Source of the DNA: a virus | Direction: 5' to 3' (one strand) | Length of the DNA stretch: 58,038 nt | IMG/VR virus record: IMGVR_UViG_3300035674_000001 | Location: 64,001-122,038 of that record | In this document: one piece after another, positions 1 through 58,038 of the stretch | How the letters are laid out: every line of letters starts with the position of its first letter | Numbering within the stretch: the first letter of the stretch is position 1 | The notes under the pieces: generated by a model | What the model saw: only the letters and a program-made list of their open reading frames with translations | What the model was told of the DNA's origin: nothing | Databases searched by the model: none | Position numbers and translations under genes: made by a program

Positions 1-41
1 CCAGCATCAAAGCAGTACTAGCTGAGTACTATAAAGCACCC

Positions 42-935
42 ATGCCTAACTTCAACAAGATGAAGGCAGCAGTACTCGCTATCTTGCCGGAACTACCAAA
101 GCGAGCTAAGGCGGTTGTTTACCTTGACGCCATCTATAACTGGATCGATGCTCAAAAACCTGCTAGTGAGCCTATTACTAAATCACCCATCACCATCACC
201 GAACCTGCTCAAATCGAGCAACCCGTTAGCGCTCCCATAGAGCCAGTAAAACCAACGGTGATCGCCACTAGCACTACAGACAAATCCATTACTCAGCCTG
301 TCGATTCAGTTGACCCTACCCCGGCAATTGATACTCAGGTTCGGTTAACCGAATCAAACAATACGGTTAACCGAGCCGAGATAGAGCAACTCGCTACCGC
401 ACCTAGCTCAGCGATTGGTTTATCACCTGAGAGTCAAGCCATCTTAGACAGCATCAAAGGCACCGTATCAGATGAGCGCTACCAGCAACTTTATGACCAG
501 ATGCTTGCACTCGAAGTGTCTGCTAGTGGCTCTGCTAGTGGCAAGGTCAAAAAGCCTCGCAAGTCTAGCGATAAGCCTCGCAGTAGCAAGAAAGACCCAA
601 TGGTCATGGTCAATGAGATTGCACAACTCTGTGACCTAGCTGACGCTGAAAGTATGGACGCCGCGTTCATCGCATCCGGTCGGACAGATAGCAAGTACAT
701 GCCTCGTGCATACCGAAGCTACCGTGAGATCTACCAGAAGTCGGTCAAAATTCAAGAGCTAGTCAACTCTGGCAAGCTTGCTTGGGGTTCAGTGCATCAT
801 TACCTTGCCGGACGCAATCCTGCTAAGTGTGGCATCGAGCATCTAGAAGATTTTGCACAAGCCTTGGTTGACGGGTTATGGATCGACCCCCCTACTCCGG
901 TTAACCCACGTCCATTACCCCGCAAGAAAGACTAA
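42..935 (+). CDS. Hypothetical protein with basic linker, possibly 5'-truncated by window edge
   Basis: Protein of 297 residues that I do not recognise. Residues 1-40 look folded (helical, hydrophobic), residues 40-130 are a Thr/Pro/Ile-rich linker, and residues 165-190 are a Lys/Arg/Ser-rich stretch. The C-terminal 100 residues are again compact, rich in Tyr/Arg and end in PLPRKKD. The reading frame stays open upstream of this ATG to the first base of the window, so the true start may lie outside. The stop codon is overlapped by the ACTAACTTGACTTTC motif that precedes the next gene. A nucleic-acid-binding role is possible from the basic stretch but is only a guess. Confidence 0.75.
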   Translation: MPNFNKMKAAVLAILPELPKRAKAVVYLDAIYNWIDAQKPASEPITKSPITITEPAQIEQPVSAPIEPVKPTVIATSTTDKSITQPVDSVDPTPAIDTQVRLTESNNTVNRAEIEQLATAPSSAIGLSPESQAILDSIKGTVSDERYQQLYDQMLALEVSASGSASGKVKKPRKSSDKPRSSKKDPMVMVNEIAQLCDLADAESMDAAFIASGRTDSKYMPRAYRSYREIYQKSVKIQELVNSGKLAWGSVHHYLAGRNPAKCGIEHLEDFAQALVDGLWIDPPTPVNPRPLPRKKD

Positions 936-936
936 C

Positions 937-942
937 TTGACT
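937..942 (+). promoter_or_regulatory. TTGACTTT-family -35 element overlapping upstream stop
   Basis: ACTAACTTGACTTTC overlaps the TAA of the preceding gene. No good -10 is seen 16-18 bp downstream (AGGGTT). Sequence identity with the other sites suggests it drives the RadC-like gene at 1036, but this is one of the weaker members. Confidence 0.4.
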
Positions 943-1035
943 TTCACCGATTAGTATCTAGGGTTAGTGATACAAAGGCTAACCCTAGCCTGACTCGCTC
1001 ATTATCACTACTCAATCATTACTCACAATCAACTC

Positions 1036-1710
1036 ATGTCTTCACCGCACGCTCGCTTACTCGCAAACGAACAGTACAAGCAGACTGCTGAAGTACTAAC
1101 AAGCCTCACCGTCTTACTGGGTGCTACAACGGCAAAGAAAGTTAGCCAATGGCTAGAACGACAGCACTCAAAAGACCCCATGAGAGGGTTACGAGAGGCA
1201 ACCATGTGGGAACTAACCGAGCAAGCTAAGATTCCCGCGTGCAAGGTTGACATCATCAAGGCGGCATTAAACCTAGGCAAGCGAGCATGGCTTGACGCCA
1301 CGCCAATCATGAGTAACCTGTCTTCACCGGAAGCCGCAGCACGGGTATTCTCTTGGCATTTGGCAAAGCTACCTGTTGAAAAGATTGCGGTAGCTTGTCT
1401 TAACAGCCAGAATGAAGCGCTTAGCGTTGAAGTTCTCTCGGTCGGTACGGCTAGTGAGTGCCTTTGTGATGCCAAGATAATATTCCGGCACATCATCCAA
1501 TCCGGCGCTACTCGATGGATGCTTGCACATAATCACCCAAGCTTTTCACCCGATCCATCACCTGAAGACTTAAAGCTTACCGAAGGACTGCTGCAAGCCA
1601 GTCAAACCATATATCTCCCACTAATGGATCACATCATTATCGGAGACGGAACATTTACAAGCCTGCGCAGCACTACATCCCTCTGGCAACAATTCCCACA
1701 AGGAGACTAA
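1036..1710 (+). CDS. radC: RadC-like JAMM/MPN domain protein
   Basis: RadC-type (UPF0758/YeeS) protein of 224 residues, the usual family length. The C-terminal half is an MPN/JAB domain with a full JAMM metal motif: H165, H167, P168, S175 and D178 (HNHPS...PSPED), which fits the H-x-H-P-x6-S-x2-D pattern exactly. The N-terminal 90 residues resemble the helix-hairpin-helix region of RadC (an alpha-helical segment containing KIPACKVDIIKAAL). RadC proteins are common on mobile elements and phages; a role in DNA repair has been questioned and the substrate is unknown. All metal ligands are present, so the protein is probably an active metalloenzyme. It sits alone in its transcription unit behind a TTGACTTT site. 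Confidence 0.85.
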   Translation: MSSPHARLLANEQYKQTAEVLTSLTVLLGATTAKKVSQWLERQHSKDPMRGLREATMWELTEQAKIPACKVDIIKAALNLGKRAWLDATPIMSNLSSPEAAARVFSWHLAKLPVEKIAVACLNSQNEALSVEVLSVGTASECLCDAKIIFRHIIQSGATRWMLAHNHPSFSPDPSPEDLKLTEGLLQASQTIYLPLMDHIIIGDGTFTSLRSTTSLWQQFPQGD

Positions 1711-1727
1711 GCAATTAATCAACTAAC

Positions 1728-1755
1728 TTGACTTTCGCGAGGTAGTTACTAAATT
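1728..1755 (+). promoter_or_regulatory. TTGACTTT-family promoter
   Basis: AATCAACTAACTTGACTTTC with TTGACT at 1728-1733 and TAAATT at 1750-1755 (16-bp spacer), 58 bp upstream of the ATG at 1814. Confidence 0.6.
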
Positions 1756-1813
1756 AATTAAAGCGATTATCTCGCTAGCAAAAATCAACTAAGTAGCAAA
1801 AACAGCAAACATC

Positions 1814-2446
1814 ATGGATCTGGCTAAAACACTCATCTCATCTGAAGTACCCGAATCGATTACTGATTTCGGCTTAAACTATGCGAAACCGAAATGGATA
1901 ACCGAAAGGGTGCGCTATTACATCACCCGAACTGAAAACGGCTACTACGCACACATGGAAATACTGGCTGACAATGATTGTAGTTGGCTTCCTGTTCCCA
2001 AATACGAAAATAAACCACCAACTAAAACCCTAAAAGGATGCATCAAACGCACTGAAAAATTGATCAGGCTTAACAACGAACGGGAAGCGAGAAAGCAAGC
2101 CAAAGAGCAAAGCTTGGCACGCGTCAAAGCTGGAATCATGGGTGCAAGTCAGCAAGCTAAACCCAAGCCAACAACCATCGATGTGCAAGTGTTGCTTAAC
2201 AAGTATTGTTGCTTGCGGTGTGAGTTTATTGTTCTAGATCAACATTGCAAGAGCGAGTTAAATCAACTGCTTTGTAGTGATGATGTTTCTAGCGGTCAAT
2301 TTTTGGATGCCGAAGAAAACCTCAAAGAAAAACAGCTTGTGCTTAAAGGCAAAATCCAATCCATCGAAGAACTACTGCATCACGCTGGCTATAGCCACAA
2401 AGAGTTAGAAGCATACTACATCTCTGCTACTCAGCCGTCAGAGTAA
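1814..2446 (+). CDS. Hypothetical protein
   Basis: Protein of 210 residues with no family I recognise. The N-terminal half has a KWITERVRYYITRTENGYYA segment of beta character. The middle (about 75-110) is a basic helix rich in Arg/Lys/Gln, and the C-terminal half is helical, with several cysteines (CCLRC near residue 135) and a coiled-coil-like stretch of about 35 residues. No signal peptide or membrane segment. Followed by a strong hairpin, so probably monocistronic. Confidence 0.75.
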   Translation: MDLAKTLISSEVPESITDFGLNYAKPKWITERVRYYITRTENGYYAHMEILADNDCSWLPVPKYENKPPTKTLKGCIKRTEKLIRLNNEREARKQAKEQSLARVKAGIMGASQQAKPKPTTIDVQVLLNKYCCLRCEFIVLDQHCKSELNQLLCSDDVSSGQFLDAEENLKEKQLVLKGKIQSIEELLHHAGYSHKELEAYYISATQPSE

Positions 2447-2499
2447 CCCGGTATTTCGTAGGGGTCAAAACCACACCTTGACCCCTACTTTCGACGGCT
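2433..2499 (+). terminator. Long hairpin terminator
   Basis: Perfect 11-bp stem GTAGGGGTCAA (2458-2468) / TTGACCCCTAC (2478-2488), inside outer arms AGCCGTC (2433) / GACGGCT (2493). It lacks a good T-run, so it may act as a 3' stabiliser instead. The outer 5' arm lies in the end of the 1814 gene. Confidence 0.6.
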
Positions 2500-2602
2500 G
2501 AAACAACGTATCTTCGTTAGGTGTCCAAAAAAATCGGGAAAATACCCCAGCTAATCTCAACACAATCCAAGTCAACTTAAGTCACAACAAAAGGGAATCA
2601 AA

Positions 2603-2749
2603 ATGGCGATGTTTGAGGATCAAGGCAAGCGGAAAGAGCTACTCGGAGAGATTACCAAGCTAGACCAGCAAATAGCAGAGAGGCAAGCAAAACTGGCTGA
2701 ACTCAAGCAGGCAATCGCCAATACGCCGCAATCACAAGTGACAGCCTAG
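2603..2749 (+). CDS. Small coiled-coil protein
   Basis: Forty-eight-residue ORF starting MAMFEDQGKRKELLGE. It is preceded by AAGGGA about 8 bases from the ATG. Almost the whole protein is a charged coiled coil with regular Leu/Ile spacing. The following open frame (-1 relative to this one) begins within its last 49 bases, so the two may be translationally linked. Similar small coiled-coil proteins occur at 3932 and in the C-terminus of the 2701-3327 frame. Confidence 0.6.
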   Translation: MAMFEDQGKRKELLGEITKLDQQIAERQAKLAELKQAIANTPQSQVTA

Positions 2750-3327
2750 GCACCCCTATAGGCGCCAGCAGGCTACCCCTAGCGCCTATCTCACCTGTAC
2801 ACAACCGTCAACCACTAGAAACACACATCATACAACTCAAAACACCATCAACTATCATCTACACCAAGCTAGGCAAAGCACGTATTCTCTGTGTAGATGA
2901 GAATACTATCTATTTCCAGGTATCCACAGAAGAAAGCGGCTCACTCTGGAAAGTAAATCGGGTTGAGCATAAAGTCGATGTCCGGTTTACACGTCAACCT
3001 GACAACTCATGGAAGCGAGAATATTCCACTGATCCCACTGTTGGATCTGGTATCCGTCGTGCTGACTATCACTCATTGGCTACAGAGCAAGCTGCGGCAC
3101 CTACTAGCGCAGCAAGAGAGAAGATAGAGGCAGTCATAACTAACGCCGTGTTCTACTGGGTGAACTCGATAGAAGCCAAGACAATGCTCACCCAAGCCGG
3201 ACTCAAAGATAAGCTAGACCACCTTGCTATGCTTCAGCGAAAGCGGTCAAAGCTGCTAAACGAACTATCTGACCTTGAGGAAGAAATCAGCGTTGCAGAG
3301 GCGAATATAGAGCAAATTCAAAGATGA
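2701..3327 (+). CDS. Hypothetical protein; open frame without a canonical start
   Basis: This frame is open for 208 codons from 2701 to the TGA at 3325-3327. It reads as a real protein: a beta-rich part (IIYTKLGKARILCVDENTIY, then WKVNRVEHKVDVRF) followed by a helical part ending in a coiled coil. The only ATG/GTG/TTG in frame before the helical part is TTG at 3076, which would cut off the folded N-terminal half. The frame is -1 relative to the 2603-2749 ORF, which it overlaps. Expression could use a non-AUG start (ATA at 2758, ATC at 2794), ribosome slippage from the upstream ORF, or only the TTG product of 83 residues. No classical slippery heptamer is visible. Function unknown. Confidence 0.55.
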   Translation, partial: TQAGNRQYAAITSDSLGTPIGASRLPLAPISPVHNRQPLETHIIQLKTPSTIIYTKLGKARILCVDENTIYFQVSTEESGSLWKVNRVEHKVDVRFTRQPDNSWKREYSTDPTVGSGIRRADYHSLATEQAAAPTSAAREKIEAVITNAVFYWVNSIEAKTMLTQAGLKDKLDHLAMLQRKRSKLLNELSDLEEEISVAEANIEQIQR

Positions 3328-3353
3328 CAAACTAGTAAGTAGAAATACTTAAC

Positions 3354-3395
3354 AAAAAATCCACTGGGTTTAGTCACTCGGTGGATTTTTTGTGG
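3354..3395 (+). terminator. Intrinsic terminator, possibly bidirectional
   Basis: AAAAAATCCAC (3354-3364) pairs with GTGGATTTTTT (3381-3391); runs of A before and T after the stem allow termination in both directions. Confidence 0.8.
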
Positions 3396-3866
3396 GAATA
3401 TACATAAGTAAGGATTAGTGCATATGCAGAAATTCCTTCCAGCAAGACTAGAAATGTATTGACAGGATACCAAATAAAATGTAGCGAAGAATACATTCCT
3501 TGTAAGGAAAATCCTCAAAAGGACAAAGCTTAAATCGCTGAAATCCTTACCCAGTATCATTCATAAATTATTTTGCTAATTAACTAAATTTTTAATTCAC
3601 TCTCCACCACCTAGAACAGTCGCCTACCTTAACCGCTCACATTAACCAGTCATTCTAACCGCTCATCTTGAATTCCTGCATATACACAAATTACCACTAC
3701 ACTACTGCACTACATAATTGCACAACAACAAATCCCTCTAATGAACTCCCTCTAATGAACTCCCTCTAATGGCTTCAACTAATCAAGAATTTGTTATCCA
3801 CATATGACATATGAGGCACATCGCACAATGCCAAAAACAACCCTAATTATTCCATTAATGACTAAC
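3396..3866. other. Non-coding region with short tandem repeats and a DnaA-box-like site
   Basis: No convincing gene. It contains the 14-bp unit TCCCTCTAATGAAC at 3733-3746 and 3747-3760 with a partial third copy to 3770, and a TTAACCGCTCA/CTAACCGCTCA pair near 3630 and 3658. A single perfect DnaA-box consensus TTATCCACA lies at 3794-3802, followed by CATATGACATATG. Without more boxes I do not call an origin. Confidence 0.5.
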
Positions 3867-3895
3867 TTGACTTTCTCTAAAACCTTAACTAAGCT
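3867..3895 (+). promoter_or_regulatory. TTGACTTT-family promoter
   Basis: ACTAACTTGACTTTCTC with TTGACT at 3867-3872 and TAAGCT at 3890-3895 (17-bp spacer), 36 bp before the ATG at 3932. Confidence 0.6.
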
Positions 3896-3931
3896 TTAAA
3901 TGTCAACTCGGTTAATTAATGTAAGTAACCT

Positions 3932-4111
3932 ATGTACACACCCGAAGAACGCAACGCACTACAAACTCACGAGCAGGCAGTAATAAAAGCCACTACAGCA
4001 CGGGAAAGGCTGCAAGCAGAACTAGACAAAACAACAGGAGAGCGGGTTCAATTAGAAGCACAACTAGCCGAAGTAGAAAGAAAAATCAGTGAACTAAAGA
4101 ACTCTCCTTAA
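3932..4111 (+). CDS. Small coiled-coil protein
   Basis: Fifty-nine residues starting MYTPEERNAL; a TTGACTTT promoter lies at the usual distance upstream and a strong terminator follows at 4177. From about residue 14 to the end it is one amphipathic charged coiled coil. It resembles the product of 2603-2749 in type but not clearly in sequence. Function unknown; small coiled-coil proteins of phages are often adaptors or inhibitors of host proteins. Confidence 0.65.
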   Translation: MYTPEERNALQTHEQAVIKATTARERLQAELDKTTGERVQLEAQLAEVERKISELKNSP

Positions 4112-4176
4112 GTACTTGGTCTTCTTCAGTAGTCGTTAGACCTGTGTCAGTATTTAGCTCTCACGTAAACTTATCC

Positions 4177-4209
4177 GCCTCTGCCTATTTCAAGCAGAGG
4201 CATTTTTTT
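4177..4209 (+). terminator. Intrinsic terminator
   Basis: Perfect stem GCCTCTGC (4177-4184) / GCAGAGGC (4194-4201) followed by ATTTTTTT. Confidence 0.85.
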
Positions 4210-4281
4210 AGGTACTTTTTAAACAAATAATCCTAGTTACTTTCCTGTTTAGTAAGCTAGTTGACTAACCTCTGTCCCTAT

Positions 4282-4309
4282 TTGACTTTTTCTAAAAGCC
4301 ACGTAAAAC
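4282..4309 (+). promoter_or_regulatory. TTGACTTT-family promoter
   Basis: TTGACTTTTTC with TTGACT at 4282-4287 and TAAAAC at 4304-4309 (16-bp spacer); the ATG at 4346 is 36 bp on. Confidence 0.6.
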
Positions 4310-4345
4310 TATAAGTGTACTAAACAACTAAATTCACTAGCTCAA

Positions 4346-5158
4346 ATGAAGCAAAAAACCCAAAAAGAACTGCTACTGCTACTAGGTCTTACTCGGCATC
4401 AAGCTGTCAAAAAGCATGGCAGCGACAACTTAACTTACTCACTTAGAACCGAGTGGGAGAGGCGGGAAAAGGCAACTTCTCTAGATGCCGATCTACTTGC
4501 AAATGAACTGGCTCCCAGCATAGTAGATGCAGTTGAGGCAGCAATCAATAAAGTGAATCAGCACGAGCCTATATCCGAGTCTATCGACTTTGATAGCTTG
4601 GCTGAGGTGTTAACCCAGTTCGTACTAAATTCTGCCAATGAAAACACTCAACCTAGTCTGATTCCAATACCAGAAGTACCAGTACTCGAAGAGCTGTTGT
4701 CAGAAGTCGATAGACCTGTTTCAGAAGCGGATAAGTCTGTTTCAAAACGTATTAGCCAAAAGTCGATAAGTCTGGATCAACAAACATATAGCATTGTTCA
4801 TGATGCCTACGAATCGCTAGATCCTTGGATTGATTGTAATGAGGCAATCGAAGATCCAGTAAGCATGTGTCAAATAGAGCTGCATCAAACAAGCAAGCCT
4901 GATACTGGTACAGGTCTAACGACTACTGGTAACAGCTCTTCGAGTACTAACTGGCACGATATAGGCTATCAACTAGGCTCTATCGCTACACAAGCAACTC
5001 CCGTAATAGTTGATGCGGTAATCGATGCAACCGTCAATACAGTCGTTGACACAGCCATGTATGTTGGATGCAGTCTAGTAGAATCACTGGCAAACAAGCT
5101 GCTAGGCAAGAAGAAAAAGAAGAAAAAGTCGGGATTCTCTTTCACAATTAAGCTCTAG
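4346..5158 (+). CDS. Hypothetical protein with polylysine C-terminal segment
   Basis: Protein of 270 residues, not recognised. It has an N-terminal helix (LLLLLGLTRHQAVKKHG), an acidic helical part to about residue 90, and a region with repeated SV/SK phrases (PVSEADKSVSKRIS) near residues 125-140. A Ser/Thr/Gly linker with TGNSSSSTNW follows near residue 200. A C-terminal Ala/Val/Thr-rich helix (SIATQATPVIVDAVIDATV), possibly amphipathic or membrane-associated, runs into seven consecutive lysines (GKKKKKKKSG). The A-rich codons encoding the lysines are prone to slippage. Location at a membrane or on nucleic acid is possible but unproven. Confidence 0.7.
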   Translation: MKQKTQKELLLLLGLTRHQAVKKHGSDNLTYSLRTEWERREKATSLDADLLANELAPSIVDAVEAAINKVNQHEPISESIDFDSLAEVLTQFVLNSANENTQPSLIPIPEVPVLEELLSEVDRPVSEADKSVSKRISQKSISLDQQTYSIVHDAYESLDPWIDCNEAIEDPVSMCQIELHQTSKPDTGTGLTTTGNSSSSTNWHDIGYQLGSIATQATPVIVDAVIDATVNTVVDTAMYVGCSLVESLANKLLGKKKKKKKSGFSFTIKL

Positions 5159-5229
5159 CAAATTCTAGTCCTATCTTCCCGATTAATCTCAAAATTCTCA
5201 AGTAACCTCAAACCATTACGCCAGAAACC

Positions 5230-5415
5230 ATGAACTTACTTCAATCTCGCACTCTATTCGCTGCACTTTCGCTAAGCTTAGTAAACTTGACTTTCACTGA
5301 GATACTAAAAGCCGAAGCGAATACAAGCCAAACACACATCACGATTACATCAATCGTTTTTCAATCTGACTGCAAGAAGGACAACACTCTACCAGGTTGT
5401 CCACGTCCTCGATAA
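5230..5415 (+). CDS. Possible small secreted protein
   Basis: Sixty-one residues beginning MNLLQSRTLFAALSLSLVNL. The N-terminus looks like a signal peptide; the mature part would be about 35 residues with two cysteines. However, a TTGACTTTC element (5287-5292) lies inside the frame, with no well-spaced -10, and could instead belong to a promoter for the gene at 5498. I therefore regard this ORF as uncertain. Confidence 0.4.
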   Translation: MNLLQSRTLFAALSLSLVNLTFTEILKAEANTSQTHITITSIVFQSDCKKDNTLPGCPRPR

Positions 5416-5497
5416 GCCAATCTAACCTAAGCTTAGAGCTTGAGAAGTTTTACCCAACAAACCTATAAACCTTTCCGCAATACCGATAAAACAACCC

Positions 5498-5842
5498 ATG
5501 CAACAGAACTCGAATAGTTGCCACCACTTCGCCAGTAGTCAAAGACCTGTTACCAGAGGCTACTCAACTTCTCAAGATTCCTCTTCTCCTTTAAGCCTGC
5601 TACAAATCTACAACATAGCCAATGGTTCCAATAAACGAGAAACTTCTTCTGAACTTGCCAACCTTAGCCACGAAGAAATAAAGCAGCTTGCTCTTAAAGC
5701 TTTCGAGACACTACGATTACTCCCGCCTGCATTCCTCTCTCCTGAAGAACACGCTTATGTAGCTAGTTTCAGCTACCTATACCATGCAACAATGATGTCT
5801 CCAATGTTTTCTGATTGGCTTAAAGGAAAAACAATCAACTAG
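5498..5842 (+). CDS. Hypothetical protein
   Basis: Protein of 114 residues. The first 40 are Ser/Gln-rich and probably disordered. Residues 45-114 form a helical domain with LSHEEIKQLALKAFETLRLL and ending FSDWLKGKTIN. No known family is recognised. It ends 45 bp before a strong terminator. Confidence 0.65.
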   Translation: MQQNSNSCHHFASSQRPVTRGYSTSQDSSSPLSLLQIYNIANGSNKRETSSELANLSHEEIKQLALKAFETLRLLPPAFLSPEEHAYVASFSYLYHATMMSPMFSDWLKGKTIN

Positions 5843-5887
5843 ATTGGACTAAGTTGATTTAATTATCCTGAAAATTTACTTTGCACT

Positions 5888-5920
5888 AAGTCCCGACATT
5901 GTCGGGACTTTTCTTTTTAT
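5888..5920 (+). terminator. Intrinsic terminator
   Basis: AAGTCCCGAC (5888-5897), loop ATT, GTCGGGACTT (5901-5910), then TTCTTTTT. Confidence 0.9.
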
Positions 5921-5954
5921 CTTGATAATTCTCAAAAACCTACAAAGTTATCGC

Positions 5955-5982
5955 TTGACTTTTTTTGTAGATTAGCGAGAAT
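5955..5982 (+). promoter_or_regulatory. TTGACTTT-family promoter
   Basis: CTTGACTTTTTTTG with TTGACT at 5955-5960 and GAGAAT at 5977-5982 (16-bp spacer), 34 bp before the ATG at 6017. The leader AGCGAGACAAAAACAA just before the ATG recurs almost exactly in front of the ParB-like gene (34601-34616). Confidence 0.65.
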
Positions 5983-6016
5983 GAATCAAGTAAGTTAACT
6001 AGCGAGACAAAAACAA

Positions 6017-7240
6017 ATGACCGAATTTACTGAATCTACAAATAGCTTAGTTGTTGCTTCTGGATCTGACAAAGCTCCTTCGAGTTCTGAAGTTCAAGTA
6101 ACCATTACACCAGAAACCATACCTGAGGTAAACCCTAACGTCGCGCTGCAAGACTTGCAGTCTTTTCAGTACTCACACTCCACCACATCTGACTACATAG
6201 GGGGGTTTGTGAGCTGGAGTATCGATGAGAGCATGAATATAAGCCACGAGTCTCTTAAAGCTGCGTTTGAAGCGCACGGGGTAAATACTCGATTGCTACC
6301 TAACACCAAAACTCACGACCAAGCTTTCAGTGCCGCAGTGTCACGCTGGAACAATATCGGTAGTCCCAATCAGCCAAAAGGTTGGCGTCTGGGTATGATA
6401 CCCAAAAAAGACGTGCCTAGTCATCTGCGAGATAAAGGCTATATGATGTGTGCGTTGACCAGCACCAACAATATCAAAGATGACGTGCTAGTAGTCAAAC
6501 TTGGTAAAGACCAAGCCTTGACACTTAGCTTTCTTCACAGCAACAGTGAAACTTACTTCAACGTAGAAGGTCGCAAAGATTCCGATTGGGGTATGAAGGG
6601 TGAGGCGATCTGTGAAGAACTTAAAGAGCTGTACAGCCAAGCCTTCAACCACGACAGAATTGTAATTCACTCTATACTCACAAGGTTTGTCCAGTGGCGT
6701 GGCTTAACCGTAAACAACACGGGATCTTCTAGTTCTCTAATCTTTGTGCCAGGTAAGTATCTGGCTGAGTGCGAAGCAATAGAAGCACTTATCGCTAATA
6801 TCAGCAAGTCTGACTCTGACGGAAATCCATTGTCTAACTTCTCTCTCATCCCGCAGTACACGTTAATTAACTTGTCTGCTGTCCAAAAACAAATCGAAAA
6901 CCAAATAAAAGAAGAAATTAATGAACTTGAAAAAGAGGCGCTTGAGTTCAATGCTGAAATCTCAGATAAAGACCTCAAAATCAATGCCTCAGGTGATTTC
7001 TCCAAAAGCATTGAGCGCAAGATAGACCGACTAAGTGAGCGTAAACAGCGTCTCGCGGCATACATCGCAAAGTTCCCCAACCTAGCATCAAGCATTACCT
7101 CGGTTGACAAAGTGCTAACCGAAATTGCAGCATCCTATGATGCACTCGTAGCGGCTCATGCATTAATTGCCACTAAAAGTGGCGCTACAATTAACCGCAA
7201 GTCACGCTCTGCTAAGTCAAGATTATTTGCTGAGGTCTAG
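6017..7240 (+). CDS. Conserved-looking phage protein with C-terminal coiled coil
   Basis: Protein of 407 residues. The N-terminal 40 residues are disordered and Ser/Thr/Pro-rich. Residues 45-270 form a mixed alpha/beta domain (SWSIDESMNISHESLKAAFE, then KGWRLGMIPKKDV, then VVKLGKDQALTLSFLH). Residues 285-350 are a long coiled coil and the tail is basic. No enzyme motif is seen. The organisation recalls large-phage proteins annotated only as domains of unknown function; I cannot assign one. It has its own promoter and terminator, which suggests substantial expression. Confidence 0.75.
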   Translation: MTEFTESTNSLVVASGSDKAPSSSEVQVTITPETIPEVNPNVALQDLQSFQYSHSTTSDYIGGFVSWSIDESMNISHESLKAAFEAHGVNTRLLPNTKTHDQAFSAAVSRWNNIGSPNQPKGWRLGMIPKKDVPSHLRDKGYMMCALTSTNNIKDDVLVVKLGKDQALTLSFLHSNSETYFNVEGRKDSDWGMKGEAICEELKELYSQAFNHDRIVIHSILTRFVQWRGLTVNNTGSSSSLIFVPGKYLAECEAIEALIANISKSDSDGNPLSNFSLIPQYTLINLSAVQKQIENQIKEEINELEKEALEFNAEISDKDLKINASGDFSKSIERKIDRLSERKQRLAAYIAKFPNLASSITSVDKVLTEIAASYDALVAAHALIATKSGATINRKSRSAKSRLFAEV

Positions 7241-7286
7241 TTAGTGATGCTTAACTAATAAGTTGCTAGTTAATTGAATAAATCTA

Positions 7287-7318
7287 ATCCCGCTAAGTTT
7301 TATCTAGCGGGATTTTTG
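7287..7318 (+). terminator. Intrinsic terminator
   Basis: ATCCCGCTA (7287-7295) / TAGCGGGAT (7305-7313) followed by TTTTG. The same ATCCCGC/GCGGGAT stem is used at 14317 and 14664. Confidence 0.85.
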
Positions 7319-7382
7319 TTAGATTACAAAGTGCAAGGCATTTCTAAAATCAAGCAGGTTAAAGTTAAAGGATTGTAGTGAA

Positions 7383-8006
7383 ATGAAAATTTACAAAATC
7401 CTCGTTATCGAAGATGAAGCTGCCATCAGAGATAACCTTATAGACGCTCTCTCAGAAGAGGGATTCGAGGTGATTTCAGGGAAAGACGGTAAGCAAGGAT
7501 TAACTCTGGCTCTCTCTGAAAATCCCGACCTAATTATCTGCGATATCGCAATGCCAGAAATGTCAGGCTTAGAACTACTAGAAAAGCTACGTGAAAACAA
7601 AGTACTAGCTAGCTTTATTTTCCTTACAGCAAGCGTTTCACCGCAAAGCATTAGAGACGGCATGAACCTTGGAGCTGATGACTATCTCACTAAGCCATAT
7701 AAAATCCATCAGCTACTTGCAGCCGTATACTCCCGACTAGACAAGCTCGACCAATCTCGTCTACACATCAAAAACGAAAAACAGCAAGTTAGAAAGCAAA
7801 TGCTAACCCAGATCCCTGATGACTTTAGTAACCTGCTCAATGGCATGGCACTAAGCTTTCATTGCCTCTATGAAGCAACCTCCGAAGAAGAGAGAGACAC
7901 TGCCTACAGAGACGGTATTAAGACCATCTCTAGCTTTGCCGCAATCTTGAACGCTTACTATAAATCTATTGACCAGCCTATAAATCAGGCTACAAAAGAA
8001 TCCTGA
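7383..8006 (+). CDS. Response regulator with receiver domain, no DNA-binding output domain
   Basis: Two-component receiver (REC) domain at residues 4-120 of 207. The acidic pocket (E10-D11), phosphoacceptor D54 (ICDIAMPEMSG), T82 (FLTAS) and K104 (TKPY) are all present, so it should be phosphorylated. The remaining 85 residues are helical and carry no recognisable DNA-binding or enzymatic domain; they begin as a coiled coil and could dimerise or bind a partner protein. A CHASE3-type sensor histidine kinase at 18928 is the only kinase candidate of this type in the window and may be its partner, although 11 kb away. No TTGACTTT promoter precedes it, unlike its neighbours. Confidence 0.88.
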   Translation: MKIYKILVIEDEAAIRDNLIDALSEEGFEVISGKDGKQGLTLALSENPDLIICDIAMPEMSGLELLEKLRENKVLASFIFLTASVSPQSIRDGMNLGADDYLTKPYKIHQLLAAVYSRLDKLDQSRLHIKNEKQQVRKQMLTQIPDDFSNLLNGMALSFHCLYEATSEEERDTAYRDGIKTISSFAAILNAYYKSIDQPINQATKES

Positions 8007-8055
8007 AGTTTAATCCTGAAAATCAAGTAAGTTGATTATTTCGCGCTAGCTAACC

Positions 8056-8083
8056 TTGACTTTTTTCTAGATAAAGCGACAAT
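8056..8083 (+). promoter_or_regulatory. TTGACTTT-family promoter
   Basis: ACCTTGACTTTTTTC with TTGACT at 8056-8061 and GACAAT at 8078-8083 (16-bp spacer), 39 bp before the ATG at 8123. Confidence 0.65.
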
Positions 8084-8122
8084 AAATATAGTCAACTAAA
8101 TTAGACCAAAAGGCAATAGTTC

Positions 8123-8611
8123 ATGTCCCACTTCAACACTATCAAGATGCAATTCACCGATGCTGAGTGCCTAGTGCAAGCGCTCAAGACCATGTTTAGC
8201 AACAACATTGAGCAACACAAGCAAGCACAAACACTCTATGGGTACTTAAATGATGAGCGGGAAGAGAAGGCTGAAATTATCATCAGGCGTCAATTTTTAT
8301 CAGGTGCATCTAATGACTTAGGATTTAAGCTTAATCCAGAGTCAAGCTCCTATGACGCAATCATCTCCGATTATGACCAGGGTATGTTAGGTGATAAGTT
8401 TCTGCCTAATTTGATGACGTTTTATACAGCCTTTAAAGCTAAGAAAGAGGGGTGGCTGGTTGGTAAGCCAGAACAAAACTCTAACGGGACGTGGCGCATC
8501 CCACTCCAAAAACCTGCTAGCACAAAGAATCTAACTCAATCTAGCTCTCAATTTGGTAGCAGTACTAGCAGCAAAAACAAGATGAGCAAGTTCGTTCAAG
8601 TCAAGCGCTAG
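8123..8611 (+). CDS. ycf35: DUF1257 (Ycf35-like) protein
   Basis: Begins MSHFNTIKMQFTD and later has the NDLGFKLNPESSSYDAIISD pattern, both typical of DUF1257/Ycf35, a cyanobacterial and plastid family of unknown function. The length (162) is slightly above the usual 120-130, with an extra Ser-rich tail after residue 130. It is followed by a DUF2997-like gene and a Ycf46-type AAA ATPase; this trio is found together in cyanobacteria and some phages, so the three products probably act together. Start chosen at ATG 8123, with AAGGCA upstream and a promoter at the usual distance. Confidence 0.75.
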   Translation: MSHFNTIKMQFTDAECLVQALKTMFSNNIEQHKQAQTLYGYLNDEREEKAEIIIRRQFLSGASNDLGFKLNPESSSYDAIISDYDQGMLGDKFLPNLMTFYTAFKAKKEGWLVGKPEQNSNGTWRIPLQKPASTKNLTQSSSQFGSSTSSKNKMSKFVQVKR

Positions 8612-8678
8612 TTTAGTATTTGTTCAAGTTTCAAATCAAATCTCAAGCAAGTAAACAAGCAAACAGGCAATTAACATC

Positions 8679-8987
8679 ATGGCTCGTAATAACATCAACT
8701 CTCCCGACTTTTCTTCCTTAGTGTCAGAAAAATTTATCGGCACACAACCCTACATTGAGCTTGAAAGCAAGAAAGATGCTGAGGGTAACGAAATAGGCTA
8801 TGAGGCAGTTGGCTATGTCGGTAAAGCCTGCGACGTAGACGCCGAAGATCTGCTTAAAGCTATCAATGGCGAAGATGGCGGCAAGCGCAAGAATAAAGCC
8901 AGTTACAACTCACGGCTACTGACTAACCAAAGCAACTCCATTAACACTGCAACAACAAGCAAGGCTAACCAACAGCGTGCAAGATAG
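8679..8987 (+). CDS. DUF2997-like protein
   Basis: Protein of 102 residues. Its core, EAVGYVGKACDVDAEDLLKAI followed by a K-x-x-Y ending, matches the layout of DUF2997 (short protein with G-x-x-GK-C and a helix ending in a conserved Tyr). Such proteins are typically encoded between DUF1257 and the Ycf46-type ATPase, as here. The N-terminal 25 residues and the Ser/Asn-rich C-terminal 25 residues are extensions. Co-transcribed with the DUF1257 gene (67-bp gap, no terminator between). Molecular function unknown. Confidence 0.6.
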   Translation: MARNNINSPDFSSLVSEKFIGTQPYIELESKKDAEGNEIGYEAVGYVGKACDVDAEDLLKAINGEDGGKRKNKASYNSRLLTNQSNSINTATTSKANQQRAR

Positions 8988-9059
8988 CTAGATTAAATAA
9001 GCACTCCCACACTGTAAAATCCTTGGTAGACTAAGCTCTGCCAAACATGATAAAACTCC

Positions 9060-9099
9060 ACTGCCTCCCTAGCCTTTTCGGGAGGCAGTTTTTTTTTGA
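9060..9099 (+). terminator. Intrinsic terminator
   Basis: ACTGCCTCCC (9060-9069) / GGGAGGCAGT (9080-9089) followed by eight T. It ends the DUF1257-DUF2997 unit. Confidence 0.92.
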
Positions 9100-9173
9100 C
9101 CCTAAATTTCCTAAATTCTCACTCTACTCTTCACCTCGCCTTCTTCACTCATCACTTGACCAGCGCTAATTGT

Positions 9174-9334
9174 CAAGCTACAAAACTTTCCTTAATCTTT
9201 CCATAAACTTTCCGAGAAATTTCTTGGAAAGATTAGAGAAAGCAATAGGAAAGTAATAGGAAAGTTTAAGACTAGGTTAAGACGCTTTATATTCTGTTAC
9301 AATTGCTGAAATACTCTATATATATGGGTTGTAG
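9174..9334 (+). repeat. Phased-box element, copy 1 (inverted relative to copy 2)
   Basis: 161-bp element whose reverse complement recurs at 38531-38680. CTTTCC boxes start at 9186, 9197 and 9208. After a GAAATTTC dyad centre, GGAAAG boxes (one AGAAAG) start at 9226, 9237, 9248 and 9259. Every step on each side is exactly 11 bp. The outer part, with TTACAATTGCTGAAAT and TATATATA, is also conserved. It lies in a gene-free region between a strong terminator and the Ycf46-like gene. Likely a multi-site protein-binding region (operator, centromere or origin). Confidence 0.85.
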
Positions 9335-9647
9335 AGGTTAGGTCATTAACTGGCTGCGCCTTTATTTTTTTGATAAGTGTGTTATTTGCAAGTTAGTTGA
9401 TAAAACCAAAATTTTGTCGATACACTTATCACCTGTTAGCTCAACTCACCTCACTCAGAAGTGAAACACCTGTCTTCACAAGCTACCCTTGCCGACTTCT
9501 GACACATGTCTATCAACTTCTGGTAACAGCTCTTCTTCTGGTAACAGCTCTTCGAGTTCTGTATCTTCTATATATATGCGTGCGCGTGAGAGTCTACCTT
9601 AACTAGTCTCTTAGTAATTCCTTTCTCGTGGTCAGGATTCAACTTAC
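9335..9647. other. Non-coding region with short Ser-codon-like repeats
   Basis: No gene I would defend. It contains a near-tandem CTTCTGGTAACAGCTCTT pair around 9508-9560. The word ACAGCTCTTCGAGT also occurs at about 4933 and 31876 inside genes. Confidence 0.4.
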
Positions 9648-9676
9648 TTGACTTTTGTAAAATCAAAAGTGATAGT
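9648..9676 (+). promoter_or_regulatory. TTGACTTT-family promoter
   Basis: ACTTGACTTTTG with TTGACT at 9648-9653 and GATAGT at 9671-9676 (17-bp spacer), 29 bp before the ATG at 9706. Confidence 0.7.
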
Positions 9677-9705
9677 AAAGGGGTAGTAAACAGATAACTA
9701 ACCAA

Positions 9706-11484
9706 ATGAGCAACTTAACCAGCACTTCAATGAACGAGTTACTGACACTAGGCAACCCTAATCTGTTCAAGCGCATTGCTAGCAAGCTTGAATCTGGCTG
9801 TGCAGTATCAATTGACATCTTCTCTGCGGATGAGAATCTACTGTTAGAGAAGATGCACAAATTTAATGGCTTGTTGACTTGGAACGTGATGCACGGTTTC
9901 CGCAGTGTCGTGCCGATGCAAGATGAAGATGGAAACTTGACGGGAATAGCGCAGGCTGCATTCTACTTTAGTGACAGTAAAGATGAGCAGGCACTCCAAG
10001 AAAAAGTCCAGCACAACTTAGGTAATAGCTTAAACTTTTTGCTATACGCCGCACCAGAGCGAGACTATACCCTGGTTATGTTTGATGTGCCTAGTCTAGT
10101 TGCTCGTTTTAGTGAAAGTGAGCGTACTGTAGTCGAGCGAGCGCTTAAAGAGCTAATTGACCGATACAAGGCATCAGGTGGCAGTAATGAAAATGGCAAC
10201 GAAGATGGCATCAAGCGACTGATCCTAATTGGTCAAGACATAGAATTTAGCGATGACTTTAAAGGAAGAATCAGTCAAATCAAGATACAACGTCCTACGC
10301 CAGATGAGATACAGAACGAAATCTCAGCTTGGATACCGGGATTCGTTGAGCAGTTTGAGGGGTTCGAGATACCCTCAGATGAATCAACTTGGCAAGCTAT
10401 TCTTCGCTCTAGTGCCGGGTTAAATCTAAGCGAGATTATCAATATAGTACGGGAAGTAGCTGCCTATCATAATTGCGTGGGGATACCTACAGCAGAATCA
10501 TTGCACGCCTATAAGGTCGAGCAGTTACGTCAGTTAGGCATTGAAGTTCTGAACCCACCTAAGCAAGATATCGGTGGTTTGACTAACGTTAAAAGGTGGT
10601 TGAAAAACAACTTACTTTCAATTCTTGATAGCGAAGATAGTGACGATGAACTCAGACCTAAAGGAATCATGGTGATAGGCGTACCAGGCACAGGTAAATC
10701 ACTCATTGCCAAGCAAGTTGGAAAGACAACTAACTTACCATGTTTCAAAATTGACGGTAGTGCTTTCTTGGGTTCACTAGTTGGCGAGTCAGAGCGCAAA
10801 ACTAAAGACTTGCTAGCACTGCTAGATTCGGCTGCTCCTGCCATCATCTTCTTTGATGAGTTAGACAAAGTATTTGCGGGAGTCAACTCCAGCAACTCTG
10901 ACGGAGGGACTAAGCGAGGCGTGTTTGGTCAGATTTTATCTTGGATGCAAGACCTAAAGCCAGGACTGTTTATCATCGGCGCGGCTAACGACATCAGCGA
11001 CTTGCCTCCTGAGTTCTTGCGTAAAGGTCGCTGGGATGAGATTTTCTTCGTTGACTTACCCAATGAGACAGATCGCAATGAAATCATTCAAGTGCATCTA
11101 ACTCGCTTTGCAGTTCACTCTCAAGACTCTGAGATCGTCTCGTGGTCAAACACGCTTGCTAGCGATTCATATAGCGGTTCTTTAACGGGTGCCGAAATCG
11201 AGGCAGCAGTCCGTCAGGCAGCAACCACGGCACGTAATGCTGGTCGCAAAGGTTGTCTAGAACTCAATGAGCTAATCAGCGAGTTTGAAGCGGCTAAAGC
11301 CTCTTGCTTAGCCGTACAGCAACGAGAGCGCATTGAGTACCTACAACAGCAAGCTTCTCGATTCACGCCAGCTAGCGCCAAGCAAGAGAGCAAGGCTGGT
11401 CAATCAGCAGGCAACAGCAGTGCTAGCACCACTCGCAGCACAGTAACCTCTACCCGTAAAGCAGCAAGTCGCAAAGTCAACTAA
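9706..11484 (+). CDS. ycf46: Ycf46-type AAA+ ATPase
   Basis: AAA+ ATPase of 592 residues. The N-terminal 270 residues match the Ycf46 layout (CAVSIDIFSADE, then YTLVMFDV, then LILIGQDIEF). The AAA core has Walker A GVPGTGKS (K331), Walker B IIFFDELDK (D384, E385), sensor-1 GAANDI, and the arginine-containing LRKGRWDEIFFVDLP that is characteristic of Ycf46. The C-terminal 80 residues are a disordered Ser/Thr/Lys tail. Ycf46 is a cyanobacterial and plastid protein. In this window it follows the DUF1257/DUF2997 pair, which may be its partners, but it has a separate promoter, so stoichiometry can differ. All ATPase residues are intact. Confidence 0.88.
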   Translation: MSNLTSTSMNELLTLGNPNLFKRIASKLESGCAVSIDIFSADENLLLEKMHKFNGLLTWNVMHGFRSVVPMQDEDGNLTGIAQAAFYFSDSKDEQALQEKVQHNLGNSLNFLLYAAPERDYTLVMFDVPSLVARFSESERTVVERALKELIDRYKASGGSNENGNEDGIKRLILIGQDIEFSDDFKGRISQIKIQRPTPDEIQNEISAWIPGFVEQFEGFEIPSDESTWQAILRSSAGLNLSEIINIVREVAAYHNCVGIPTAESLHAYKVEQLRQLGIEVLNPPKQDIGGLTNVKRWLKNNLLSILDSEDSDDELRPKGIMVIGVPGTGKSLIAKQVGKTTNLPCFKIDGSAFLGSLVGESERKTKDLLALLDSAAPAIIFFDELDKVFAGVNSSNSDGGTKRGVFGQILSWMQDLKPGLFIIGAANDISDLPPEFLRKGRWDEIFFVDLPNETDRNEIIQVHLTRFAVHSQDSEIVSWSNTLASDSYSGSLTGAEIEAAVRQAATTARNAGRKGCLELNELISEFEAAKASCLAVQQRERIEYLQQQASRFTPASAKQESKAGQSAGNSSASTTRSTVTSTRKAASRKVN

Positions 11485-11490
11485 CTTGCT

Positions 11491-11536
11491 AATCACCTAT
11501 CAAGTAATTAAGTTACTTGATAGGTGATTTTTTTTG
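11491..11536 (+). terminator. Strong intrinsic terminator
   Basis: A 17-bp perfect stem, 11491-11507 with 11513-11529, followed by a T-run and ending the ycf46 unit. Confidence 0.95.
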
Positions 11537-11573
11537 TCAACTAGCAATCATCACTTAACCCACAAACACAACA

Positions 11574-11843
11574 ATGTCTACTAAAATCAACCAGCCTAGC
11601 AACATTCACGCAGAATCAGTTACAGACTTTCACGGTAATCAATTACATGTAGTAGTAAGAAATGAATCCTCATGGCAACTAAATGACAAAATTTACTATG
11701 TAGCTATTCGCAATGGTAGTGGAGTCATTGTGTGGACAAAAAACATAAGTGAAGCATTCACTTTTACTTGCGGCTCAAGAGCAACAGACCAGGCATCCGC
11801 TCTAACTGAATGCATCCACTTGACTCATGCACTAGAAGACTAA
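11574..11843 (+). CDS. Hypothetical protein
   Basis: Eighty-nine residues, starting MSTKINQPSNIHAE. The composition is beta-rich (QLHVVVRNESSWQLNDKIYYVAIRNGSGVIVW) with two cysteines near the end. No family recognised, no signal peptide. It is enclosed between two strong terminators 40 bp from each end; no TTGACTTT element precedes it, so its promoter is unclear. Confidence 0.65.
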   Translation: MSTKINQPSNIHAESVTDFHGNQLHVVVRNESSWQLNDKIYYVAIRNGSGVIVWTKNISEAFTFTCGSRATDQASALTECIHLTHALED

Positions 11844-11883
11844 CACTCGGTTAATCACTCTCTCAATACCACCAGATTGACTC

Positions 11884-11930
11884 AAACCCACTTAGATTGG
11901 AAAATAACTAAGTGGGTTTACTTTTTTTGA
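11884..11930 (+). terminator. Intrinsic terminator directly upstream of next gene
   Basis: AAACCCACTTAG (11884-11895) / CTAAGTGGGTTT (11908-11919) followed by ACTTTTTTT. The T-run ends only a few bases before the ATG at 11934, so the next gene may be expressed by read-through. Confidence 0.85.
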
Positions 11931-11933
11931 CTT

Positions 11934-12938
11934 ATGAAAGAAGCAAAAATCAAAGACTTATCTCAAGCACCAAAGCTAGGATTTAGCAAACAAATTAGCA
12001 AAGGCGGAAAGGTTATTAAAGCATCCGAGTGCGATTATGAAAGCTATCTCAGAAAGTTACTAATTTGTCCTTACTGTGATAACGCAGTGTTCCTTGCTGC
12101 CAAGGAGTCAACTAAACGTATTCCTCACTTTCGACACTTTCCTGGCACCGGAATACACTGTCCAGCCAAAACCAATCCTCAGCTACTCAACTCAAGAATT
12201 ACCCTCACGGGTGAGTTAGATGATCTGGCACGAGGTCAAGCCAAAGCCTTATTCAAGGCAAGATTCCATAGTATTGTTACCAACTGCCTTATCGTGCCAG
12301 ATAACATGAAAGACATGGATTATTGCATCAAGCTGTCACGAGAGCTTTATGTAAAAAGGTTTCCTGATTTTTGGCAATTTAAGTCAGTAAGTAAAGATAT
12401 TCCTGCACTAGCAAAAAATCTCACAGCTACTCTAGAATGCTGTGAGATTATCTGGGAAGATTTATGGACAACCCCCGATAGCAAGCACATAGTCTTTGAT
12501 GGAAGCAAACCCGATCCAACGGCTGACGCATTGAAGAAAAGAGTCAAGGAGCAAGATTTAAGGATAGAATTAGCTATTTACAAAGAGGTTATTCGATACT
12601 TAACTACCATCGAAGCTACTAAGATATTAGAATGGCTTACTTCTGTTTGTTGGCAAGGAGTAATGCAAGCACACAAAGAAGCTGGACATTTTCCTAGTCT
12701 CGAAGAATTGCGTAAATGGAGAAAAACTTTTCCGCCATGCAAGTACTTCTATATCATGGTATTGCTCAACCTTGCTCAGTTTCCCTGGATTGACATCATG
12801 GAAGCCAATCGCCAAAATACAATGTGCAAAGAGCAAAGGAGTTTGCTTATTTATCAAGCTGGTGATGATCTGATGGTAGAAATCGCCAGCAAGTTGCAAC
12901 CGATTAACTTTGGCTCATCTAAAGGATTCGGACGCTAG
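11934..12938 (+). CDS. CoiA-like N-terminal zinc-finger protein
   Basis: Protein of 334 residues. Residues 45-80 carry C45-P-Y-C48, then HFRHF and a later Cys, the pattern of the N-terminal zinc-binding module of CoiA-like competence proteins (CPxC...HFxH...C). The rest is helical, with a central coiled coil near residue 205-225 and several Trp/Cys residues. I see no PD-(D/E)XK motif, which CoiA proper has. A DNA- or protein-binding role is possible. Its ATG comes right after a terminator T-run with no visible promoter or ribosome-binding site. Confidence 0.6.
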   Translation: MKEAKIKDLSQAPKLGFSKQISKGGKVIKASECDYESYLRKLLICPYCDNAVFLAAKESTKRIPHFRHFPGTGIHCPAKTNPQLLNSRITLTGELDDLARGQAKALFKARFHSIVTNCLIVPDNMKDMDYCIKLSRELYVKRFPDFWQFKSVSKDIPALAKNLTATLECCEIIWEDLWTTPDSKHIVFDGSKPDPTADALKKRVKEQDLRIELAIYKEVIRYLTTIEATKILEWLTSVCWQGVMQAHKEAGHFPSLEELRKWRKTFPPCKYFYIMVLLNLAQFPWIDIMEANRQNTMCKEQRSLLIYQAGDDLMVEIASKLQPINFGSSKGFGR

Positions 12939-12960
12939 TAACTAGCATTAATCAACTAAC

Positions 12961-12990
12961 TTGACTTTTTCTAATCTGACACCAATACTT
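12961..12990 (+). promoter_or_regulatory. TTGACTTT-family promoter
   Basis: AATCAACTAACTTGACTTT with TTGACT at 12961-12966 and AATACT at 12985-12990 (18-bp spacer), 33 bp before the ATG at 13024. Confidence 0.65.
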
Positions 12991-13023
12991 AAGTAAGTTA
13001 AACAACCAAGCCGAGATAAGCAA

Positions 13024-13347
13024 ATGCAACAACCTACAGCCAAACAAATCAAGTCAGCAGTCATTACCGTATTAAGTGAGTGTGGTATTTTGCCACACAG
13101 CTATATGCTGTCTAGTCTCAGGGTATCCGTGAAAGAGCGGGGTTTGCTACCTAAAGTAGTAGAGGTACGGTATCAGACAAGATGTATCGAAACCATCAGC
13201 ACAGAATTTAACTGGAGTGAAATAGTTAGTCATATAAAGCCAGTAAGTGGCAAGCCAAGCAAGAAGGCTGGTAATCGACTTACTGCCAGTGATCAGCCTA
13301 TAGCTGGGTACTATGGAGTGCATCACAATATAGTGCATGATTTTTAA
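13024..13347 (+). CDS. Hypothetical protein
   Basis: Protein of 107 residues, not recognised. The first 75 residues look like an alpha/beta domain (KQIKSAVITVLSECGILP, then RVSVKERGLLPKVVEVRYQT); the tail is short and His/Tyr-rich. It has its own promoter. Its end is followed by a 12-bp hairpin. Confidence 0.65.
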   Translation: MQQPTAKQIKSAVITVLSECGILPHSYMLSSLRVSVKERGLLPKVVEVRYQTRCIETISTEFNWSEIVSHIKPVSGKPSKKAGNRLTASDQPIAGYYGVHHNIVHDF

Positions 13348-13352
13348 AAGGT

Positions 13353-13394
13353 GAGCAGCAATGAACTCCGTTCCTCAAAAAGTCATTGCTGCTC
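13353..13394 (+). other. Hairpin between genes
   Basis: GAGCAGCAATGA (13353-13364) pairs perfectly with TCATTGCTGCTC (13383-13394). There is no T-run, so it is an attenuator, processing site or weak terminator. Confidence 0.5.
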
Positions 13395-13454
13395 TACTCT
13401 CTACTCTGCCGTTTTCAACATACACAACATTTTGCTAGAAGGTATATCTCACAC

Positions 13455-13793
13455 ATGAACATCAAAGAAAAAGCTAGTTTAGCCTGGGAATCAGCAGAAC
13501 ACAACTACAGTCACATGAATCGAGAAATGTGGTCATCATTATATCCAGGATGGAAAAACACGGTAAAAGCTCATTTCATTATGGGTTGGATTGCTGGATT
13601 TACAGTTGATGTAAATTTGCGAAACATTATCCTGTCAAGTAATGCAATAGGAGATCAGGCAAGGATGAGTACTGAACCCTTTATGCATGGCTACGGGGAA
13701 GGTTTTCTTGCTCGACTTGATTGCAAAGAAGTACTAGAAGATGTTATTGACATCTCAGCAAATACAGAACAAAAACAACTACCTAGACACTAA
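13455..13793 (+). CDS. Hypothetical protein
   Basis: Protein of 112 residues from ATG 13455 (MNIKEKASLAWESAEH); AGAAGG lies about 12 bases upstream. The longer TTG start at 13386 would place the start inside the preceding hairpin and is less likely. Contains helix-rich text with HFIMGWIAGFTVDVNLRN and a Gly-rich PFMHGYGEGFLAR. The next gene starts 1 base after its stop, so the two are probably translationally coupled. Confidence 0.65.
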   Translation: MNIKEKASLAWESAEHNYSHMNREMWSSLYPGWKNTVKAHFIMGWIAGFTVDVNLRNIILSSNAIGDQARMSTEPFMHGYGEGFLARLDCKEVLEDVIDISANTEQKQLPRH

Positions 13794-13794
13794 C

Positions 13795-14250
13795 ATGAGC
13801 TTAGACGTGTACCTGAATATCTCAACGCCAATCAAAAAGCAAGCCAGCAGTGGCATATTCATCCGAGAAAATGGCGCAACCAAAGAAATCTCTCAAAAAG
13901 AGTGGAATGAGCGGTTCCCGAATCAGACTGCTTATGTAGTTCAATCAGAAGACAGCGAAACCACCCAAGTGTATAGCGCCAATATCACACACAATCTTGG
14001 CGCTATGGCAAAAGCTTGTGGGATATATGATGCAGTCTGGTATCCAGAGCTATGTGGCATAACCAAAGCTTCACAGTTAATCGAACCCTTGCAACTTGCT
14101 ATTGCCAAGCTAAAGGCAAATCCTAGCCATTTCAAGCAATACAACCCCAAAAACAACTGGGGTAATTATGATGCTTTTGTTAGCTTCTTAGAAGGATATT
14201 TGCAAGCTTGCATAGAAACACCGTCGGCTGAAATATCTGTTTGCTGCTAG
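13795..14250 (+). CDS. Conserved phage-type protein of the MSLDVYL family
   Basis: Start at ATG 13795 gives MSLDVYLNI and a length of 151. The block NITHNLGAMAKACGIYDAVW, then GITKASQLIEPL, then YNPKNNWGNYDAFVSFLEGYL matches a widely distributed phage and bacterial family whose members begin MSLDVYL and end with a C-x-x-x-P-x-A-E/D strand. Function is not established. This copy has an extra 45-residue insertion after the first strand (KKQASSGIFIRENG onward). Encoded 1 bp after the previous gene and followed by a terminator. Confidence 0.75.
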   Translation: MSLDVYLNISTPIKKQASSGIFIRENGATKEISQKEWNERFPNQTAYVVQSEDSETTQVYSANITHNLGAMAKACGIYDAVWYPELCGITKASQLIEPLQLAIAKLKANPSHFKQYNPKNNWGNYDAFVSFLEGYLQACIETPSAEISVCC

Positions 14251-14316
14251 GCAGTATTGGGGTATAAGTTCTAAGAACTGCGCAAACTAACAGGACTAAA
14301 TCGAGTGAAGCTAACC

Positions 14317-14345
14317 ATCCCGCCTAACCAGCGGGATTTTTCTTT
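14317..14345 (+). terminator. Intrinsic terminator (ATCCCGC family)
   Basis: ATCCCGC (14317-14323) / GCGGGAT (14331-14337) followed by TTTTCTTT. Nearly identical, including the CTAAC loop, to the terminator at 14664. Confidence 0.88.
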
Positions 14346-14401
14346 AGGTCAATCAAGTAATTGATACAATACCAATATTGTCTTAGTTAATCCTAACAAG
14401 T

Positions 14402-14626
14402 ATGTCTCAAGAATCAACAACAAAACTAACAGTGGAAGAACTTGATCAAGCAGCAAATATTATTCATCAGTGGATTCAGGGTGAGACTGATTATCCACAA
14501 CAAATCTTGTTTGACTTACCAAACAGCGTATACCAAATGCTAGTTAATCTAGATGTAGGCGAAATATCAACTGCTCTAGAAGATTTAACTTTTTGTGAAA
14601 TGGACAAAAAATCAACAAGTGAATAA
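14402..14626 (+). CDS. Small acidic hypothetical protein
   Basis: Seventy-four residues, MSQESTTKLTVEELDQ onward, predicted mostly helical and acidic. No family recognised. It lies between two copies of the same terminator, so it appears to be an independently transcribed cassette. The likely promoter is AT-rich sequence around 14350-14395; it has no TTGACTTT site. Confidence 0.6.
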   Translation: MSQESTTKLTVEELDQAANIIHQWIQGETDYPQQILFDLPNSVYQMLVNLDVGEISTALEDLTFCEMDKKSTSE

Positions 14627-14663
14627 AAGAGTTGTCTATCACTTAAGCTTAAGCTAGGTAATT

Positions 14664-14692
14664 ATCCCGCCTAACTAGCGGGATTTTTCTTT
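14664..14692 (+). terminator. Intrinsic terminator (ATCCCGC family)
   Basis: ATCCCGC (14664-14670) / GCGGGAT (14678-14684) followed by TTTTCTTT. Sister copy of 14317-14345. Confidence 0.88.
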
Positions 14693-14710
14693 ATTAGCCG
14701 TCACAAGCAA

Positions 14711-14739
14711 TTGACTTGACTTTTATCAAGTGAGACAAT
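14711..14739 (+). promoter_or_regulatory. TTGACTTT-family promoter with doubled TTGACT
   Basis: TTGACTTGACTTTT: TTGACT at 14711-14716 and again at 14716-14721. Only the first has the right spacing (17 bp) to GACAAT at 14734-14739. The ATG at 14771 is 31 bp on. Confidence 0.65.
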
Positions 14740-14770
14740 ATCAGAAGTGATGTAATTGGGTTAAACAACA

Positions 14771-15526
14771 ATGCAAGACAAACTAGATCAACTCAAGGCA
14801 GCAGACTTGCGAGAACTATTTTTTCGCGAGATAGGCTTCCCACTAATCAAGGCTAATGCCATGCAATATATTCCGGATGTAGGCGACTTGCGAAAGACAG
14901 AGAATATCAGGCTAGTGGTCAAGGTCGCACTAGAGCGCAAGGCTGTTGAGACTGAACAGCGTAGGCAGCAAGCAGAGGCGGCACGAATCGAGAAAGCACG
15001 GTATGCAGCAGAACTGACAGCACAGGCAAGCTTACTGCAATCATTCAAGGCACGGGTCAAGGCACGGGTGCAAGAGCTAGAGCGTCAACTAGAAGAGAAA
15101 GAGCAGGAGGTTATGCAATCTCAAGAAAAGCAACAAGAGCCGATGGAGCCAGAAGACTACCTAGCTCAATTTGTAGCCAGTGTTGATGAGTCAGTAGGTG
15201 AACCTGTAGTTAATGCAGCTATCACGGCTCAGGTTCAACAGGGTAAAGAATTCAGCGCTGTCTATCGAAAGTTAGCAATAGCTTTCCACCCAGACAGCTC
15301 GAAGCTAGAAGAACAAAAAGCGACTGAGGCATTCAAAGTCCTGAGTCGCACAAAAAATGTATCATCTAACGAGGAGATTATAACAGATGACGACGTATGG
15401 GAACAACAATCAACCTCCACAAAAGAAGCCGAACGAAGAGAAATGGAGTACTTTAGAATCCACTTTCCAGACAAAGGACACTATAACGACCAAGGAGAAT
15501 GGGAACTGTGGGACATCCCGATTTAG
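14771..15526 (+). CDS. J-domain-like protein with an N-terminal domain shared with the 38760 gene
   Basis: Protein of 251 residues. Residues 8-60 (LKAADLRELFFREIGFPLIKANA, then DVGDLRKTENIRL) are clearly homologous to the 70-residue product at 38760. Residues 60-130 are a charged coiled coil. Residues 160-200 contain YRKLAIAFHPDS with H173-P174-D175 and a following ATEAFKVLSR helix, the helix II-HPD-helix III pattern of a J-domain, suggesting Hsp70 (DnaK) recruitment. Its last 140 bases overlap the next gene out of frame. The role is probably phage modulation of a host chaperone, by inference only. Confidence 0.7.
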   Translation: MQDKLDQLKAADLRELFFREIGFPLIKANAMQYIPDVGDLRKTENIRLVVKVALERKAVETEQRRQQAEAARIEKARYAAELTAQASLLQSFKARVKARVQELERQLEEKEQEVMQSQEKQQEPMEPEDYLAQFVASVDESVGEPVVNAAITAQVQQGKEFSAVYRKLAIAFHPDSSKLEEQKATEAFKVLSRTKNVSSNEEIITDDDVWEQQSTSTKEAERREMEYFRIHFPDKGHYNDQGEWELWDIPI

Positions 15527-16133
15527 AAGTGAAAAAGAGATTGTCTCTGCACTATGTCACACATCCTGTGTACTCCCCCTAGAAATTCAGCGGGATCTGC
15601 AACTTCGGCTTGCAGAAGTTCAAACACTAGAGGTATACGGTGCCGATACACGGCGTCCTGACATAATATTTACAGCCAAATCAAAGGTCAATCCTCAAAC
15701 ATTTGGCGTCGAAATCAAAAAGGGAGTACTAAAAGCGTCCCATTTGTATGAAGCAATCATAGAGCGAAGATACACCTATTCGCTCAAAGCAAAATATGGA
15801 GATGATTTTGCTGGACTTATTTTTGTAGGTGAAACTATCGACGACAACATTAGAAACGATGCGCCATCAATGATAGTAAAAACATTGTCCGAAATGACAA
15901 ACACAAAGATTGTCACAGTCAATCTACCGATGTTCGCTAAAGCGCTAGTAATAAAATCTTTGCAAGGAATCATTGAAGATCCAAGTCAATACCAGATTCA
16001 CACAGTTGATGAACTAAGATCACAGCTCCCAGTATTAACGACTAGCTCAGATGGATACCCTGAGTGGTTTAATGCTAAGTGGCTTGATGACATGTTGAAA
16101 ATGCTCAAACCCGTATTCGACTCCTCCATCTAA
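15387..16133 (+). CDS. PD-(D/E)XK nuclease-like protein overlapping the upstream gene
   Basis: Protein of 248 residues. RRPDIIF (D92) followed 17 residues later by FGVEIKKG (E109, K111) fits the PD-(D/E)XK nuclease signature. The helical C-terminal part contains KTLSEMTNTKIVTVNLP and ends in a WFNAKWLDDML helix. The ATG at 15387 is preceded by GAGGAG at 11-bp distance, a good ribosome-binding site. The first 46 codons therefore lie inside the end of the J-domain-like gene in another frame. A later start is possible because the first 45 residues are low-complexity. Substrate unknown. Confidence 0.6.
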   Translation: MTTYGNNNQPPQKKPNEEKWSTLESTFQTKDTITTKENGNCGTSRFRSEKEIVSALCHTSCVLPLEIQRDLQLRLAEVQTLEVYGADTRRPDIIFTAKSKVNPQTFGVEIKKGVLKASHLYEAIIERRYTYSLKAKYGDDFAGLIFVGETIDDNIRNDAPSMIVKTLSEMTNTKIVTVNLPMFAKALVIKSLQGIIEDPSQYQIHTVDELRSQLPVLTTSSDGYPEWFNAKWLDDMLKMLKPVFDSSI

Positions 16134-16162
16134 CCTTGTCTAACCTAATTGCATCACTCATC

Positions 16163-16193
16163 AACCTTGCAGTGTTTTCTGCAAGGTTTTTTT
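16163..16193 (+). terminator. Intrinsic terminator
   Basis: AACCTTGCAG (16163-16172) / CTGCAAGGTT (16179-16188) followed by a T-run. Confidence 0.92.
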
Positions 16194-16215
16194 GTTAAGC
16201 AAGTTAGCTAACAGC

Positions 16216-16244
16216 TTGACTTTCTCTAGCTCACTACCCATACT
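16216..16244 (+). promoter_or_regulatory. TTGACTTT-family promoter
   Basis: GCTTGACTTTCTC with TTGACT at 16216-16221 and CATACT at 16239-16244 (17-bp spacer), 35 bp before the ATG at 16280. Confidence 0.7.
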
Positions 16245-16279
16245 TAAAAAGTAAGCAATCTATCAACTTACTGATTACC

Positions 16280-16846
16280 ATGAGCCAAGACATCAAAATC
16301 GCTTTTGAGCGTCAGCTAACCGATGCTGGTATCGAAGAACCAATTCGCAGTCAAGCTGTCAGCATATTGATGGCTGAACTGAGCGATCCAGCTAGGCAAC
16401 GTTCACCCCAGGAACAAGGAATAATGAGTCAAGTTAACGGTATTATTCACACTAAACAATGGATGGTTTTCTTAAGAAAGAACGGAAGCAAAATAGAAAT
16501 CAGGATTGAAAGTCAAGCTGATTTCTGCGACTACAAAGAAGGTGAGTTTGCCGCTTTTGGCGTAAAAGGAAAAGATAAAATCGAAGCAAGCTGGGAAGCC
16601 TGCAAGTTTTACTATAGCGACATTGCTATAGGACTTACTAACCTATGGCAACTTTATGTAAATGAGAGATCATCTCATCTACTGGATTACAAGCAACAAA
16701 TGGAAGAGTGGCAGTGGAACAACCCAGCAACAGAAGATATCCTGCATGCCATAAAACTTGCCAAAGATGATTTCGGTATTCATCTGCAAGTTAATCCAGA
16801 CGAAATCTGGTTACCTAAAAAACAATCTCCAGAATCAACTAACTAG
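16280..16846 (+). CDS. Hypothetical protein
   Basis: Protein of 188 residues, not recognised. Helical N-terminus (KIAFERQLTDAGIEEPIRSQ), then a beta-containing middle (WMVFLRKNGSKIEIRIESQ) and a helical C-terminus with several Trp residues. First gene of a three-gene unit (16280, 16883, 17277) with 36 bp and 1 bp spacings, ended by a terminator at 18293. Confidence 0.7.
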   Translation: MSQDIKIAFERQLTDAGIEEPIRSQAVSILMAELSDPARQRSPQEQGIMSQVNGIIHTKQWMVFLRKNGSKIEIRIESQADFCDYKEGEFAAFGVKGKDKIEASWEACKFYYSDIAIGLTNLWQLYVNERSSHLLDYKQQMEEWQWNNPATEDILHAIKLAKDDFGIHLQVNPDEIWLPKKQSPESTN

Positions 16847-16882
16847 CAAACACTCGTGCAAACATCAAAGGAATCCAATCTC

Positions 16883-17275
16883 ATGAATGAAGCAATTGAA
16901 GAAAAGTTTTTCGCCTTTTATTGTGAACTCCGAGAACTAGAGTTCAAGTCAGAACTCAGATTTATGGTCACATGTGCTGCTGCTTGCAACGCAACGCCAG
17001 CAGAAATCGAGGGATTATTACGACGAAAAGCAGACTCAGTTATTGAGTCAAGATACAAGCAAATTGTCGAAAAATCATCCCGACAAGGCAATGCTATGCA
17101 CACCATGTTGATCATGATGGGGGTCAAAGAAGACATGATTGCCAAGATGGCAAGAGAGGCAGCTCAAGATAGTGTCAATGGGGTGTTAGAAGAGTTACTG
17201 CAAGAGTTAAAGTCAGTTCAAAAATCGGTAGCTGTCTTGAAAAGCTTGAACAATAGCATCAAGGAGTCTAAGTAA
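16883..17275 (+). CDS. Hypothetical helical protein
   Basis: ATG 16883 (MNEAIEEKFFAFYCEL) is preferred over GTG 16856 because AAAGGA lies 10 bases upstream. The 130-residue product is almost all helix, with a basic segment (RRKADSVIESRYKQIVEKSSR) in the middle and a C-terminal coiled coil (ELLQELKSVQKSVAVLKSL). No family recognised. The next gene begins 1 bp after its stop. Confidence 0.65.
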   Translation: MNEAIEEKFFAFYCELRELEFKSELRFMVTCAAACNATPAEIEGLLRRKADSVIESRYKQIVEKSSRQGNAMHTMLIMMGVKEDMIAKMAREAAQDSVNGVLEELLQELKSVQKSVAVLKSLNNSIKESK

Positions 17276-17276
17276 G

Positions 17277-18257
17277 ATGAAAAAATCAATCTGGCACACT
17301 TTAATCGACAGAGAAAATGTTTGGCGCTTTCGTTATAACGCTGAAACAAAATTACTCATCTTTGAAGAAACAGATAGCAACGGAGTATGGGAACTCACAG
17401 AAACGTGTCACCCATTGTCTTTCGATGAGGCATTAACTAAAGTTACTCAAATCGAGTCAGAGCTTGACTGGACAAAAGTTCACAAAAAATCGATAGAGCG
17501 TGAACGTATAAAGCGAGCAAAAGGAAAGCACCTTGAAGTTGCCATAGAAAGTCTAGATACTGGATTACCAAATAAGATGAGCAAATCAATCTGGCACACT
17601 TTAATCGACAGAGAAAATGTTTGGCGCTTTCGTTATAACGCTGAAACAAAATTGTTCATCTTTGAAGAAACTGATTACAAAGAAGTATGGAAAGTCACAG
17701 AAGTGCATTATCCATTATCTTTCAATGAAGCATTGCTCAAGGCAGCTCAAATCGAGTCAGAAATAGACTGGACTGCTGTCCATATAAAATCAATGGAGCG
17801 TGAATGCGCAGATCGAACAACAGAAGAGCGTCTTGGATACACAAAAGAATGCAACATAGCTGCACCAGTAGAAGATCTGCCAACACCAGAATTGCCAGAT
17901 GTCGATTGCCTTCCTGATTACTTAGAAGAAGAGGTACGTGACACGTCAGCAAAGTCTTCTGCCAGCACTAGCAACAAACAATACTGTGATGAGCCTATTG
18001 CACCAATCAAGTTACTAGCCAATGGCACAAAGCTCCAGGTTGGTCAAAGGATAATCAACTTGTCTGCTGTTCTTGTCATTAATCTGTGGGATAATGACAA
18101 CTCAGAAAATCCAGTAACATTTCACTTTAGTCTTGAAGACTTAGAGGAACAGTACCAAGACGAAATGTTCATTAGCGGCAGCAGCAACAAAGGTTACATT
18201 TCCTACACAGGTAAAACCGCCAAAGCTATCAGACATCTGCTTGGAGCCAAAATGTAG
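17277..18257 (+). CDS. Protein with a recent 100-residue tandem duplication
   Basis: Protein of 326 residues made of two tandem copies of a domain beginning KSIWHTLIDRENVWRFRYN (residues about 3-100 and 103-195), an acidic linker (PTPELPDVDCLPDYLEEE), and a distinct C-terminal domain (TKLQVGQRIINLSAVLVINL). The DNA copies are offset by exactly 300 bp, with 71 identical bases at their start (17283-17353 and 17583-17653), while the rest has diverged. That suggests gene conversion or strong local constraint. Unknown function; W/Y/F-rich repeats often bind ligands or proteins. Confidence 0.72.
   Translation: MKKSIWHTLIDRENVWRFRYNAETKLLIFEETDSNGVWELTETCHPLSFDEALTKVTQIESELDWTKVHKKSIERERIKRAKGKHLEVAIESLDTGLPNKMSKSIWHTLIDRENVWRFRYNAETKLFIFEETDYKEVWKVTEVHYPLSFNEALLKAAQIESEIDWTAVHIKSMERECADRTTEERLGYTKECNIAAPVEDLPTPELPDVDCLPDYLEEEVRDTSAKSSASTSNKQYCDEPIAPIKLLANGTKLQVGQRIINLSAVLVINLWDNDNSENPVTFHFSLEDLEEQYQDEMFISGSSNKGYISYTGKTAKAIRHLLGAKM
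17283..17653 (+). repeat. Intragenic 300-bp tandem duplication
   Basis: 17283-17353 is identical to 17583-17653; similarity continues at lower level through both units (see the 17277 gene). Confidence 0.9.
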
Positions 18258-18292
18258 ACTCAATCAAGCAGGAAATTAACGTCAATCTAATC

Positions 18293-18318
18293 ACCGAGGT
18301 TCAAGCCTCGGTTTTTTG
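18293..18318 (+). terminator. Intrinsic terminator
   Basis: ACCGAGG (18293-18299) / CCTCGGT (18306-18312) followed by TTTTT. Confidence 0.85.
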
Positions 18319-18355
18319 CATAAAATAATAGAACTCACTAAACAGAAAAGCTACC

Positions 18356-18679
18356 ATGCATAATACTGACAGTCCCGAAATAAGCTCCTCAAACGAACAA
18401 ACCGCTCCTACTATGCCAATCATGACTCTTTCGCAATTACATGATGGCAAAGAAGAGCTAAAAAGCGAAGAAGAAAAAGCCGCTGTCGAATCAGGTGATA
18501 TACCTGCACAACCCGTTGGAGCTACCGCCAGTCCAGCTACAGGCGCAGCAACGGCTACCGCATCAACCACCCAAACAAGTGCCGCACCCACTCAAGTCGC
18601 AACGCCACAAACATCAGTTGGCGCTCAACCAGCACCAGGATCAAGTCCCGGCAATCCAGGTGCATCTACAACTAAGTAG
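18356..18679 (+). CDS. Disordered Ala/Thr/Pro-rich protein
   Basis: Protein of 107 residues. The first 50 are acidic and polar; residues 50-107 are almost only Ala, Thr, Ser, Pro, Gln and Gly, as in linker or fibre-associated regions. No fold predicted and no family assigned. It is followed by a long-loop terminator at 18754. Confidence 0.6.
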   Translation: MHNTDSPEISSSNEQTAPTMPIMTLSQLHDGKEELKSEEEKAAVESGDIPAQPVGATASPATGAATATASTTQTSAAPTQVATPQTSVGAQPAPGSSPGNPGASTTK

Positions 18680-18753
18680 AATCTCTGTCTAACAGGTTTA
18701 GCTAAAATTAACAAAGATACGATCCCGTATCTGGAGATGCACCCTGTATTAAC

Positions 18754-18812
18754 ACGTCAATCTAAGCAAAGTGCTTGCATATTGCACCAAAAACTAGATT
18801 GACGTTTTTTTA
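18754..18812 (+). terminator. Terminator with long structured loop
   Basis: ACGTCAATCTA (18754-18764) / TAGATTGACGT (18795-18805) followed by TTTTTT. The 30-nt loop contains a small GTGC/GCAC stem. It could be the 3' end of a short RNA transcribed from the 18680-18750 interval. Confidence 0.75.
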
Positions 18813-18927
18813 TGATATTTGCCATTCACGTCTAAGTCAGCTTAAACAAAAATGAGACAATAGATAAGCCTAGATTATCTCTGCTTCGGCTAAATATCCG
18901 CAAACACACAAAGGAAAGCGGCAAGCA

Positions 18928-20430
18928 ATGGTATTGTCAATCGCTATATCGCACCAAACTAGCAAAATTGCTGGGATGTTGATTGCCGCCTCAATAGGAC
19001 TAGGTATCGTCAGCACTAGTATAAGTATCCAACGAAATGAAACATTTAACACTGTTTCTAACATTAATAAAAAAATACAGGATAATAGCACAAATAAAGA
19101 CTCAATAGTACAATCGCTATACCTAATAAGAGAATTGGAGTCAAAGCAAAGAGGCTACTTGCTTTCTAAGGGTAACCAGTACTTCTTAACAGGCTACAAA
19201 GAAAACAGCGCTAGGCTGAGACAGCTTCAGTCAAAGCTGTTAACACTATTGCCAGAATACGCCAAAGCTACTAACCCTTTATACAATGCCAAGCTAGCTG
19301 AAATGAATCAAACCATTCAGCTAATTAACTCCGGTAAGCCAGATCAAGCACTCAATCTTTATCTATCGCTTAAAGGGGTAAAGATACTAGACCAAATTAT
19401 TCTTGAAAGTGAAGAACAAATCAACTTACTTGAAAAAAACATTAGTACACTTAGGAGCAAAGAAGCAGAACTAAAAAGTAAATTTGAAAACTTGTTCAAT
19501 TCACTTAGAATAATTCAATTCCTCTCAATAGCGCTGCTTTTTACAACTTGCTGTATAGTCATCTATTCTCTAATTCAAGAAAGAAGGCGCATAGGCAAGG
19601 CGTTAATAAGCTCACAATCAGAAGCAGATACATTAAAAATCAGAAGTAAGCAACAAGAGGCAATGCTAGATGAATTTCAAAAACAACTCGATGCATACAA
19701 AGCAAAAAACTCTTTAAAGCGCTGGATAGACGCTTCACCTGTACTCTATATCCTAGATGTCTCGCACTCCCTAAAAAATGAAATCACAGTCATTCAGTCC
19801 AGCGCTGAGTTAATTGAGCGAATTGCAATTAAAAACAGCAGCATCTTGCCAATAGTTACACAAAACAAAATTCAAAAGTTCTGCAATAAAATTTATGAAA
19901 GCAATACAAAGATACTATCTCTAGTACAAAGCGGGATTAGCGTCATTAAAGCAGGTGGAGAGATTGAAAAAGTTCCTATTGACTTGCTCAAAACAGTTGA
20001 TAACGCCATCAAAAGCTGGGAGATTGTCGCTGTCAATAAACAACAACAAATTGAGTTAACAGCAACAGGCTCAAGAAAAGCAAATGAATGGATTGTAAGC
20101 GCAGACAAAATGCTGCTAACGTCTATCATAGATAACTTGCTTTCTAATGCAATTAAATATTCTCCAGCATCAACCAAGATAGAAATAAAAATAAGCGAAA
20201 ACGGACAAGAAATTATCTTAGCAATACAAGATTCAGGTCAAGGGATTAATTCGTCTGAGCTACCTAAAATATTCGACATGTTCTATCGAGTAGAAAGCCA
20301 AGTAAATCAAGTAGAAGGGACAGGGATTGGCTTAGCAACCGTAAAGCACGCTATTAATGCGTTGGGTTGGAAAATTCAAGTAACTAGCGAGATGGGTAGA
20401 GGCACTCGATTTGAAGTGTTTATCAGCTAA
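18928..20430 (+). CDS. Sensor histidine kinase with CHASE3-like sensor domain
   Basis: Membrane histidine kinase of 500 residues. TM1 about 14-34; extracytoplasmic helical domain 45-190 with the CHASE3-type text LESKQRGYLLSKGNQYFLTGY split across residues 70-92; TM2 about 194-215; coiled coil to 260. The H-box has H280 (SHSLKNE). The catalytic ATPase domain has an N-box (NLLSNAIKYSP, about 402), G1 (DSGQGI), F-box (FDMFYR) and G2 (GTGIGLATVKH, about 463). All catalytic elements are present. It may phosphorylate the response regulator at 7383. Histidine kinases are unusual on phages, so this supports a large genome with lysogenic or plasmid life. Confidence 0.9.
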   Translation: MVLSIAISHQTSKIAGMLIAASIGLGIVSTSISIQRNETFNTVSNINKKIQDNSTNKDSIVQSLYLIRELESKQRGYLLSKGNQYFLTGYKENSARLRQLQSKLLTLLPEYAKATNPLYNAKLAEMNQTIQLINSGKPDQALNLYLSLKGVKILDQIILESEEQINLLEKNISTLRSKEAELKSKFENLFNSLRIIQFLSIALLFTTCCIVIYSLIQERRRIGKALISSQSEADTLKIRSKQQEAMLDEFQKQLDAYKAKNSLKRWIDASPVLYILDVSHSLKNEITVIQSSAELIERIAIKNSSILPIVTQNKIQKFCNKIYESNTKILSLVQSGISVIKAGGEIEKVPIDLLKTVDNAIKSWEIVAVNKQQQIELTATGSRKANEWIVSADKMLLTSIIDNLLSNAIKYSPASTKIEIKISENGQEIILAIQDSGQGINSSELPKIFDMFYRVESQVNQVEGTGIGLATVKHAINALGWKIQVTSEMGRGTRFEVFIS

Positions 20431-20440
20431 CGATAAAATA

Positions 20441-21022
20441 GTGACTGTTAAGCCTTTCACCAGAAACATGCACAACATCAAGCCAGAACTAACGATATTC
20501 ACTAGCTACCTATACACAGGAATAGAACCAAAACGAGTAACTGTAGTTCCTTTTGCAGAAGTCCCCGACAAAGAACGAATCGCAATACTCGAAAAGCTAA
20601 GAAAATCATTTAAGCTGAACAAAAACGCAAAAGCTCCACACATACTAAAAATGGCAACTGAACCCAACTACTGCTATGACAACGCTTTGCTGATTTGTCG
20701 TAAATCAAGTAAGTTAGATTTTGAGGTTCACTATGTAGAAGGCGAAGCTATATCAAACACTAGATATCCATTCCCTGTAATTCATGTATGGAATTATTTG
20801 CCTCACCTAGATTTACACTTTGACCTAACCTGGGAAACGTGGCTCAATGGGTTTAAAGCGTCAGAATGTAAGTATTTTCCAGTGGTTCAGGATTTACCGA
20901 CTAAGTTAATTAGTCAAGGCTATGACCTTAACTCAAGCGTAGATGTATTTACGCAATGGCTAAACAGACAAGAAATTCCTGATGATTCACCCTGGAATCA
21001 AATACTAAGAAATCAAGCTTGA
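20441..21022 (+). CDS. Hypothetical protein with Cys-His-Asp pattern (possible transglutaminase-like fold)
   Basis: Start uncertain: GTG 20441 (used here), ATG 20468, or an overlapping TTG 20411. The product is about 190 residues. YCYDNALL, then IHVWNYL, then HFDLTWETW follow the order Cys...His...Asp seen in transglutaminase/NlpC-like folds and in uncharacterised phage proteins with a YCxxNA...HxWN...DxTW layout. A peptidase-like or binding role is possible. It begins 10 bases after the histidine kinase stop and is probably co-transcribed; the promoter for the next gene lies at its 3' end. Confidence 0.6.
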   Translation: MTVKPFTRNMHNIKPELTIFTSYLYTGIEPKRVTVVPFAEVPDKERIAILEKLRKSFKLNKNAKAPHILKMATEPNYCYDNALLICRKSSKLDFEVHYVEGEAISNTRYPFPVIHVWNYLPHLDLHFDLTWETWLNGFKASECKYFPVVQDLPTKLISQGYDLNSSVDVFTQWLNRQEIPDDSPWNQILRNQA

Positions 21023-21047
21023 CTTTCGTTGAGGTATTTACCATACT
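21019..21047 (+). promoter_or_regulatory. TTGACTTT-family promoter overlapping the preceding stop
   Basis: AAGCTTGACTTTCG with TTGACT at 21019-21024 and CATACT at 21042-21047 (17-bp spacer). The preceding gene ends in the TGA of TTGACT. Confidence 0.68.
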
Positions 21048-21087
21048 AAGCAACAGTAAACAAATCACTTGCATTTAGCCAAAAACC

Positions 21088-21786
21088 ATAAGCAATAAAC
21101 AACAGCAAAAATCTAACGATGAGCTAGCAGCCTTAATCAAGCAAGCGCAATCCGGCAAATCCAATAAAGAAGAAGTAGATCTGTCATATCAAGACCTAAG
21201 AGAATTTGAAGCTGATTTTAATTACGAAACCTTGACTCGTGTTAACTTCAGCTACGCAAACCTAAGCGAAATGAGCTTAAGTTATGTTGACTTTCATGAA
21301 TGCAATCTTGTGGGTGCAAATTTTGAAAGCTCAATACTAGAGAGTGTTGAAATATCTAACACTACTTGCAATGAGGCTGTTTTTACTAATGCTGCAATCA
21401 ATTACTGCTACTTCAGAAAAGTTGATTTAACCAGTGCAAACCTAACCAACGTTGATCTCTGGGGTTCAACGTTCACCAATCCTATCATCTGGGAAAACTG
21501 CAACTTAACAGGGTGTTATTACGGGGAAAAAGATGGTAACAAAGTACTCATTAGCAAGCCTCCGATAATAATAAACCCCAAAGATGCCAATGGATATAAA
21601 CTGTACCCCATCTATTTTTTTGATGAATATATAAAAATAGGATGCCAGATTCATTCGCTAAAAAAATGGCTTGCGTGGAATGAAGATTTAGCTCATGAAA
21701 TTAGCGGCGAGCAAGGGTGCTTTATATTTCACGAGCTGCGTGACCAAATTATCGCAACTGCAAAAGCTCACGGTATAGAAGAATAA
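21088..21786 (+). CDS. Pentapeptide repeat protein, apparent ATA start
   Basis: About 232 residues. Residues 30-130 consist of pentapeptide repeats (DLSYQDLREFEADF, then NFSYANLSEM, then DLTSANLTNVDLWG), which fold as a right-handed beta-helix; the C-terminal 90 residues are a separate alpha/beta part. The first repeats lie upstream of the only TTG (21232), so that start would truncate the helix. The frame is open from 21079 and contains ATA at 21088, placed 41 bp after the -10, the same distance as real ATGs in this window. I therefore mark ATA as the likely start, unless the sequence has a base change. Binding partner unknown. Confidence 0.7.
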   Translation: MSNKQQQKSNDELAALIKQAQSGKSNKEEVDLSYQDLREFEADFNYETLTRVNFSYANLSEMSLSYVDFHECNLVGANFESSILESVEISNTTCNEAVFTNAAINYCYFRKVDLTSANLTNVDLWGSTFTNPIIWENCNLTGCYYGEKDGNKVLISKPPIIINPKDANGYKLYPIYFFDEYIKIGCQIHSLKKWLAWNEDLAHEISGEQGCFIFHELRDQIIATAKAHGIEE

Positions 21787-21814
21787 CAATCTCAACAATC
21801 TTCTTCAACTATTC

Positions 21815-21836
21815 AACCTCGGCAATTGCTGGGGTT
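21815..21836. terminator. Bidirectional hairpin between convergent genes
   Basis: AACCTCGGCAATTGCTGGGGTT is a near-perfect palindrome with two G-T pairs, flanked by outer arms CAACAAT (21793) / ATTGTTG (about 21838). It separates the forward 21088 gene from the reverse 21836 gene. Confidence 0.6.
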
Positions 21837-23257
21837 TATTGTTGAAATTCGTTTGTCCAGTAACTCATAGAAAGAATTCGTAACGTCGGATTATTATGCA
21901 AGTCACCAAAGTCTTGAAGCTGATCTAAGCTGCGTGATTCAACTAACTTATACGCTACTGTTGAGTCATTAGTATGCTCAGAACTAACCTCGTACAAATC
22001 AACTCCTCTAGCGCGAATAGCATCTAAGTCTATTACACCAGACTGCAACGACGAATAAAAAGTGTAAGGTATTATTGCTACACAAGAATTACTAAAATCA
22101 TAATGAAAGAGTGAAGCACTGTAAGGCTGCAACATGCCAGGATAAAGTTTAGGATCAATTAAGTTGCTGTCTTGATCTAAAAATAACATAGATGATCTAG
22201 AGCCTTTACCTAATACATAAAAACCAAAGTTACTACTATACCGATAGTCCGTTAGTCCGTAAGGTGAAAGTATTTGAATAGCACGGTCAGGAGATTGATA
22301 GATAGTAAACTCAATACTAGACGCAAGCACTCTATTCAAAGGCAATAAGTTTATAGGTAATCCTATTATGTCTTCATCTTCTCTTCTAAATCGTGACAAA
22401 AAATCATCATCAAACATATAAATGTAACGATATATCCCCTCTATTCCATCAATAACACCCAAATGAAATCCACTGTCCCAATAACCAGCACCCTGGTAGT
22501 ATGCATTTAATGCACCATAATAAAAATTACGCTCAGGATAGTCAAAATAAATAGGATAAAATAATCCACTGGTTAAGCTATTAATATTGCTTCTGCTGCG
22601 AGTTTCTATTCCCAAATTAAGAATCGAAGCACGGCTATTGGCATTAATGCTGCCAGCTCCAGCATAATCAACTAAAACCGTGCTAAACAAATATTTTTCT
22701 AGTTCTATGCCTGAACTTTGCAAAACAACAGGATTAACAGAAAAATAAAATAATGGCGATTGATATAATTCCACTAAGTTAGTTATTTTACGCCTGTAAA
22801 TCTCTTCAGGAGGTCTATCGCCACCAATGGCATAAACTACATCATCACCCTCAAAGTAGCCTAGTAGCACTTTAACAGTCTCAGTTAGCTTCGGCTTATA
22901 CCTGACACGAACTGGCTCTACTATCGGCGCAAATGGGTTTAACCTGTTCTTGCTAGCAAGAATGATTAACCCATCACTATTCGTGTTAGAACCGCCACCA
23001 CAAGAAGATGCAATAGTACTAGCTCTTACCTGGCTGCCATACCTGATACTAGTATTAGACTTGTAATTGCCATTTATTGTTATCGCATTATTCGGATGAA
23101 TTACTTCGTGCTTACCTGTATAAATATCACGCTTGCCAATCCTAATAATTTTTCCAGCTAAACTAGATTGATAATCTTGTCTGGATTCAACTTGCTGAAT
23201 ATATTTTGTATAATTCTGTGATTGAGCAAGTAAGTTAAGTTCTCTAGCAGATGGCAT
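21836..23257 (-). CDS. Large hypothetical protein
   Basis: Protein of 473 residues from the ATG at 23257 (MPSAREL), with an alternative TTG at 23311 adding a hydrophobic N-terminus (VSVLYVLTHLVSCGL) that resembles a lipoprotein signal. The body is Tyr/Ile/Ser-rich and beta-like, with YYGALNAYYQGAGYWDSGFH in the middle. No enzymatic motif. The composition recalls surface or structural proteins. It is the distal gene of a reverse-strand block. Confidence 0.65.
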   Translation of the reverse strand: MPSARELNLLAQSQNYTKYIQQVESRQDYQSSLAGKIIRIGKRDIYTGKHEVIHPNNAITINGNYKSNTSIRYGSQVRASTIASSCGGGSNTNSDGLIILASKNRLNPFAPIVEPVRVRYKPKLTETVKVLLGYFEGDDVVYAIGGDRPPEEIYRRKITNLVELYQSPLFYFSVNPVVLQSSGIELEKYLFSTVLVDYAGAGSINANSRASILNLGIETRSRSNINSLTSGLFYPIYFDYPERNFYYGALNAYYQGAGYWDSGFHLGVIDGIEGIYRYIYMFDDDFLSRFRREDEDIIGLPINLLPLNRVLASSIEFTIYQSPDRAIQILSPYGLTDYRYSSNFGFYVLGKGSRSSMLFLDQDSNLIDPKLYPGMLQPYSASLFHYDFSNSCVAIIPYTFYSSLQSGVIDLDAIRARGVDLYEVSSEHTNDSTVAYKLVESRSLDQLQDFGDLHNNPTLRILSMSYWTNEFQQ

Positions 23258-23376
23258 GATTAACCCGCATGAAACTAGATGAGTTAGAACGTATAGTACT
23301 GAAACTATCAAACCAGTGCCACGTTAGGTATTGGAAGCACTGGAATTATCCAGAGAAAACCCTGGCTAATGGCAAT

Positions 23377-23616
23377 TCATATCACAAAGTACCACACCCC
23401 TATCTCTTTATTTTGTACAATCAAATAACCAGCCGAATAACCTTTCTCTGCCGCCAAAGGCTGAACAACTCTGCTAGACAACAAGGAACTAACTAACTTA
23501 ACTACACGACAACAGTTATCAAGTTTTTCAACAATTTCAATAAATTCTCCTCGTGTCCAATCATCTGTTAATAAAACAAATCTTAATTTTCTTTTGCTCG
23601 TCTTTTTGATGTCAAT
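23377..23616 (-). CDS. Hypothetical protein, open frame without canonical start
   Basis: The reverse strand is open from 23619 to a stop at 23377-23379 and encodes about 79 residues of good quality (KKTSKRKLRFVLLTDDWTRG, then EFIEIVEKLDNCCRVVKLV, then GYSAGYLIVQNKEIGVWYFV). There is no ATG/GTG/TTG near the beginning; the first plausible codon is ATT at 23616-23614. The frame begins within the stop region of the upstream 23616-24041 gene (GATGATTAATTGAC), so termination-reinitiation is likely. The forward-strand frame here (23269-23496) is less convincing. Confidence 0.5.
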   Translation of the reverse strand: MDIKKTSKRKLRFVLLTDDWTRGEFIEIVEKLDNCCRVVKLVSSLLSSRVVQPLAAEKGYSAGYLIVQNKEIGVWYFVI

Positions 23617-24041
23617 TAATCATCAGAGCTTCCACGATAACCTAATTCTAATTCCTCTAGCTCTTTGTTGTCTGACTCATCAATCACAGCACCCTCAACA
23701 ACAACACCACCACCTTGAACCTTGTTGCAATACTTGGCTGGGTCATACGTTTCGATACCTGGCTTACTCAGTCGCACGTTAGATCTGCAAACTGGAAACA
23801 CAAAACAGCCTGCACCTCTAATAGCATAAGTATCCTCCATCTCACCTGTGAAAACGTTTTTGATTTGCTTTCCACCCAGCCGCTTATGACGTTCTTTGCT
23901 GGCAGTCTTAGTGTCAAAAATAGTATAGCCGCTCACCCACACTGGCTTGTGACTGTCAAAGAGGGTGTAAATATCTACTTTGTCACCCGGTTGTAGAATG
24001 TCGTCGATTCTTAAAGCAAAGAAAGAAGTCTTTTTTCCCAT
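23616..24041 (-). CDS. Hypothetical protein
   Basis: Start at ATG 24041 (MGKKTSFFALRIDD) gives 141 residues; a longer frame to 24080 would run into a terminator stem. An alpha/beta protein with DILQPGDKVDIYTLFD and a Gly/Cys-rich middle (IRGAGCFVFPVCRSNVRL), ending in an acidic tail (DESDNKELEELELG). No family recognised. Followed by an overlapping start-less frame. Confidence 0.6.
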   Translation of the reverse strand: MGKKTSFFALRIDDILQPGDKVDIYTLFDSHKPVWVSGYTIFDTKTASKERHKRLGGKQIKNVFTGEMEDTYAIRGAGCFVFPVCRSNVRLSKPGIETYDPAKYCNKVQGGGVVVEGAVIDESDNKELEELELGYRGSSDD

Positions 24042-24061
24042 GACAATCAAATTGCAACTTA

Positions 24062-24101
24062 GTTGAAAAAACAAAGCCACTTAGCATTTAGTTAAGTGGC
24101 T
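24062..24101 (-). terminator. Intrinsic terminator, reverse strand
   Basis: AGCCACTTA (24075-24083) / TAAGTGGCT (24093-24101). Read in reverse it is followed by TTTGTTTTTTC. It ends the 24125/24355 transcription unit. Confidence 0.8.
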
Positions 24102-24124
24102 ACTGGCGCAATATAAACTAAACC

Positions 24125-24370
24125 CTAAAAATCAAACGGATCAACATATACAAAAATGCGCTGATGTTTTTCCTTGAACTGGTTAACAATCTTTTCAAGT
24201 TCAGCTTTGCAATCCGTCAATTCCCGTTGAGTCATACTTTCTTTGTTATGGGTAACAAAAACAAGCATCAACTCATGTTTCAGTGATTGCCATTGCTCAT
24301 CAGTGGCACAACAAACTTGCTGCAATAAATTAACAATGCCGTCTGCTGCTTGTCCTATTGTTTGTTGCAT
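24125..24370 (-). CDS. Small hypothetical protein
   Basis: Eighty-one residues (MQQTIGQAADGIVNLLQQV onward), helical, with a central coiled coil (RELTDCKAELEKIVNQFKEKH). Its first 16 bases overlap the end of the 24355 gene, so the two are translationally coupled. Unknown function. Confidence 0.65.
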   Translation of the reverse strand: MQQTIGQAADGIVNLLQQVCCATDEQWQSLKHELMLVFVTHNKESMTQRELTDCKAELEKIVNQFKEKHQRIFVYVDPFDF

Positions 24371-24876
24371 GTTGTTTCTTCCTTGACTAAATTACCTGGA
24401 ATGGCTGCTGCCTTAAATTCTTCATCAACCCAATTCTCAAGCGCTACCTCCCATGCTTCATCCTCTGTTTCACCGTGACCCAAAAGCCACGCTTCATTAA
24501 AATCAGAATCATCTGCCATAACAAAGTCTTCTCCTCTAGAAGACTCTGAAACATGAGTTACTTGAGGAACGCTTGCGTGAACAATTAAAAATGTCCAAGG
24601 CTCTCCATTATCAGACTGCCAATCACGATGATTAGTGCTGCCTGTTGTGTGTCCTGTCCTTATCTCAAACCCTGCGGCAATAATCTCTTGCTTCATTCGT
24701 TGAGCATTTTCGCCGTTAATCTTAGACTGCTCAAGATCAATTTGCTTGCGAAGTTCTTTCACAGCTTGAACTGCTTCTTGCAAATCTCGAAATTCCTGCA
24801 AAGACTCTAAAGCTGTTCGACAAATTGATTCAACTTCAACAGCTTGCGCAAGTTGTCTTTTAAGTTTTTCTAGCAT
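24355..24876 (-). CDS. Hypothetical protein with N-terminal coiled coil
   Basis: Protein of 173 residues. Residues 1-65 form a coiled coil (MLEKLKRQLAQAVEVESICR onward). Residues 68-150 look like an alpha/beta fold (FEIRTGHTTGSTNHRDW, then PWTFLIVHASVP), ending with a Glu/Asp/Trp-rich helix. No family recognised. Preceded by a reverse-strand TTGACTTT promoter (24903-24931) and overlapping the next gene. Confidence 0.65.
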   Translation of the reverse strand: MLEKLKRQLAQAVEVESICRTALESLQEFRDLQEAVQAVKELRKQIDLEQSKINGENAQRMKQEIIAAGFEIRTGHTTGSTNHRDWQSDNGEPWTFLIVHASVPQVTHVSESSRGEDFVMADDSDFNEAWLLGHGETEDEAWEVALENWVDEEFKAAAIPGNLVKEETTCNKQ

Positions 24877-24902
24877 TCTTATTACCTTTTAACTACACAA
24901 CC

Positions 24903-24931
24903 AATCTACAAACTCCAACAGCAAAAGTCAA
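24903..24931 (-). promoter_or_regulatory. TTGACTTT-family promoter, reverse strand
   Basis: Reverse-strand GCTTGACTTTTG: TTGACT at 24931-24926 and TAGATT at 24908-24903 (17-bp spacer), 26 bp before the ATG at 24876. Confidence 0.65.
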
Positions 24932-25101
24932 GCTAATTCACCAATCAACTAACTTAACTTTCTCTACACCTAAATCTTTCCCCTCCAGATATAACCCAGT
25001 AGTCAGTACTTATTACTGCTTACTGCAAGAATTGCTTCTGAGCGTTCATTGCATTTAGTCATTTTCTCTCTCTCAATTGCAAGTTAGTTGAATAAATCCA
25101 G

Positions 25102-25983
25102 TTAGTAGCTTGCTGGCTCAATCCAGCTATAAACAATGCCAGGCTTTTGACCTACCCTTAAAACACCGTTCTCAATAGAGACAGTAACAGACAAGGCTTT
25201 CTGCTCATAAAAAACATTAATTTTGCAATCATCATAAACAACTCGAATTGTCTTTTTTCCAATGCGCTCAATTTTTCCAGGCTGAGGAAGTATTAAATTT
25301 TTTCGTCGATAAAACTTTGCGCACTGTGGACTACGAATCAGAACAGAATCACCCTTAGACAAGGACTTCAACCAGTTAGCTCGCAATGGAGTAAGAGAAG
25401 GAGGAATCTTGCGCCAATCAATATTGGGATGAGTTGCATTGTCATTGTGCCATCGACTTGGATCACTTTGATATTGCCAGCGATGACACAATTCTTTTTC
25501 ATCAACAATTATGGCTAAAGACTTAACAGCTCCCTGAGCATGATAATTGCCATCATAAATTCTTACTGTTGCATAGCACAGTGCATTCAACTTAAAGTAA
25601 TCTGTAGTCAAACCTCTCAAGCTATCAAAAACCAGTCGCTCTGTTACACCAAACATAGAGCAATTAAACAAATGTGAATCACCAGAGCAAATATCTGCCA
25701 CCCATTCACTAATCTGATTGTCAAGTATTCGCCACAATCGTCCCTGCTCATCAATCAATCCATCAATGTTTGACCACCCACCAATCGTTGGCGCAACAAG
25801 ATAACCTTTAACAACTAAGTCAGTTTGACCAGGCAATCCATTTGACCAGCGCAAGTTCAAAGCATCAAGTTCCTTGTAAATTGCAGCAGCAGTACCAGTA
25901 CCGCCTAATACTACAGCACCGATGGGTAAATGCTGAGCGTGAGCATTGCCGAGAACTAAGTCTGTATCTTTGGGTTCAGTCAT
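25102..25983 (-). CDS. Hypothetical protein
   Basis: Protein of 293 residues. N-terminus MTEPKDTDLVLGNAHAQHLP. The middle has Cys/Trp-rich text (WVADICSGDSHLFNCSMFG, then CHRWQYQSDPSRW). The C-terminal 70 residues are a beta-rich, basic domain (GDSVLIRSP, then GKIERIGKKTIRVVYDDCK) that could be an SH3-like/KOW-like nucleic-acid or protein-binding fold. No catalytic motif recognised. Single gene behind its own promoter. Confidence 0.65.
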   Translation of the reverse strand: MTEPKDTDLVLGNAHAQHLPIGAVVLGGTGTAAAIYKELDALNLRWSNGLPGQTDLVVKGYLVAPTIGGWSNIDGLIDEQGRLWRILDNQISEWVADICSGDSHLFNCSMFGVTERLVFDSLRGLTTDYFKLNALCYATVRIYDGNYHAQGAVKSLAIIVDEKELCHRWQYQSDPSRWHNDNATHPNIDWRKIPPSLTPLRANWLKSLSKGDSVLIRSPQCAKFYRRKNLILPQPGKIERIGKKTIRVVYDDCKINVFYEQKALSVTVSIENGVLRVGQKPGIVYSWIEPASY

Positions 25984-26010
25984 TATTACTTAATCAACTA
26001 GCTCTTCTTC

Positions 26011-26039
26011 TAGTTTCTAAAATATACAGAAAAAGTCAA
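26011..26039 (-). promoter_or_regulatory. TTGACTTT-family promoter, reverse strand
   Basis: Reverse-strand AATCAACTAACTTGACTTT: TTGACT at 26039-26034; AAACTA at 26016-26011 (17-bp spacer) or the adjacent TTTTAG as -10. The ATG at 25983 follows 27 bp on. Confidence 0.55.
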
Positions 26040-26089
26040 GTTAGTTGATTAAATAGTGCTAATTATACTTGTTGTAACAAAACAGTAAA

Positions 26090-26117
26090 GCCTCTGAGAC
26101 TTGCGGAACCCAGAGGC
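26090..26117. other. Small hairpin in non-coding region
   Basis: GCCTCTG (26090-26096) / CAGAGGC (26111-26117), no T-run. It could be part of a structured RNA or a weak terminator. Confidence 0.4.
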
Positions 26118-26217
26118 AACATCAAACTGTCTGGTCGTAGGGTACAGGTAAAAATAACTTTAGTCAAGTAGTTAAGATACAATATTTATAGTGTTATTTA
26201 ACAGTAATGTAATGTAT

Positions 26218-26574
26218 TTAATACTAGTTACTAAAGCCTTTTATATATTTTTTTTATATAGAAGAGTAAGAAGAAGAGGCTCTTAAGGTAAGGGTGTGGT
26301 AAGGTCTAGCCAAATCATCTGATTGATCATTACCTGTCTATACCTACCTTTAAACCAATCGAAAGCTGATCGCCTAATCCACCTCTAGATTAGACAGATA
26401 AAAACCGACTATACCCGCTAGGTGTGTTTGTTGCCTTGATCTATAAGACCTCTCAGAGAATCTTTTGACTCCTACCAAGCAACCAACCCAGCTTGTTTAG
26501 TTGATACTCTCTTCTTCTTGTCTTCTCTATTAAATAAAAAGAAATATATAAAAGGCTTTAGTAACTAGTATTAA
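26218..26574. repeat. 357-bp element bounded by 33-bp perfect inverted repeats
   Basis: 26218-26250 is the exact reverse complement of 26542-26574 (33 bp, beginning TTAATACTAGTTACTAAAG). Symmetry continues imperfectly inward through a polypyrimidine/GAAGAG-rich stretch on both sides (about 75 bp per arm). The interior encodes no ORF of size. Either a MITE-like insertion or a long hairpin RNA. No transposase and no clear target-site duplication are visible. Confidence 0.75.
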
Positions 26575-26675
26575 TTAGGTTAGATAGTTACATGTTGCAG
26601 CAGATTAAACTAATCAATTAACCTAAGTATATATACTGATGCTATATATAGGAATTACTATCAATAAGAATAGAC

Positions 26676-26703
26676 TTGACTTTTGTTGTAGGTTAGATAA
26701 AGT
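26676..26703 (+). promoter_or_regulatory. TTGACTTT-family promoter
   Basis: GACTTGACTTTTG with TTGACT at 26676-26681 and TAAAGT at 26698-26703 (16-bp spacer), 26 bp before the ATG at 26730. Confidence 0.6.
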
Positions 26704-26729
26704 AAAAGAGTAGTTATTTCTTTGTGACA

Positions 26730-27311
26730 ATGCAACAAAAACACCAACCAGATGATTTGTCAGTTTTGTCAATACGTGCTTTTAACTGTTTACGCCACGC
26801 GGGATATACAACAGCCGAGCAAGTCATGACAGCTAGCGATGATGATTTGCTAACGATAAAAGGCATGGGTCATACTACATGGACTGAGATCCGCAGACAC
26901 TTTCCTTATACGCCTTTCAATGAATTAGTCCAACCAGATGATTTGTCAGTTTTGTCATTACGTGCCTCTAACATATTGAAGCGTGGTGGCTATCTAACTG
27001 GAAGTCAGATTCGAGCAGCTAGCAACCATGAGTTAATGCGGTTACCCAATACAGGCAGTACTACCCTGGCTGAAATACGCAGGCACTTTCCCTATACTCC
27101 TAGTGAGCAATCTGGCAATGGGTCTCCCAGTGGTGAAGCTTGCCGGATTCAAATCTCACCAGACCTTCTTGAACGACTTAACGGCATTGCTCACGCTCAA
27201 GGATGGACTACCGAATACTTAATTGATCAGGTATTACGAAATTACTTGCGGATTGAGGCAGATTATGCTGAACCTGACCTAGAGGCAGTGAAAGCGGGTA
27301 TTTTGGAGTAG
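26730..27311 (+). CDS. Putative regulator: two RNAP alpha-CTD-like domains fused to a ribbon-helix-helix domain
   Basis: Protein of 193 residues from ATG 26730 (a GTG lies 6 bases upstream). Residues 7-62 and 69-124 are two copies of a domain matching the C-terminal domain of RNA polymerase alpha (LSVLSIRAFNCLRHAGYTT, then LLTIKGMGHTTWTEIRRHF; the N-C-L and K-G-x-G helix-hairpin-helix features are visible). Residues 137-178 (CRIQISPDLLERLNGIAHAQ, then YLIDQVLRNYL) resemble a ribbon-helix-helix DNA-binding domain. The copies share 24 identical bases at their start (offset 186 bp). Alpha-CTD binds UP elements and activators, so the protein could direct host RNA polymerase. It is not known whether it acts on the TTGACTTT promoters. 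Confidence 0.8.
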   Translation: MQQKHQPDDLSVLSIRAFNCLRHAGYTTAEQVMTASDDDLLTIKGMGHTTWTEIRRHFPYTPFNELVQPDDLSVLSLRASNILKRGGYLTGSQIRAASNHELMRLPNTGSTTLAEIRRHFPYTPSEQSGNGSPSGEACRIQISPDLLERLNGIAHAQGWTTEYLIDQVLRNYLRIEADYAEPDLEAVKAGILE

Positions 27312-27341
27312 GTCAAAGTTAGACAGCTAGGCTGATAAGAC

Positions 27342-27376
27342 AAGCGCCTCCAGGGTATATCTAGAGGCGCTTTTGC
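27342..27376 (+). terminator. Intrinsic terminator
   Basis: AAGCGCCTC (27342-27350) / GAGGCGCTT (27364-27372) followed by TT. It lies between the convergent 26730 and 27394 genes. Confidence 0.75.
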
Positions 27377-27393
27377 ATTGTGTTGGATATTTC

Positions 27394-27765
27394 TCACTTG
27401 ACATCTCGTGGCAACATTTCTCTCGCCTTATCTTCTTCATCAAAAGGGTATGGTATATTTGCCTTCTCGCAGCAGTACTGCACCCAGGCAAGAGGCTCAA
27501 TGCCTCGGTCTAGATATAGGCTAAGTGCCGCTTTGTCATGAAATATCATGCACTCTTCGGTTTGTGACATTGCCACGCTTTTTGGCACCGGATCACATAA
27601 TACGGGAATGCTGTGAAAAGACAGTTGTTCTAGCTCGCTAGATGCAATTTTAAATTCTTCAATAGCCTGGTAATATAAGTCTGCTCGAATCACTATGGCG
27701 ATTGGCGGCTTAGAGGTTGCGCACTGAGCTGAGAGCAGTTCTATTTGCTTGATAATACTATTCAT
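27394..27765 (-). CDS. Hypothetical protein
   Basis: Protein of 123 residues (MNSIIKQIELLSAQCATSKP onward). Alpha/beta character (PPIAIVIRADLYYQAIEEF), a short MSQTEECMIFHD segment and a C-terminal helical part. No family recognised. Followed by a bidirectional-looking hairpin; no TTGACTTT site upstream. Confidence 0.65.
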   Translation of the reverse strand: MNSIIKQIELLSAQCATSKPPIAIVIRADLYYQAIEEFKIASSELEQLSFHSIPVLCDPVPKSVAMSQTEECMIFHDKAALSLYLDRGIEPLAWVQYCCEKANIPYPFDEEDKAREMLPRDVK

Positions 27766-27938
27766 TGGTTAAGGGTAAGAGCTAGCTAAAAAAATCCCAC
27801 CTACTATTCTGATGTAAGCGGGAGATTACTGATAACTACAGTAGTATGCTTATCGACGGGTTGCCTTTCTTTGCCTTAAGAGAACGCCGCAATTAATTTA
27901 TGGTATCAGGAAGCGGATGCACTTGCAAGTGTCACTTT

Positions 27939-28376
27939 CTAATATATTTTCCGTTGAGCATATCCCTCTGTGACTAGCTTTTCGTTGATATTAACTCCTT
28001 GAAAATATGCAATACCTAGATACCGTCCAAAATCATCACATTTATCTTTGATGGTTTCCAAGCATATTTCTTTTCCCTCTATTAGCTGTTTGAGATATTC
28101 TTTTGACCTTAATCCCTGGCTTTTCTGAACTCCGAACTTCTCTGGCGCGTTGATGCCATATAGTCTAATTCGTACTTTCTTGTGCCATATCTCTATTCCA
28201 GGCGGCAGAGTTGACCAGAAGCCGAAGCCTAGGTCGTATAACACTTCAGGTGCGATTGTTTCGGTTGCCTGAGAGGTTGCTTGGGAGTTAATCCGTGATT
28301 TTAGATTGATGTCGCAAACGAATGTATCACCATCCACAACTCGGATTACCTTTGCCTGGTAAATATAGTTTGTCAT
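27939..28376 (-). CDS. Staphylococcal-nuclease-like (SNase) protein
   Basis: Thermonuclease-fold protein of 145 residues from ATG 28376 (a longer frame to 28403 exists). VVDGDTF (D15, D17), RLYGINAPE (R71, E79) and DDFGRYLG (R118) correspond to the SNase active-site Arg-Glu-Arg and calcium-binding Asp pattern; the Asp normally in GIDAPE is Asn here (N76), as in other members. A 35-residue Ser/Thr/Gln-rich insertion (about 28-62) separates strands. No signal peptide, so it should act in the cytoplasm. Likely degrades DNA or RNA; whether of host or invading nucleic acid is unknown. Confidence 0.85.
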   Translation of the reverse strand: MTNYIYQAKVIRVVDGDTFVCDINLKSRINSQATSQATETIAPEVLYDLGFGFWSTLPPGIEIWHKKVRIRLYGINAPEKFGVQKSQGLRSKEYLKQLIEGKEICLETIKDKCDDFGRYLGIAYFQGVNINEKLVTEGYAQRKIY

Positions 28377-28426
28377 TCGCGCTATAAAACAAAACCCCAC
28401 CATGAAGGCAGGGTGAGTAAAGCAGA

Positions 28427-28609
28427 ATGAAATGCAAGCCGTTGTGTTCTTGCGCTCCGGGAATTATTCTAGCACGCATGAGAGTTCTTTTGCTTAAAAA
28501 ATACCCAGTGCATTGTACAGTGTGCTGGGTTCAGGTGACCCTAGACTTATTCGATGATGAGATCAAAGATGGTGAACATGAATGCACTTATTCTAGCACC
28601 GAGAGTTGA
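28427..28609 (+). CDS. Possible small Cys-rich protein
   Basis: Sixty codons starting MKCKPLCSCAPG with C-x-x-C pairs (HCTVCW) and ending DGEHECTY. A related but stop-interrupted copy lies at 29122-29220, where the DGKHECVY part is kept. Third-codon changes between the copies in the last block suggest coding, but the hairpin in both copies could also be an RNA feature. Confidence 0.35.
   Translation: MKCKPLCSCAPGIILARMRVLLLKKYPVHCTVCWVQVTLDLFDDEIKDGEHECTYSSTES
28500..28595 (+). repeat. Hairpin-containing repeat, copy A
   Basis: ACCCAGTGCA (28503-28512) pairs (with two G-T) with TGTGCTGGGT (28521-28530), followed by a conserved GATGGTGAACATGAATG block. Similar to copy B at 29122. Confidence 0.65.
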
Positions 28610-28639
28610 TCTTGTTTAGCAATCAGCCTAGCAGCTAAC

Positions 28640-28667
28640 TTGACTTTTGTAAGTGCCAACTTAAGAT
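28640..28667 (+). promoter_or_regulatory. TTGACTTT-family promoter
   Basis: CTAACTTGACTTTTG with TTGACT at 28640-28645 and TAAGAT at 28662-28667 (16-bp spacer). The usual 31-bp distance points to ATG 28699 as start. Confidence 0.68.
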
Positions 28668-28698
28668 AAAAGAACAAGTGAATTTTGGTAGTTTTAAT

Positions 28699-29091
28699 AT
28701 GAGTATCATATCCTGGTTGCTTCTTGGATATTTGGCTGTTTCAATTGTTGCTTATCTTTATGTGCGCTCTAACTTTTTGGAGTATTACCCAGAACATCAA
28801 GGCAAAGTCTTTGTTTTTGCTGCGTCTATATTGAGGAACTACAAAAATCGCAGTGTTCAATTGAAAATTCAGGAAGATATGTTCAATAAAACTGGACGAT
28901 GGATTACGCTCAAAAATGTTGATAGTTTTTTGGAAAAATTCATCTCATATTTTTTGTATCCTATTGTTGCATTGCTTGTTGATATTCTTCTTGTTGGTGG
29001 TTTGTGGTGGGTGTTTTTTGCGGTTTACATTTATTATGTTCTACTGGGTAATGGAGATAGCGAAGAAGAAAGTGGTGAGCAAGAGGATTAG
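28699..29091 (+). CDS. Small membrane protein
   Basis: ATG 28699 is preferred over GTG 28678 because of its distance from the promoter. The 130-residue product has two hydrophobic regions: residues 3-22 (IISWLLLGYLAVSIVAYLYV) and about 83-118 (a long, Trp/Tyr-rich segment, possibly a hairpin of two helices). A charged loop lies between and an acidic tail (GDSEEESGEQED) at the end. No family recognised. Phage membrane proteins of this type may act in superinfection exclusion or lysis timing, but nothing here proves it. Confidence 0.7.
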   Translation: MSIISWLLLGYLAVSIVAYLYVRSNFLEYYPEHQGKVFVFAASILRNYKNRSVQLKIQEDMFNKTGRWITLKNVDSFLEKFISYFLYPIVALLVDILLVGGLWWVFFAVYIYYVLLGNGDSEEESGEQED

Positions 29092-29121
29092 AAATTACTA
29101 GCATTGCTTGGATTCTTTGCA

Positions 29122-29220
29122 AATACCCGACACATCGTAATAGTGTGTCGGGTATAACAGATGACTCAGATTTTATTGTCAAACCTTATTGATGGTAAAC
29201 ACGAATGTGTCTATTATTTA
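29122..29220 (+). repeat. Hairpin-containing repeat, copy B
   Basis: ACCCGACACA (29125-29134) pairs perfectly with TGTGTCGGGT (29144-29153). Compared with copy A the stem bases differ on both arms, keeping pairing (CAG/CTG versus CGA/TCG). The following GATGGTAAACACGAATG block is conserved. Confidence 0.65.
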
Positions 29221-29745
29221 CTAGCTGTTTGTATCAAACAAGGAAAACGTTATGTTTTTATTGGGACACATTCTTTCTTTTGCAGAATGACCTAGCTCTA
29301 TCATTTCGCTTGTGTGGCACATAATAGTACTTCCATCGGGACAGTCTTTAATAGCGCTTGCCAAAGCAATATGCCAGTTTTGCCTAGGAATTTTGTAAAT
29401 ATTGTTTTTGTTGATTGTATGCATTCTTTCTGATCCAATAATTCTTGTTTCGGCAATTACTTTGATTTGTGTGTCAATTTCCTGAATTTGCTCAACTAAG
29501 TCCGCTTTTGCTTTTTCTAGAAAATACTTAAGCAATTCATTTGCTTCCTGCTCTGATTGTGACCACTGCATTGAACCTCGACAAAAACACATGCTTTGCC
29601 GATTGTTCCAGTCTTTAGGATAAACTACCCAAATATCCCCAGATCCACCTTCTTTAAAGAATAAAGCTTTTTCAATACGGCTTTTGCCTCTTTTGCCAAG
29701 AATTACAAATATTTCATCACCTTCATTGAGAGATGGTTTATTCAT
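29221..29745 (-). CDS. Hypothetical protein
   Basis: Protein of 174 residues (MNKPSLNEGDEIFVILGKRG onward). N-terminal beta-rich part with a G-K-R-G-K loop (about residues 17-21), a middle coiled coil (LLKYFLEKAKADLVEQIQEI), and a C-terminal Cys/His-rich part (DGSTIMCHTSEMIELG, then KERMCPNKN). No family recognised. Confidence 0.65.
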   Translation of the reverse strand: MNKPSLNEGDEIFVILGKRGKSRIEKALFFKEGGSGDIWVVYPKDWNNRQSMCFCRGSMQWSQSEQEANELLKYFLEKAKADLVEQIQEIDTQIKVIAETRIIGSERMHTINKNNIYKIPRQNWHIALASAIKDCPDGSTIMCHTSEMIELGHSAKERMCPNKNITFSLFDTNS

Positions 29746-29793
29746 TGTTAGCCTGCTTGTTGTAGTTGTAACTTTACTATAATATACATAAAC

Positions 29794-29799
29794 TTGACT
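29794..29799 (+). promoter_or_regulatory. TTGACTTT element close to start codon, no -10
   Basis: AAACTTGACTTTC with TTGACT at 29794-29799, only 20 bp before the ATG at 29820, so a standard -10 would fall on the start codon. Either it is an operator for the TATAATATA-like promoter just upstream, or the gene starts later. Confidence 0.4.
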
Positions 29800-29819
29800 T
29801 TCACTAACTCACTTGATTC

Positions 29820-30266
29820 ATGATCCAGCTAATCAAATACAAACTCACTCGTTGTCAGCAACCCCATACTTTATATTTGCTCAGAGGACTTCCCGGTTCA
29901 GGTAAGACTACAACAGCCGAAGCGCTTACTTCTTGGCATTGTGCAGCCGATATGTGTCCAGGACTATACAATGCTGATGGCACCTACAACAAAGACTTGC
30001 AGTCTTATTCTCATCAGTGGTGCCTACATACCATTGAACAGTATCTCAGACAGCGCAAGCGCAAAGTAGCAGTACACAACACCTTTGTTGAGAATCGCTG
30101 GATTGAACCCTACGAGAAACTAGCACATCAATATGGCTACAGGTTTCAGGTTATTCGCTGTGAAGGCGATTATGGCTCAGTTCATGATGTACCTGAGGAC
30201 ATTGTTCAGCGATGGCGTGAAACTTGGGAGGATTACTCAACTAGTTTTCCCAACCTAGTTGATTGA
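29820..30266 (+). CDS. P-loop kinase-like protein (polynucleotide kinase/N4BP2-like)
   Basis: Protein of 148 residues. LYLLRGLPGSGKTT (Walker A, K29) starts the fold; later YNADGTYNKDL, then HQWCL and VAVHNTFVENRWIEPY-KLAHQYGY follow the order of small PNK/N4BP2-like P-loop kinases (D-x-x-F...H...C...V-x-x-N-T). The length suits a single-domain enzyme. Its natural substrate could be nucleic acid 5' ends or a small metabolite; phages commonly carry such kinases for RNA or DNA repair. A terminator follows at 30296. Confidence 0.78.
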   Translation: MIQLIKYKLTRCQQPHTLYLLRGLPGSGKTTTAEALTSWHCAADMCPGLYNADGTYNKDLQSYSHQWCLHTIEQYLRQRKRKVAVHNTFVENRWIEPYEKLAHQYGYRFQVIRCEGDYGSVHDVPEDIVQRWRETWEDYSTSFPNLVD

Positions 30267-30295
30267 GGTGATGTCAGCGTGAACTAACCAACAAA

Positions 30296-30336
30296 ATACC
30301 GCCTCGGTCGCTAGCAGCACGATTGAGGCGGTATTG
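30296..30336 (+). terminator. Hairpin terminator
   Basis: ATACCGCCTC (30296-30305) / GAGGCGGTAT (30325-30334), 19-nt loop, poor T-run. Confidence 0.6.
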
Positions 30337-30364
30337 TACAAGAAAGAGATGATATGCGCTTTTC

Positions 30365-30614
30365 TATTTTACCCCTGATAGGGATTCAAATTGATTGTAG
30401 CCTATCTTCAGAGATTGTCCGGGGAGCAAACTTGCTGTTTCAATCCCTGATAGGGATTCAAGCTAATTGCAAGTCAGCTTTCGCACCCAACTAGTGAATG
30501 TGGGGAAGTTTCAATCCCTGATAGGGATTCAAGCTAATTGCAAGTGCTATAGCAATGGTGCTGGTTAGGGTCGTATAGTTTCAATCCCTGGTAGGTATCC
30601 TTCAATCATACTTT
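30365..30614. CRISPR. Minimal CRISPR-like array: four repeats, three spacers, no cas genes
   Basis: Two identical 37-bp repeats at 30437-30473 and 30508-30544 (beginning GTTTCAATCCCTGATAGGG and ending TAATTGCAAG). A degenerate repeat at 30365-30401 keeps CCCTGATAGGGATTCAA, and a degenerate repeat at 30578-30614 keeps GTTTCAATCCCTG. Spacers are 35 bp (30402-30436), 34 bp (30474-30507) and 33 bp (30545-30577). Regular spacing and repeat type match cyanobacterial CRISPR. No cas gene lies in the window, so it would depend on host Cas proteins. Some cyanophages are known to carry such arrays. Confidence 0.85.
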
Positions 30615-30664
30615 GCCACGCTAATTTTTGCCAATTGTAAAGAAATGTACCAAAGATAAAAAAG

Positions 30665-30718
30665 AGAGTATCACTCTAGTTGCAATCGCAGTGGCAAAGT
30701 GATACTCTGGTTTTACTT
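30665..30718 (+). terminator. Hairpin with T-run upstream of the 30742 gene
   Basis: AGAGTATCACT (30665-30675) / AGTGATACTCT (30698-30708) followed by GGTTTTACTTT. It may terminate a CRISPR transcript. Confidence 0.7.
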
Positions 30719-30741
30719 TAATATGCATAACCTAATTATAT

Positions 30742-32772
30742 ATGATTTCAACCCAACCCGCCAACCAAACCCAGGAATCCACCGAGCAAAGCCAAGAGCA
30801 GGAATACTACACATACCCTGCACCCGACTTTGATGCTTCACAAGAATCTCCTCTGACCGAATATAGTAGGCTTTACCCATTCATCCTCGGACGCTACAAG
30901 AGGGAGTGGGAGAAGAAAGGCGATCCAAATGCACCCTGGTTATTGCTGACACCAGATGAGTGGTATTTACTGGCTCACAAAGACACGCTCTACACAGAGG
31001 CGGAGATCGACCGTATTCAGTACCATGTGATGACGGTTGTTGAGCATAGCGGCAATGACGATGAAGATCCATGCTGGAACATGAGGCAGATTTGCAGCAC
31101 GATGGTAATGTTGCAACTAACTGCATTTGGCATAGCCTCAGGCGCAGGCGCAATTAGAGAAGATTTGCGTAAGCCTGTTGGTTATGAGCCAGCGGAGTTT
31201 GTGAACACGGAAGAAGAAGAGGAGAGCGATATTTGGAAGCCTGATCTAGAGAATAAGGATGGCAACGAAGATGAAGAAGAAGGTGAAGAGCCTTCGTTCT
31301 CTCGCCAGCCAAGGCGACGCAAGCGGCGAGACACTAGTAAGCCAGTATTGATTTTTAGTGTGCTTACAGACCTTCTGAAGAACTCTGCTAAGGGACTAGT
31401 TGATGGCTTCGTTGCTATAAGCAGCCGCAAAAGCAACAGCGAGAAGGGTGAAGGTGGACTTCTGAGTTACCAGCGAGAAAATTTTCCTGAGTGGATTGAG
31501 CGAAGGATGGTTTATGAGAATCCAGCCACCGTAGCTGATGTGCGGGATTATCTTTTACCTTATTTAGGCATTTTCGATAACTTCCAGAAGCGCAAGACAT
31601 ACTCAACTAAAAAAGGTGAAGCACGATACTGCTCGCCTAAGTTCCTTGAGGGATATAACTGGCAGTATGCGGTGGTGGTATACCAGGCTCTAGAAACCAT
31701 TGCTCACTTTAAGTACAAAACCTGGTTTCCTAATGACACACGGGACTTCTACGAGTCGCTACCGAAGCACAAGAATGCCTTCATCTATAACTGCTTCAAT
31801 GAGATGTATCACTCCCATCAATTGACTTATGGCTATTTTTATAAGTCATCTGCTTATCAGTACCCGAACCCTGGCGACAGCTCTTCGAGTTCTGAGACAA
31901 CTTCTAATCCAGCTCAAGATAATACGGCTGAATCTACTGATACGACTCAACCGCATTCGGATCAATATACTGAAGCTTCAGATAAGCCTCAATCAGGCAA
32001 TGACAAACATGATCCTTTTGACACTAAGGCAGATAGCCAGCAGCCGCCTAAACCCCCCAGCGAAGTTAATGAACCTCAAGTTCCTGAGACGCCTCACGAG
32101 AAGAAGGTAGCTCAAAAGCCAATTCCTAAGAGTGAGCGCAATAAGCCGCCAACACAGCCTAACCCTAAACCCCAGAAGAAGTCTGTCAAGACTACAGATC
32201 CTCAGGTTGATACTCAAGACAACCAAGACACTCAGCAGAATGTAGCCGCATTTGTCAACACCTCTCAAGAGTCATCTTTTGCCAAGCAATACAAGAATAC
32301 GCAACAAGACATCCTGCTTGAGAAAAAGTGCCTTGAGTTGCAGGAGCGCTTGGAGGACTGGAAATACGGCAAGATGGAATACTTGCGAGATAAAGACGAC
32401 AGGCACCCTTGGAGCCATGTTCACAGGAATATAGTAGCCTCGCTTCAAGATATTTGCAAAACAGAAGACGGAGATTGTTATATTCCCAACCCTTATGCTT
32501 TCCGCTTGAGATTAAGGGGTATAGCCTCAAATGCAAAGGATAAGGATGGTAATGACAGAGAAGGTTTTGACAATAGAATTTTCTCGAAGTGTTTTGAGCG
32601 GGTTACTTGGATTAACAGTCAAATAAGTAACTTACTTAGTAAATGCTCAATGAGTGCTAGTGGCAAGTATCTTAATGCTAAGGCGCAGGAGTTAGCAGAA
32701 CTTCAAGACAAATTAGCACTTTGGCTTCGTGCTGCAATATCAGGGTTTGAAGCGTTGGAGATTAGGATTTAG
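30742..32772 (+). CDS. Large hypothetical protein with disordered central region
   Basis: Protein of 676 residues. Residues 35-145 are a folded N-terminal domain (EYSRLYPFILGRYKREWEKK, then WLLLTPDEWYLLAHKD). An acidic stretch (EEEEESD, DEEEGEE) leads to a basic KRRD segment, then a helical domain to about 375. Residues 380-520 are a disordered Pro/Gln/Thr/Lys linker, followed by a helical C-terminal domain ending in a coiled coil. No enzyme motif. Unusually GC-rich and repetitive relative to neighbours. Possibly a virion or scaffold protein; not established. It starts behind the hairpin at 30665. Confidence 0.7.
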   Translation: MISTQPANQTQESTEQSQEQEYYTYPAPDFDASQESPLTEYSRLYPFILGRYKREWEKKGDPNAPWLLLTPDEWYLLAHKDTLYTEAEIDRIQYHVMTVVEHSGNDDEDPCWNMRQICSTMVMLQLTAFGIASGAGAIREDLRKPVGYEPAEFVNTEEEEESDIWKPDLENKDGNEDEEEGEEPSFSRQPRRRKRRDTSKPVLIFSVLTDLLKNSAKGLVDGFVAISSRKSNSEKGEGGLLSYQRENFPEWIERRMVYENPATVADVRDYLLPYLGIFDNFQKRKTYSTKKGEARYCSPKFLEGYNWQYAVVVYQALETIAHFKYKTWFPNDTRDFYESLPKHKNAFIYNCFNEMYHSHQLTYGYFYKSSAYQYPNPGDSSSSSETTSNPAQDNTAESTDTTQPHSDQYTEASDKPQSGNDKHDPFDTKADSQQPPKPPSEVNEPQVPETPHEKKVAQKPIPKSERNKPPTQPNPKPQKKSVKTTDPQVDTQDNQDTQQNVAAFVNTSQESSFAKQYKNTQQDILLEKKCLELQERLEDWKYGKMEYLRDKDDRHPWSHVHRNIVASLQDICKTEDGDCYIPNPYAFRLRLRGIASNAKDKDGNDREGFDNRIFSKCFERVTWINSQISNLLSKCSMSASGKYLNAKAQELAELQDKLALWLRAAISGFEALEIRI

Positions 32773-32822
32773 CAGGATTGGTGTGTCTAAATTGGTTAAA
32801 GTACAACTAACTTGAATAATCC

Positions 32823-32850
32823 TTGACTTTTGTTTTTAACCTATTAAACT
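32823..32850 (+). promoter_or_regulatory. TTGACTTT-family promoter
   Basis: CCTTGACTTTTG with TTGACT at 32823-32828 and TAAACT at 32845-32850 (16-bp spacer), 32 bp before the ATG at 32883. A truncated ACTAACTTGA copy lies just upstream. Confidence 0.65.
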
Positions 32851-32882
32851 GAAATAGTAAACAATTCAATTTAGTAGGTTAA

Positions 32883-33191
32883 ATGAATCACGAACAAATT
32901 GAGCGTATTCGGCAACTTTATTCTCAGTTACTTCAGGCTGAGGCTGCGTTTCTAGCTGAACTTAAAAATGAAGGATATGAAACAATAGGTGCAGGGGGTT
33001 TTGATGATGAAGCAAAGTACTACTTGGTTCATCCTGAATATTCAGATAAAGCTAAGGAGAACAGTAATTTTTACGGCATCAATGAAGATTGGCTAAAATC
33101 TTTGTTGGCTGGTGCAGTATTCCAAAGTCCTTCTTTGTATTGGACTGAGCTTAAGCAAGAAGTTAAAAACAAGGAAACAAAACATGACTGA
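32883..33191 (+). CDS. Hypothetical protein
   Basis: Protein of 102 residues, helical N-terminus (EQIERIRQLYSQLLQAEAAF) then Gly/Asp/Tyr-rich. Unknown function. The last bases overlap the next start (ATGACTGA), so it is translationally coupled to the 33184 gene. Confidence 0.65.
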   Translation: MNHEQIERIRQLYSQLLQAEAAFLAELKNEGYETIGAGGFDDEAKYYLVHPEYSDKAKENSNFYGINEDWLKSLLAGAVFQSPSLYWTELKQEVKNKETKHD

Positions 33192-33447
33192 CCACAAAGC
33201 ACTTCAAAGGCAACTCGATGATGCAATTTTTGCACAAACAGATACAGCTCTTCGTGTAAGGATTGCTGAAATTCACAGGCAACTAGCGGCACATGACCCG
33301 GAATACTACTGTTCAGTTATTATCCTTTACTTTGACGGAGGTGGTAAGCTAGCTTTGATAGCACATAATCAAATTGTTAAGTCCTTTGCAGAGTGGAGTA
33401 GCTTGCAAGGAGCTGTTACTGAGTTATCTTCCTTGTTGAAGCGCTAA
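33184..33447 (+). CDS. Hypothetical protein
   Basis: ATG 33184 overlaps the previous stop and follows AAGGAA at 8-10 bases, so I prefer it to the earlier in-frame starts. Eighty-seven residues with an amphipathic N-terminal helix (KALQRQLDDAIFAQTDTALR) and a beta strand (CSVIILYFDGGGKLALIA). No family recognised. A TTGACTTT promoter begins 12 bp after its stop. Confidence 0.65.
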   Translation: MTDHKALQRQLDDAIFAQTDTALRVRIAEIHRQLAAHDPEYYCSVIILYFDGGGKLALIAHNQIVKSFAEWSSLQGAVTELSSLLKR

Positions 33448-33459
33448 CAATCAACTAAC

Positions 33460-33487
33460 TTGACTTTTGCGGTTGTTGCTCTATATT
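33460..33487 (+). promoter_or_regulatory. TTGACTTT-family promoter
   Basis: AATCAACTAACTTGACTTT with TTGACT at 33460-33465 and TATATT at 33482-33487 (16-bp spacer), 36 bp before the ATG at 33524. It has the best -10 of the set. Confidence 0.75.
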
Positions 33488-33523
33488 GAAGTAACAACCG
33501 CATTTTATTAGGTAAACAAAACA

Positions 33524-34435
33524 ATGGCTAAACAAAAACAGCAGCAAAATGTCTACCCTCACGCAAATCTCGATAAGCTTGCCAACTATCAGCTAAAGCT
33601 TTTGGTTGAGCAGTTAAAAGTGGAAAACTGCTACTTAGTTAATGTGCCACTACCTGCTGAGATGCTTAAGTACATCAAGGCGCAGTTTGACATTTTTGAC
33701 ATTATTAAGGTTAATCAGACTAAAAAGAAAGTGGGTAAGCTGTGGTATCAGAATCAAACTTGGCGCATTGAAACACCTGAGGTGTTGTTTGGTGATGATA
33801 TAGACATTCTGATTAGTGGCATAATGGACTGGGTTGAAGATGAGGAAGAGATACCAGATGATAGCGCAAATATTACAACTCAGGAACAAGTAGCTATTGA
33901 AAAGTTTAAGTTACTTACTTCTGCTGATCCTGAGGTAACTAAGCCAATTCAAAACTTAGCAAGTTTGATTAACAAAGGCTTTGCTGCTATTTTTCCAGAA
34001 GATAGTAACTTACCTTTTTACTTGCGAGTCAACGTTAAGTACGATGATGTCTATGAAACAATCCCGTGTTTGATTGTTGAATTGTTCTCTTCCCGTACCG
34101 CTGACAATAAACCAATCAAGTCAATAAAGATTGTTCCTTCTGTTTATTGGAATTCAGGCACTCAAGATGAAGATAGTGAAGACTATGATTCTTGTGATGG
34201 TGACGAGCCAGATTCACCTCCAGACGGGTGGGACAAAGAATGGCAAAATGTTGATTTGTTTGGGTGGAATTGTCCTATTAAAGAAAAGCCTAGCTATGGT
34301 TATTGGGATTTCAATCAGCACTCGACTAGTCATGCAATAACCGCTCATGGTGTTGTTAGCTCCTTAGTCAGCAAAATAATTGCTGACGTTATTTGGGATG
34401 CAAACAGGTCTTCGACTTCTGTTACTAGTGAGTAG
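33524..34435 (+). CDS. Hypothetical protein
   Basis: Protein of 303 residues, alpha/beta overall (LANYQLKLLVEQLKVENCYL, then KKVGKLWYQNQTWRIETP), with an acidic loop (SEDYDSCDGDEPDSPPD) and a Trp-rich end (GWDKEWQNVDLFGWN). No family recognised. Own promoter and strong terminator suggest an independent product; no signal or membrane segment. Confidence 0.68.
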   Translation: MAKQKQQQNVYPHANLDKLANYQLKLLVEQLKVENCYLVNVPLPAEMLKYIKAQFDIFDIIKVNQTKKKVGKLWYQNQTWRIETPEVLFGDDIDILISGIMDWVEDEEEIPDDSANITTQEQVAIEKFKLLTSADPEVTKPIQNLASLINKGFAAIFPEDSNLPFYLRVNVKYDDVYETIPCLIVELFSSRTADNKPIKSIKIVPSVYWNSGTQDEDSEDYDSCDGDEPDSPPDGWDKEWQNVDLFGWNCPIKEKPSYGYWDFNQHSTSHAITAHGVVSSLVSKIIADVIWDANRSSTSVTSE

Positions 34436-34458
34436 TTGACAAACTGACTGACTCGTGA

Positions 34459-34511
34459 TAAACCTGCACTGGCAATTTAATCAAGTTAAGCCAGTGTAGG
34501 TTTATTTTTTG
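34459..34511 (+). terminator. Strong intrinsic terminator
   Basis: TAAACCTGCACTGGC (34459-34473) pairs with GCCAGTGTAGGTTTA (34490-34504; one G-T), followed by TTTTTT. Confidence 0.92.
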
Positions 34512-34540
34512 CTGATTTTTCAAGAAAGTTGAAAAATAGC

Positions 34541-34571
34541 TTGACTTTTAACTAGGTTGCTCAGTTACCAT
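34541..34571 (+). promoter_or_regulatory. TTGACTTT-family promoter
   Basis: GCTTGACTTTTA with TTGACT at 34541-34546; TACCAT at 34566-34571 with a 19-bp spacer is a weak -10. The leader AGCGAGACAAAAACA before the ATG repeats the leader of the 6017 gene. Confidence 0.55.
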
Positions 34572-34616
34572 AGTTGCAGTTACAAAATCTTCAAGTAAAT
34601 AAGCGAGACAAAAACA

Positions 34617-35948
34617 ATGGCAGTAGCTATCCCTATCTCAATGCGAACCTACGCTGACAAAAATAAGAAAGATGTTACACGAGGTAAAGAGATTGTCACA
34701 GTACCTCTGAGCGAGATTTTTGTAGAGCCAGGTTGGAACGTTCGAGTGATGAACGACCGTCTTCGCGCTCACATTGACTGGCTTAAGGTGTCAATTCTTG
34801 AGAATGGTATTCAGGAGGCTCTCTGGGGTTATCCCGTGCAGATAACCGAGGACGACGGTACGGTTGTCCGAAAGATGTGTCCTCTCAATGGACACAACCG
34901 ATATACCGCAGCCAAGGAACTAGAAGATGAGGGACACAAGGGTATACTCGTTCCTTTTACATATAAGGCAAAGTTGACAGAAGAAGAGCGCAAGGCTCTG
35001 ATTTTATCAAGTAACTCAGGTTTGCCTTTAACTGAACTGGAGAAGGCTGAAGTTGTAAGGTATCTAGACAAAAAAGGGTGGTCTATTGACAAGATAGCGG
35101 CTAACTACAATCCCGGAGACGAAAACTTTAGTACTTTTGGAGCAACCGAAGAAGACATACTCAAGAAAGTTAAGGCAAAGATTAAGTGGCTTATTAGTCT
35201 TGGCAGCGCTAGCACCAGTGCCAAAGAATTAGTAGAGGCAGGGGTTGTAGCGCCTACCAATGTAGTAGCTGCAATTAAAGCATTAGGTGACGATCCAGAC
35301 CGGGGTAGCAAGGTAGTTGAGGCAACGGCAATTCTTGCCAAAGCCAACGACCTTACTACTTCGGCTGGCAAGATAACTGGCGCACAGGTCAAAGAAGTAG
35401 TAGAACAGGTACTTGAACTGCCAAACCCTGATGAGGTATTGGATGCCGTGCTAGAGGCGCAGCACAAGGCTGATGAGACAGGCTTGCCAGTACTAGAGGC
35501 TTTACCTCAAGACTTAAAGATTCCTCAACTTACTGAAGATGCAGGAAGACCACGAGGTACAGCCGGGAGTAATAACAAAGACTCGCAATCGAAGCCAACT
35601 AGCAGTAAGCCTAAGAGTCAAGGTGCTAGTATCCAAGCTAAAACAGCCTACCTGTATACTTTAATGCAAGGTCTGTTTGAAGGCGGGAAACTTCTCAACG
35701 TAGTTGAAAACAGCGAGTTGTCTAAGCAGCTTAAGCTACTACCAGCAGATGACTATGCCATTTTTAAACTGGCTAACGGCAAAGTTTGCATTCTTCCTCA
35801 TGAATTCCTGAATAGCCTAGCATTGCCTGGGTATGAAGGCGGGAATCTAGAATTGAATTTGGCAGTTATCGAAGAGCCTGGAAGTACCGAGAGTCAACCA
35901 ACTAACCAAAGTGATGCTGATAATTTGATTGTTGTTGCCAAGCACTAA
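34617..35948 (+). CDS. ParB/Srx-like domain protein
   Basis: Protein of 443 residues. Residues 28-130 match the ParB N-terminal (CTPase/Srx-like) domain: VPLSEIFVEPGWNVR, then PV, then LNGHNRYTAAKEL with the G92-H93-x-R95 motif. Residues about 140-165 (LTELEKAEVVRYLDKKGWSI) may be the helix-turn-helix. The middle is helical, the 330-345 region a Ser/Lys linker, and the C-terminal part a separate domain. No ParA gene lies in this window. On a phage or plasmid it may segregate DNA or regulate transcription; the phased-box elements at 9174 and 38531 are candidate binding sites, but that link is only inference. Confidence 0.82.
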   Translation: MAVAIPISMRTYADKNKKDVTRGKEIVTVPLSEIFVEPGWNVRVMNDRLRAHIDWLKVSILENGIQEALWGYPVQITEDDGTVVRKMCPLNGHNRYTAAKELEDEGHKGILVPFTYKAKLTEEERKALILSSNSGLPLTELEKAEVVRYLDKKGWSIDKIAANYNPGDENFSTFGATEEDILKKVKAKIKWLISLGSASTSAKELVEAGVVAPTNVVAAIKALGDDPDRGSKVVEATAILAKANDLTTSAGKITGAQVKEVVEQVLELPNPDEVLDAVLEAQHKADETGLPVLEALPQDLKIPQLTEDAGRPRGTAGSNNKDSQSKPTSSKPKSQGASIQAKTAYLYTLMQGLFEGGKLLNVVENSELSKQLKLLPADDYAIFKLANGKVCILPHEFLNSLALPGYEGGNLELNLAVIEEPGSTESQPTNQSDADNLIVVAKH

Positions 35949-35968
35949 TTCGTGCTAGTTAGTTGATT

Positions 35969-36006
35969 GAGGGGGTTGGTAAATACTGACCCTCTTTTCT
36001 TTTGCT
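35969..36006 (+). terminator. Intrinsic terminator
   Basis: GAGGG (35969-35973) / CCCTC (35990-35994) followed by TTTTCTTTT; the stem is short. Confidence 0.65.
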
Positions 36007-36080
36007 TTCTAACAGTTAATTGGTAAAATATCAGGGTCACAACATACTTGTAACACTTGATATATAAAGAGTTTGATGTC

Positions 36081-36440
36081 ATGAATAGCGCACGAACAAA
36101 AAGCAACAAACCTAGAAAAGCACTGAAAAGAAATGCTGAAGGTGTAAGGAAGAATAGACGACTCATTAGGTATGCCAGGACAGTCGAGATACTAGTTGAG
36201 CGTCCTAGTAGCTATCAAGAATTGCTAAATTCAGCCAAAGAGTATAAGTCGTTTAATGGCTTGATATCTTATGTGCGGCATACGCTTACTAACTATGAAA
36301 AGATTGGTAAGTCTTTTTACCACATGTTTTCTTGCACCTACGAAGACAGGTTAGAAGCAATGGAGATTTTAAGAGATCGGGTTAACAATATTGCTTACAA
36401 GTTGATTAAAGAATTACAGGAGCAGGACAATTGCGATTAA
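36081..36440 (+). CDS. Hypothetical basic protein
   Basis: Start ATG 36081 (MNSARTKSNKPRKALKRNAE) gives 119 residues; a TTG start at 36057 is less likely. The N-terminal 40 residues are strongly basic (RKNRRLIRYAR), suggesting nucleic-acid binding. The rest is helical (YEDRLEAMEILRDRVNNIAY). No family recognised. Located directly upstream of dnaG with 47 bp between, probably co-transcribed. Confidence 0.7.
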   Translation: MNSARTKSNKPRKALKRNAEGVRKNRRLIRYARTVEILVERPSSYQELLNSAKEYKSFNGLISYVRHTLTNYEKIGKSFYHMFSCTYEDRLEAMEILRDRVNNIAYKLIKELQEQDNCD

Positions 36441-36487
36441 TTTAGTCAACAACTAACTAGCATTTACATCAGAGGAGTATAGCAACT

Positions 36488-38449
36488 GTGCAACAGCAAA
36501 TACTAGGTGAAGTCAACCGAGCCGCTGCTAAGGGGATAATAGCGAACGTTAAACAGATCAAAGAGAGAGTGTGCATTGTTGATGTAATTGGTAATGAGGT
36601 TTACCTAAAAAGAGCAGGTAAGCAATTTGCCGCATGCTGTCCTTTTCACGAAGATAGAACTCCCAGTTTTGTTGTTTTTCCAGACAGTCAGAGATACAAG
36701 TGCTTTGGCTGTGGCGCAAGCGGGGATAGCATTGAGTTTTTGAAAGAATATAAAGGCTACTCGTTTGTAGAAGCCATTGAGAGTCTTGCCAATCTAGCCA
36801 ACTTGTCTGTTGAATTTTCTACTGTTGCTTTATCGCCTGAACGTCAGCAGCAACTAGCAGAAGAGCGTAGCCTCAAAGTAAAACTACAAGAAATCCTAGC
36901 GATGGCTGTGAATCTTTATCAACACCAGCTCTATCGCAACACTGAAATTGTTAGTTACTTGCGAACACGACGTAGGCTTACACCTGAGACTATACAAAGC
37001 TTTAGTTTAGGCTATGCACCCAAAGACAAAGACTTTATTTATCGTGCATTGGCTAAGCAAAGAGGAATAGATCTTAACTCACTTTATCAAGCAGGTCTAA
37101 TAAATAAGAAGAGCGAAGACTTTTTTTCTGACAGGTTGATTATACCTATTTGCAATGCTGAAGGTGTTGTTATTGCTTTGGGTGGCAGAAGTCTTGATGA
37201 GCAAGTAAAACCCAAGTATCTCAATTCTCCAGATAGCTTATTGTTTACTAAGTCATCTTGCTTGTTTGGACTAGACAAGGCTAAGCAAAGCATCAGAAAA
37301 AATGACCAAGTAATTTTGGCAGAAGGGTATTTTGATGTTATGGCGCTACATCAAGTTGGTATAGACAATGCTATTGCCGTCATGGGATCAAGTGTTACTG
37401 AACAGCAGGTTATTCAACTTGCTCGTTATACAAGTAATTTTGTTTTGTGCCTGGACTCAGATCAAGCAGGTAAGGCTTCAACTCAGAAGCTAGGCAGAAG
37501 TGAGTTATTCCGAATATTTGGAGCTTCTCAAGCAGATGTAAGAGTGTTTATCTATCCCGCTTTGCCAGATAACCCGAATAAGCAGGTTAAAGACAGCGAT
37601 GAGTTTTTGAAGCATTACTCTCCAGACAGCTACATAAAGCGAGTGACAGAATCAACTAACTTCCTAGAATGGCTTATTGATGCTAGCCTTAGTGAGTCAT
37701 TTGGTGCCACTGTTTCAGAGGAAACACCTCAGGTATTTGTCTTTAAAGTGAACTTAATAGCAACTTTATTAAGCGCTATAGCGGATAGCACAGTTAAAGG
37801 CTATTATTTAAAATACGCTTCAGGATTGTTAGCAAAAGGCAATTCTAACTTAGAAGTTCACTATTCTAAAATAATAGCGGACAAGATAGAAGAGATAGGG
37901 AAGAAGTCATTACAGCACAAGAGTAGGAGCAAGCTTTGCAAGAGGCAAGGAGAGACAATGCAACCCGTTCGTGATATTAGTAGCTATAGTCCCACTAAGC
38001 TAGAAAGCCTAGAAGAGAAACTGCTTCAGGCTTGGTTGCATTACCCTTGCCACCGGGAGCTAATTTTAGAAGAACTTGAAGAGCGTGGGTTAGGTATCGG
38101 TGACACTCCTGTACACCGAGAGTTGTGGCAGGAGATGATTCGCTCTTATTTAGAGCAGGGTGCTACTGATGACATTACAGATCTGATACTCTACCTAACC
38201 TACTCACTGACCAACACAGACCAAGCCTCACTAATCAAGCTAAAGCGTCTCATGCAAGACGATGGCTCGATGGCATCTCATGCAGCCGTTAGGTCAGTGC
38301 TGGCTCAGCTAGAGCTTTACTACTTGAAGCTTCATTGGCAAACTTGCTCTAATCGATCCAATGACCCCTATTACTGGAGTGAGCTTTCCAAAATTAAGGC
38401 AAGAAGGGATGAGTTGGAGAAAGATATTTTTGCACTGAGCCTCTTCTGA
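36488..38449 (+). CDS. dnaG: DnaG-type DNA primase
   Basis: GTG start at 36488, with AGAGGAG upstream. Bacterial DnaG of 653 residues. The CHC2 zinc finger (C51, H54, then YKCFGCG) is at residues 50-80. The TOPRIM core has AEGYFD (E279) and LCLDSDQAGK. The RNA-polymerase-like region carries FSLGYAPK. The C-terminal 180 residues are the helical domain that normally binds DnaB helicase. All catalytic motifs are intact. The length and sequence are close to a cellular primase, suggesting acquisition from a cyanobacterial host. It probably primes replication of this element. Confidence 0.93.
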   Translation: MQQQILGEVNRAAAKGIIANVKQIKERVCIVDVIGNEVYLKRAGKQFAACCPFHEDRTPSFVVFPDSQRYKCFGCGASGDSIEFLKEYKGYSFVEAIESLANLANLSVEFSTVALSPERQQQLAEERSLKVKLQEILAMAVNLYQHQLYRNTEIVSYLRTRRRLTPETIQSFSLGYAPKDKDFIYRALAKQRGIDLNSLYQAGLINKKSEDFFSDRLIIPICNAEGVVIALGGRSLDEQVKPKYLNSPDSLLFTKSSCLFGLDKAKQSIRKNDQVILAEGYFDVMALHQVGIDNAIAVMGSSVTEQQVIQLARYTSNFVLCLDSDQAGKASTQKLGRSELFRIFGASQADVRVFIYPALPDNPNKQVKDSDEFLKHYSPDSYIKRVTESTNFLEWLIDASLSESFGATVSEETPQVFVFKVNLIATLLSAIADSTVKGYYLKYASGLLAKGNSNLEVHYSKIIADKIEEIGKKSLQHKSRSKLCKRQGETMQPVRDISSYSPTKLESLEEKLLQAWLHYPCHRELILEELEERGLGIGDTPVHRELWQEMIRSYLEQGATDDITDLILYLTYSLTNTDQASLIKLKRLMQDDGSMASHAAVRSVLAQLELYYLKLHWQTCSNRSNDPYYWSELSKIKARRDELEKDIFALSLF

Positions 38450-38487
38450 TTTTCTTCATCTCAATCAACTAACTTGAAAATTCAACA

Positions 38488-38522
38488 CCCACCCCAAAAA
38501 ATAAAGGGGTGGGTTGTTTTTT
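38488..38522 (+). terminator. Strong intrinsic terminator
   Basis: CCCACCCC (38488-38495) / GGGGTGGG (38506-38513), followed by TTGTTTTTT; it ends the dnaG unit. Confidence 0.9.
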
Positions 38523-38530
38523 GGCATTGG

Positions 38531-38680
38531 CTACAACCTATATATATAGAGCATTTCAGCAATTGTAACAAAATATAAACCGCCTTAACCTAATCTTAAA
38601 CTTTCCTATTACTTTCTCTAATGTTTCCGCGAAATTTCTCGGAAAGTTTATGGAAAGATTAAGGAAAGTTTTGTAGCTTG
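38531..38680 (-). repeat. Phased-box element, copy 2
   Basis: Reverse complement of 9174-9334 apart from one missing 11-bp unit and scattered changes. Boxes on the forward strand: CTTTCC at 38601, CTTTCT at 38612, GTTTCC at 38623, then GGAAAG at 38641, 38652 and 38663; 11-bp steps on both sides of a GAAATTTC centre. It lies between the dnaG terminator and the promoter at 38685. Confidence 0.85.
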
Positions 38681-38684
38681 TCAC

Positions 38685-38713
38685 TTGACTTTCATCAAGT
38701 AATAGTAGACAAT
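38685..38713 (+). promoter_or_regulatory. TTGACTTT-family promoter next to the phased-box element
   Basis: CACTTGACTTTC with TTGACT at 38685-38690 and GACAAT at 38708-38713 (17-bp spacer). The GGAAAG boxes end only 17 bp upstream of the -35, so a bound regulator could contact polymerase. Confidence 0.72.
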
Positions 38714-38759
38714 GTTTTTAGTGAAACTCTAGTAAATTCGTTGATTTTTACAATTGACT

Positions 38760-38972
38760 ATGACTACTTTTAAAGCTGCTGATTACCGCCGAATGTTTTT
38801 GGAAAAAATTGGTTTTCCACTTATTCGAGCAAACGCTATCAGATTTGTTTCTGACATAGGCGACCTTTGCAAGGCGGTAAATCTCAGGCGCGTATACGAG
38901 GCGTCTTTAGAGTGGTTAGCTAAGCAGTCAGAGAGTCAGCATGAAAATCAAGTAAGTAGGCTAATGGTCTAA
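38760..38972 (+). CDS. Short paralogue of the J-domain-like protein's N-terminal domain
   Basis: ATG 38760 (MTTFKAADYRRMFLEKIGFP). The 70 residues match residues 8-60 of the 14771 protein (KAADxR..F...IGFPLI.ANA, then D.GDL) and lack its coiled coil and J-domain. It may act as a natural competitor or single-domain form. The 38984 frame follows in the -1 frame and overlaps by a few codons. Confidence 0.7.
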   Translation: MTTFKAADYRRMFLEKIGFPLIRANAIRFVSDIGDLCKAVNLRRVYEASLEWLAKQSESQHENQVSRLMV

Positions 38973-38983
38973 TTGCTTCCTTC

Positions 38984-39217
38984 TTGAAAAACCAGTTTCA
39001 TTCGGAGAACCGTATTGCTGTAGCAATCAACTTTACCAATTTCATGAAGTGGCTCTGGAAGCAGTTCTTGCTGTGGAACGAAACGCATCATTTGCCAGAG
39101 CGTGAAGTTAAAGCTGTGCCTTTTGTACTAGAGAAGGAGTTCGACATGCTATTCCCAGAGCGGCAAGTCCTGGCGTCTGATGATGCTTGCACCCGTTCAT
39201 TAAAGAGCAAGTATTAA
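38984..39217 (+). CDS. Hypothetical protein, TTG or non-canonical start
   Basis: Seventy-seven residues from TTG 38984 (MKNQFHSENRIAVAINFTNF). The frame is open from 38960, has no ATG before residue 21, and is in the -1 frame relative to the 38760 gene. Trp-rich helix (KWLWKQFLLW) then an acidic/hydrophobic C-terminus. Real coding potential seems likely but the start is uncertain. Confidence 0.5.
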   Translation: MKNQFHSENRIAVAINFTNFMKWLWKQFLLWNETHHLPEREVKAVPFVLEKEFDMLFPERQVLASDDACTRSLKSKY

Positions 39218-39219
39218 CC

Positions 39220-39247
39220 TTGACTTTTGCCAAAGCGCTAGTATGCT
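39220..39247 (+). promoter_or_regulatory. TTGACTTT-family promoter
   Basis: ACCTTGACTTTTG with TTGACT at 39220-39225 and TATGCT at 39242-39247 (16-bp spacer), 45 bp before the ATG at 39293. It drives the four-gene unit up to 40480. Confidence 0.68.
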
Positions 39248-39292
39248 AGATAGTGTACTGACACAAATCAACTAAGTTAAACAGATAAACCC

Positions 39293-39568
39293 ATGAACCA
39301 AAAGCTTCAAGTTAGTCAAGTTAGAGCAAGACTGGTTAGTAGGTTAGCAGTAAAGAAGACCGACCTAGAGAATTCACTGGAGTCATTGGTACTGCGGCTT
39401 AGTACAGTGCTAGAAAACCTAAAGGAAGTTGACACTGAGGGTTTTCTTGCTGATTTAACAATTCTTAACCCAGCCGGAGAAATTCAGCAACAGGGTACTA
39501 CTATCGATGTAACCTGTGGACAAATTCATGGATTGGTAGTGGCGATAAAGGAGTTAGGCATTAAATGA
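39293..39568 (+). CDS. Hypothetical protein
   Basis: Ninety-one residues, helical N-terminus (QLKVSQ-like; VRARLVSRLAVKKTDLENSL) and a Gly/Thr-rich C-terminus. First gene of a four-gene unit (39293, 39565, 39803, 40154). Its stop overlaps the next start (ATGA). No family recognised. Confidence 0.65.
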   Translation: MNQKLQVSQVRARLVSRLAVKKTDLENSLESLVLRLSTVLENLKEVDTEGFLADLTILNPAGEIQQQGTTIDVTCGQIHGLVVAIKELGIK

Positions 39569-39789
39569 CTAAGATGGACAATAATCAACTTGACCAGCAT
39601 CTTAATAAAATTGTGCCAGCATCAACTCAGTTAAAACAGGATATAGATCACCTATGGATGTTGCTTGTGGCGCTTGAGCCAAATAGTCCTGGTGACTTGC
39701 AGGCACAAGAATGTAAGTTATTAGCAGTTAGACTTGAATCCAAGCTTAGAGCGCTAGCTGTAACACTGCAACAAAATCAAGTTAGTTAA
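39565..39789 (+). CDS. Hypothetical helical protein
   Basis: Seventy-four residues, overlapping the previous gene by four bases (ATGA). All helical, with two heptad-like segments (QLKQDIDHLWMLLVALE and LLAVRLESKLRALAVTLQQ). Possibly a partner of its co-translated neighbour. Unknown function. Confidence 0.65.
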   Translation: MTKMDNNQLDQHLNKIVPASTQLKQDIDHLWMLLVALEPNSPGDLQAQECKLLAVRLESKLRALAVTLQQNQVS

Positions 39790-39802
39790 TTTAGAAGCAA
39801 TC

Positions 39803-40135
39803 ATGACTATTGCCAAACAAGAAGCATTGACTCGAATACTCGATAAGCTAGTTAAGCAACTAGAAAGTGAGGGTAAAAAAGTTACTCCTGAAAAAATTGT
39901 CGAGGCTGGACAATCTGTGATGAGGGATCAGATTTATCGAGAGTACCCAGCGTTTGATCCAAATGTGACAGAGGCATTGTTGCTAATATATGCTAATTTT
40001 TGCTCTGAGTTGTTTGCAACCATTGACAACTCTAGTGGTGTTGACATGGATGCGTTTGCAAAGCAGATTGTTGATGAGATGCAGCGATTTGGCAAAGCGT
40101 TGGATAAAACCATCAAAACACTTGCTAGTGTTTAA
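39803..40135 (+). CDS. Hypothetical helical protein
   Basis: Protein of 110 residues starting MTIAKQEALTRIL. Helical throughout, with a conserved-looking YREYPAFDPNVTEALLLIY stretch. Third gene of the unit, 13 bp after the preceding stop. No family recognised. Confidence 0.65.
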   Translation: MTIAKQEALTRILDKLVKQLESEGKKVTPEKIVEAGQSVMRDQIYREYPAFDPNVTEALLLIYANFCSELFATIDNSSGVDMDAFAKQIVDEMQRFGKALDKTIKTLASV

Positions 40136-40153
40136 CTAATTTAAGGAGCAATC

Positions 40154-40480
40154 ATGAAAGAGAGCGCAGTAGACAGACTAATCAAAAGCAAAACCTTTCA
40201 AGAAAAGCTAAAGATTGTGATTACTTACGTTGAAGGTGAATCAGTAAAAGATGTTTCAATTTGGTTTTTGCACTTCACCCCATCTCCCGATGTAATGGTT
40301 CCTTTCAACAAAATATTAGGCATACAAGGGGTTACAGAGTTAACAGGCGAGTATAAGCCGCCTAACAACAAAACAGTGTTTTTACCTGATGAAGGATTTT
40401 CTGCTTTAGAAATTGCTATGGCATTAAAAGAAGATTGGGAAGCAATGAACTTTGATGTAGAGGTTAAACCAGAGCATTAA
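40154..40480 (+). CDS. Hypothetical protein, stop overlapping the tape measure stop
   Basis: Protein of 108 residues with alpha/beta text (VITYVEGESVKDVSIWFLHF). AAGGAG precedes the ATG. Its TAA (40478-40480) overlaps the reverse-strand stop of the tape measure gene (40477-40479), leaving no intergenic space for a terminator between the convergent transcripts. No family recognised. Confidence 0.65.
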   Translation: MKESAVDRLIKSKTFQEKLKIVITYVEGESVKDVSIWFLHFTPSPDVMVPFNKILGIQGVTELTGEYKPPNNKTVFLPDEGFSALEIAMALKEDWEAMNFDVEVKPEH

Positions 40481-43400
40481 ACCCCAAAGTTAAACATCAT
40501 CTTTCTTTGGAGTTCTAGTACTTTACTTGTTGGATCAACCTCGTTCACCAGAGTAAAGTTAGCATCCATACTAGGCTTGCGGTTAGCAATTAAGTTCTTT
40601 ATATCAGCCAGTGCTTTAACTACTGGCTGATTGTTATTTTCAGGGGTACTGGCGCTAACTTCTTTGGTTGCAAAAGGACTAAGTATCTCACTTTTGTAGA
40701 CTTGTGGCAGCAGAATTTCTCTTGTTTCACGAGCGGTTAAAATACGTCCAGCAGTTTGAGGAACAAAGATTTCAGAGCTGGGTAGTATTTTTCCTGTTGA
40801 TGGATCTTCACCTACTATGTAAGGTTGTCCAGGTTGCACCAAACCACCTTTAAAGCGCTTCTGCATTTGTGAGAATGCTAGCGTACTAGTATTGCTAGTC
40901 ATGTTACTGGTAGCCGCCTCAGCTCGCTCTAGTGCCTGTGCTGACTTGCGATCCGCGTCAGCCTTGGCAAGTTGCTCTTTGGTTAGTTCAGCCTGGTTAG
41001 CAAGAATGCTTCTCTGCTTGTCAGCTAGCTGCATTGTTGTGGCTAGCTCTTCTTTCTTGTCGGCTACTTGTCTAGATGAAGCGTCAGCTTGCATCTGTGC
41101 AATCTTTACACCTTGCTGTGCTGCGGCTATAGCAACAGGGTCTTTTACCTTGGCTGTGAGTGCATCATTGAGCTGCTTTTGCGCTGAGACAATATTATTG
41201 CTTGCTTGAAGTTCGTTAAGTTCCGCCTGCTTAACAGCTTGTCGTGCTAGTTGGATATTTCGCAAGTTGTCAAGTTCTGCTTGTTGTCGGCTTAATTCAA
41301 GTTGCTTGAGTTTAGCTTCTTCTTGTAGCTTCGCTAGTTTGTTTTCTGCGTCTTGTCGTTTTTGTATTATTTCCAACTCACTTGAAGCACCAGAGAATCC
41401 CATTGTGCCAAGTTGCTTTTCTATTTCAGAGCGTGCCTCACCTGATAGATCTTTGTTGTCCAGCTTACGCCTCAGTTCTAGCGCTCTATTGTACTTGTCA
41501 ACTTGGCTTTGACCTCTAAATTCGCCTAGAGCCGAGCGAGACTCGCCTAAATCCTGATTGGCTTTAGCTAGCTTAGCTTGACGGTCATAGCTTGCAATTA
41601 ACAAGTCCTGTGCTTTAGACTCTTGCTCTGCAAGTGCTATGGCTGCTTCAGCGTTAAGCTTCCGGGTGTCTAGTACCTCATCAAGACTACGCTTGACAGC
41701 ATCCCTGTGATTGTCTTCAAGCGCAACTTGACTGTCTATGCGCTGTTTGGTTAGATCTAGTATGCGCTGGTCAGAAGATTGAACATCAAGAACCCGCTTC
41801 TGTTCATCTAAAGGATTAGAGAAGCGAACTTTTTTCATCGCTTCATTGCGAGCTTGTTCACTACTTAACTCAACCTGAATCCGTTCGGATTGAGCTTGGA
41901 GGCGTTCTCCTTCTAGTGCAATTTGTTTCGGTACTGTACGATCTTGATTGAAGATAGTTTCGGCATCAAGTACACGTTGAGTCTCTGCTAACTTAGCCGT
42001 ATTGTTAGCTTCATTGAGATGTTGTTCAAGTAAGTTGTTTAAATTGTCGTAGTGTTCTTTAGCGGCTTTGCTTTGACGTTCGTTTAATTCAGCTTCCTGC
42101 TGTTCTATTTTTCTTAGCTCTTCAGGATTGCTACCTAAGTCAGTTTTGCGTTGTCCCAAGACATCACGCTGTTTTTTAATTCCCTCAAGCGTGATTTGAT
42201 ATTGTTGGTCGTAATAGTTTTGAGCTGTAGTAGCACCAGATTCAAGCTGTGAGCGTAGACTAGCTTGACTTGCCTCAACTCGCTGCTTTTCTAAGTTGTC
42301 CCGCTCATCATAGTAAGCTCTCAGGTTATCTATGCCACGCTTCCTGATATTGGCTTCTTCAGTCTGGATCTTGTCTAGTTCTCTGGGGTCTAATCCAAGA
42401 CTGCTTTGTTTGCGTTCTTGCAGTATAGCCAGCTCTTGTGCATTAACATCCCGCTGCTTGGCTAATCTGGCATTTAGATAATCTTCATCAAAGGTACCAC
42501 CTTCGGCATGAGCTGCCTCTAGTTCGGCAATCTCTGCATCGGAACGAGACTTAATTAAATTTTGCCGCTCTTCATAGTAAGAACGCAAGTTATCTAAAGC
42601 TTGCTTCCTAATAGCTGCTTCTTCGGTAAGTATCTTGACAAGCTCTTTAGGATCCAATCCCAAGTTACTTGATTGTCGCTCCTGAAGTACAGCTAGTTGT
42701 TGCTGACTAGATGCATCTTGCATAGCCAGTCGTTCTTGTAGATAGTCCTCATCTACTATACCGCCTTCTCCACGAGACACTTCTAATTGAGCTAATTCTG
42801 CATCAGATTGAGACTTGATTAAGTTCTGCCGTTCTTCATAGTAAGATCGCAGGTTATCTAAGCCACGTTTCCGGATAGCTGCTTCTTCGGCTTCAATTTT
42901 GGCTAATTCCCTAGGATCACGTCCTAAGTTGCTATTGCGCCGCTCGTTAAGTATTGCCAGCTCTTGGTCATTGAATGCCTGTTGCTTATCCAGTCGCTCT
43001 TGCAGATAATCATCGCCAACGACCGCACCTTCTGCATTCATTGCCTCAAGCTCTGACAATTCAGCATCACTTTGAGACTTAACCAAGTTCTGCCGTTCTT
43101 CATAATATTGTCGGAGATTATCTAATCGCTTTTTGTCAATTTCGTTTTGTTCGTTATCTAGCTTGATTTTTTCTCTGGGGTCTTGTCCCAACGGCGACTG
43201 ACGTTTTTGTTCTAGCGCATCTTCTTGCTCATCTAGTGATTGATTAGATAGCTCTAGTCGCTTATTAAAAAACTCATCTGAGTTGACTTCACCTAAAGCA
43301 AAGCGATTTTCTTCTGTGCCGATTAATGCTTGGTACTTGCTTTGTGTTAACTGATTTAGCTCATCATAATATTGCCTGTAGGCATCCAGGCGCTTTTTGT

Positions 43401-46400
43401 GATTTTCTGCTTCTTGCTTGGTAATTTCATCAAGCGCTAATTGATTCTTGGCTGGAGTGCGCTTACGTTGCTCACTAAGCACTTTATCTAAATCATTGGC
43501 ATTTTTTAACGCACTAGCTAACCTATCTTGATTAAACCTATCAAAAGATACTTTGCCATCAGCCAGTGTCCTTTCATCTTGAGCTTTCTGGCTTTCGTAA
43601 CTGGTGTTAATTTGATTAGATCGCTCACTAGCGTAGTTCTTAATAGAATCCTGTTGCTGTTTGTAAACTTCGGCTTCTTTTACATCTAACTTGCGAGTTA
43701 ACTCAGGATTGTTTTTGCCAATGCGCTTACGCTCTGCCGTAATAGCATCAAGCTGCTGTTTGGTTTGTTTGTCTGTAATATCAAGGCTCTTGCGTGCGCC
43801 TTCTTCAGCCGTGATAGCACCACTAGCAACTTGACCCTCTGAGATGGTCTTTACATCAGAGTAGTAACCCTTGATGTCATTAAGTTGGTTGTCTAGCCTG
43901 TTTTTCTCTATCTCGTTAGATTTTTCAGCAACCCTAGTTCTAGATTCTATAAGCTGCTTGCTTAAATCTCGTTCTCGCTGAATAAACTCTTTGGCTGACA
44001 GCTTGTCTCTGGAGTCACGCAGATCGCTAAGCTGTTGCTCCATGTCACTAACTTGCTCCAGAGATGCTTGCAATTCATTATCGGCACGAGCATTTGATGC
44101 TGCACCTTCTCTGAGTTTGCCTTTGCCAACGGACTTGGTTATTTCTTCGCTTTGGATGGCAGTATGAGACTCGGCTTTAGTTTGCCTGGATTTACTACGC
44201 TCATCTATTCTGGCAAGTTCTTCTGATTCTTCAGCTTGTCTAACTTGTAACTCAGCTTCAGTAAGCTGTAGGCGCTTTTCACCCGTTTTTGCTTCTTCTT
44301 CTCTGTATTGGATAGTTGCATCTAAGATGGCGCGATACTTGCTATTTTTTTGTGAGTCTGGCTTAAGTTCTTCTTCTTTGACCTTAGTTCTTAAATCACC
44401 AATGCTGGCATTTTCATCGATGCCTCTCGCTTTAAGGATTTCTTTAAATTCAGGGTTTTGCAGTTGAACTTTAAGGTCATTCTGAGATTTGTCTCTGGCT
44501 TCTAGTTCTTGTTTTAATCCCTCAACCTGATTCTTTGCTGTTTGAGTTGCGGCTTTTTGATTAGCAAATTGGTCTGTTCCAAAGTCTTTAAGTTCAGCTT
44601 GTTTAGCAGCTAAATTACGAGTAGTAATATATGCTCTACCTTTGCGCTCAGCCTCTTCTAGTGAAGCAGCAATCATGTTGATTGCATTGGCAAACTTAAC
44701 AAGCGGGTCAGTATTAGGAGCAGCCACCCGGTCAAGCATATCTTTCCACTTTTGAGCAGAGTCAAGTCGAGCTTGTAGCATTTGCTTAACTTGTGGATCT
44801 TGCTCGTTTGCAACCTGCTCTTTAAGTTGCGTAATAGTTCCCGACAGTTGCGACTGGAACTCGGTTAACTCAGTTGCTTTCTCTTTGCGTTGCTCATTGA
44901 GTGCTTTAAGTTTTGCTTCGCCTTCTTGTCTACCTTTGGGATCTGTGTCAGGTATTCCCGATAACACAGCCGATTGTTGTGATATTTGTCTATCTATTTC
45001 TTGTACAGCGGCTAAGTCTCCTCTGGCTGCTAGCTTGCGTTTCCCTGTCTTAGGATCTCTTTCAGCAGATAAGCCAATATACTGTTGAGATTGACCTATG
45101 AGTTTGTCTATATTTTCTCCTGCTTCACCTGCCGCTACTCGACGTTCATCCCGTGCCTTTTCAGACCAGCCATAATAGCCAGTGTCACTGCCACCCGTTC
45201 TTACGGTCATTACAGCACGATTCACGGCATAGCCTACAGGAGCAGCAATAGCGCCTCCTACAGCCGCAGCGATAGCCATAGGTAGTGCTGCCATAACAGC
45301 AGGCATCCCTGCCGCTACTCCACCAGCCATTTGAAATGCTGCATAGCCAGCAACACTTCCAGCACTAGCCGCTAACATTCCTCCTGATTTAAGCACTGCA
45401 CCTGTATCAGCTTTACGTTCCCCTGCAAACCCTCCAAGAGATCGTCCTACTTCATCAAATATGTTGGCAGGAGGTGGCGTATATTCTTTGTTGGCAATAT
45501 TGTCTAATTCTTTATTGGTTTTATTTGCTGCATCTGCTATTTTCTTTAGTCGCTGAGAAGTTTCATCGGCAAATTTTGCCATGTCACCTCCCTTATCAGT
45601 TATGCCACCATAGATGCTGCTAAATGTACTCATTACGGCATTAATGGCAATAAACTGAGCAAGAAAGGGTAAAGCGATGCGTGCAATAAACCCCATAGTT
45701 GCACTTAATCCCATAATGGCAATGTTTAGCAAGCTAACTGAACCAATACTTGCTGTAAACATACTTAGTCCAGTTCGGATTGCAACTATGGCACTACTAG
45801 TAGCTAAGGCGGTTAATGTTCCACCAGATGTTCTTAGTCCTTCATTGACTAAATCTATACCGCTGGCTGTTGTGTTGAGTACCCTTTGAGCAACAGGAGC
45901 AAGTATTTTACCAAAACTTATTTGTAACTCCTGAGTTGAGTTTTGGATGTTGTACATGCTAGATAGCACGTTGTTACTAGCATCTTTAACTGAACCTCCA
46001 AACTCGGTTTTTAACTGTCTGCTAAACGCTGGGAAAAATCGTTCAACGTCTATTAAGCCAGCCTCTAAGCTTTGGTTTAGCTCGCCAACGCTCATACCCA
46101 TTGATCGAGCTGCTATTTGCATTGTACCGGGGAGCTGAATACCTAACTCGTATTTGAGCTTGTCTGTGCTAACCTTGCCTTGAGATGCCATGTCACCAAG
46201 TACATTTAGCACTCGGTTTTGCTGATCGGCGCTCCAAGACATAACTGTACTAACATCAGTAATACTCTGGAATAACTCATTAGTCGCGGCACCAGCGACA
46301 TTGCTTCCTTTCGTACTAGCCGAAAGCTGAGAGTATCCTTCTATAGAAGACAGCAAGGGAATCTTTTTCTCTTTAGACTCACCTCGAACAAATTCAACAG

Positions 46401-49400
46401 CCTTGTCTCCGGCAACAACTCCACCTTGAGCAAAGTTAAGCACTGTCTTTAACTTGTCAAACTGAGCATAAGCTTTAATCGCTTCAACACCAGCATTCTT
46501 GATAAAGTCAGTTGCAACTCGAATCGCTTGAAAGCTTAAAAAACCTTGAGTAAATTGTCTTAAGTTTGTCCCTAACCCATCAAAGACTTTATTGCCTGTT
46601 TCTTCTAGTAGCTCCAGTGGCTTGTGAATACCATTGAAGCCAACTTTAAACGCTGTACTTACTGCTTTGGCTTTAAATCCAATGTCGTCTAGTGTTCCAC
46701 CTACTTTATCTCCAGCATCGGTAAACTGAACAGCTTCTTTGGCTATGCTAGGTAGTTGACTAATTCTTGTATTGACATCAATTTTGCTGGCAACTCTACC
46801 AATAACGCGAGGTAAGCCAAGTGTGAGTCGAGAAGCTAATGCTCCTAAGTTACTTAATCCTGGTTTTTGTATTTCTTCTAGTTGTTTACCTACTTGAATG
46901 CTTGCAGATACTTTCTTAAATGAAGTAATCCAGTCTGATTGAAACTTGCCTAACGCTTTACCAAAGTCTAGCTTGCCTCGCAGCCGGATAACATCTTCTG
47001 CCAGGTTTTGCATGGGAGTCTTTAATGCAGCAACTCCACCAACCCCCGCTATTCCAACTTCGGCTAACGCTGGACTAACTCTTTCTACAGCTTTATAGAC
47101 TTTTCCAGGTAGCTTGTCTTGTTGACTGACTCGACCAAGGTTTACACCAGCACGAACATCTTGGTCATAGCTAGAGGCAATTAAACGGCTATTATCAGCA
47201 ACAAACTTTGTTGCTGATTGGTATGCTTTGCTAGCAACTTTTCCAACTATTGGTATTCGAGATATTAATCCGGACTGTGCAGCCATACCTGACGCTTCAG
47301 CTCTTTCAGGTATAGTGTTAGCGATACCTTCACCTGTAGCTTGAGTTTGTCTGCCTAAGAACTTGCCAAATCGCTCTGTGACACTGGGGAATAATTCTTT
47401 GTAGCTAGGAGTGTTATCAGGGAATAAAAACTTTTCTGTTTGGTTGACTAATTTGTCAACCTCAACCTGTAACCTATCTTGAATTGATTCCAGTATTGGC
47501 TTTCGGGGTTGATTGAGTTTTTTATTAAACTGTCCAATTTTTTCACCAAAGTCTAGAGCAATAGCCTGCATTGTTGGGATTGCGGGTTGCGCTAGTTTGC
47601 CAGTTTTATTTCTTATCTGAATAGCAAACCCTTTAGCTTGCTCTACTTTTTCATTAAAGTAACTTGATAAATTGTTATTTGCCTTACCCGTTTCAATTCC
47701 GATTCGGTTAACAAACTCTAGAGAACGTTTACCAAAGGACTTTAATCTAGCTTTAAGTATTTCTCCGTAGGGTTCAACGGGGACTGATTTAGCTGCTTGA
47801 GGTAAATTTTCAACTTGGTTGATTACTGGTACTTGAGATTCTGTTGCTTTTTGAAGTACTTCTTGAGGATTGTTGTATCCCTGGTCAAATAACTCTTCTA
47901 TCTTTTTATCAGACAGCCTTCTACCAAATGAAATCTTTTGACCAGACAATCCATTAATATAGTCTTCAAATAGCTCTTCCTCGGCATCATCTTTGTTGCT
48001 GCTGATTTTTTTAGATTTGCCAAAGTCTATTATTTTGCTTTGACTTTGCTCATCTAGCATAATATTGCCAGAATGAAAATCACCATGCGTATAGCCTGCA
48101 TCGTGAACCTGACGTAACATCGCGGCATTTTTGGTGATAATGCTGGATAGATCTTTGGTGTTTAGACTATCTGAGAGATCAGCTAAAGTTTTGCCAATTA
48201 CTTGCTCATGAACAAGTAAGTTGTTTTTAACTGCCACAACCTGCGGGATAAAACCTAGCTTTTTGTCTTGAAGTCCTTGTAATGCGCTAGACTCATTTTG
48301 CTGAACAAACTTGTAAGCTAATTTGCGTTTATCATCAGCAGTTGTACCATAGACAGCACCTTCTGAACCCTTACCAAGTAACTTAGTTGTTTCTGGATGT
48401 AGCTGAAGTTCAGGATTAGACTCTAGTTCTTTGTTTATCGCTGTTATGGCATGTTGGTGTTTGCTATGTGCTGGTTTGTTATCAGGAACAGAGTGAGCGG
48501 GTTTAGGCAATTTATTTGATTGCAAATCTATGTTTTCTACGTTTGCTACAAGCAGTTCTCTAGCAGCTTGTATTTTTTCAATATCTTTTGATATTTCAGC
48601 TTTTAACTCATCTGGCAAATCAGAGAACTGAGATGTTACATATTCAACTGTTGAATTTAGGTAGTCAATAATCTCTTTTTTAAATTGAACAACTTCGGGT
48701 GAGTTGTCTTCATTTAGTGCCAGTGCTTCATTAGCGCTTTCAAGAGCATTTCTAATGGTATCTTTTGATTGTGTTTCTACTTCTTTGATACTTAGTTGAT
48801 TTTTTTGTTCGTCTAATTTTGTTGTTAAATCAATGTTTCTTTCCGATGCTTCTAAACTAGCTGCAATTTCTTTTCTTTTTGTTTCTATGTTAGATAAGTC
48901 TTTTAGTATTTCTGATGGCAAATTTTCAGATAACTGCAATATATATTCAGTTGTCTGATCTAAATAATCAATTACTTCTTTTTTGTACTGGATAGCTTCT
49001 GGCGAACTGTCGCCAGCAAAAGACAATCCATCAACAGCATACTCAAATGCATTTGCAATTGCTGTATTAACTTGAGCAGAATCTTCTGGATTCAACTGAT
49101 TAGCAGTTTTAGTTACAGGAGTTTTTTCTATTTGATTTATTTGCTCAACATTGGCAGCAAGTTGATTTCTTTTTTCTTTTATAACATTTAAATCTTCTAC
49201 TATCTTGCTTGGAATATTTTCCGACAACTCTGAGATTTCAGTTGCCATATAATGAAGTGCTTGATCTATAAAATCAAGCATTTGCTTTCTGTATTCTATG
49301 GCTTCAGGAGAATTCTTTTTGTCTTCAATGCTTTTTAATGCTTCATTGACACCTAGCATTGTTTCATCAGACTGTGTTTTAATATCTTCTAGCTTTAGCT

Positions 49401-52400
49401 CTTGTAAATTACTAAATAGCTGATTCCTTATTGAATTAATTTCTTCTAAGTCTTTTAATAATCGAGATTTAACATCTTCAGGTAGTTGAGACGCTTCTTT
49501 TGTTATATCTTTGATTCCAGCGTCTAGATATGCAACCATTTCTTTTTTGTATGCAATGCCTTCAGGGGAATTGTTTTTAACTGTTGGTAGTGATTCTTTT
49601 GCTGCATCAAGTGTTGATTGTTGTAAGCTTCTTATATTTGAAATGCTTCGATAAAGCTTTGGCTTAAGTCTATCTTTGTCTTGGGAGCGCTTTTCATTAT
49701 AAATAAGTTCAAGAATAGCCTCATGTGAATCTTTACGTCCTAAAAACTCTTCAATGGAATGAGTTGATCCTTTAAATATTTTGTCTTGACTGCCTCCATA
49801 TCCCATCAACTTACCAACTTCTAGATTGGTATTTACAATTGGATCACCTTCTAGCGATACTGCTTTATATCGTTGTTCATTCAACCGCCTAACAATATTG
49901 AGGTTTGGTGTACCAATTCCCATAACTTCAACTGGAATGTTCGCAACCGCAGCCATTTCAGCTACGTCTTGAGCGTTGTATCCTCCTCCAGAATGAGAGA
50001 TTACAACTTGTCTTTGCTTTGGGTTTTTCTGATGTGTTTCATATATTTCTCGGAAAAGATTTAAACTATCTGGATTTACATTACCTAAAACATTGCCAAT
50101 AAGTTTTTTAGAATAATTATCATCATCACTGTAAGGATTTTCAAATGCTTTAATTGATACCTGAGGATCGTTTTTAGTTGCAACTTTTAAGTATTCTGCT
50201 ATGTCATGACTGTACTTTCCTTGTAAATCTGCAAAACCAGACACAGCATACACTTTGGTATGTGCATCATCATGCTGTTCATTCGTTGTATTGTCAGTAT
50301 TAGATTTTGCAAAATCTTTTTTAACTTGCTCTACTGCATTTTGTATGTTTTGAGTCTTGACTTGTCTTGCGCCTTGAGCAACAACATCACGAATCGTTGG
50401 AACTTCACCAACTACTTCACCAAGACCGTGATAATACATTCCCTCATATAGTTTTGTTCTAGCTTCTTCCTGCTTCTCTGGAGGCAGCTTAGAAACCCTC
50501 TCTTCTATTTCTTGTTTATGTTTTTCTATGTAAGACGTTTGAATGTAATGAAAAATATCATTGTATTGATTACCACTGTCCTCCTGAGCTTTGATAAATT
50601 CTTTTTGCTTTCCCTTTAATACTTCAACGTCTTTTAGTATTCCAGGCAATTTAGATACTAAATCAATTGGATTGCCTGTTACGCCTCCAATTTTTTCAAG
50701 TAAATTGAAAAGATACTCAACACTACTGGAACCTTTATCAACTTCTATGAAAAATTCATCTAAGTAAGCAGTAAGTGGACTTAGCGCCTCAACTGCCTCT
50801 TGAGCTTTGTCTTCGCTGATTAGACTTTTAGCAACATTTAAGCTTTGTTGTTTTGCAAAATTTTGAACAGGTTTAACAACAGCTTGCTCTATTAGTTGCT
50901 CACTGGGATTGAGCGCTCCCAATGCCGTTAAGTCTTTTGCGTGTTCTTGTCCTTTTACAAAAGATTCTGTATACGGATGTTTTTGTATTTTTTGAGCAAC
51001 TCCTACGACAGGCGCTACTGCTTGTTTTATTGCTTCTTTAGCTTTTGTTTCTTTTTTCTCTTTTTTTGCAGCTTTTTTCTGCTGCATATCTTTCCAAACA
51101 ACATCGGGGTAATATTCTTCTTTTAGTTTTTGCTCAATAGGTTGTGTTATTGCCTTTAGTCGATCTGCAAAGAACTTCTTAACTTGATTAAAGAATTCAA
51201 TTAACTTGCTAGATAAATATCTGGTAAAACCTGTAATGCCTTCTATCAACTCAGGTGATGTAATTTGACCTAATACTTTTGATGAAGTTACAAGCTTTTC
51301 TTTTGCTCTGTCTTGGAGTAAAGGGTTATTTGGTTTTTGTATCCTGAATTCATTTATGGTATCAACAACATCTTTTACTGGATTTCTTGGCTTATCAACT
51401 GCTTTGTCTCCATAGGCAGTCATAAACGCTTGCTTGGTATCTTTTAGATAAGATGTATCTCCTGATTTATCAAACACTTTAATTACATCTTCGATTCGAT
51501 GCAAGACATTGCTTTGTTCCAATTGCTGATATTCTGGTTTTTCGGCAATTCTGGCGTATTCTAAATCTATAAATTTAGGCGTTAAATCTTCTTGAACCAG
51601 AATATTCTGGTTTTGCATATCAGTGTGGATAAAGCCTTTTTCATGAAAGTCTTTAACTGCAATGCCTAAATTTTTGACAATGGTATTAAGCGTTTCTACG
51701 TTTGCAGCTTTTTTCTGTGGATCAGTTTCTTTAACCAGTTCTTGAATAACTGATTGCAAGTCTTTACCTTTGATTTGCTCAGAGACTAATACCTTTTCAT
51801 CCGCATAATGAACGGCAGGAATACTTTTAATGCCAGCCTCTTGCAGACGAATCATTGCAGCCGTTTCGTCTGGATTGGGGTTGGTTTTGTAAGCTAGTTT
51901 GCGTGGGTCATTGGCACTCGATCCTAATACTGTGCTATGTACTCCTGAACCTAGTATTCGAGTGTCGCTAGGATCTAGTGCAAACTCAGTTTTTCCAACA
52001 AATTCAAGTTGGGTATTTATTAATTGAATTGCATTTTTCTTTATTGTTTCATCGTCTTGGGGTTCAGCTTCTTTTTCGTGACCTCCGCCTGCACTAAATG
52101 CAGATTTAAGTGCAGTCTCTACTATTTTCTTGGGAGATACTCCTTTGGCAATCTCGTCTAGTATGTGATCGATAGAATCGTCTAATTCACTCTTAAGCTC
52201 AGAAGAGTAGCTGTCTGCCTTTGTTTTGAATTTACTGGGATCGGAAAAAGCTAATTTGAAACTTGCTTTTAATTGTGTTTTTACAGTTTTAAATAATGAA
52301 CTAACCGAATCATCCATCTCTTGGATAATTGCACCAAATACGTTTCCAGGTAAGCCTTTTAGTGCTGATGGCAGATTTTGGGTTAACTGACTAGCATTTT

Positions 52401-55400
52401 TCGCTTGAGATTTATTTGTTCTTTCGCTTTTTGCAAGCTTTTGTATAATGCCACTTGTATGACGACTCTCAAAAGTATAAGCGTCTTCTTCTATCATTCT
52501 TAGATATTGATTGCCGCTTCCAGTAGAAAAATCAATACCTTTTTGTAATTTATTCTTTTCTTCTTTATTGGGTTTGATAAGCTCAATTGGAATTATTGCT
52601 TTAACGTCTTTTTCGGTAATGTTTTTATCATTAAGAGCTGATGTTGCTTTTGCATAAGTTTCCTTGTCACCAAAGTTAAGCTGCTGTGCATGGCGATTTT
52701 CATGTATTAACGCACTTATCGCATCTTGATAACCAGGATGAGTTTTACCCTGGTTAATTGCCGTCATCTTCTTGTCACTAAGCCATATTGTATTGCTAGG
52801 TGGCGAATACAAACCCCCAACGCCTTTGTATTCCTCTGGATTTCCTCCTTGCAGCTCTACATATTTAAGCCATTGCTGTTGTGTAATTAGTTTTGGTGTT
52901 TGATCTGGATCTATTTTTTCTCCTCTTGAAACTTTGTTAACTTCATTTGCAATAAATTCTTGTATTCTTATTGCTTCGGGACTAGCAATAATGAGATACT
53001 CTTCTTTGGCTTTTTCTTCTTTAACGTATTCTTGAGCATGAGTGCGAGTATTAACTTGATCAGTATTTATGTTTGCACTTACGCTTGCACTAGCTTGCTT
53101 ATTTCCACCAAACAAAGAGAAAACATTAGAGAAAAAACCTTTGATTATTTTGGCTATCTCTTGAACAAGATTTCCTATAAAACCACCTGGCAATGATCTG
53201 GATGCTTGGATTTCATTGGATGCATTGCTTTGCTTGATTTTGCTAGTTTTGAGTTTTTGAGCAATATCATCTCCCTCTTCATCTTCAAACACATAAGCAT
53301 CTTCTTCTATAGCTCGGTTGAATCGGTTTGTTTCACCTGCTGAGCCTTTGATGCGATGATTCAACTTAATTTGCTGAATAGCATTAGCATGGCGAAGTTC
53401 GATTGGACTAGCTTGCTTTATTTCTTCTGGCTCAGCCTTGCCTGAGTGATAATACTGGTCAAAGAATGCAGATGTTCTATCACCCAGCTTGTATTGCTGC
53501 GCATGGCGATGTTCATGAGCTAGTGTTTTAACCGCATTGGTGTAATGCTTGTTTGACTCGCCTTCTTGTAAGGCTTGGCGATACGTTTCTCCTAATATTA
53601 TGCTGTTGTGAACAGGATCGTATAACCCGCCTCGCTTATGAGTTACTGGAACATCTTTACCAGCTAGTTTTGTATATTCTTCTTGAGAGAGCAATTGAGG
53701 CAACTTACTTGTATCTAGCTGTTGTCCACTACGTTTTGCTACTTCTTCTGCAACAAATTGATGAGCATGAGATAATTTATCTTCTGGAGTCAACTCTTCT
53801 TGTGGCTCGGTGTCACCACCTACGGCTTGACTTATCGATTGAGAAGCAAAACTAGTCTGTATTTGCTCAATAAAAGCATTGACTGTGGATGCAATGTATT
53901 CAAATAAGTTGATACTGCTAACCTGAGTTGAATTAACCAACTTGTCTTTTACCGAATCTACGGTTTGCTGAAATCCCATTTGCAAGCTTTGCAGCATACT
54001 GGGGACTGACCAGGCAATATCAGGCAAGTCTTCTTCTCGAAAGACAAACTCAGATGCCTGGGTTTGGTTTTTTGGTGTCTCATCAGCGACACGTTCTTGA
54101 TATCTGTATCGCTCTTGTGCTATTATTTTTAGTTTTTTATCATCAGTTATTACTCGTTGAAGTTGTCGATTGGCATTAACCTCAGTGATTGTGTTTTCTG
54201 TTAAAGGCTCTCGAACAGGCTTGGGTATATCTCCTTCAGATTGTTCAACAACTTTTCTAGCTTGTTCTAGCTGAACTTGAACTTTCTGTTTTAGTGGTTC
54301 ATTTTTGCCGTAGCGCTCTAAATACTGACGTGTTTGAGAGTCAACATCTTTTGTTAGCTCTTCTTGTATGTTTTCATATTCTTGATCAATAAGATTAATT
54401 AGCTCTTCTAACTGAGCCAATTTAGCTCGACCAGGCTGAGATTTTTCTATTTGCTTTAATGCTGTCTTAAACTGTTCTCTATTTGCCTGAGCTTGTGACA
54501 CATAGTCTTTTTTGGTTCCAGTACTACCCTGAGGTAAGTAAGCTCCTTTGGCTGGTAATTCAATACCTAGAGGACGAACATCATTGTTAGGTGTATTGGT
54601 TTGTTTGACAACTTTCCTAACTGATTCTTTGGCTTGAGATTGAACAGTTTGTTTTGAATTAGACTCTTGCTCTTGCTGTAACTCTCTTACAATTTCTGCT
54701 GTACGTTCTTGATATGCCTGTCTTAGTTCTTCTTCTTTTTGTTCGTAAGCAGCACGAATCTGCTGAAATTCATTGACAACATCTTCGGTTGATTGATTAA
54801 TTTGAGCAATAATCGTATCAATAACTTGTCCAGCTTCTTGTATTTTTGCTTTAACTATTCCTGTTTGCTGTTTGTTTTCCTGGGTTTGTGCAGCAACTTT
54901 TTGCATATCTAAAGAAGGCTGCATAGACTTCTGTGATGTTGCTTGTTGCTTAATTACTTCTGTTTGTGCATTTACATGATTTTGATTGGCAGCAAACCCA
55001 GGCGATTTAAAATTTTCAAGATTGTTTAAAAACTCTTTGGGTTCTACTTTATGTAAGATGTATTCTTTTTGCTCCTCACTTAAGTACTTAGCTTGACCGT
55101 CTACAAATTCAGTTAACTTTTGCTGCAACTCATCATGCAGCACATAAGTTGGTAAAGTATGAAGTATGCCAGATTTAGTTGATTGATGAGTATCAGGAGT
55201 TTTGATTCCCCCTAAAACACGCATATAGTCTAGTTCACCCATTAGATTTAAGTTTCTAGACGGATCTTGCTCTGCGTTAGTAATTAAAGGTGTGCCAAAA
55301 GTAAACGACTTGACATTTATATTGCCTTGTCGTGCCATTTCAGCAAAGTCGCTAGCAACTCCACCACCTGCTGAATATCCTGTAGCAACATACTCAATCT

Positions 55401-57780
55401 CTTTATCCGGGTTAGCCAACTCGATTCGATAAACTTCTTTCAGTGCATCTACAGCATCTTGATTAAATCCTTTAAGTTGAATCCGCAACAATCTACCTAG
55501 ACCACTACCCATCCATTTTTTGATATCTGTTTTTCCAGATACAGCGGCATCGGTTTCTTTGTTTAAGACTGGAACTACTGCGTGTTCTGGAAAAATTTGC
55601 TGCATTATTTCAGCATGCCGATAAGAGCCTTTTCCTTGTTCTCCGCCAAATCCTGCAATTGGCAAAATAACCTTATTGGTATTGTCGCTAAGTTTTTTGC
55701 CTTCTAAATAAGACTCACCTTGCTCTGCATATTCTTGATTGACTTCTTCACGAGCTTGTACTGCTATCTTGGCAAAATTAGCTCGATAGCGCTTAATGCT
55801 AGCTTGTAGTAAATTGCCGTCATTTTGAGTTTCTTCTAAAAACCTTTGAATATCACCTATATATGCTTTAAAGTCTTCTTCGCCTTCTGTAATACCTAAC
55901 TTGCTACTTAGTCTTTCTAATCCCTTTGCTGTTCTAGTGCCAGAAACAGCACCTAGATTTCCTAAATCTAAACCTAACCCTGATTCAACTGCGTTAGACA
56001 CACCTTTGCCAAACTTTTCTGCAAATTGATAACTAACTTGACTTTTAAACCCTTCAACTGTGCGTAAAATGGGTTTTGCAACTAAGTTGCTAGCAAGATT
56101 AAACCCACTTTTAAATAACTTGAGTATTGGGTTTTCTTTGGGACTTATTGCATTAACAATTCGGTCTGTGGCGGTATTAATTGTATTGTGAAGACTTCCG
56201 ACTTCACGATTAACGCCAGTGGCGGCAGCAGAGCCTATAGACTGGCTACTAAGTTGATTAACAGGCTGAGCTGTAGTTTGACTGGCAACGTTTGTACCTG
56301 TAGCTGTAGATATCTCACCCTTATCTAGCTGCTTAGCTCGTGTTGATTCAATTGAGTTAAAGTACTCGTTATATTTACGTGTATTGGCAACAGCTAAATC
56401 AGCTTGATTTTTAACAAAGTTAGCCGCAGGTGTTGGTAGCCTGCTTGTAATAGATTGAACTTTCTGATCGTAAGATTCAAGTCTTGTATCAAGCGCTGTA
56501 TTTGCTTTTTGGACTACGTTACGGGTATCTTCTGTTTTGGTTATAGGTCTACCGTATTTGTCGTACTGAGATGCTGATACAGCCTTGCTGACGTTCTCTT
56601 GTGCCTGCCTCTTGCCGCCTAAAGCTTGCTCTACTGGAATAGAGCTTTGTCCTGATTGATCTCCACCAAAGCTTTCTAAGAAGTTAGCCGTTTTTCTTAG
56701 TCCAGCAGTTTGTCTAGTTGCAGATTCATTGGCTCGTTCAGCAAGAACTGTAGGAACTTTTAATCCAGGAAATCGCACTAAAGCATCAACGGCTGTTGTG
56801 TATTTGTTCAGCTTGCTGTTGATGCTTTTACCAATTCCCGGTAATACTTGTGTTGATACAGCGGTAAGTAGCTGATAACCAATTGCGCTAGAGAAGCCAC
56901 TGGCTATATCGCCAAAAACACCACCTACCACACTTCCGACAGCACGTACAGGCGACAAAGGCGATGGTGGAGTAGGTTTACCACCAGGAAACTTAATGAT
57001 TTTGCCTAGTTGTTTGCTAAGCTCTCCTTTTTCGCTAAGAATAGCGTTAACAATGTCTCGAACACCATCATTGATAGTGTTGATTACTTTAGGTGCATCT
57101 GTAATAGTGATGCCAGCTTTAAATCCTTGGCTTGCTGAAACACCTCCTCTTGCTTCTATGCCTGGAAATATTTCTTTAGCAATTTTTGCTTTAGGATTTC
57201 GGCTTAGCTGAGCCATGTATCTTGTATCATCTTCTCTTCCCCTAAGTTCTGCTTTAGGAAAATTAGATACTGGCTCTATTTGTATGCTGATTTTGCGAGG
57301 CTTGGTTAACTTCTTGATTTCCTTTTCAGCATCTTCTGTGTCTACTTCAGCCTCGACTTGGACTTTTGGTTTTTGTTTTTTTTTGCTAAGTCGCTGATCT
57401 ACTCTATCGGCTATTTTGTCTACTAACTTATCAAGTTCTGATTCGCTGACATCAACTTTAATTTGTGTTTCAGGTTTTATCTGAGCCGCTTTAGCCTTAA
57501 TTTCGTTAAGACTATCTTTGCTGATAGCAAGATTTAACTTGAAGTTTTCACTATTAAGTTGAGTTTTAAGCTGTTCAATAATATTTGCAGTATCGGTGTC
57601 TAAACTAATACTGATAGGCTCTGCGCCAATTTCTTGTAATCTTTCTCTTAGTTGATCTGCTATTTCATCAGAGTTTGTCTCGATTGGCAGATCAACATCA
57701 GGAATATTTTTACCTAAGTCTTTTAGGTCTTTTTTAAGCTGACGTGAGTCTAGCCTAGCAACAAAAATAATATCAGCCAT
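40477..57780 (-). CDS. Giant tail tape measure protein with duplicated enzyme-like domains
   Basis: Protein of 5767 residues. Order: N-terminal region (1-700); lipase-like domain 1, about 715-900 (GYSAGGG, S803); HExxH 1 (HEHRH, H1422-E1423-H1426); HExxH 2 (HENRH, H1693-H1697); kinase-like domain 1 about 1925-2170 (GSG loop from 1944, D2054, N2059, D2072); lipase-like domain 2 about 2510-2690 (S2597 in SHSGGG, then GDPIV, then STHS); four repeats of 85-102 residues; kinase-like domain 2 about 3110-3280 (HGD, D3234, N3239, D3252-FG); tape measure N-terminal domain (about 3790-3970); hydrophobic segments about 3990-4065 and 4130-4190; a coiled coil to about 5640, with 88-residue repeats; and the C-terminal tape-measure motif GGLVQPGQPYIVGE...EIFVP. 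Tape measure length sets tail length in phages; the enzyme-like insertions are unusual. Translated from ATG 57780 with GGGGGA 9 bases upstream. Confidence 0.9.
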   Translation of the reverse strand: MADIIFVARLDSRQLKKDLKDLGKNIPDVDLPIETNSDEIADQLRERLQEIGAEPISISLDTDTANIIEQLKTQLNSENFKLNLAISKDSLNEIKAKAAQIKPETQIKVDVSESELDKLVDKIADRVDQRLSKKKQKPKVQVEAEVDTEDAEKEIKKLTKPRKISIQIEPVSNFPKAELRGREDDTRYMAQLSRNPKAKIAKEIFPGIEARGGVSASQGFKAGITITDAPKVINTINDGVRDIVNAILSEKGELSKQLGKIIKFPGGKPTPPSPLSPVRAVGSVVGGVFGDIASGFSSAIGYQLLTAVSTQVLPGIGKSINSKLNKYTTAVDALVRFPGLKVPTVLAERANESATRQTAGLRKTANFLESFGGDQSGQSSIPVEQALGGKRQAQENVSKAVSASQYDKYGRPITKTEDTRNVVQKANTALDTRLESYDQKVQSITSRLPTPAANFVKNQADLAVANTRKYNEYFNSIESTRAKQLDKGEISTATGTNVASQTTAQPVNQLSSQSIGSAAATGVNREVGSLHNTINTATDRIVNAISPKENPILKLFKSGFNLASNLVAKPILRTVEGFKSQVSYQFAEKFGKGVSNAVESGLGLDLGNLGAVSGTRTAKGLERLSSKLGITEGEEDFKAYIGDIQRFLEETQNDGNLLQASIKRYRANFAKIAVQAREEVNQEYAEQGESYLEGKKLSDNTNKVILPIAGFGGEQGKGSYRHAEIMQQIFPEHAVVPVLNKETDAAVSGKTDIKKWMGSGLGRLLRIQLKGFNQDAVDALKEVYRIELANPDKEIEYVATGYSAGGGVASDFAEMARQGNINVKSFTFGTPLITNAEQDPSRNLNLMGELDYMRVLGGIKTPDTHQSTKSGILHTLPTYVLHDELQQKLTEFVDGQAKYLSEEQKEYILHKVEPKEFLNNLENFKSPGFAANQNHVNAQTEVIKQQATSQKSMQPSLDMQKVAAQTQENKQQTGIVKAKIQEAGQVIDTIIAQINQSTEDVVNEFQQIRAAYEQKEEELRQAYQERTAEIVRELQQEQESNSKQTVQSQAKESVRKVVKQTNTPNNDVRPLGIELPAKGAYLPQGSTGTKKDYVSQAQANREQFKTALKQIEKSQPGRAKLAQLEELINLIDQEYENIQEELTKDVDSQTRQYLERYGKNEPLKQKVQVQLEQARKVVEQSEGDIPKPVREPLTENTITEVNANRQLQRVITDDKKLKIIAQERYRYQERVADETPKNQTQASEFVFREEDLPDIAWSVPSMLQSLQMGFQQTVDSVKDKLVNSTQVSSINLFEYIASTVNAFIEQIQTSFASQSISQAVGGDTEPQEELTPEDKLSHAHQFVAEEVAKRSGQQLDTSKLPQLLSQEEYTKLAGKDVPVTHKRGGLYDPVHNSIILGETYRQALQEGESNKHYTNAVKTLAHEHRHAQQYKLGDRTSAFFDQYYHSGKAEPEEIKQASPIELRHANAIQQIKLNHRIKGSAGETNRFNRAIEEDAYVFEDEEGDDIAQKLKTSKIKQSNASNEIQASRSLPGGFIGNLVQEIAKIIKGFFSNVFSLFGGNKQASASVSANINTDQVNTRTHAQEYVKEEKAKEEYLIIASPEAIRIQEFIANEVNKVSRGEKIDPDQTPKLITQQQWLKYVELQGGNPEEYKGVGGLYSPPSNTIWLSDKKMTAINQGKTHPGYQDAISALIHENRHAQQLNFGDKETYAKATSALNDKNITEKDVKAIIPIELIKPNKEEKNKLQKGIDFSTGSGNQYLRMIEEDAYTFESRHTSGIIQKLAKSERTNKSQAKNASQLTQNLPSALKGLPGNVFGAIIQEMDDSVSSLFKTVKTQLKASFKLAFSDPSKFKTKADSYSSELKSELDDSIDHILDEIAKGVSPKKIVETALKSAFSAGGGHEKEAEPQDDETIKKNAIQLINTQLEFVGKTEFALDPSDTRILGSGVHSTVLGSSANDPRKLAYKTNPNPDETAAMIRLQEAGIKSIPAVHYADEKVLVSEQIKGKDLQSVIQELVKETDPQKKAANVETLNTIVKNLGIAVKDFHEKGFIHTDMQNQNILVQEDLTPKFIDLEYARIAEKPEYQQLEQSNVLHRIEDVIKVFDKSGDTSYLKDTKQAFMTAYGDKAVDKPRNPVKDVVDTINEFRIQKPNNPLLQDRAKEKLVTSSKVLGQITSPELIEGITGFTRYLSSKLIEFFNQVKKFFADRLKAITQPIEQKLKEEYYPDVVWKDMQQKKAAKKEKKETKAKEAIKQAVAPVVGVAQKIQKHPYTESFVKGQEHAKDLTALGALNPSEQLIEQAVVKPVQNFAKQQSLNVAKSLISEDKAQEAVEALSPLTAYLDEFFIEVDKGSSSVEYLFNLLEKIGGVTGNPIDLVSKLPGILKDVEVLKGKQKEFIKAQEDSGNQYNDIFHYIQTSYIEKHKQEIEERVSKLPPEKQEEARTKLYEGMYYHGLGEVVGEVPTIRDVVAQGARQVKTQNIQNAVEQVKKDFAKSNTDNTTNEQHDDAHTKVYAVSGFADLQGKYSHDIAEYLKVATKNDPQVSIKAFENPYSDDDNYSKKLIGNVLGNVNPDSLNLFREIYETHQKNPKQRQVVISHSGGGYNAQDVAEMAAVANIPVEVMGIGTPNLNIVRRLNEQRYKAVSLEGDPIVNTNLEVGKLMGYGGSQDKIFKGSTHSIEEFLGRKDSHEAILELIYNEKRSQDKDRLKPKLYRSISNIRSLQQSTLDAAKESLPTVKNNSPEGIAYKKEMVAYLDAGIKDITKEASQLPEDVKSRLLKDLEEINSIRNQLFSNLQELKLEDIKTQSDETMLGVNEALKSIEDKKNSPEAIEYRKQMLDFIDQALHYMATEISELSENIPSKIVEDLNVIKEKRNQLAANVEQINQIEKTPVTKTANQLNPEDSAQVNTAIANAFEYAVDGLSFAGDSSPEAIQYKKEVIDYLDQTTEYILQLSENLPSEILKDLSNIETKRKEIAASLEASERNIDLTTKLDEQKNQLSIKEVETQSKDTIRNALESANEALALNEDNSPEVVQFKKEIIDYLNSTVEYVTSQFSDLPDELKAEISKDIEKIQAARELLVANVENIDLQSNKLPKPAHSVPDNKPAHSKHQHAITAINKELESNPELQLHPETTKLLGKGSEGAVYGTTADDKRKLAYKFVQQNESSALQGLQDKKLGFIPQVVAVKNNLLVHEQVIGKTLADLSDSLNTKDLSSIITKNAAMLRQVHDAGYTHGDFHSGNIMLDEQSQSKIIDFGKSKKISSNKDDAEEELFEDYINGLSGQKISFGRRLSDKKIEELFDQGYNNPQEVLQKATESQVPVINQVENLPQAAKSVPVEPYGEILKARLKSFGKRSLEFVNRIGIETGKANNNLSSYFNEKVEQAKGFAIQIRNKTGKLAQPAIPTMQAIALDFGEKIGQFNKKLNQPRKPILESIQDRLQVEVDKLVNQTEKFLFPDNTPSYKELFPSVTERFGKFLGRQTQATGEGIANTIPERAEASGMAAQSGLISRIPIVGKVASKAYQSATKFVADNSRLIASSYDQDVRAGVNLGRVSQQDKLPGKVYKAVERVSPALAEVGIAGVGGVAALKTPMQNLAEDVIRLRGKLDFGKALGKFQSDWITSFKKVSASIQVGKQLEEIQKPGLSNLGALASRLTLGLPRVIGRVASKIDVNTRISQLPSIAKEAVQFTDAGDKVGGTLDDIGFKAKAVSTAFKVGFNGIHKPLELLEETGNKVFDGLGTNLRQFTQGFLSFQAIRVATDFIKNAGVEAIKAYAQFDKLKTVLNFAQGGVVAGDKAVEFVRGESKEKKIPLLSSIEGYSQLSASTKGSNVAGAATNELFQSITDVSTVMSWSADQQNRVLNVLGDMASQGKVSTDKLKYELGIQLPGTMQIAARSMGMSVGELNQSLEAGLIDVERFFPAFSRQLKTEFGGSVKDASNNVLSSMYNIQNSTQELQISFGKILAPVAQRVLNTTASGIDLVNEGLRTSGGTLTALATSSAIVAIRTGLSMFTASIGSVSLLNIAIMGLSATMGFIARIALPFLAQFIAINAVMSTFSSIYGGITDKGGDMAKFADETSQRLKKIADAANKTNKELDNIANKEYTPPPANIFDEVGRSLGGFAGERKADTGAVLKSGGMLAASAGSVAGYAAFQMAGGVAAGMPAVMAALPMAIAAAVGGAIAAPVGYAVNRAVMTVRTGGSDTGYYGWSEKARDERRVAAGEAGENIDKLIGQSQQYIGLSAERDPKTGKRKLAARGDLAAVQEIDRQISQQSAVLSGIPDTDPKGRQEGEAKLKALNEQRKEKATELTEFQSQLSGTITQLKEQVANEQDPQVKQMLQARLDSAQKWKDMLDRVAAPNTDPLVKFANAINMIAASLEEAERKGRAYITTRNLAAKQAELKDFGTDQFANQKAATQTAKNQVEGLKQELEARDKSQNDLKVQLQNPEFKEILKARGIDENASIGDLRTKVKEEELKPDSQKNSKYRAILDATIQYREEEAKTGEKRLQLTEAELQVRQAEESEELARIDERSKSRQTKAESHTAIQSEEITKSVGKGKLREGAASNARADNELQASLEQVSDMEQQLSDLRDSRDKLSAKEFIQRERDLSKQLIESRTRVAEKSNEIEKNRLDNQLNDIKGYYSDVKTISEGQVASGAITAEEGARKSLDITDKQTKQQLDAITAERKRIGKNNPELTRKLDVKEAEVYKQQQDSIKNYASERSNQINTSYESQKAQDERTLADGKVSFDRFNQDRLASALKNANDLDKVLSEQRKRTPAKNQLALDEITKQEAENHKKRLDAYRQYYDELNQLTQSKYQALIGTEENRFALGEVNSDEFFNKRLELSNQSLDEQEDALEQKRQSPLGQDPREKIKLDNEQNEIDKKRLDNLRQYYEERQNLVKSQSDAELSELEAMNAEGAVVGDDYLQERLDKQQAFNDQELAILNERRNSNLGRDPRELAKIEAEEAAIRKRGLDNLRSYYEERQNLIKSQSDAELAQLEVSRGEGGIVDEDYLQERLAMQDASSQQQLAVLQERQSSNLGLDPKELVKILTEEAAIRKQALDNLRSYYEERQNLIKSRSDAEIAELEAAHAEGGTFDEDYLNARLAKQRDVNAQELAILQERKQSSLGLDPRELDKIQTEEANIRKRGIDNLRAYYDERDNLEKQRVEASQASLRSQLESGATTAQNYYDQQYQITLEGIKKQRDVLGQRKTDLGSNPEELRKIEQQEAELNERQSKAAKEHYDNLNNLLEQHLNEANNTAKLAETQRVLDAETIFNQDRTVPKQIALEGERLQAQSERIQVELSSEQARNEAMKKVRFSNPLDEQKRVLDVQSSDQRILDLTKQRIDSQVALEDNHRDAVKRSLDEVLDTRKLNAEAAIALAEQESKAQDLLIASYDRQAKLAKANQDLGESRSALGEFRGQSQVDKYNRALELRRKLDNKDLSGEARSEIEKQLGTMGFSGASSELEIIQKRQDAENKLAKLQEEAKLKQLELSRQQAELDNLRNIQLARQAVKQAELNELQASNNIVSAQKQLNDALTAKVKDPVAIAAAQQGVKIAQMQADASSRQVADKKEELATTMQLADKQRSILANQAELTKEQLAKADADRKSAQALERAEAATSNMTSNTSTLAFSQMQKRFKGGLVQPGQPYIVGEDPSTGKILPSSEIFVPQTAGRILTARETREILLPQVYKSEILSPFATKEVSASTPENNNQPVVKALADIKNLIANRKPSMDANFTLVNEVDPTSKVLELQRKMMFNFGV
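42301..43380 (-). repeat. Exact 264-bp tandem repeats in the tape measure coding sequence
   Basis: The phrase encoding YYEERQNL recurs at 42301, 42565, 42829, 43093 and about 43357, each exactly 264 bp apart (88 codons), in the coiled-coil region (residues about 4800-5160). Such repeats are a hallmark of tail length variation by unequal recombination. Confidence 0.88.
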
Positions 57781-57831
57781 TTTATTATCCCCCTAGCCTT
57801 TCTAGGCTATCGAGTTAAATGGCTGATATTA
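57768..57831 (-). promoter_or_regulatory. Stem-loop burying the tape measure start codon
   Basis: TAATATCAGCCATTT (57768-57782) is the exact reverse complement of AAATGGCTGATATTA (57817-57831). In the reverse-strand mRNA the ATG (57780-57778) lies inside this 15-bp stem. The loop carries an inner TAGCCT/AGGCTA hairpin (57794-57809) and the GGGGGA ribosome-binding site. It probably limits translation, or marks a DNA-binding site. Confidence 0.75.
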
Positions 57832-57858
57832 AAATCTATTCGCAGGAATTATGTTTTA

Positions 57859-58038
57859 CTATTCTTGTGCTGCACGTCGCTGCAATTCTCTTAAGTTTAG
57901 TTGCTCAGTCGATTCTAATGAAATAGAATCGACTTGATTAGCATCTGGTTGACTAGCTAGCTGTTGATTTTCTCCTTCTCTGCCTGTTACTCTTTCTGTT
58001 GTTTCGCTTGCGTCTTTGCCTCTGGCTTCTTGAAAGCT
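57859..58038 (-). CDS. C-terminal end of a structural gene upstream of the tape measure gene, cut by window edge
   Basis: Reverse-strand frame open from the right edge to a TAG at 57859-57861; the last 59 residues end ELQRRAAQE. Polar, Gln/Glu/Arg-rich and probably helical. Genes directly upstream of tape measure genes usually encode tail assembly chaperones or tail tube proteins, so that is the best positional guess; sequence alone does not identify it. The 78-bp gap to the tape measure ATG holds the stem-loop. Confidence 0.6.
   Translation of the reverse strand, partial: SFQEARGKDASETTERVTGREGENQQLASQPDANQVDSISLESTEQLNLRELQRRAAQE

Follow-up and report, generated by a model that had tools for sequence, protein, structure and literature searches.

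A 5767-residue phage tape measure protein with predicted hydrolase, zincin and kinase domains as candidate enzyme cargo

The window analysed here is a stretch of 58,038 nucleotides, bases 64001-122038 of a 122,038-base IMG/VR virus record (IMGVR_UViG_3300035674_000001). One minus-strand open reading frame (ORF) runs from window position 57780 down to 40477 without interruption, encodes 5767 amino acids and takes up about 14% of the phage genome. Its ATG is preceded by AGGGGG, a stretch that resembles a ribosome-binding site. The initial annotation had read it as a tape measure protein (TMP), and this holds: the ORF is continuous and matches the Pfam tape measure family TMP_3 (PF20155) with an E-value of 1.7e-23. 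An artefactual ORF was considered and ruled out by the lack of any stop codon in 17.3 kb, by similar architecture in independent genomes, and by the ends of the record, which close an ORF.

Seen alone, the window resembles the end of a linear molecule; the genome nonetheless closes to a circle. The two ends of the record share exactly 127 identical bases (window 57912-58038, the same as L003:1-127), and once this overlap is removed a 196-codon ORF spans the join as the immediate upstream neighbour of the tape measure gene. The overlap and the ORF that closes across it show that the assembly is complete and circular, at 121,911 bp. This genome encodes recognised capsid, portal, terminase, DnaB, primase and endolysin genes, and is thus that of a tailed phage; the tape measure gene sits at its expected place on the closed circle; the ORFs at the tube and chaperone positions match no PHROG. 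Elsewhere on the plus strand of the window are a 195-aa ORF (26724-27311) with two copies of a motif that by eye resembles the C-terminal domain of RNA polymerase alpha (DDLSVLSIRAFNCLRHAGYTTAEQV...), a 326-aa ORF (17277-18257) with an internal direct duplication (MSKSIWHTLIDRENVWRFRYNAETKL...), and two genes that look by eye like a response regulator and a sensor histidine kinase (7383-8006 and 18928-20430).

The tape measure ORF was mapped with Pfam, PHROGs and BLAST of segments of the protein against each other. The features are given below in window coordinates, from the N-terminal end of the protein to its C-terminal end; H stands for alpha/beta-hydrolase, M for zincin metallopeptidase and K for kinase-like domain.

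57859..58038, minus: small ORF, 3' end, continuing at base 1 of the record; adjoins the tape measure gene upstream, in tail-assembly position
40477..57780, minus: whole tape measure ORF, 5767 aa, identified from the ORF and its relatives
55711..57780, minus: N-terminal leader, aa 1-690, alpha/beta and coil, without a Pfam family
55111..55689, minus: H1, predicted alpha/beta-hydrolase, aa 698-890; S803, D851, H874; Lipase_3 6e-5, above cut-off, and profile against PDB lipases
53248..53763, minus: M1, predicted zincin metallopeptidase, aa 1340-1511; HEHRH at 1422, E1492; Pfam, BLAST against M2, alignments
52429..52959, minus: M2, predicted zincin metallopeptidase, aa 1608-1784; HENRH at 1693, E1764; homology to M1 and an AlphaFold2 model
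51211..52047, minus: K1, RIO/Kdo/protein-kinase-like, aa 1912-2190; K1965, D2054, N2059, D2072; Pkinase 1.9e-10, RIO1 2.9e-9
49708..50277, minus: H2, second predicted alpha/beta-hydrolase, aa 2502-2691; S2597, D2646, H2674; missed by Pfam alone
48511..49605, minus: helical repeats of about 85 aa (NSPEaiqYKKEmidYLD...), aa 2726-3090; GC 0.32, the minimum of the gene
47761..48543, minus: K2, RIO/ABC1-like kinase, aa 3080-3340; K3157, D3234, N3239, D3252; Pkinase 2e-12, RIO1 5.8e-11, ABC1 1.7e-10
45751..46533, minus: tape measure core, PF20155 TMP_3, aa 3750-4010; PHROG tape measure 4e-22
40480..45750, minus: C-terminal helical repeats, aa 4011-5767, without a Pfam or PHROG family; likely the length-measuring part

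The tape measure signature scores 83.8 bits against a curated cut-off of 41 and matches aa ~3767-3953. It had been placed at the C-terminus, and it turns out to be mid-protein; the last 1750 aa are helical repeats. All of the enzyme-like domains lie N-terminal to this core, in the order H1-M1-M2-K1-H2-K2. Two hydrolase, two zincin and two kinase motif sets had been noticed in the sequence, and they correspond to pairs whose members are homologous over their length, with the expected catalytic residues present in all six domains. The segment comparisons align H1 with H2 at 28% identity over 159 columns (E 6e-10), M1 with M2 at 34% identity (E 3e-34) and K1 with K2 at 32% identity (E 4e-19).

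The family matches behind these domains differ in strength. H1 is above the Pfam cut-off for Lipase_3 (23.4 against 22 bits), and the nucleophile elbow of H2 reads SHSGG. The only Pfam match for the M pair is a putative metallopeptidase family, below its curated cut-off (M1 to DUF6782 at 1.5e-4); the zinc motif residues are H1422-E-H1426 and E1492 in M1, and H1693-E-H1697 and E1764 in M2. Both K1 and K2 pass the Pkinase, RIO1 and Kdo cut-offs, and K2 passes ABC1 in addition. K1 has DLE at D2072 and K2 has DFG at D3252. Their Pkinase matches end at positions 153-156 of the 263 in the profile, which suggests a reduced C-terminal lobe, as in RIO and ABC1 kinases. Pfam finds no MuF domain in the ORF.

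An AlphaFold2 model of M2, made from three input sequences, is confident (pLDDT 80, pTM 0.81) and places strands first and helices after. Its fold matches are not significant: the best in the PDB is the ArdC antirestriction protein at E 0.76, and among viral models (BFVD) vRNAP, ART-PolyVal, SprT and IrrE proteins are frequent, the best match being E 0.035 and those to vRNAP and PolyVal 0.07 and weaker. The H1 model is of low confidence (pLDDT 45), and its leading PDB matches are nearly all thioesterases, cutinases and esterases. Profiles were also compared with PDB sequences. The H profile finds lipases and a family-5 carbohydrate esterase (best 7e-5), the K profile finds the kinase domain of LanKC (1e-9), and the best match of the M profile is the peptidase region of the phage N4 virion RNA polymerase, at an E-value of 0.03 that is weak taken alone.

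The initial annotation had described the domains as present in duplicate. There are indeed two of each kind, arranged as H-M-M-K-H-K and not as three neat tandems. M1 and M2 are sisters in a phylogenetic tree with support 95/91, which is consistent with an origin by tandem, local duplication. For the H copies the tree is mostly unresolved and has several long branches, and it does not bring H1 and H2 together. Internal duplication as the source of all three pairs was considered and rejected for H; the M pair is the only one that groups with support. GC3 is 0.19-0.30 in the region of the enzyme domains, against 0.34 in the tape measure core and tail part, and this lower value hints that the enzyme region had a history different from that of the tape measure part.

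The first relative found is a prophage of Anabaena lutea FACHB-196, whose tape measure protein has 3106 aa, a single M domain and a core 39% identical to that of the window protein. Relatives were then sought in whole genomes of the order to which this strain belongs (n = 391). The core is present in 27 of the 391 genomes, and in about 17 of these 27 an H domain, an M domain or both, sometimes with K, lie on the tape measure protein or an adjoining ORF, always upstream of the core. The M profile matches 6 of the 391 genomes and the H profile 10, almost all in the giant ORF that has the tape measure core. In tape measures free of these domains the core usually falls within the first 110-640 aa, with L085 as an exception. 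The sets observed are H, H+H, M, M+M, H+M, H+K and the H+M+M+K+H+K of the window, which is the largest. Duplication is thus not a general pattern: some relatives have one domain, some have two of the same kind and others a mixture.

Iterated profiles were run on the full set of 703 ORFs from the retrieved loci. They converge on 15 ORFs that share 17 copies of H and 8 ORFs that share 10 copies of M, together with kinases in L087 and L046. Weak H or M matches in L124, L125 and L126, which have no tape measure core, and in host enzymes of 250-400 aa were excluded from the members. The catalytic serine is kept in 17 of 17 H copies, the histidine in 16 of 17, and the preceding aspartate, as read from the alignment, in all. 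The M copies keep HExxH and the distal glutamate, with alignment positions H86, E87, H90 and E157 invariant in 9 copies. H and M copies are otherwise only 20-36% identical. A phylum-wide search with richer profiles is bimodal, with E-values below 1e-20 only in giant phage ORFs and ordinary host enzymes at 1e-5 to 1e-3.

Deposited phages have no comparable fusion of a tape measure with such enzymes. The H+M region of the window has no match in 50,697 phage and 72,556 plasmid records, and the K1-H2-K2 region finds a distant kinase of S-CBWM1 as its only match among deposited phage records. Two side observations concern other tape measures. The segment at about aa 1186-1301 of the L023 tape measure, between its two peptidase domains, has no Pfam family and is like tape measures of Staphylococcus, Arthrobacter, Streptococcus and Paracoccus phages. 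L090 (8633-11671, plus strand) encodes a tape measure with Peptidase_M23, the ordinary cell-wall-cutting type.

The same enzyme domains are also found on proteins other than the tape measure. Genome G017 has a cargo-free tape measure protein (L080), and its H domain lies on a Phage_Mu_F (MuF) protein of 1645 aa near a capsid gene (L045:7335-12272, minus strand). The cultured cyanophage CL131 (L093, MG209611.1) carries four H domains, one of them in gp047 and the other three in gp048, and these two genes adjoin the tape measure gene gp049 on its upstream side; gp047 and gp048 together also have five copies of a cysteine motif, CKxGxxCGxxCIxxxxxC. In G518 a 1023-aa ORF with an M domain directly precedes a tape measure that holds another M. 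Because the domains are found fused to the tape measure, beside it or on a head protein, a payload fits better than a structural role.

The identification of the window protein as a tape measure with hydrolase, zincin and kinase domains is supported. It is also, in our judgement, probably the tape measure of a long-tailed, siphovirus-like cyanobacterial phage that brings enzyme cargo to its host at infection, where virion location, delivery, activity and targets are what we infer. The idea of effector cargo, already put forward in the initial annotation, has gained strong comparative support at the sequence level: the domains recur in cyanobacterial tape measures, on the MuF protein and in the genes before the CL131 tape measure, with their catalytic residues kept. 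An arrangement that is recurrent, mobile and catalytically conserved fits tail-delivered effector cargo, with a tape measure as the backbone of a polyvalent protein.

How such a protein might work can be sketched. The part from about aa 3330 to 5767 would most likely do the ordinary work of a tape measure, with its C-terminus anchored in the tail tip, setting tail length and helping to form the DNA conduit, and some 3,000 aa of modules (two putative serine hydrolases, two zinc peptidases and two kinases) would have been added ahead of the core. Siphophage tape measures have their C-terminus in the tail tip, and this end is the first to leave. By that order the N-terminal cargo would ride in the tube and exit last, just ahead of the DNA, and the enzymes would be delivered to the inner membrane or across it as infection begins. 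Since kinases need ATP, the cytoplasm is the expected site for at least part of the cargo. The zinc peptidases may release the other modules by cleaving the chain, cleave host proteins, or both; the M domains may instead or in addition process their own chain. Acyl esters or thioesters are the probable substrates of the hydrolases, and membrane lipid and acylated host factors are candidates. The kinases would phosphorylate host targets, or could act on small molecules, as APH and Kdo families also match.

Work on other phages bears on the passage itself. The window core matches the tape measures of a phage group that includes JBD30, at 24-26% identity, and in JBD30 the tape measure is a trimer in a 180-nm tail (PMC11445458). 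The lambda tape measure is labelled by a fusion to an inner-membrane permease and is bound by a membrane-anchored defence nuclease during injection (PMC13190303). By our own estimate, a folded domain of 200-250 aa measures about 37-40 A across, roughly the width of a tail lumen, so the cargo would have to travel unfolded, in single file or outside the tube. One tape-measure-like effector has been suggested to refold after ejection (PMC13277306).

A broader proposal, which we put forward tentatively and find a little harder to believe than to doubt, is that phages of filamentous cyanobacteria use the tape measure as an exchangeable effector platform. Cassettes of H, M and K domains would be swapped before the conserved core, beside it or onto MuF proteins and would reach the cytoplasm with the DNA, a tail-borne counterpart of the polyvalent and MuF systems. 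If this is true, a large phage lineage would use its tape measure, beyond its roles as ruler and conduit, to carry enzymes that are made in advance and directed at the host. That would account for tape measures far longer than the tail requires, offer three new enzyme families for assay, and give a natural precedent for folded or refolding cargo in a non-contractile tail. CL131 and the Anabaena lutea prophage are direct test material.

Other readings of the same domains were weighed. Unlikely, in our view, but deserving serious thought, is that they are machinery for entry and self-processing, with nothing meant for the cytoplasm: the peptidases would mature or cut the tape measure chain at assembly or ejection, and the hydrolases would loosen the envelope (outer membrane or lipid) at docking. 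Zincins in polyvalent proteins have been proposed to process their own chain (PMC5512222), tape measures with peptidoglycan-cutting domains exist, as in L090, and the hydrolase is the commonest cargo and the sole cargo in several relatives. This reading leaves unexplained the kinases, whose need for ATP implies a cytoplasmic site and which co-occur with H in L046 and L087, as well as the H domain on a MuF head protein.

A role as a polymorphic toxin, in which the chain would serve particles or lysogens as a weapon against rival bacteria, as has been proposed for MuF toxins, and play no part in infection, seems very improbable. Temperate phages commonly encode MuF proteins that have toxin domains (PMC5576092) and an H domain rides on MuF in G017, but the domains here lie mid-chain in an essential tail protein and not at a variable C-terminus, and the genes that follow the tape measure gene, which are on the opposite strand, include none that looks like an immunity gene. 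We give least credence to the added sequence being old enzyme domains that merely lengthen the ruler for a very long tail: at 0.155 nm per residue (from the 180 nm and 1158 aa of JBD30) all 5767 residues together would reach ~0.89 um, not far short of P74-26, whose tail of nearly 1 um is the longest known, but the H and M copies retain their catalytic residues at 20-36% identity, the CL131 hydrolases are in genes apart from a 2131-aa tape measure that by itself fits a 361-nm tail, and globular domains make poor rulers.

Among the published systems closest to the preferred reading, a tape measure that delivers enzyme cargo, are the polyvalent proteins of phages and conjugative elements (Iyer et al. 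2017, PMC5512222), which also put unrelated enzyme activities into one very large phage chain. Theirs have one to five HEXXH...E zincins per chain and kinases, and are proposed to enter with the DNA and to process themselves. The window chain has at least two disparate activities (hydrolase, zincin, kinase) in one phage protein, its zincin core has an HEXXH helix and a glutamate in a later helix, and K1 and K2 share the loss of the C-terminal lobe with the polyvalent kinase clade. That clade has an insert between the catalytic His and Asp, whereas K1 and K2 read HTD and HGD with no insert, and the words "lipase" and "tape measure" each occur 0 times in the text of that paper. We class the window protein as a tape measure that probably works like a polyvalent protein; the similarity that would place it in the published class is suggestive, not significant. 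The virion RNA polymerase of phage N4 is likewise a giant virion protein, injected before the DNA, and its zincin is the nearest solved structure by sequence to the M profile, though weakly so; it differs in being a head-packaged polymerase with no tail ruler and no hydrolase or kinase.

MuF polymorphic toxins (PMC5576092) also have enzyme domains on a virion protein, 20% of their toxins are metallopeptidases, and the relative L045 pairs H with MuF. Their carrier is a head protein and their toxin C-terminal, whereas here the carrier is a tape measure and the cargo internal; the text of that paper mentions neither tape measure nor lipase. Among contractile injection effectors, Sle1 and Tme (PMC13277306, PMC11126660) have a tape-measure-like coiled coil that carries exchangeable domains in a tail-like tube. 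They belong to bacterial injection systems with a single C-terminal domain and no phage genome, whereas the present case is a phage tape measure with up to six N-terminal enzymes. Searches of open-licence papers turned up no tape measure with lipase, metallopeptidase and kinase domains, an absence that is not proof. Peptidoglycan-cutting tape measures (M23, T5 pb2) do hold an enzyme within a tape measure; theirs is a single cell-wall enzyme for penetration, whereas the window protein appears to bring lipase-, zincin- and kinase-type domains together.
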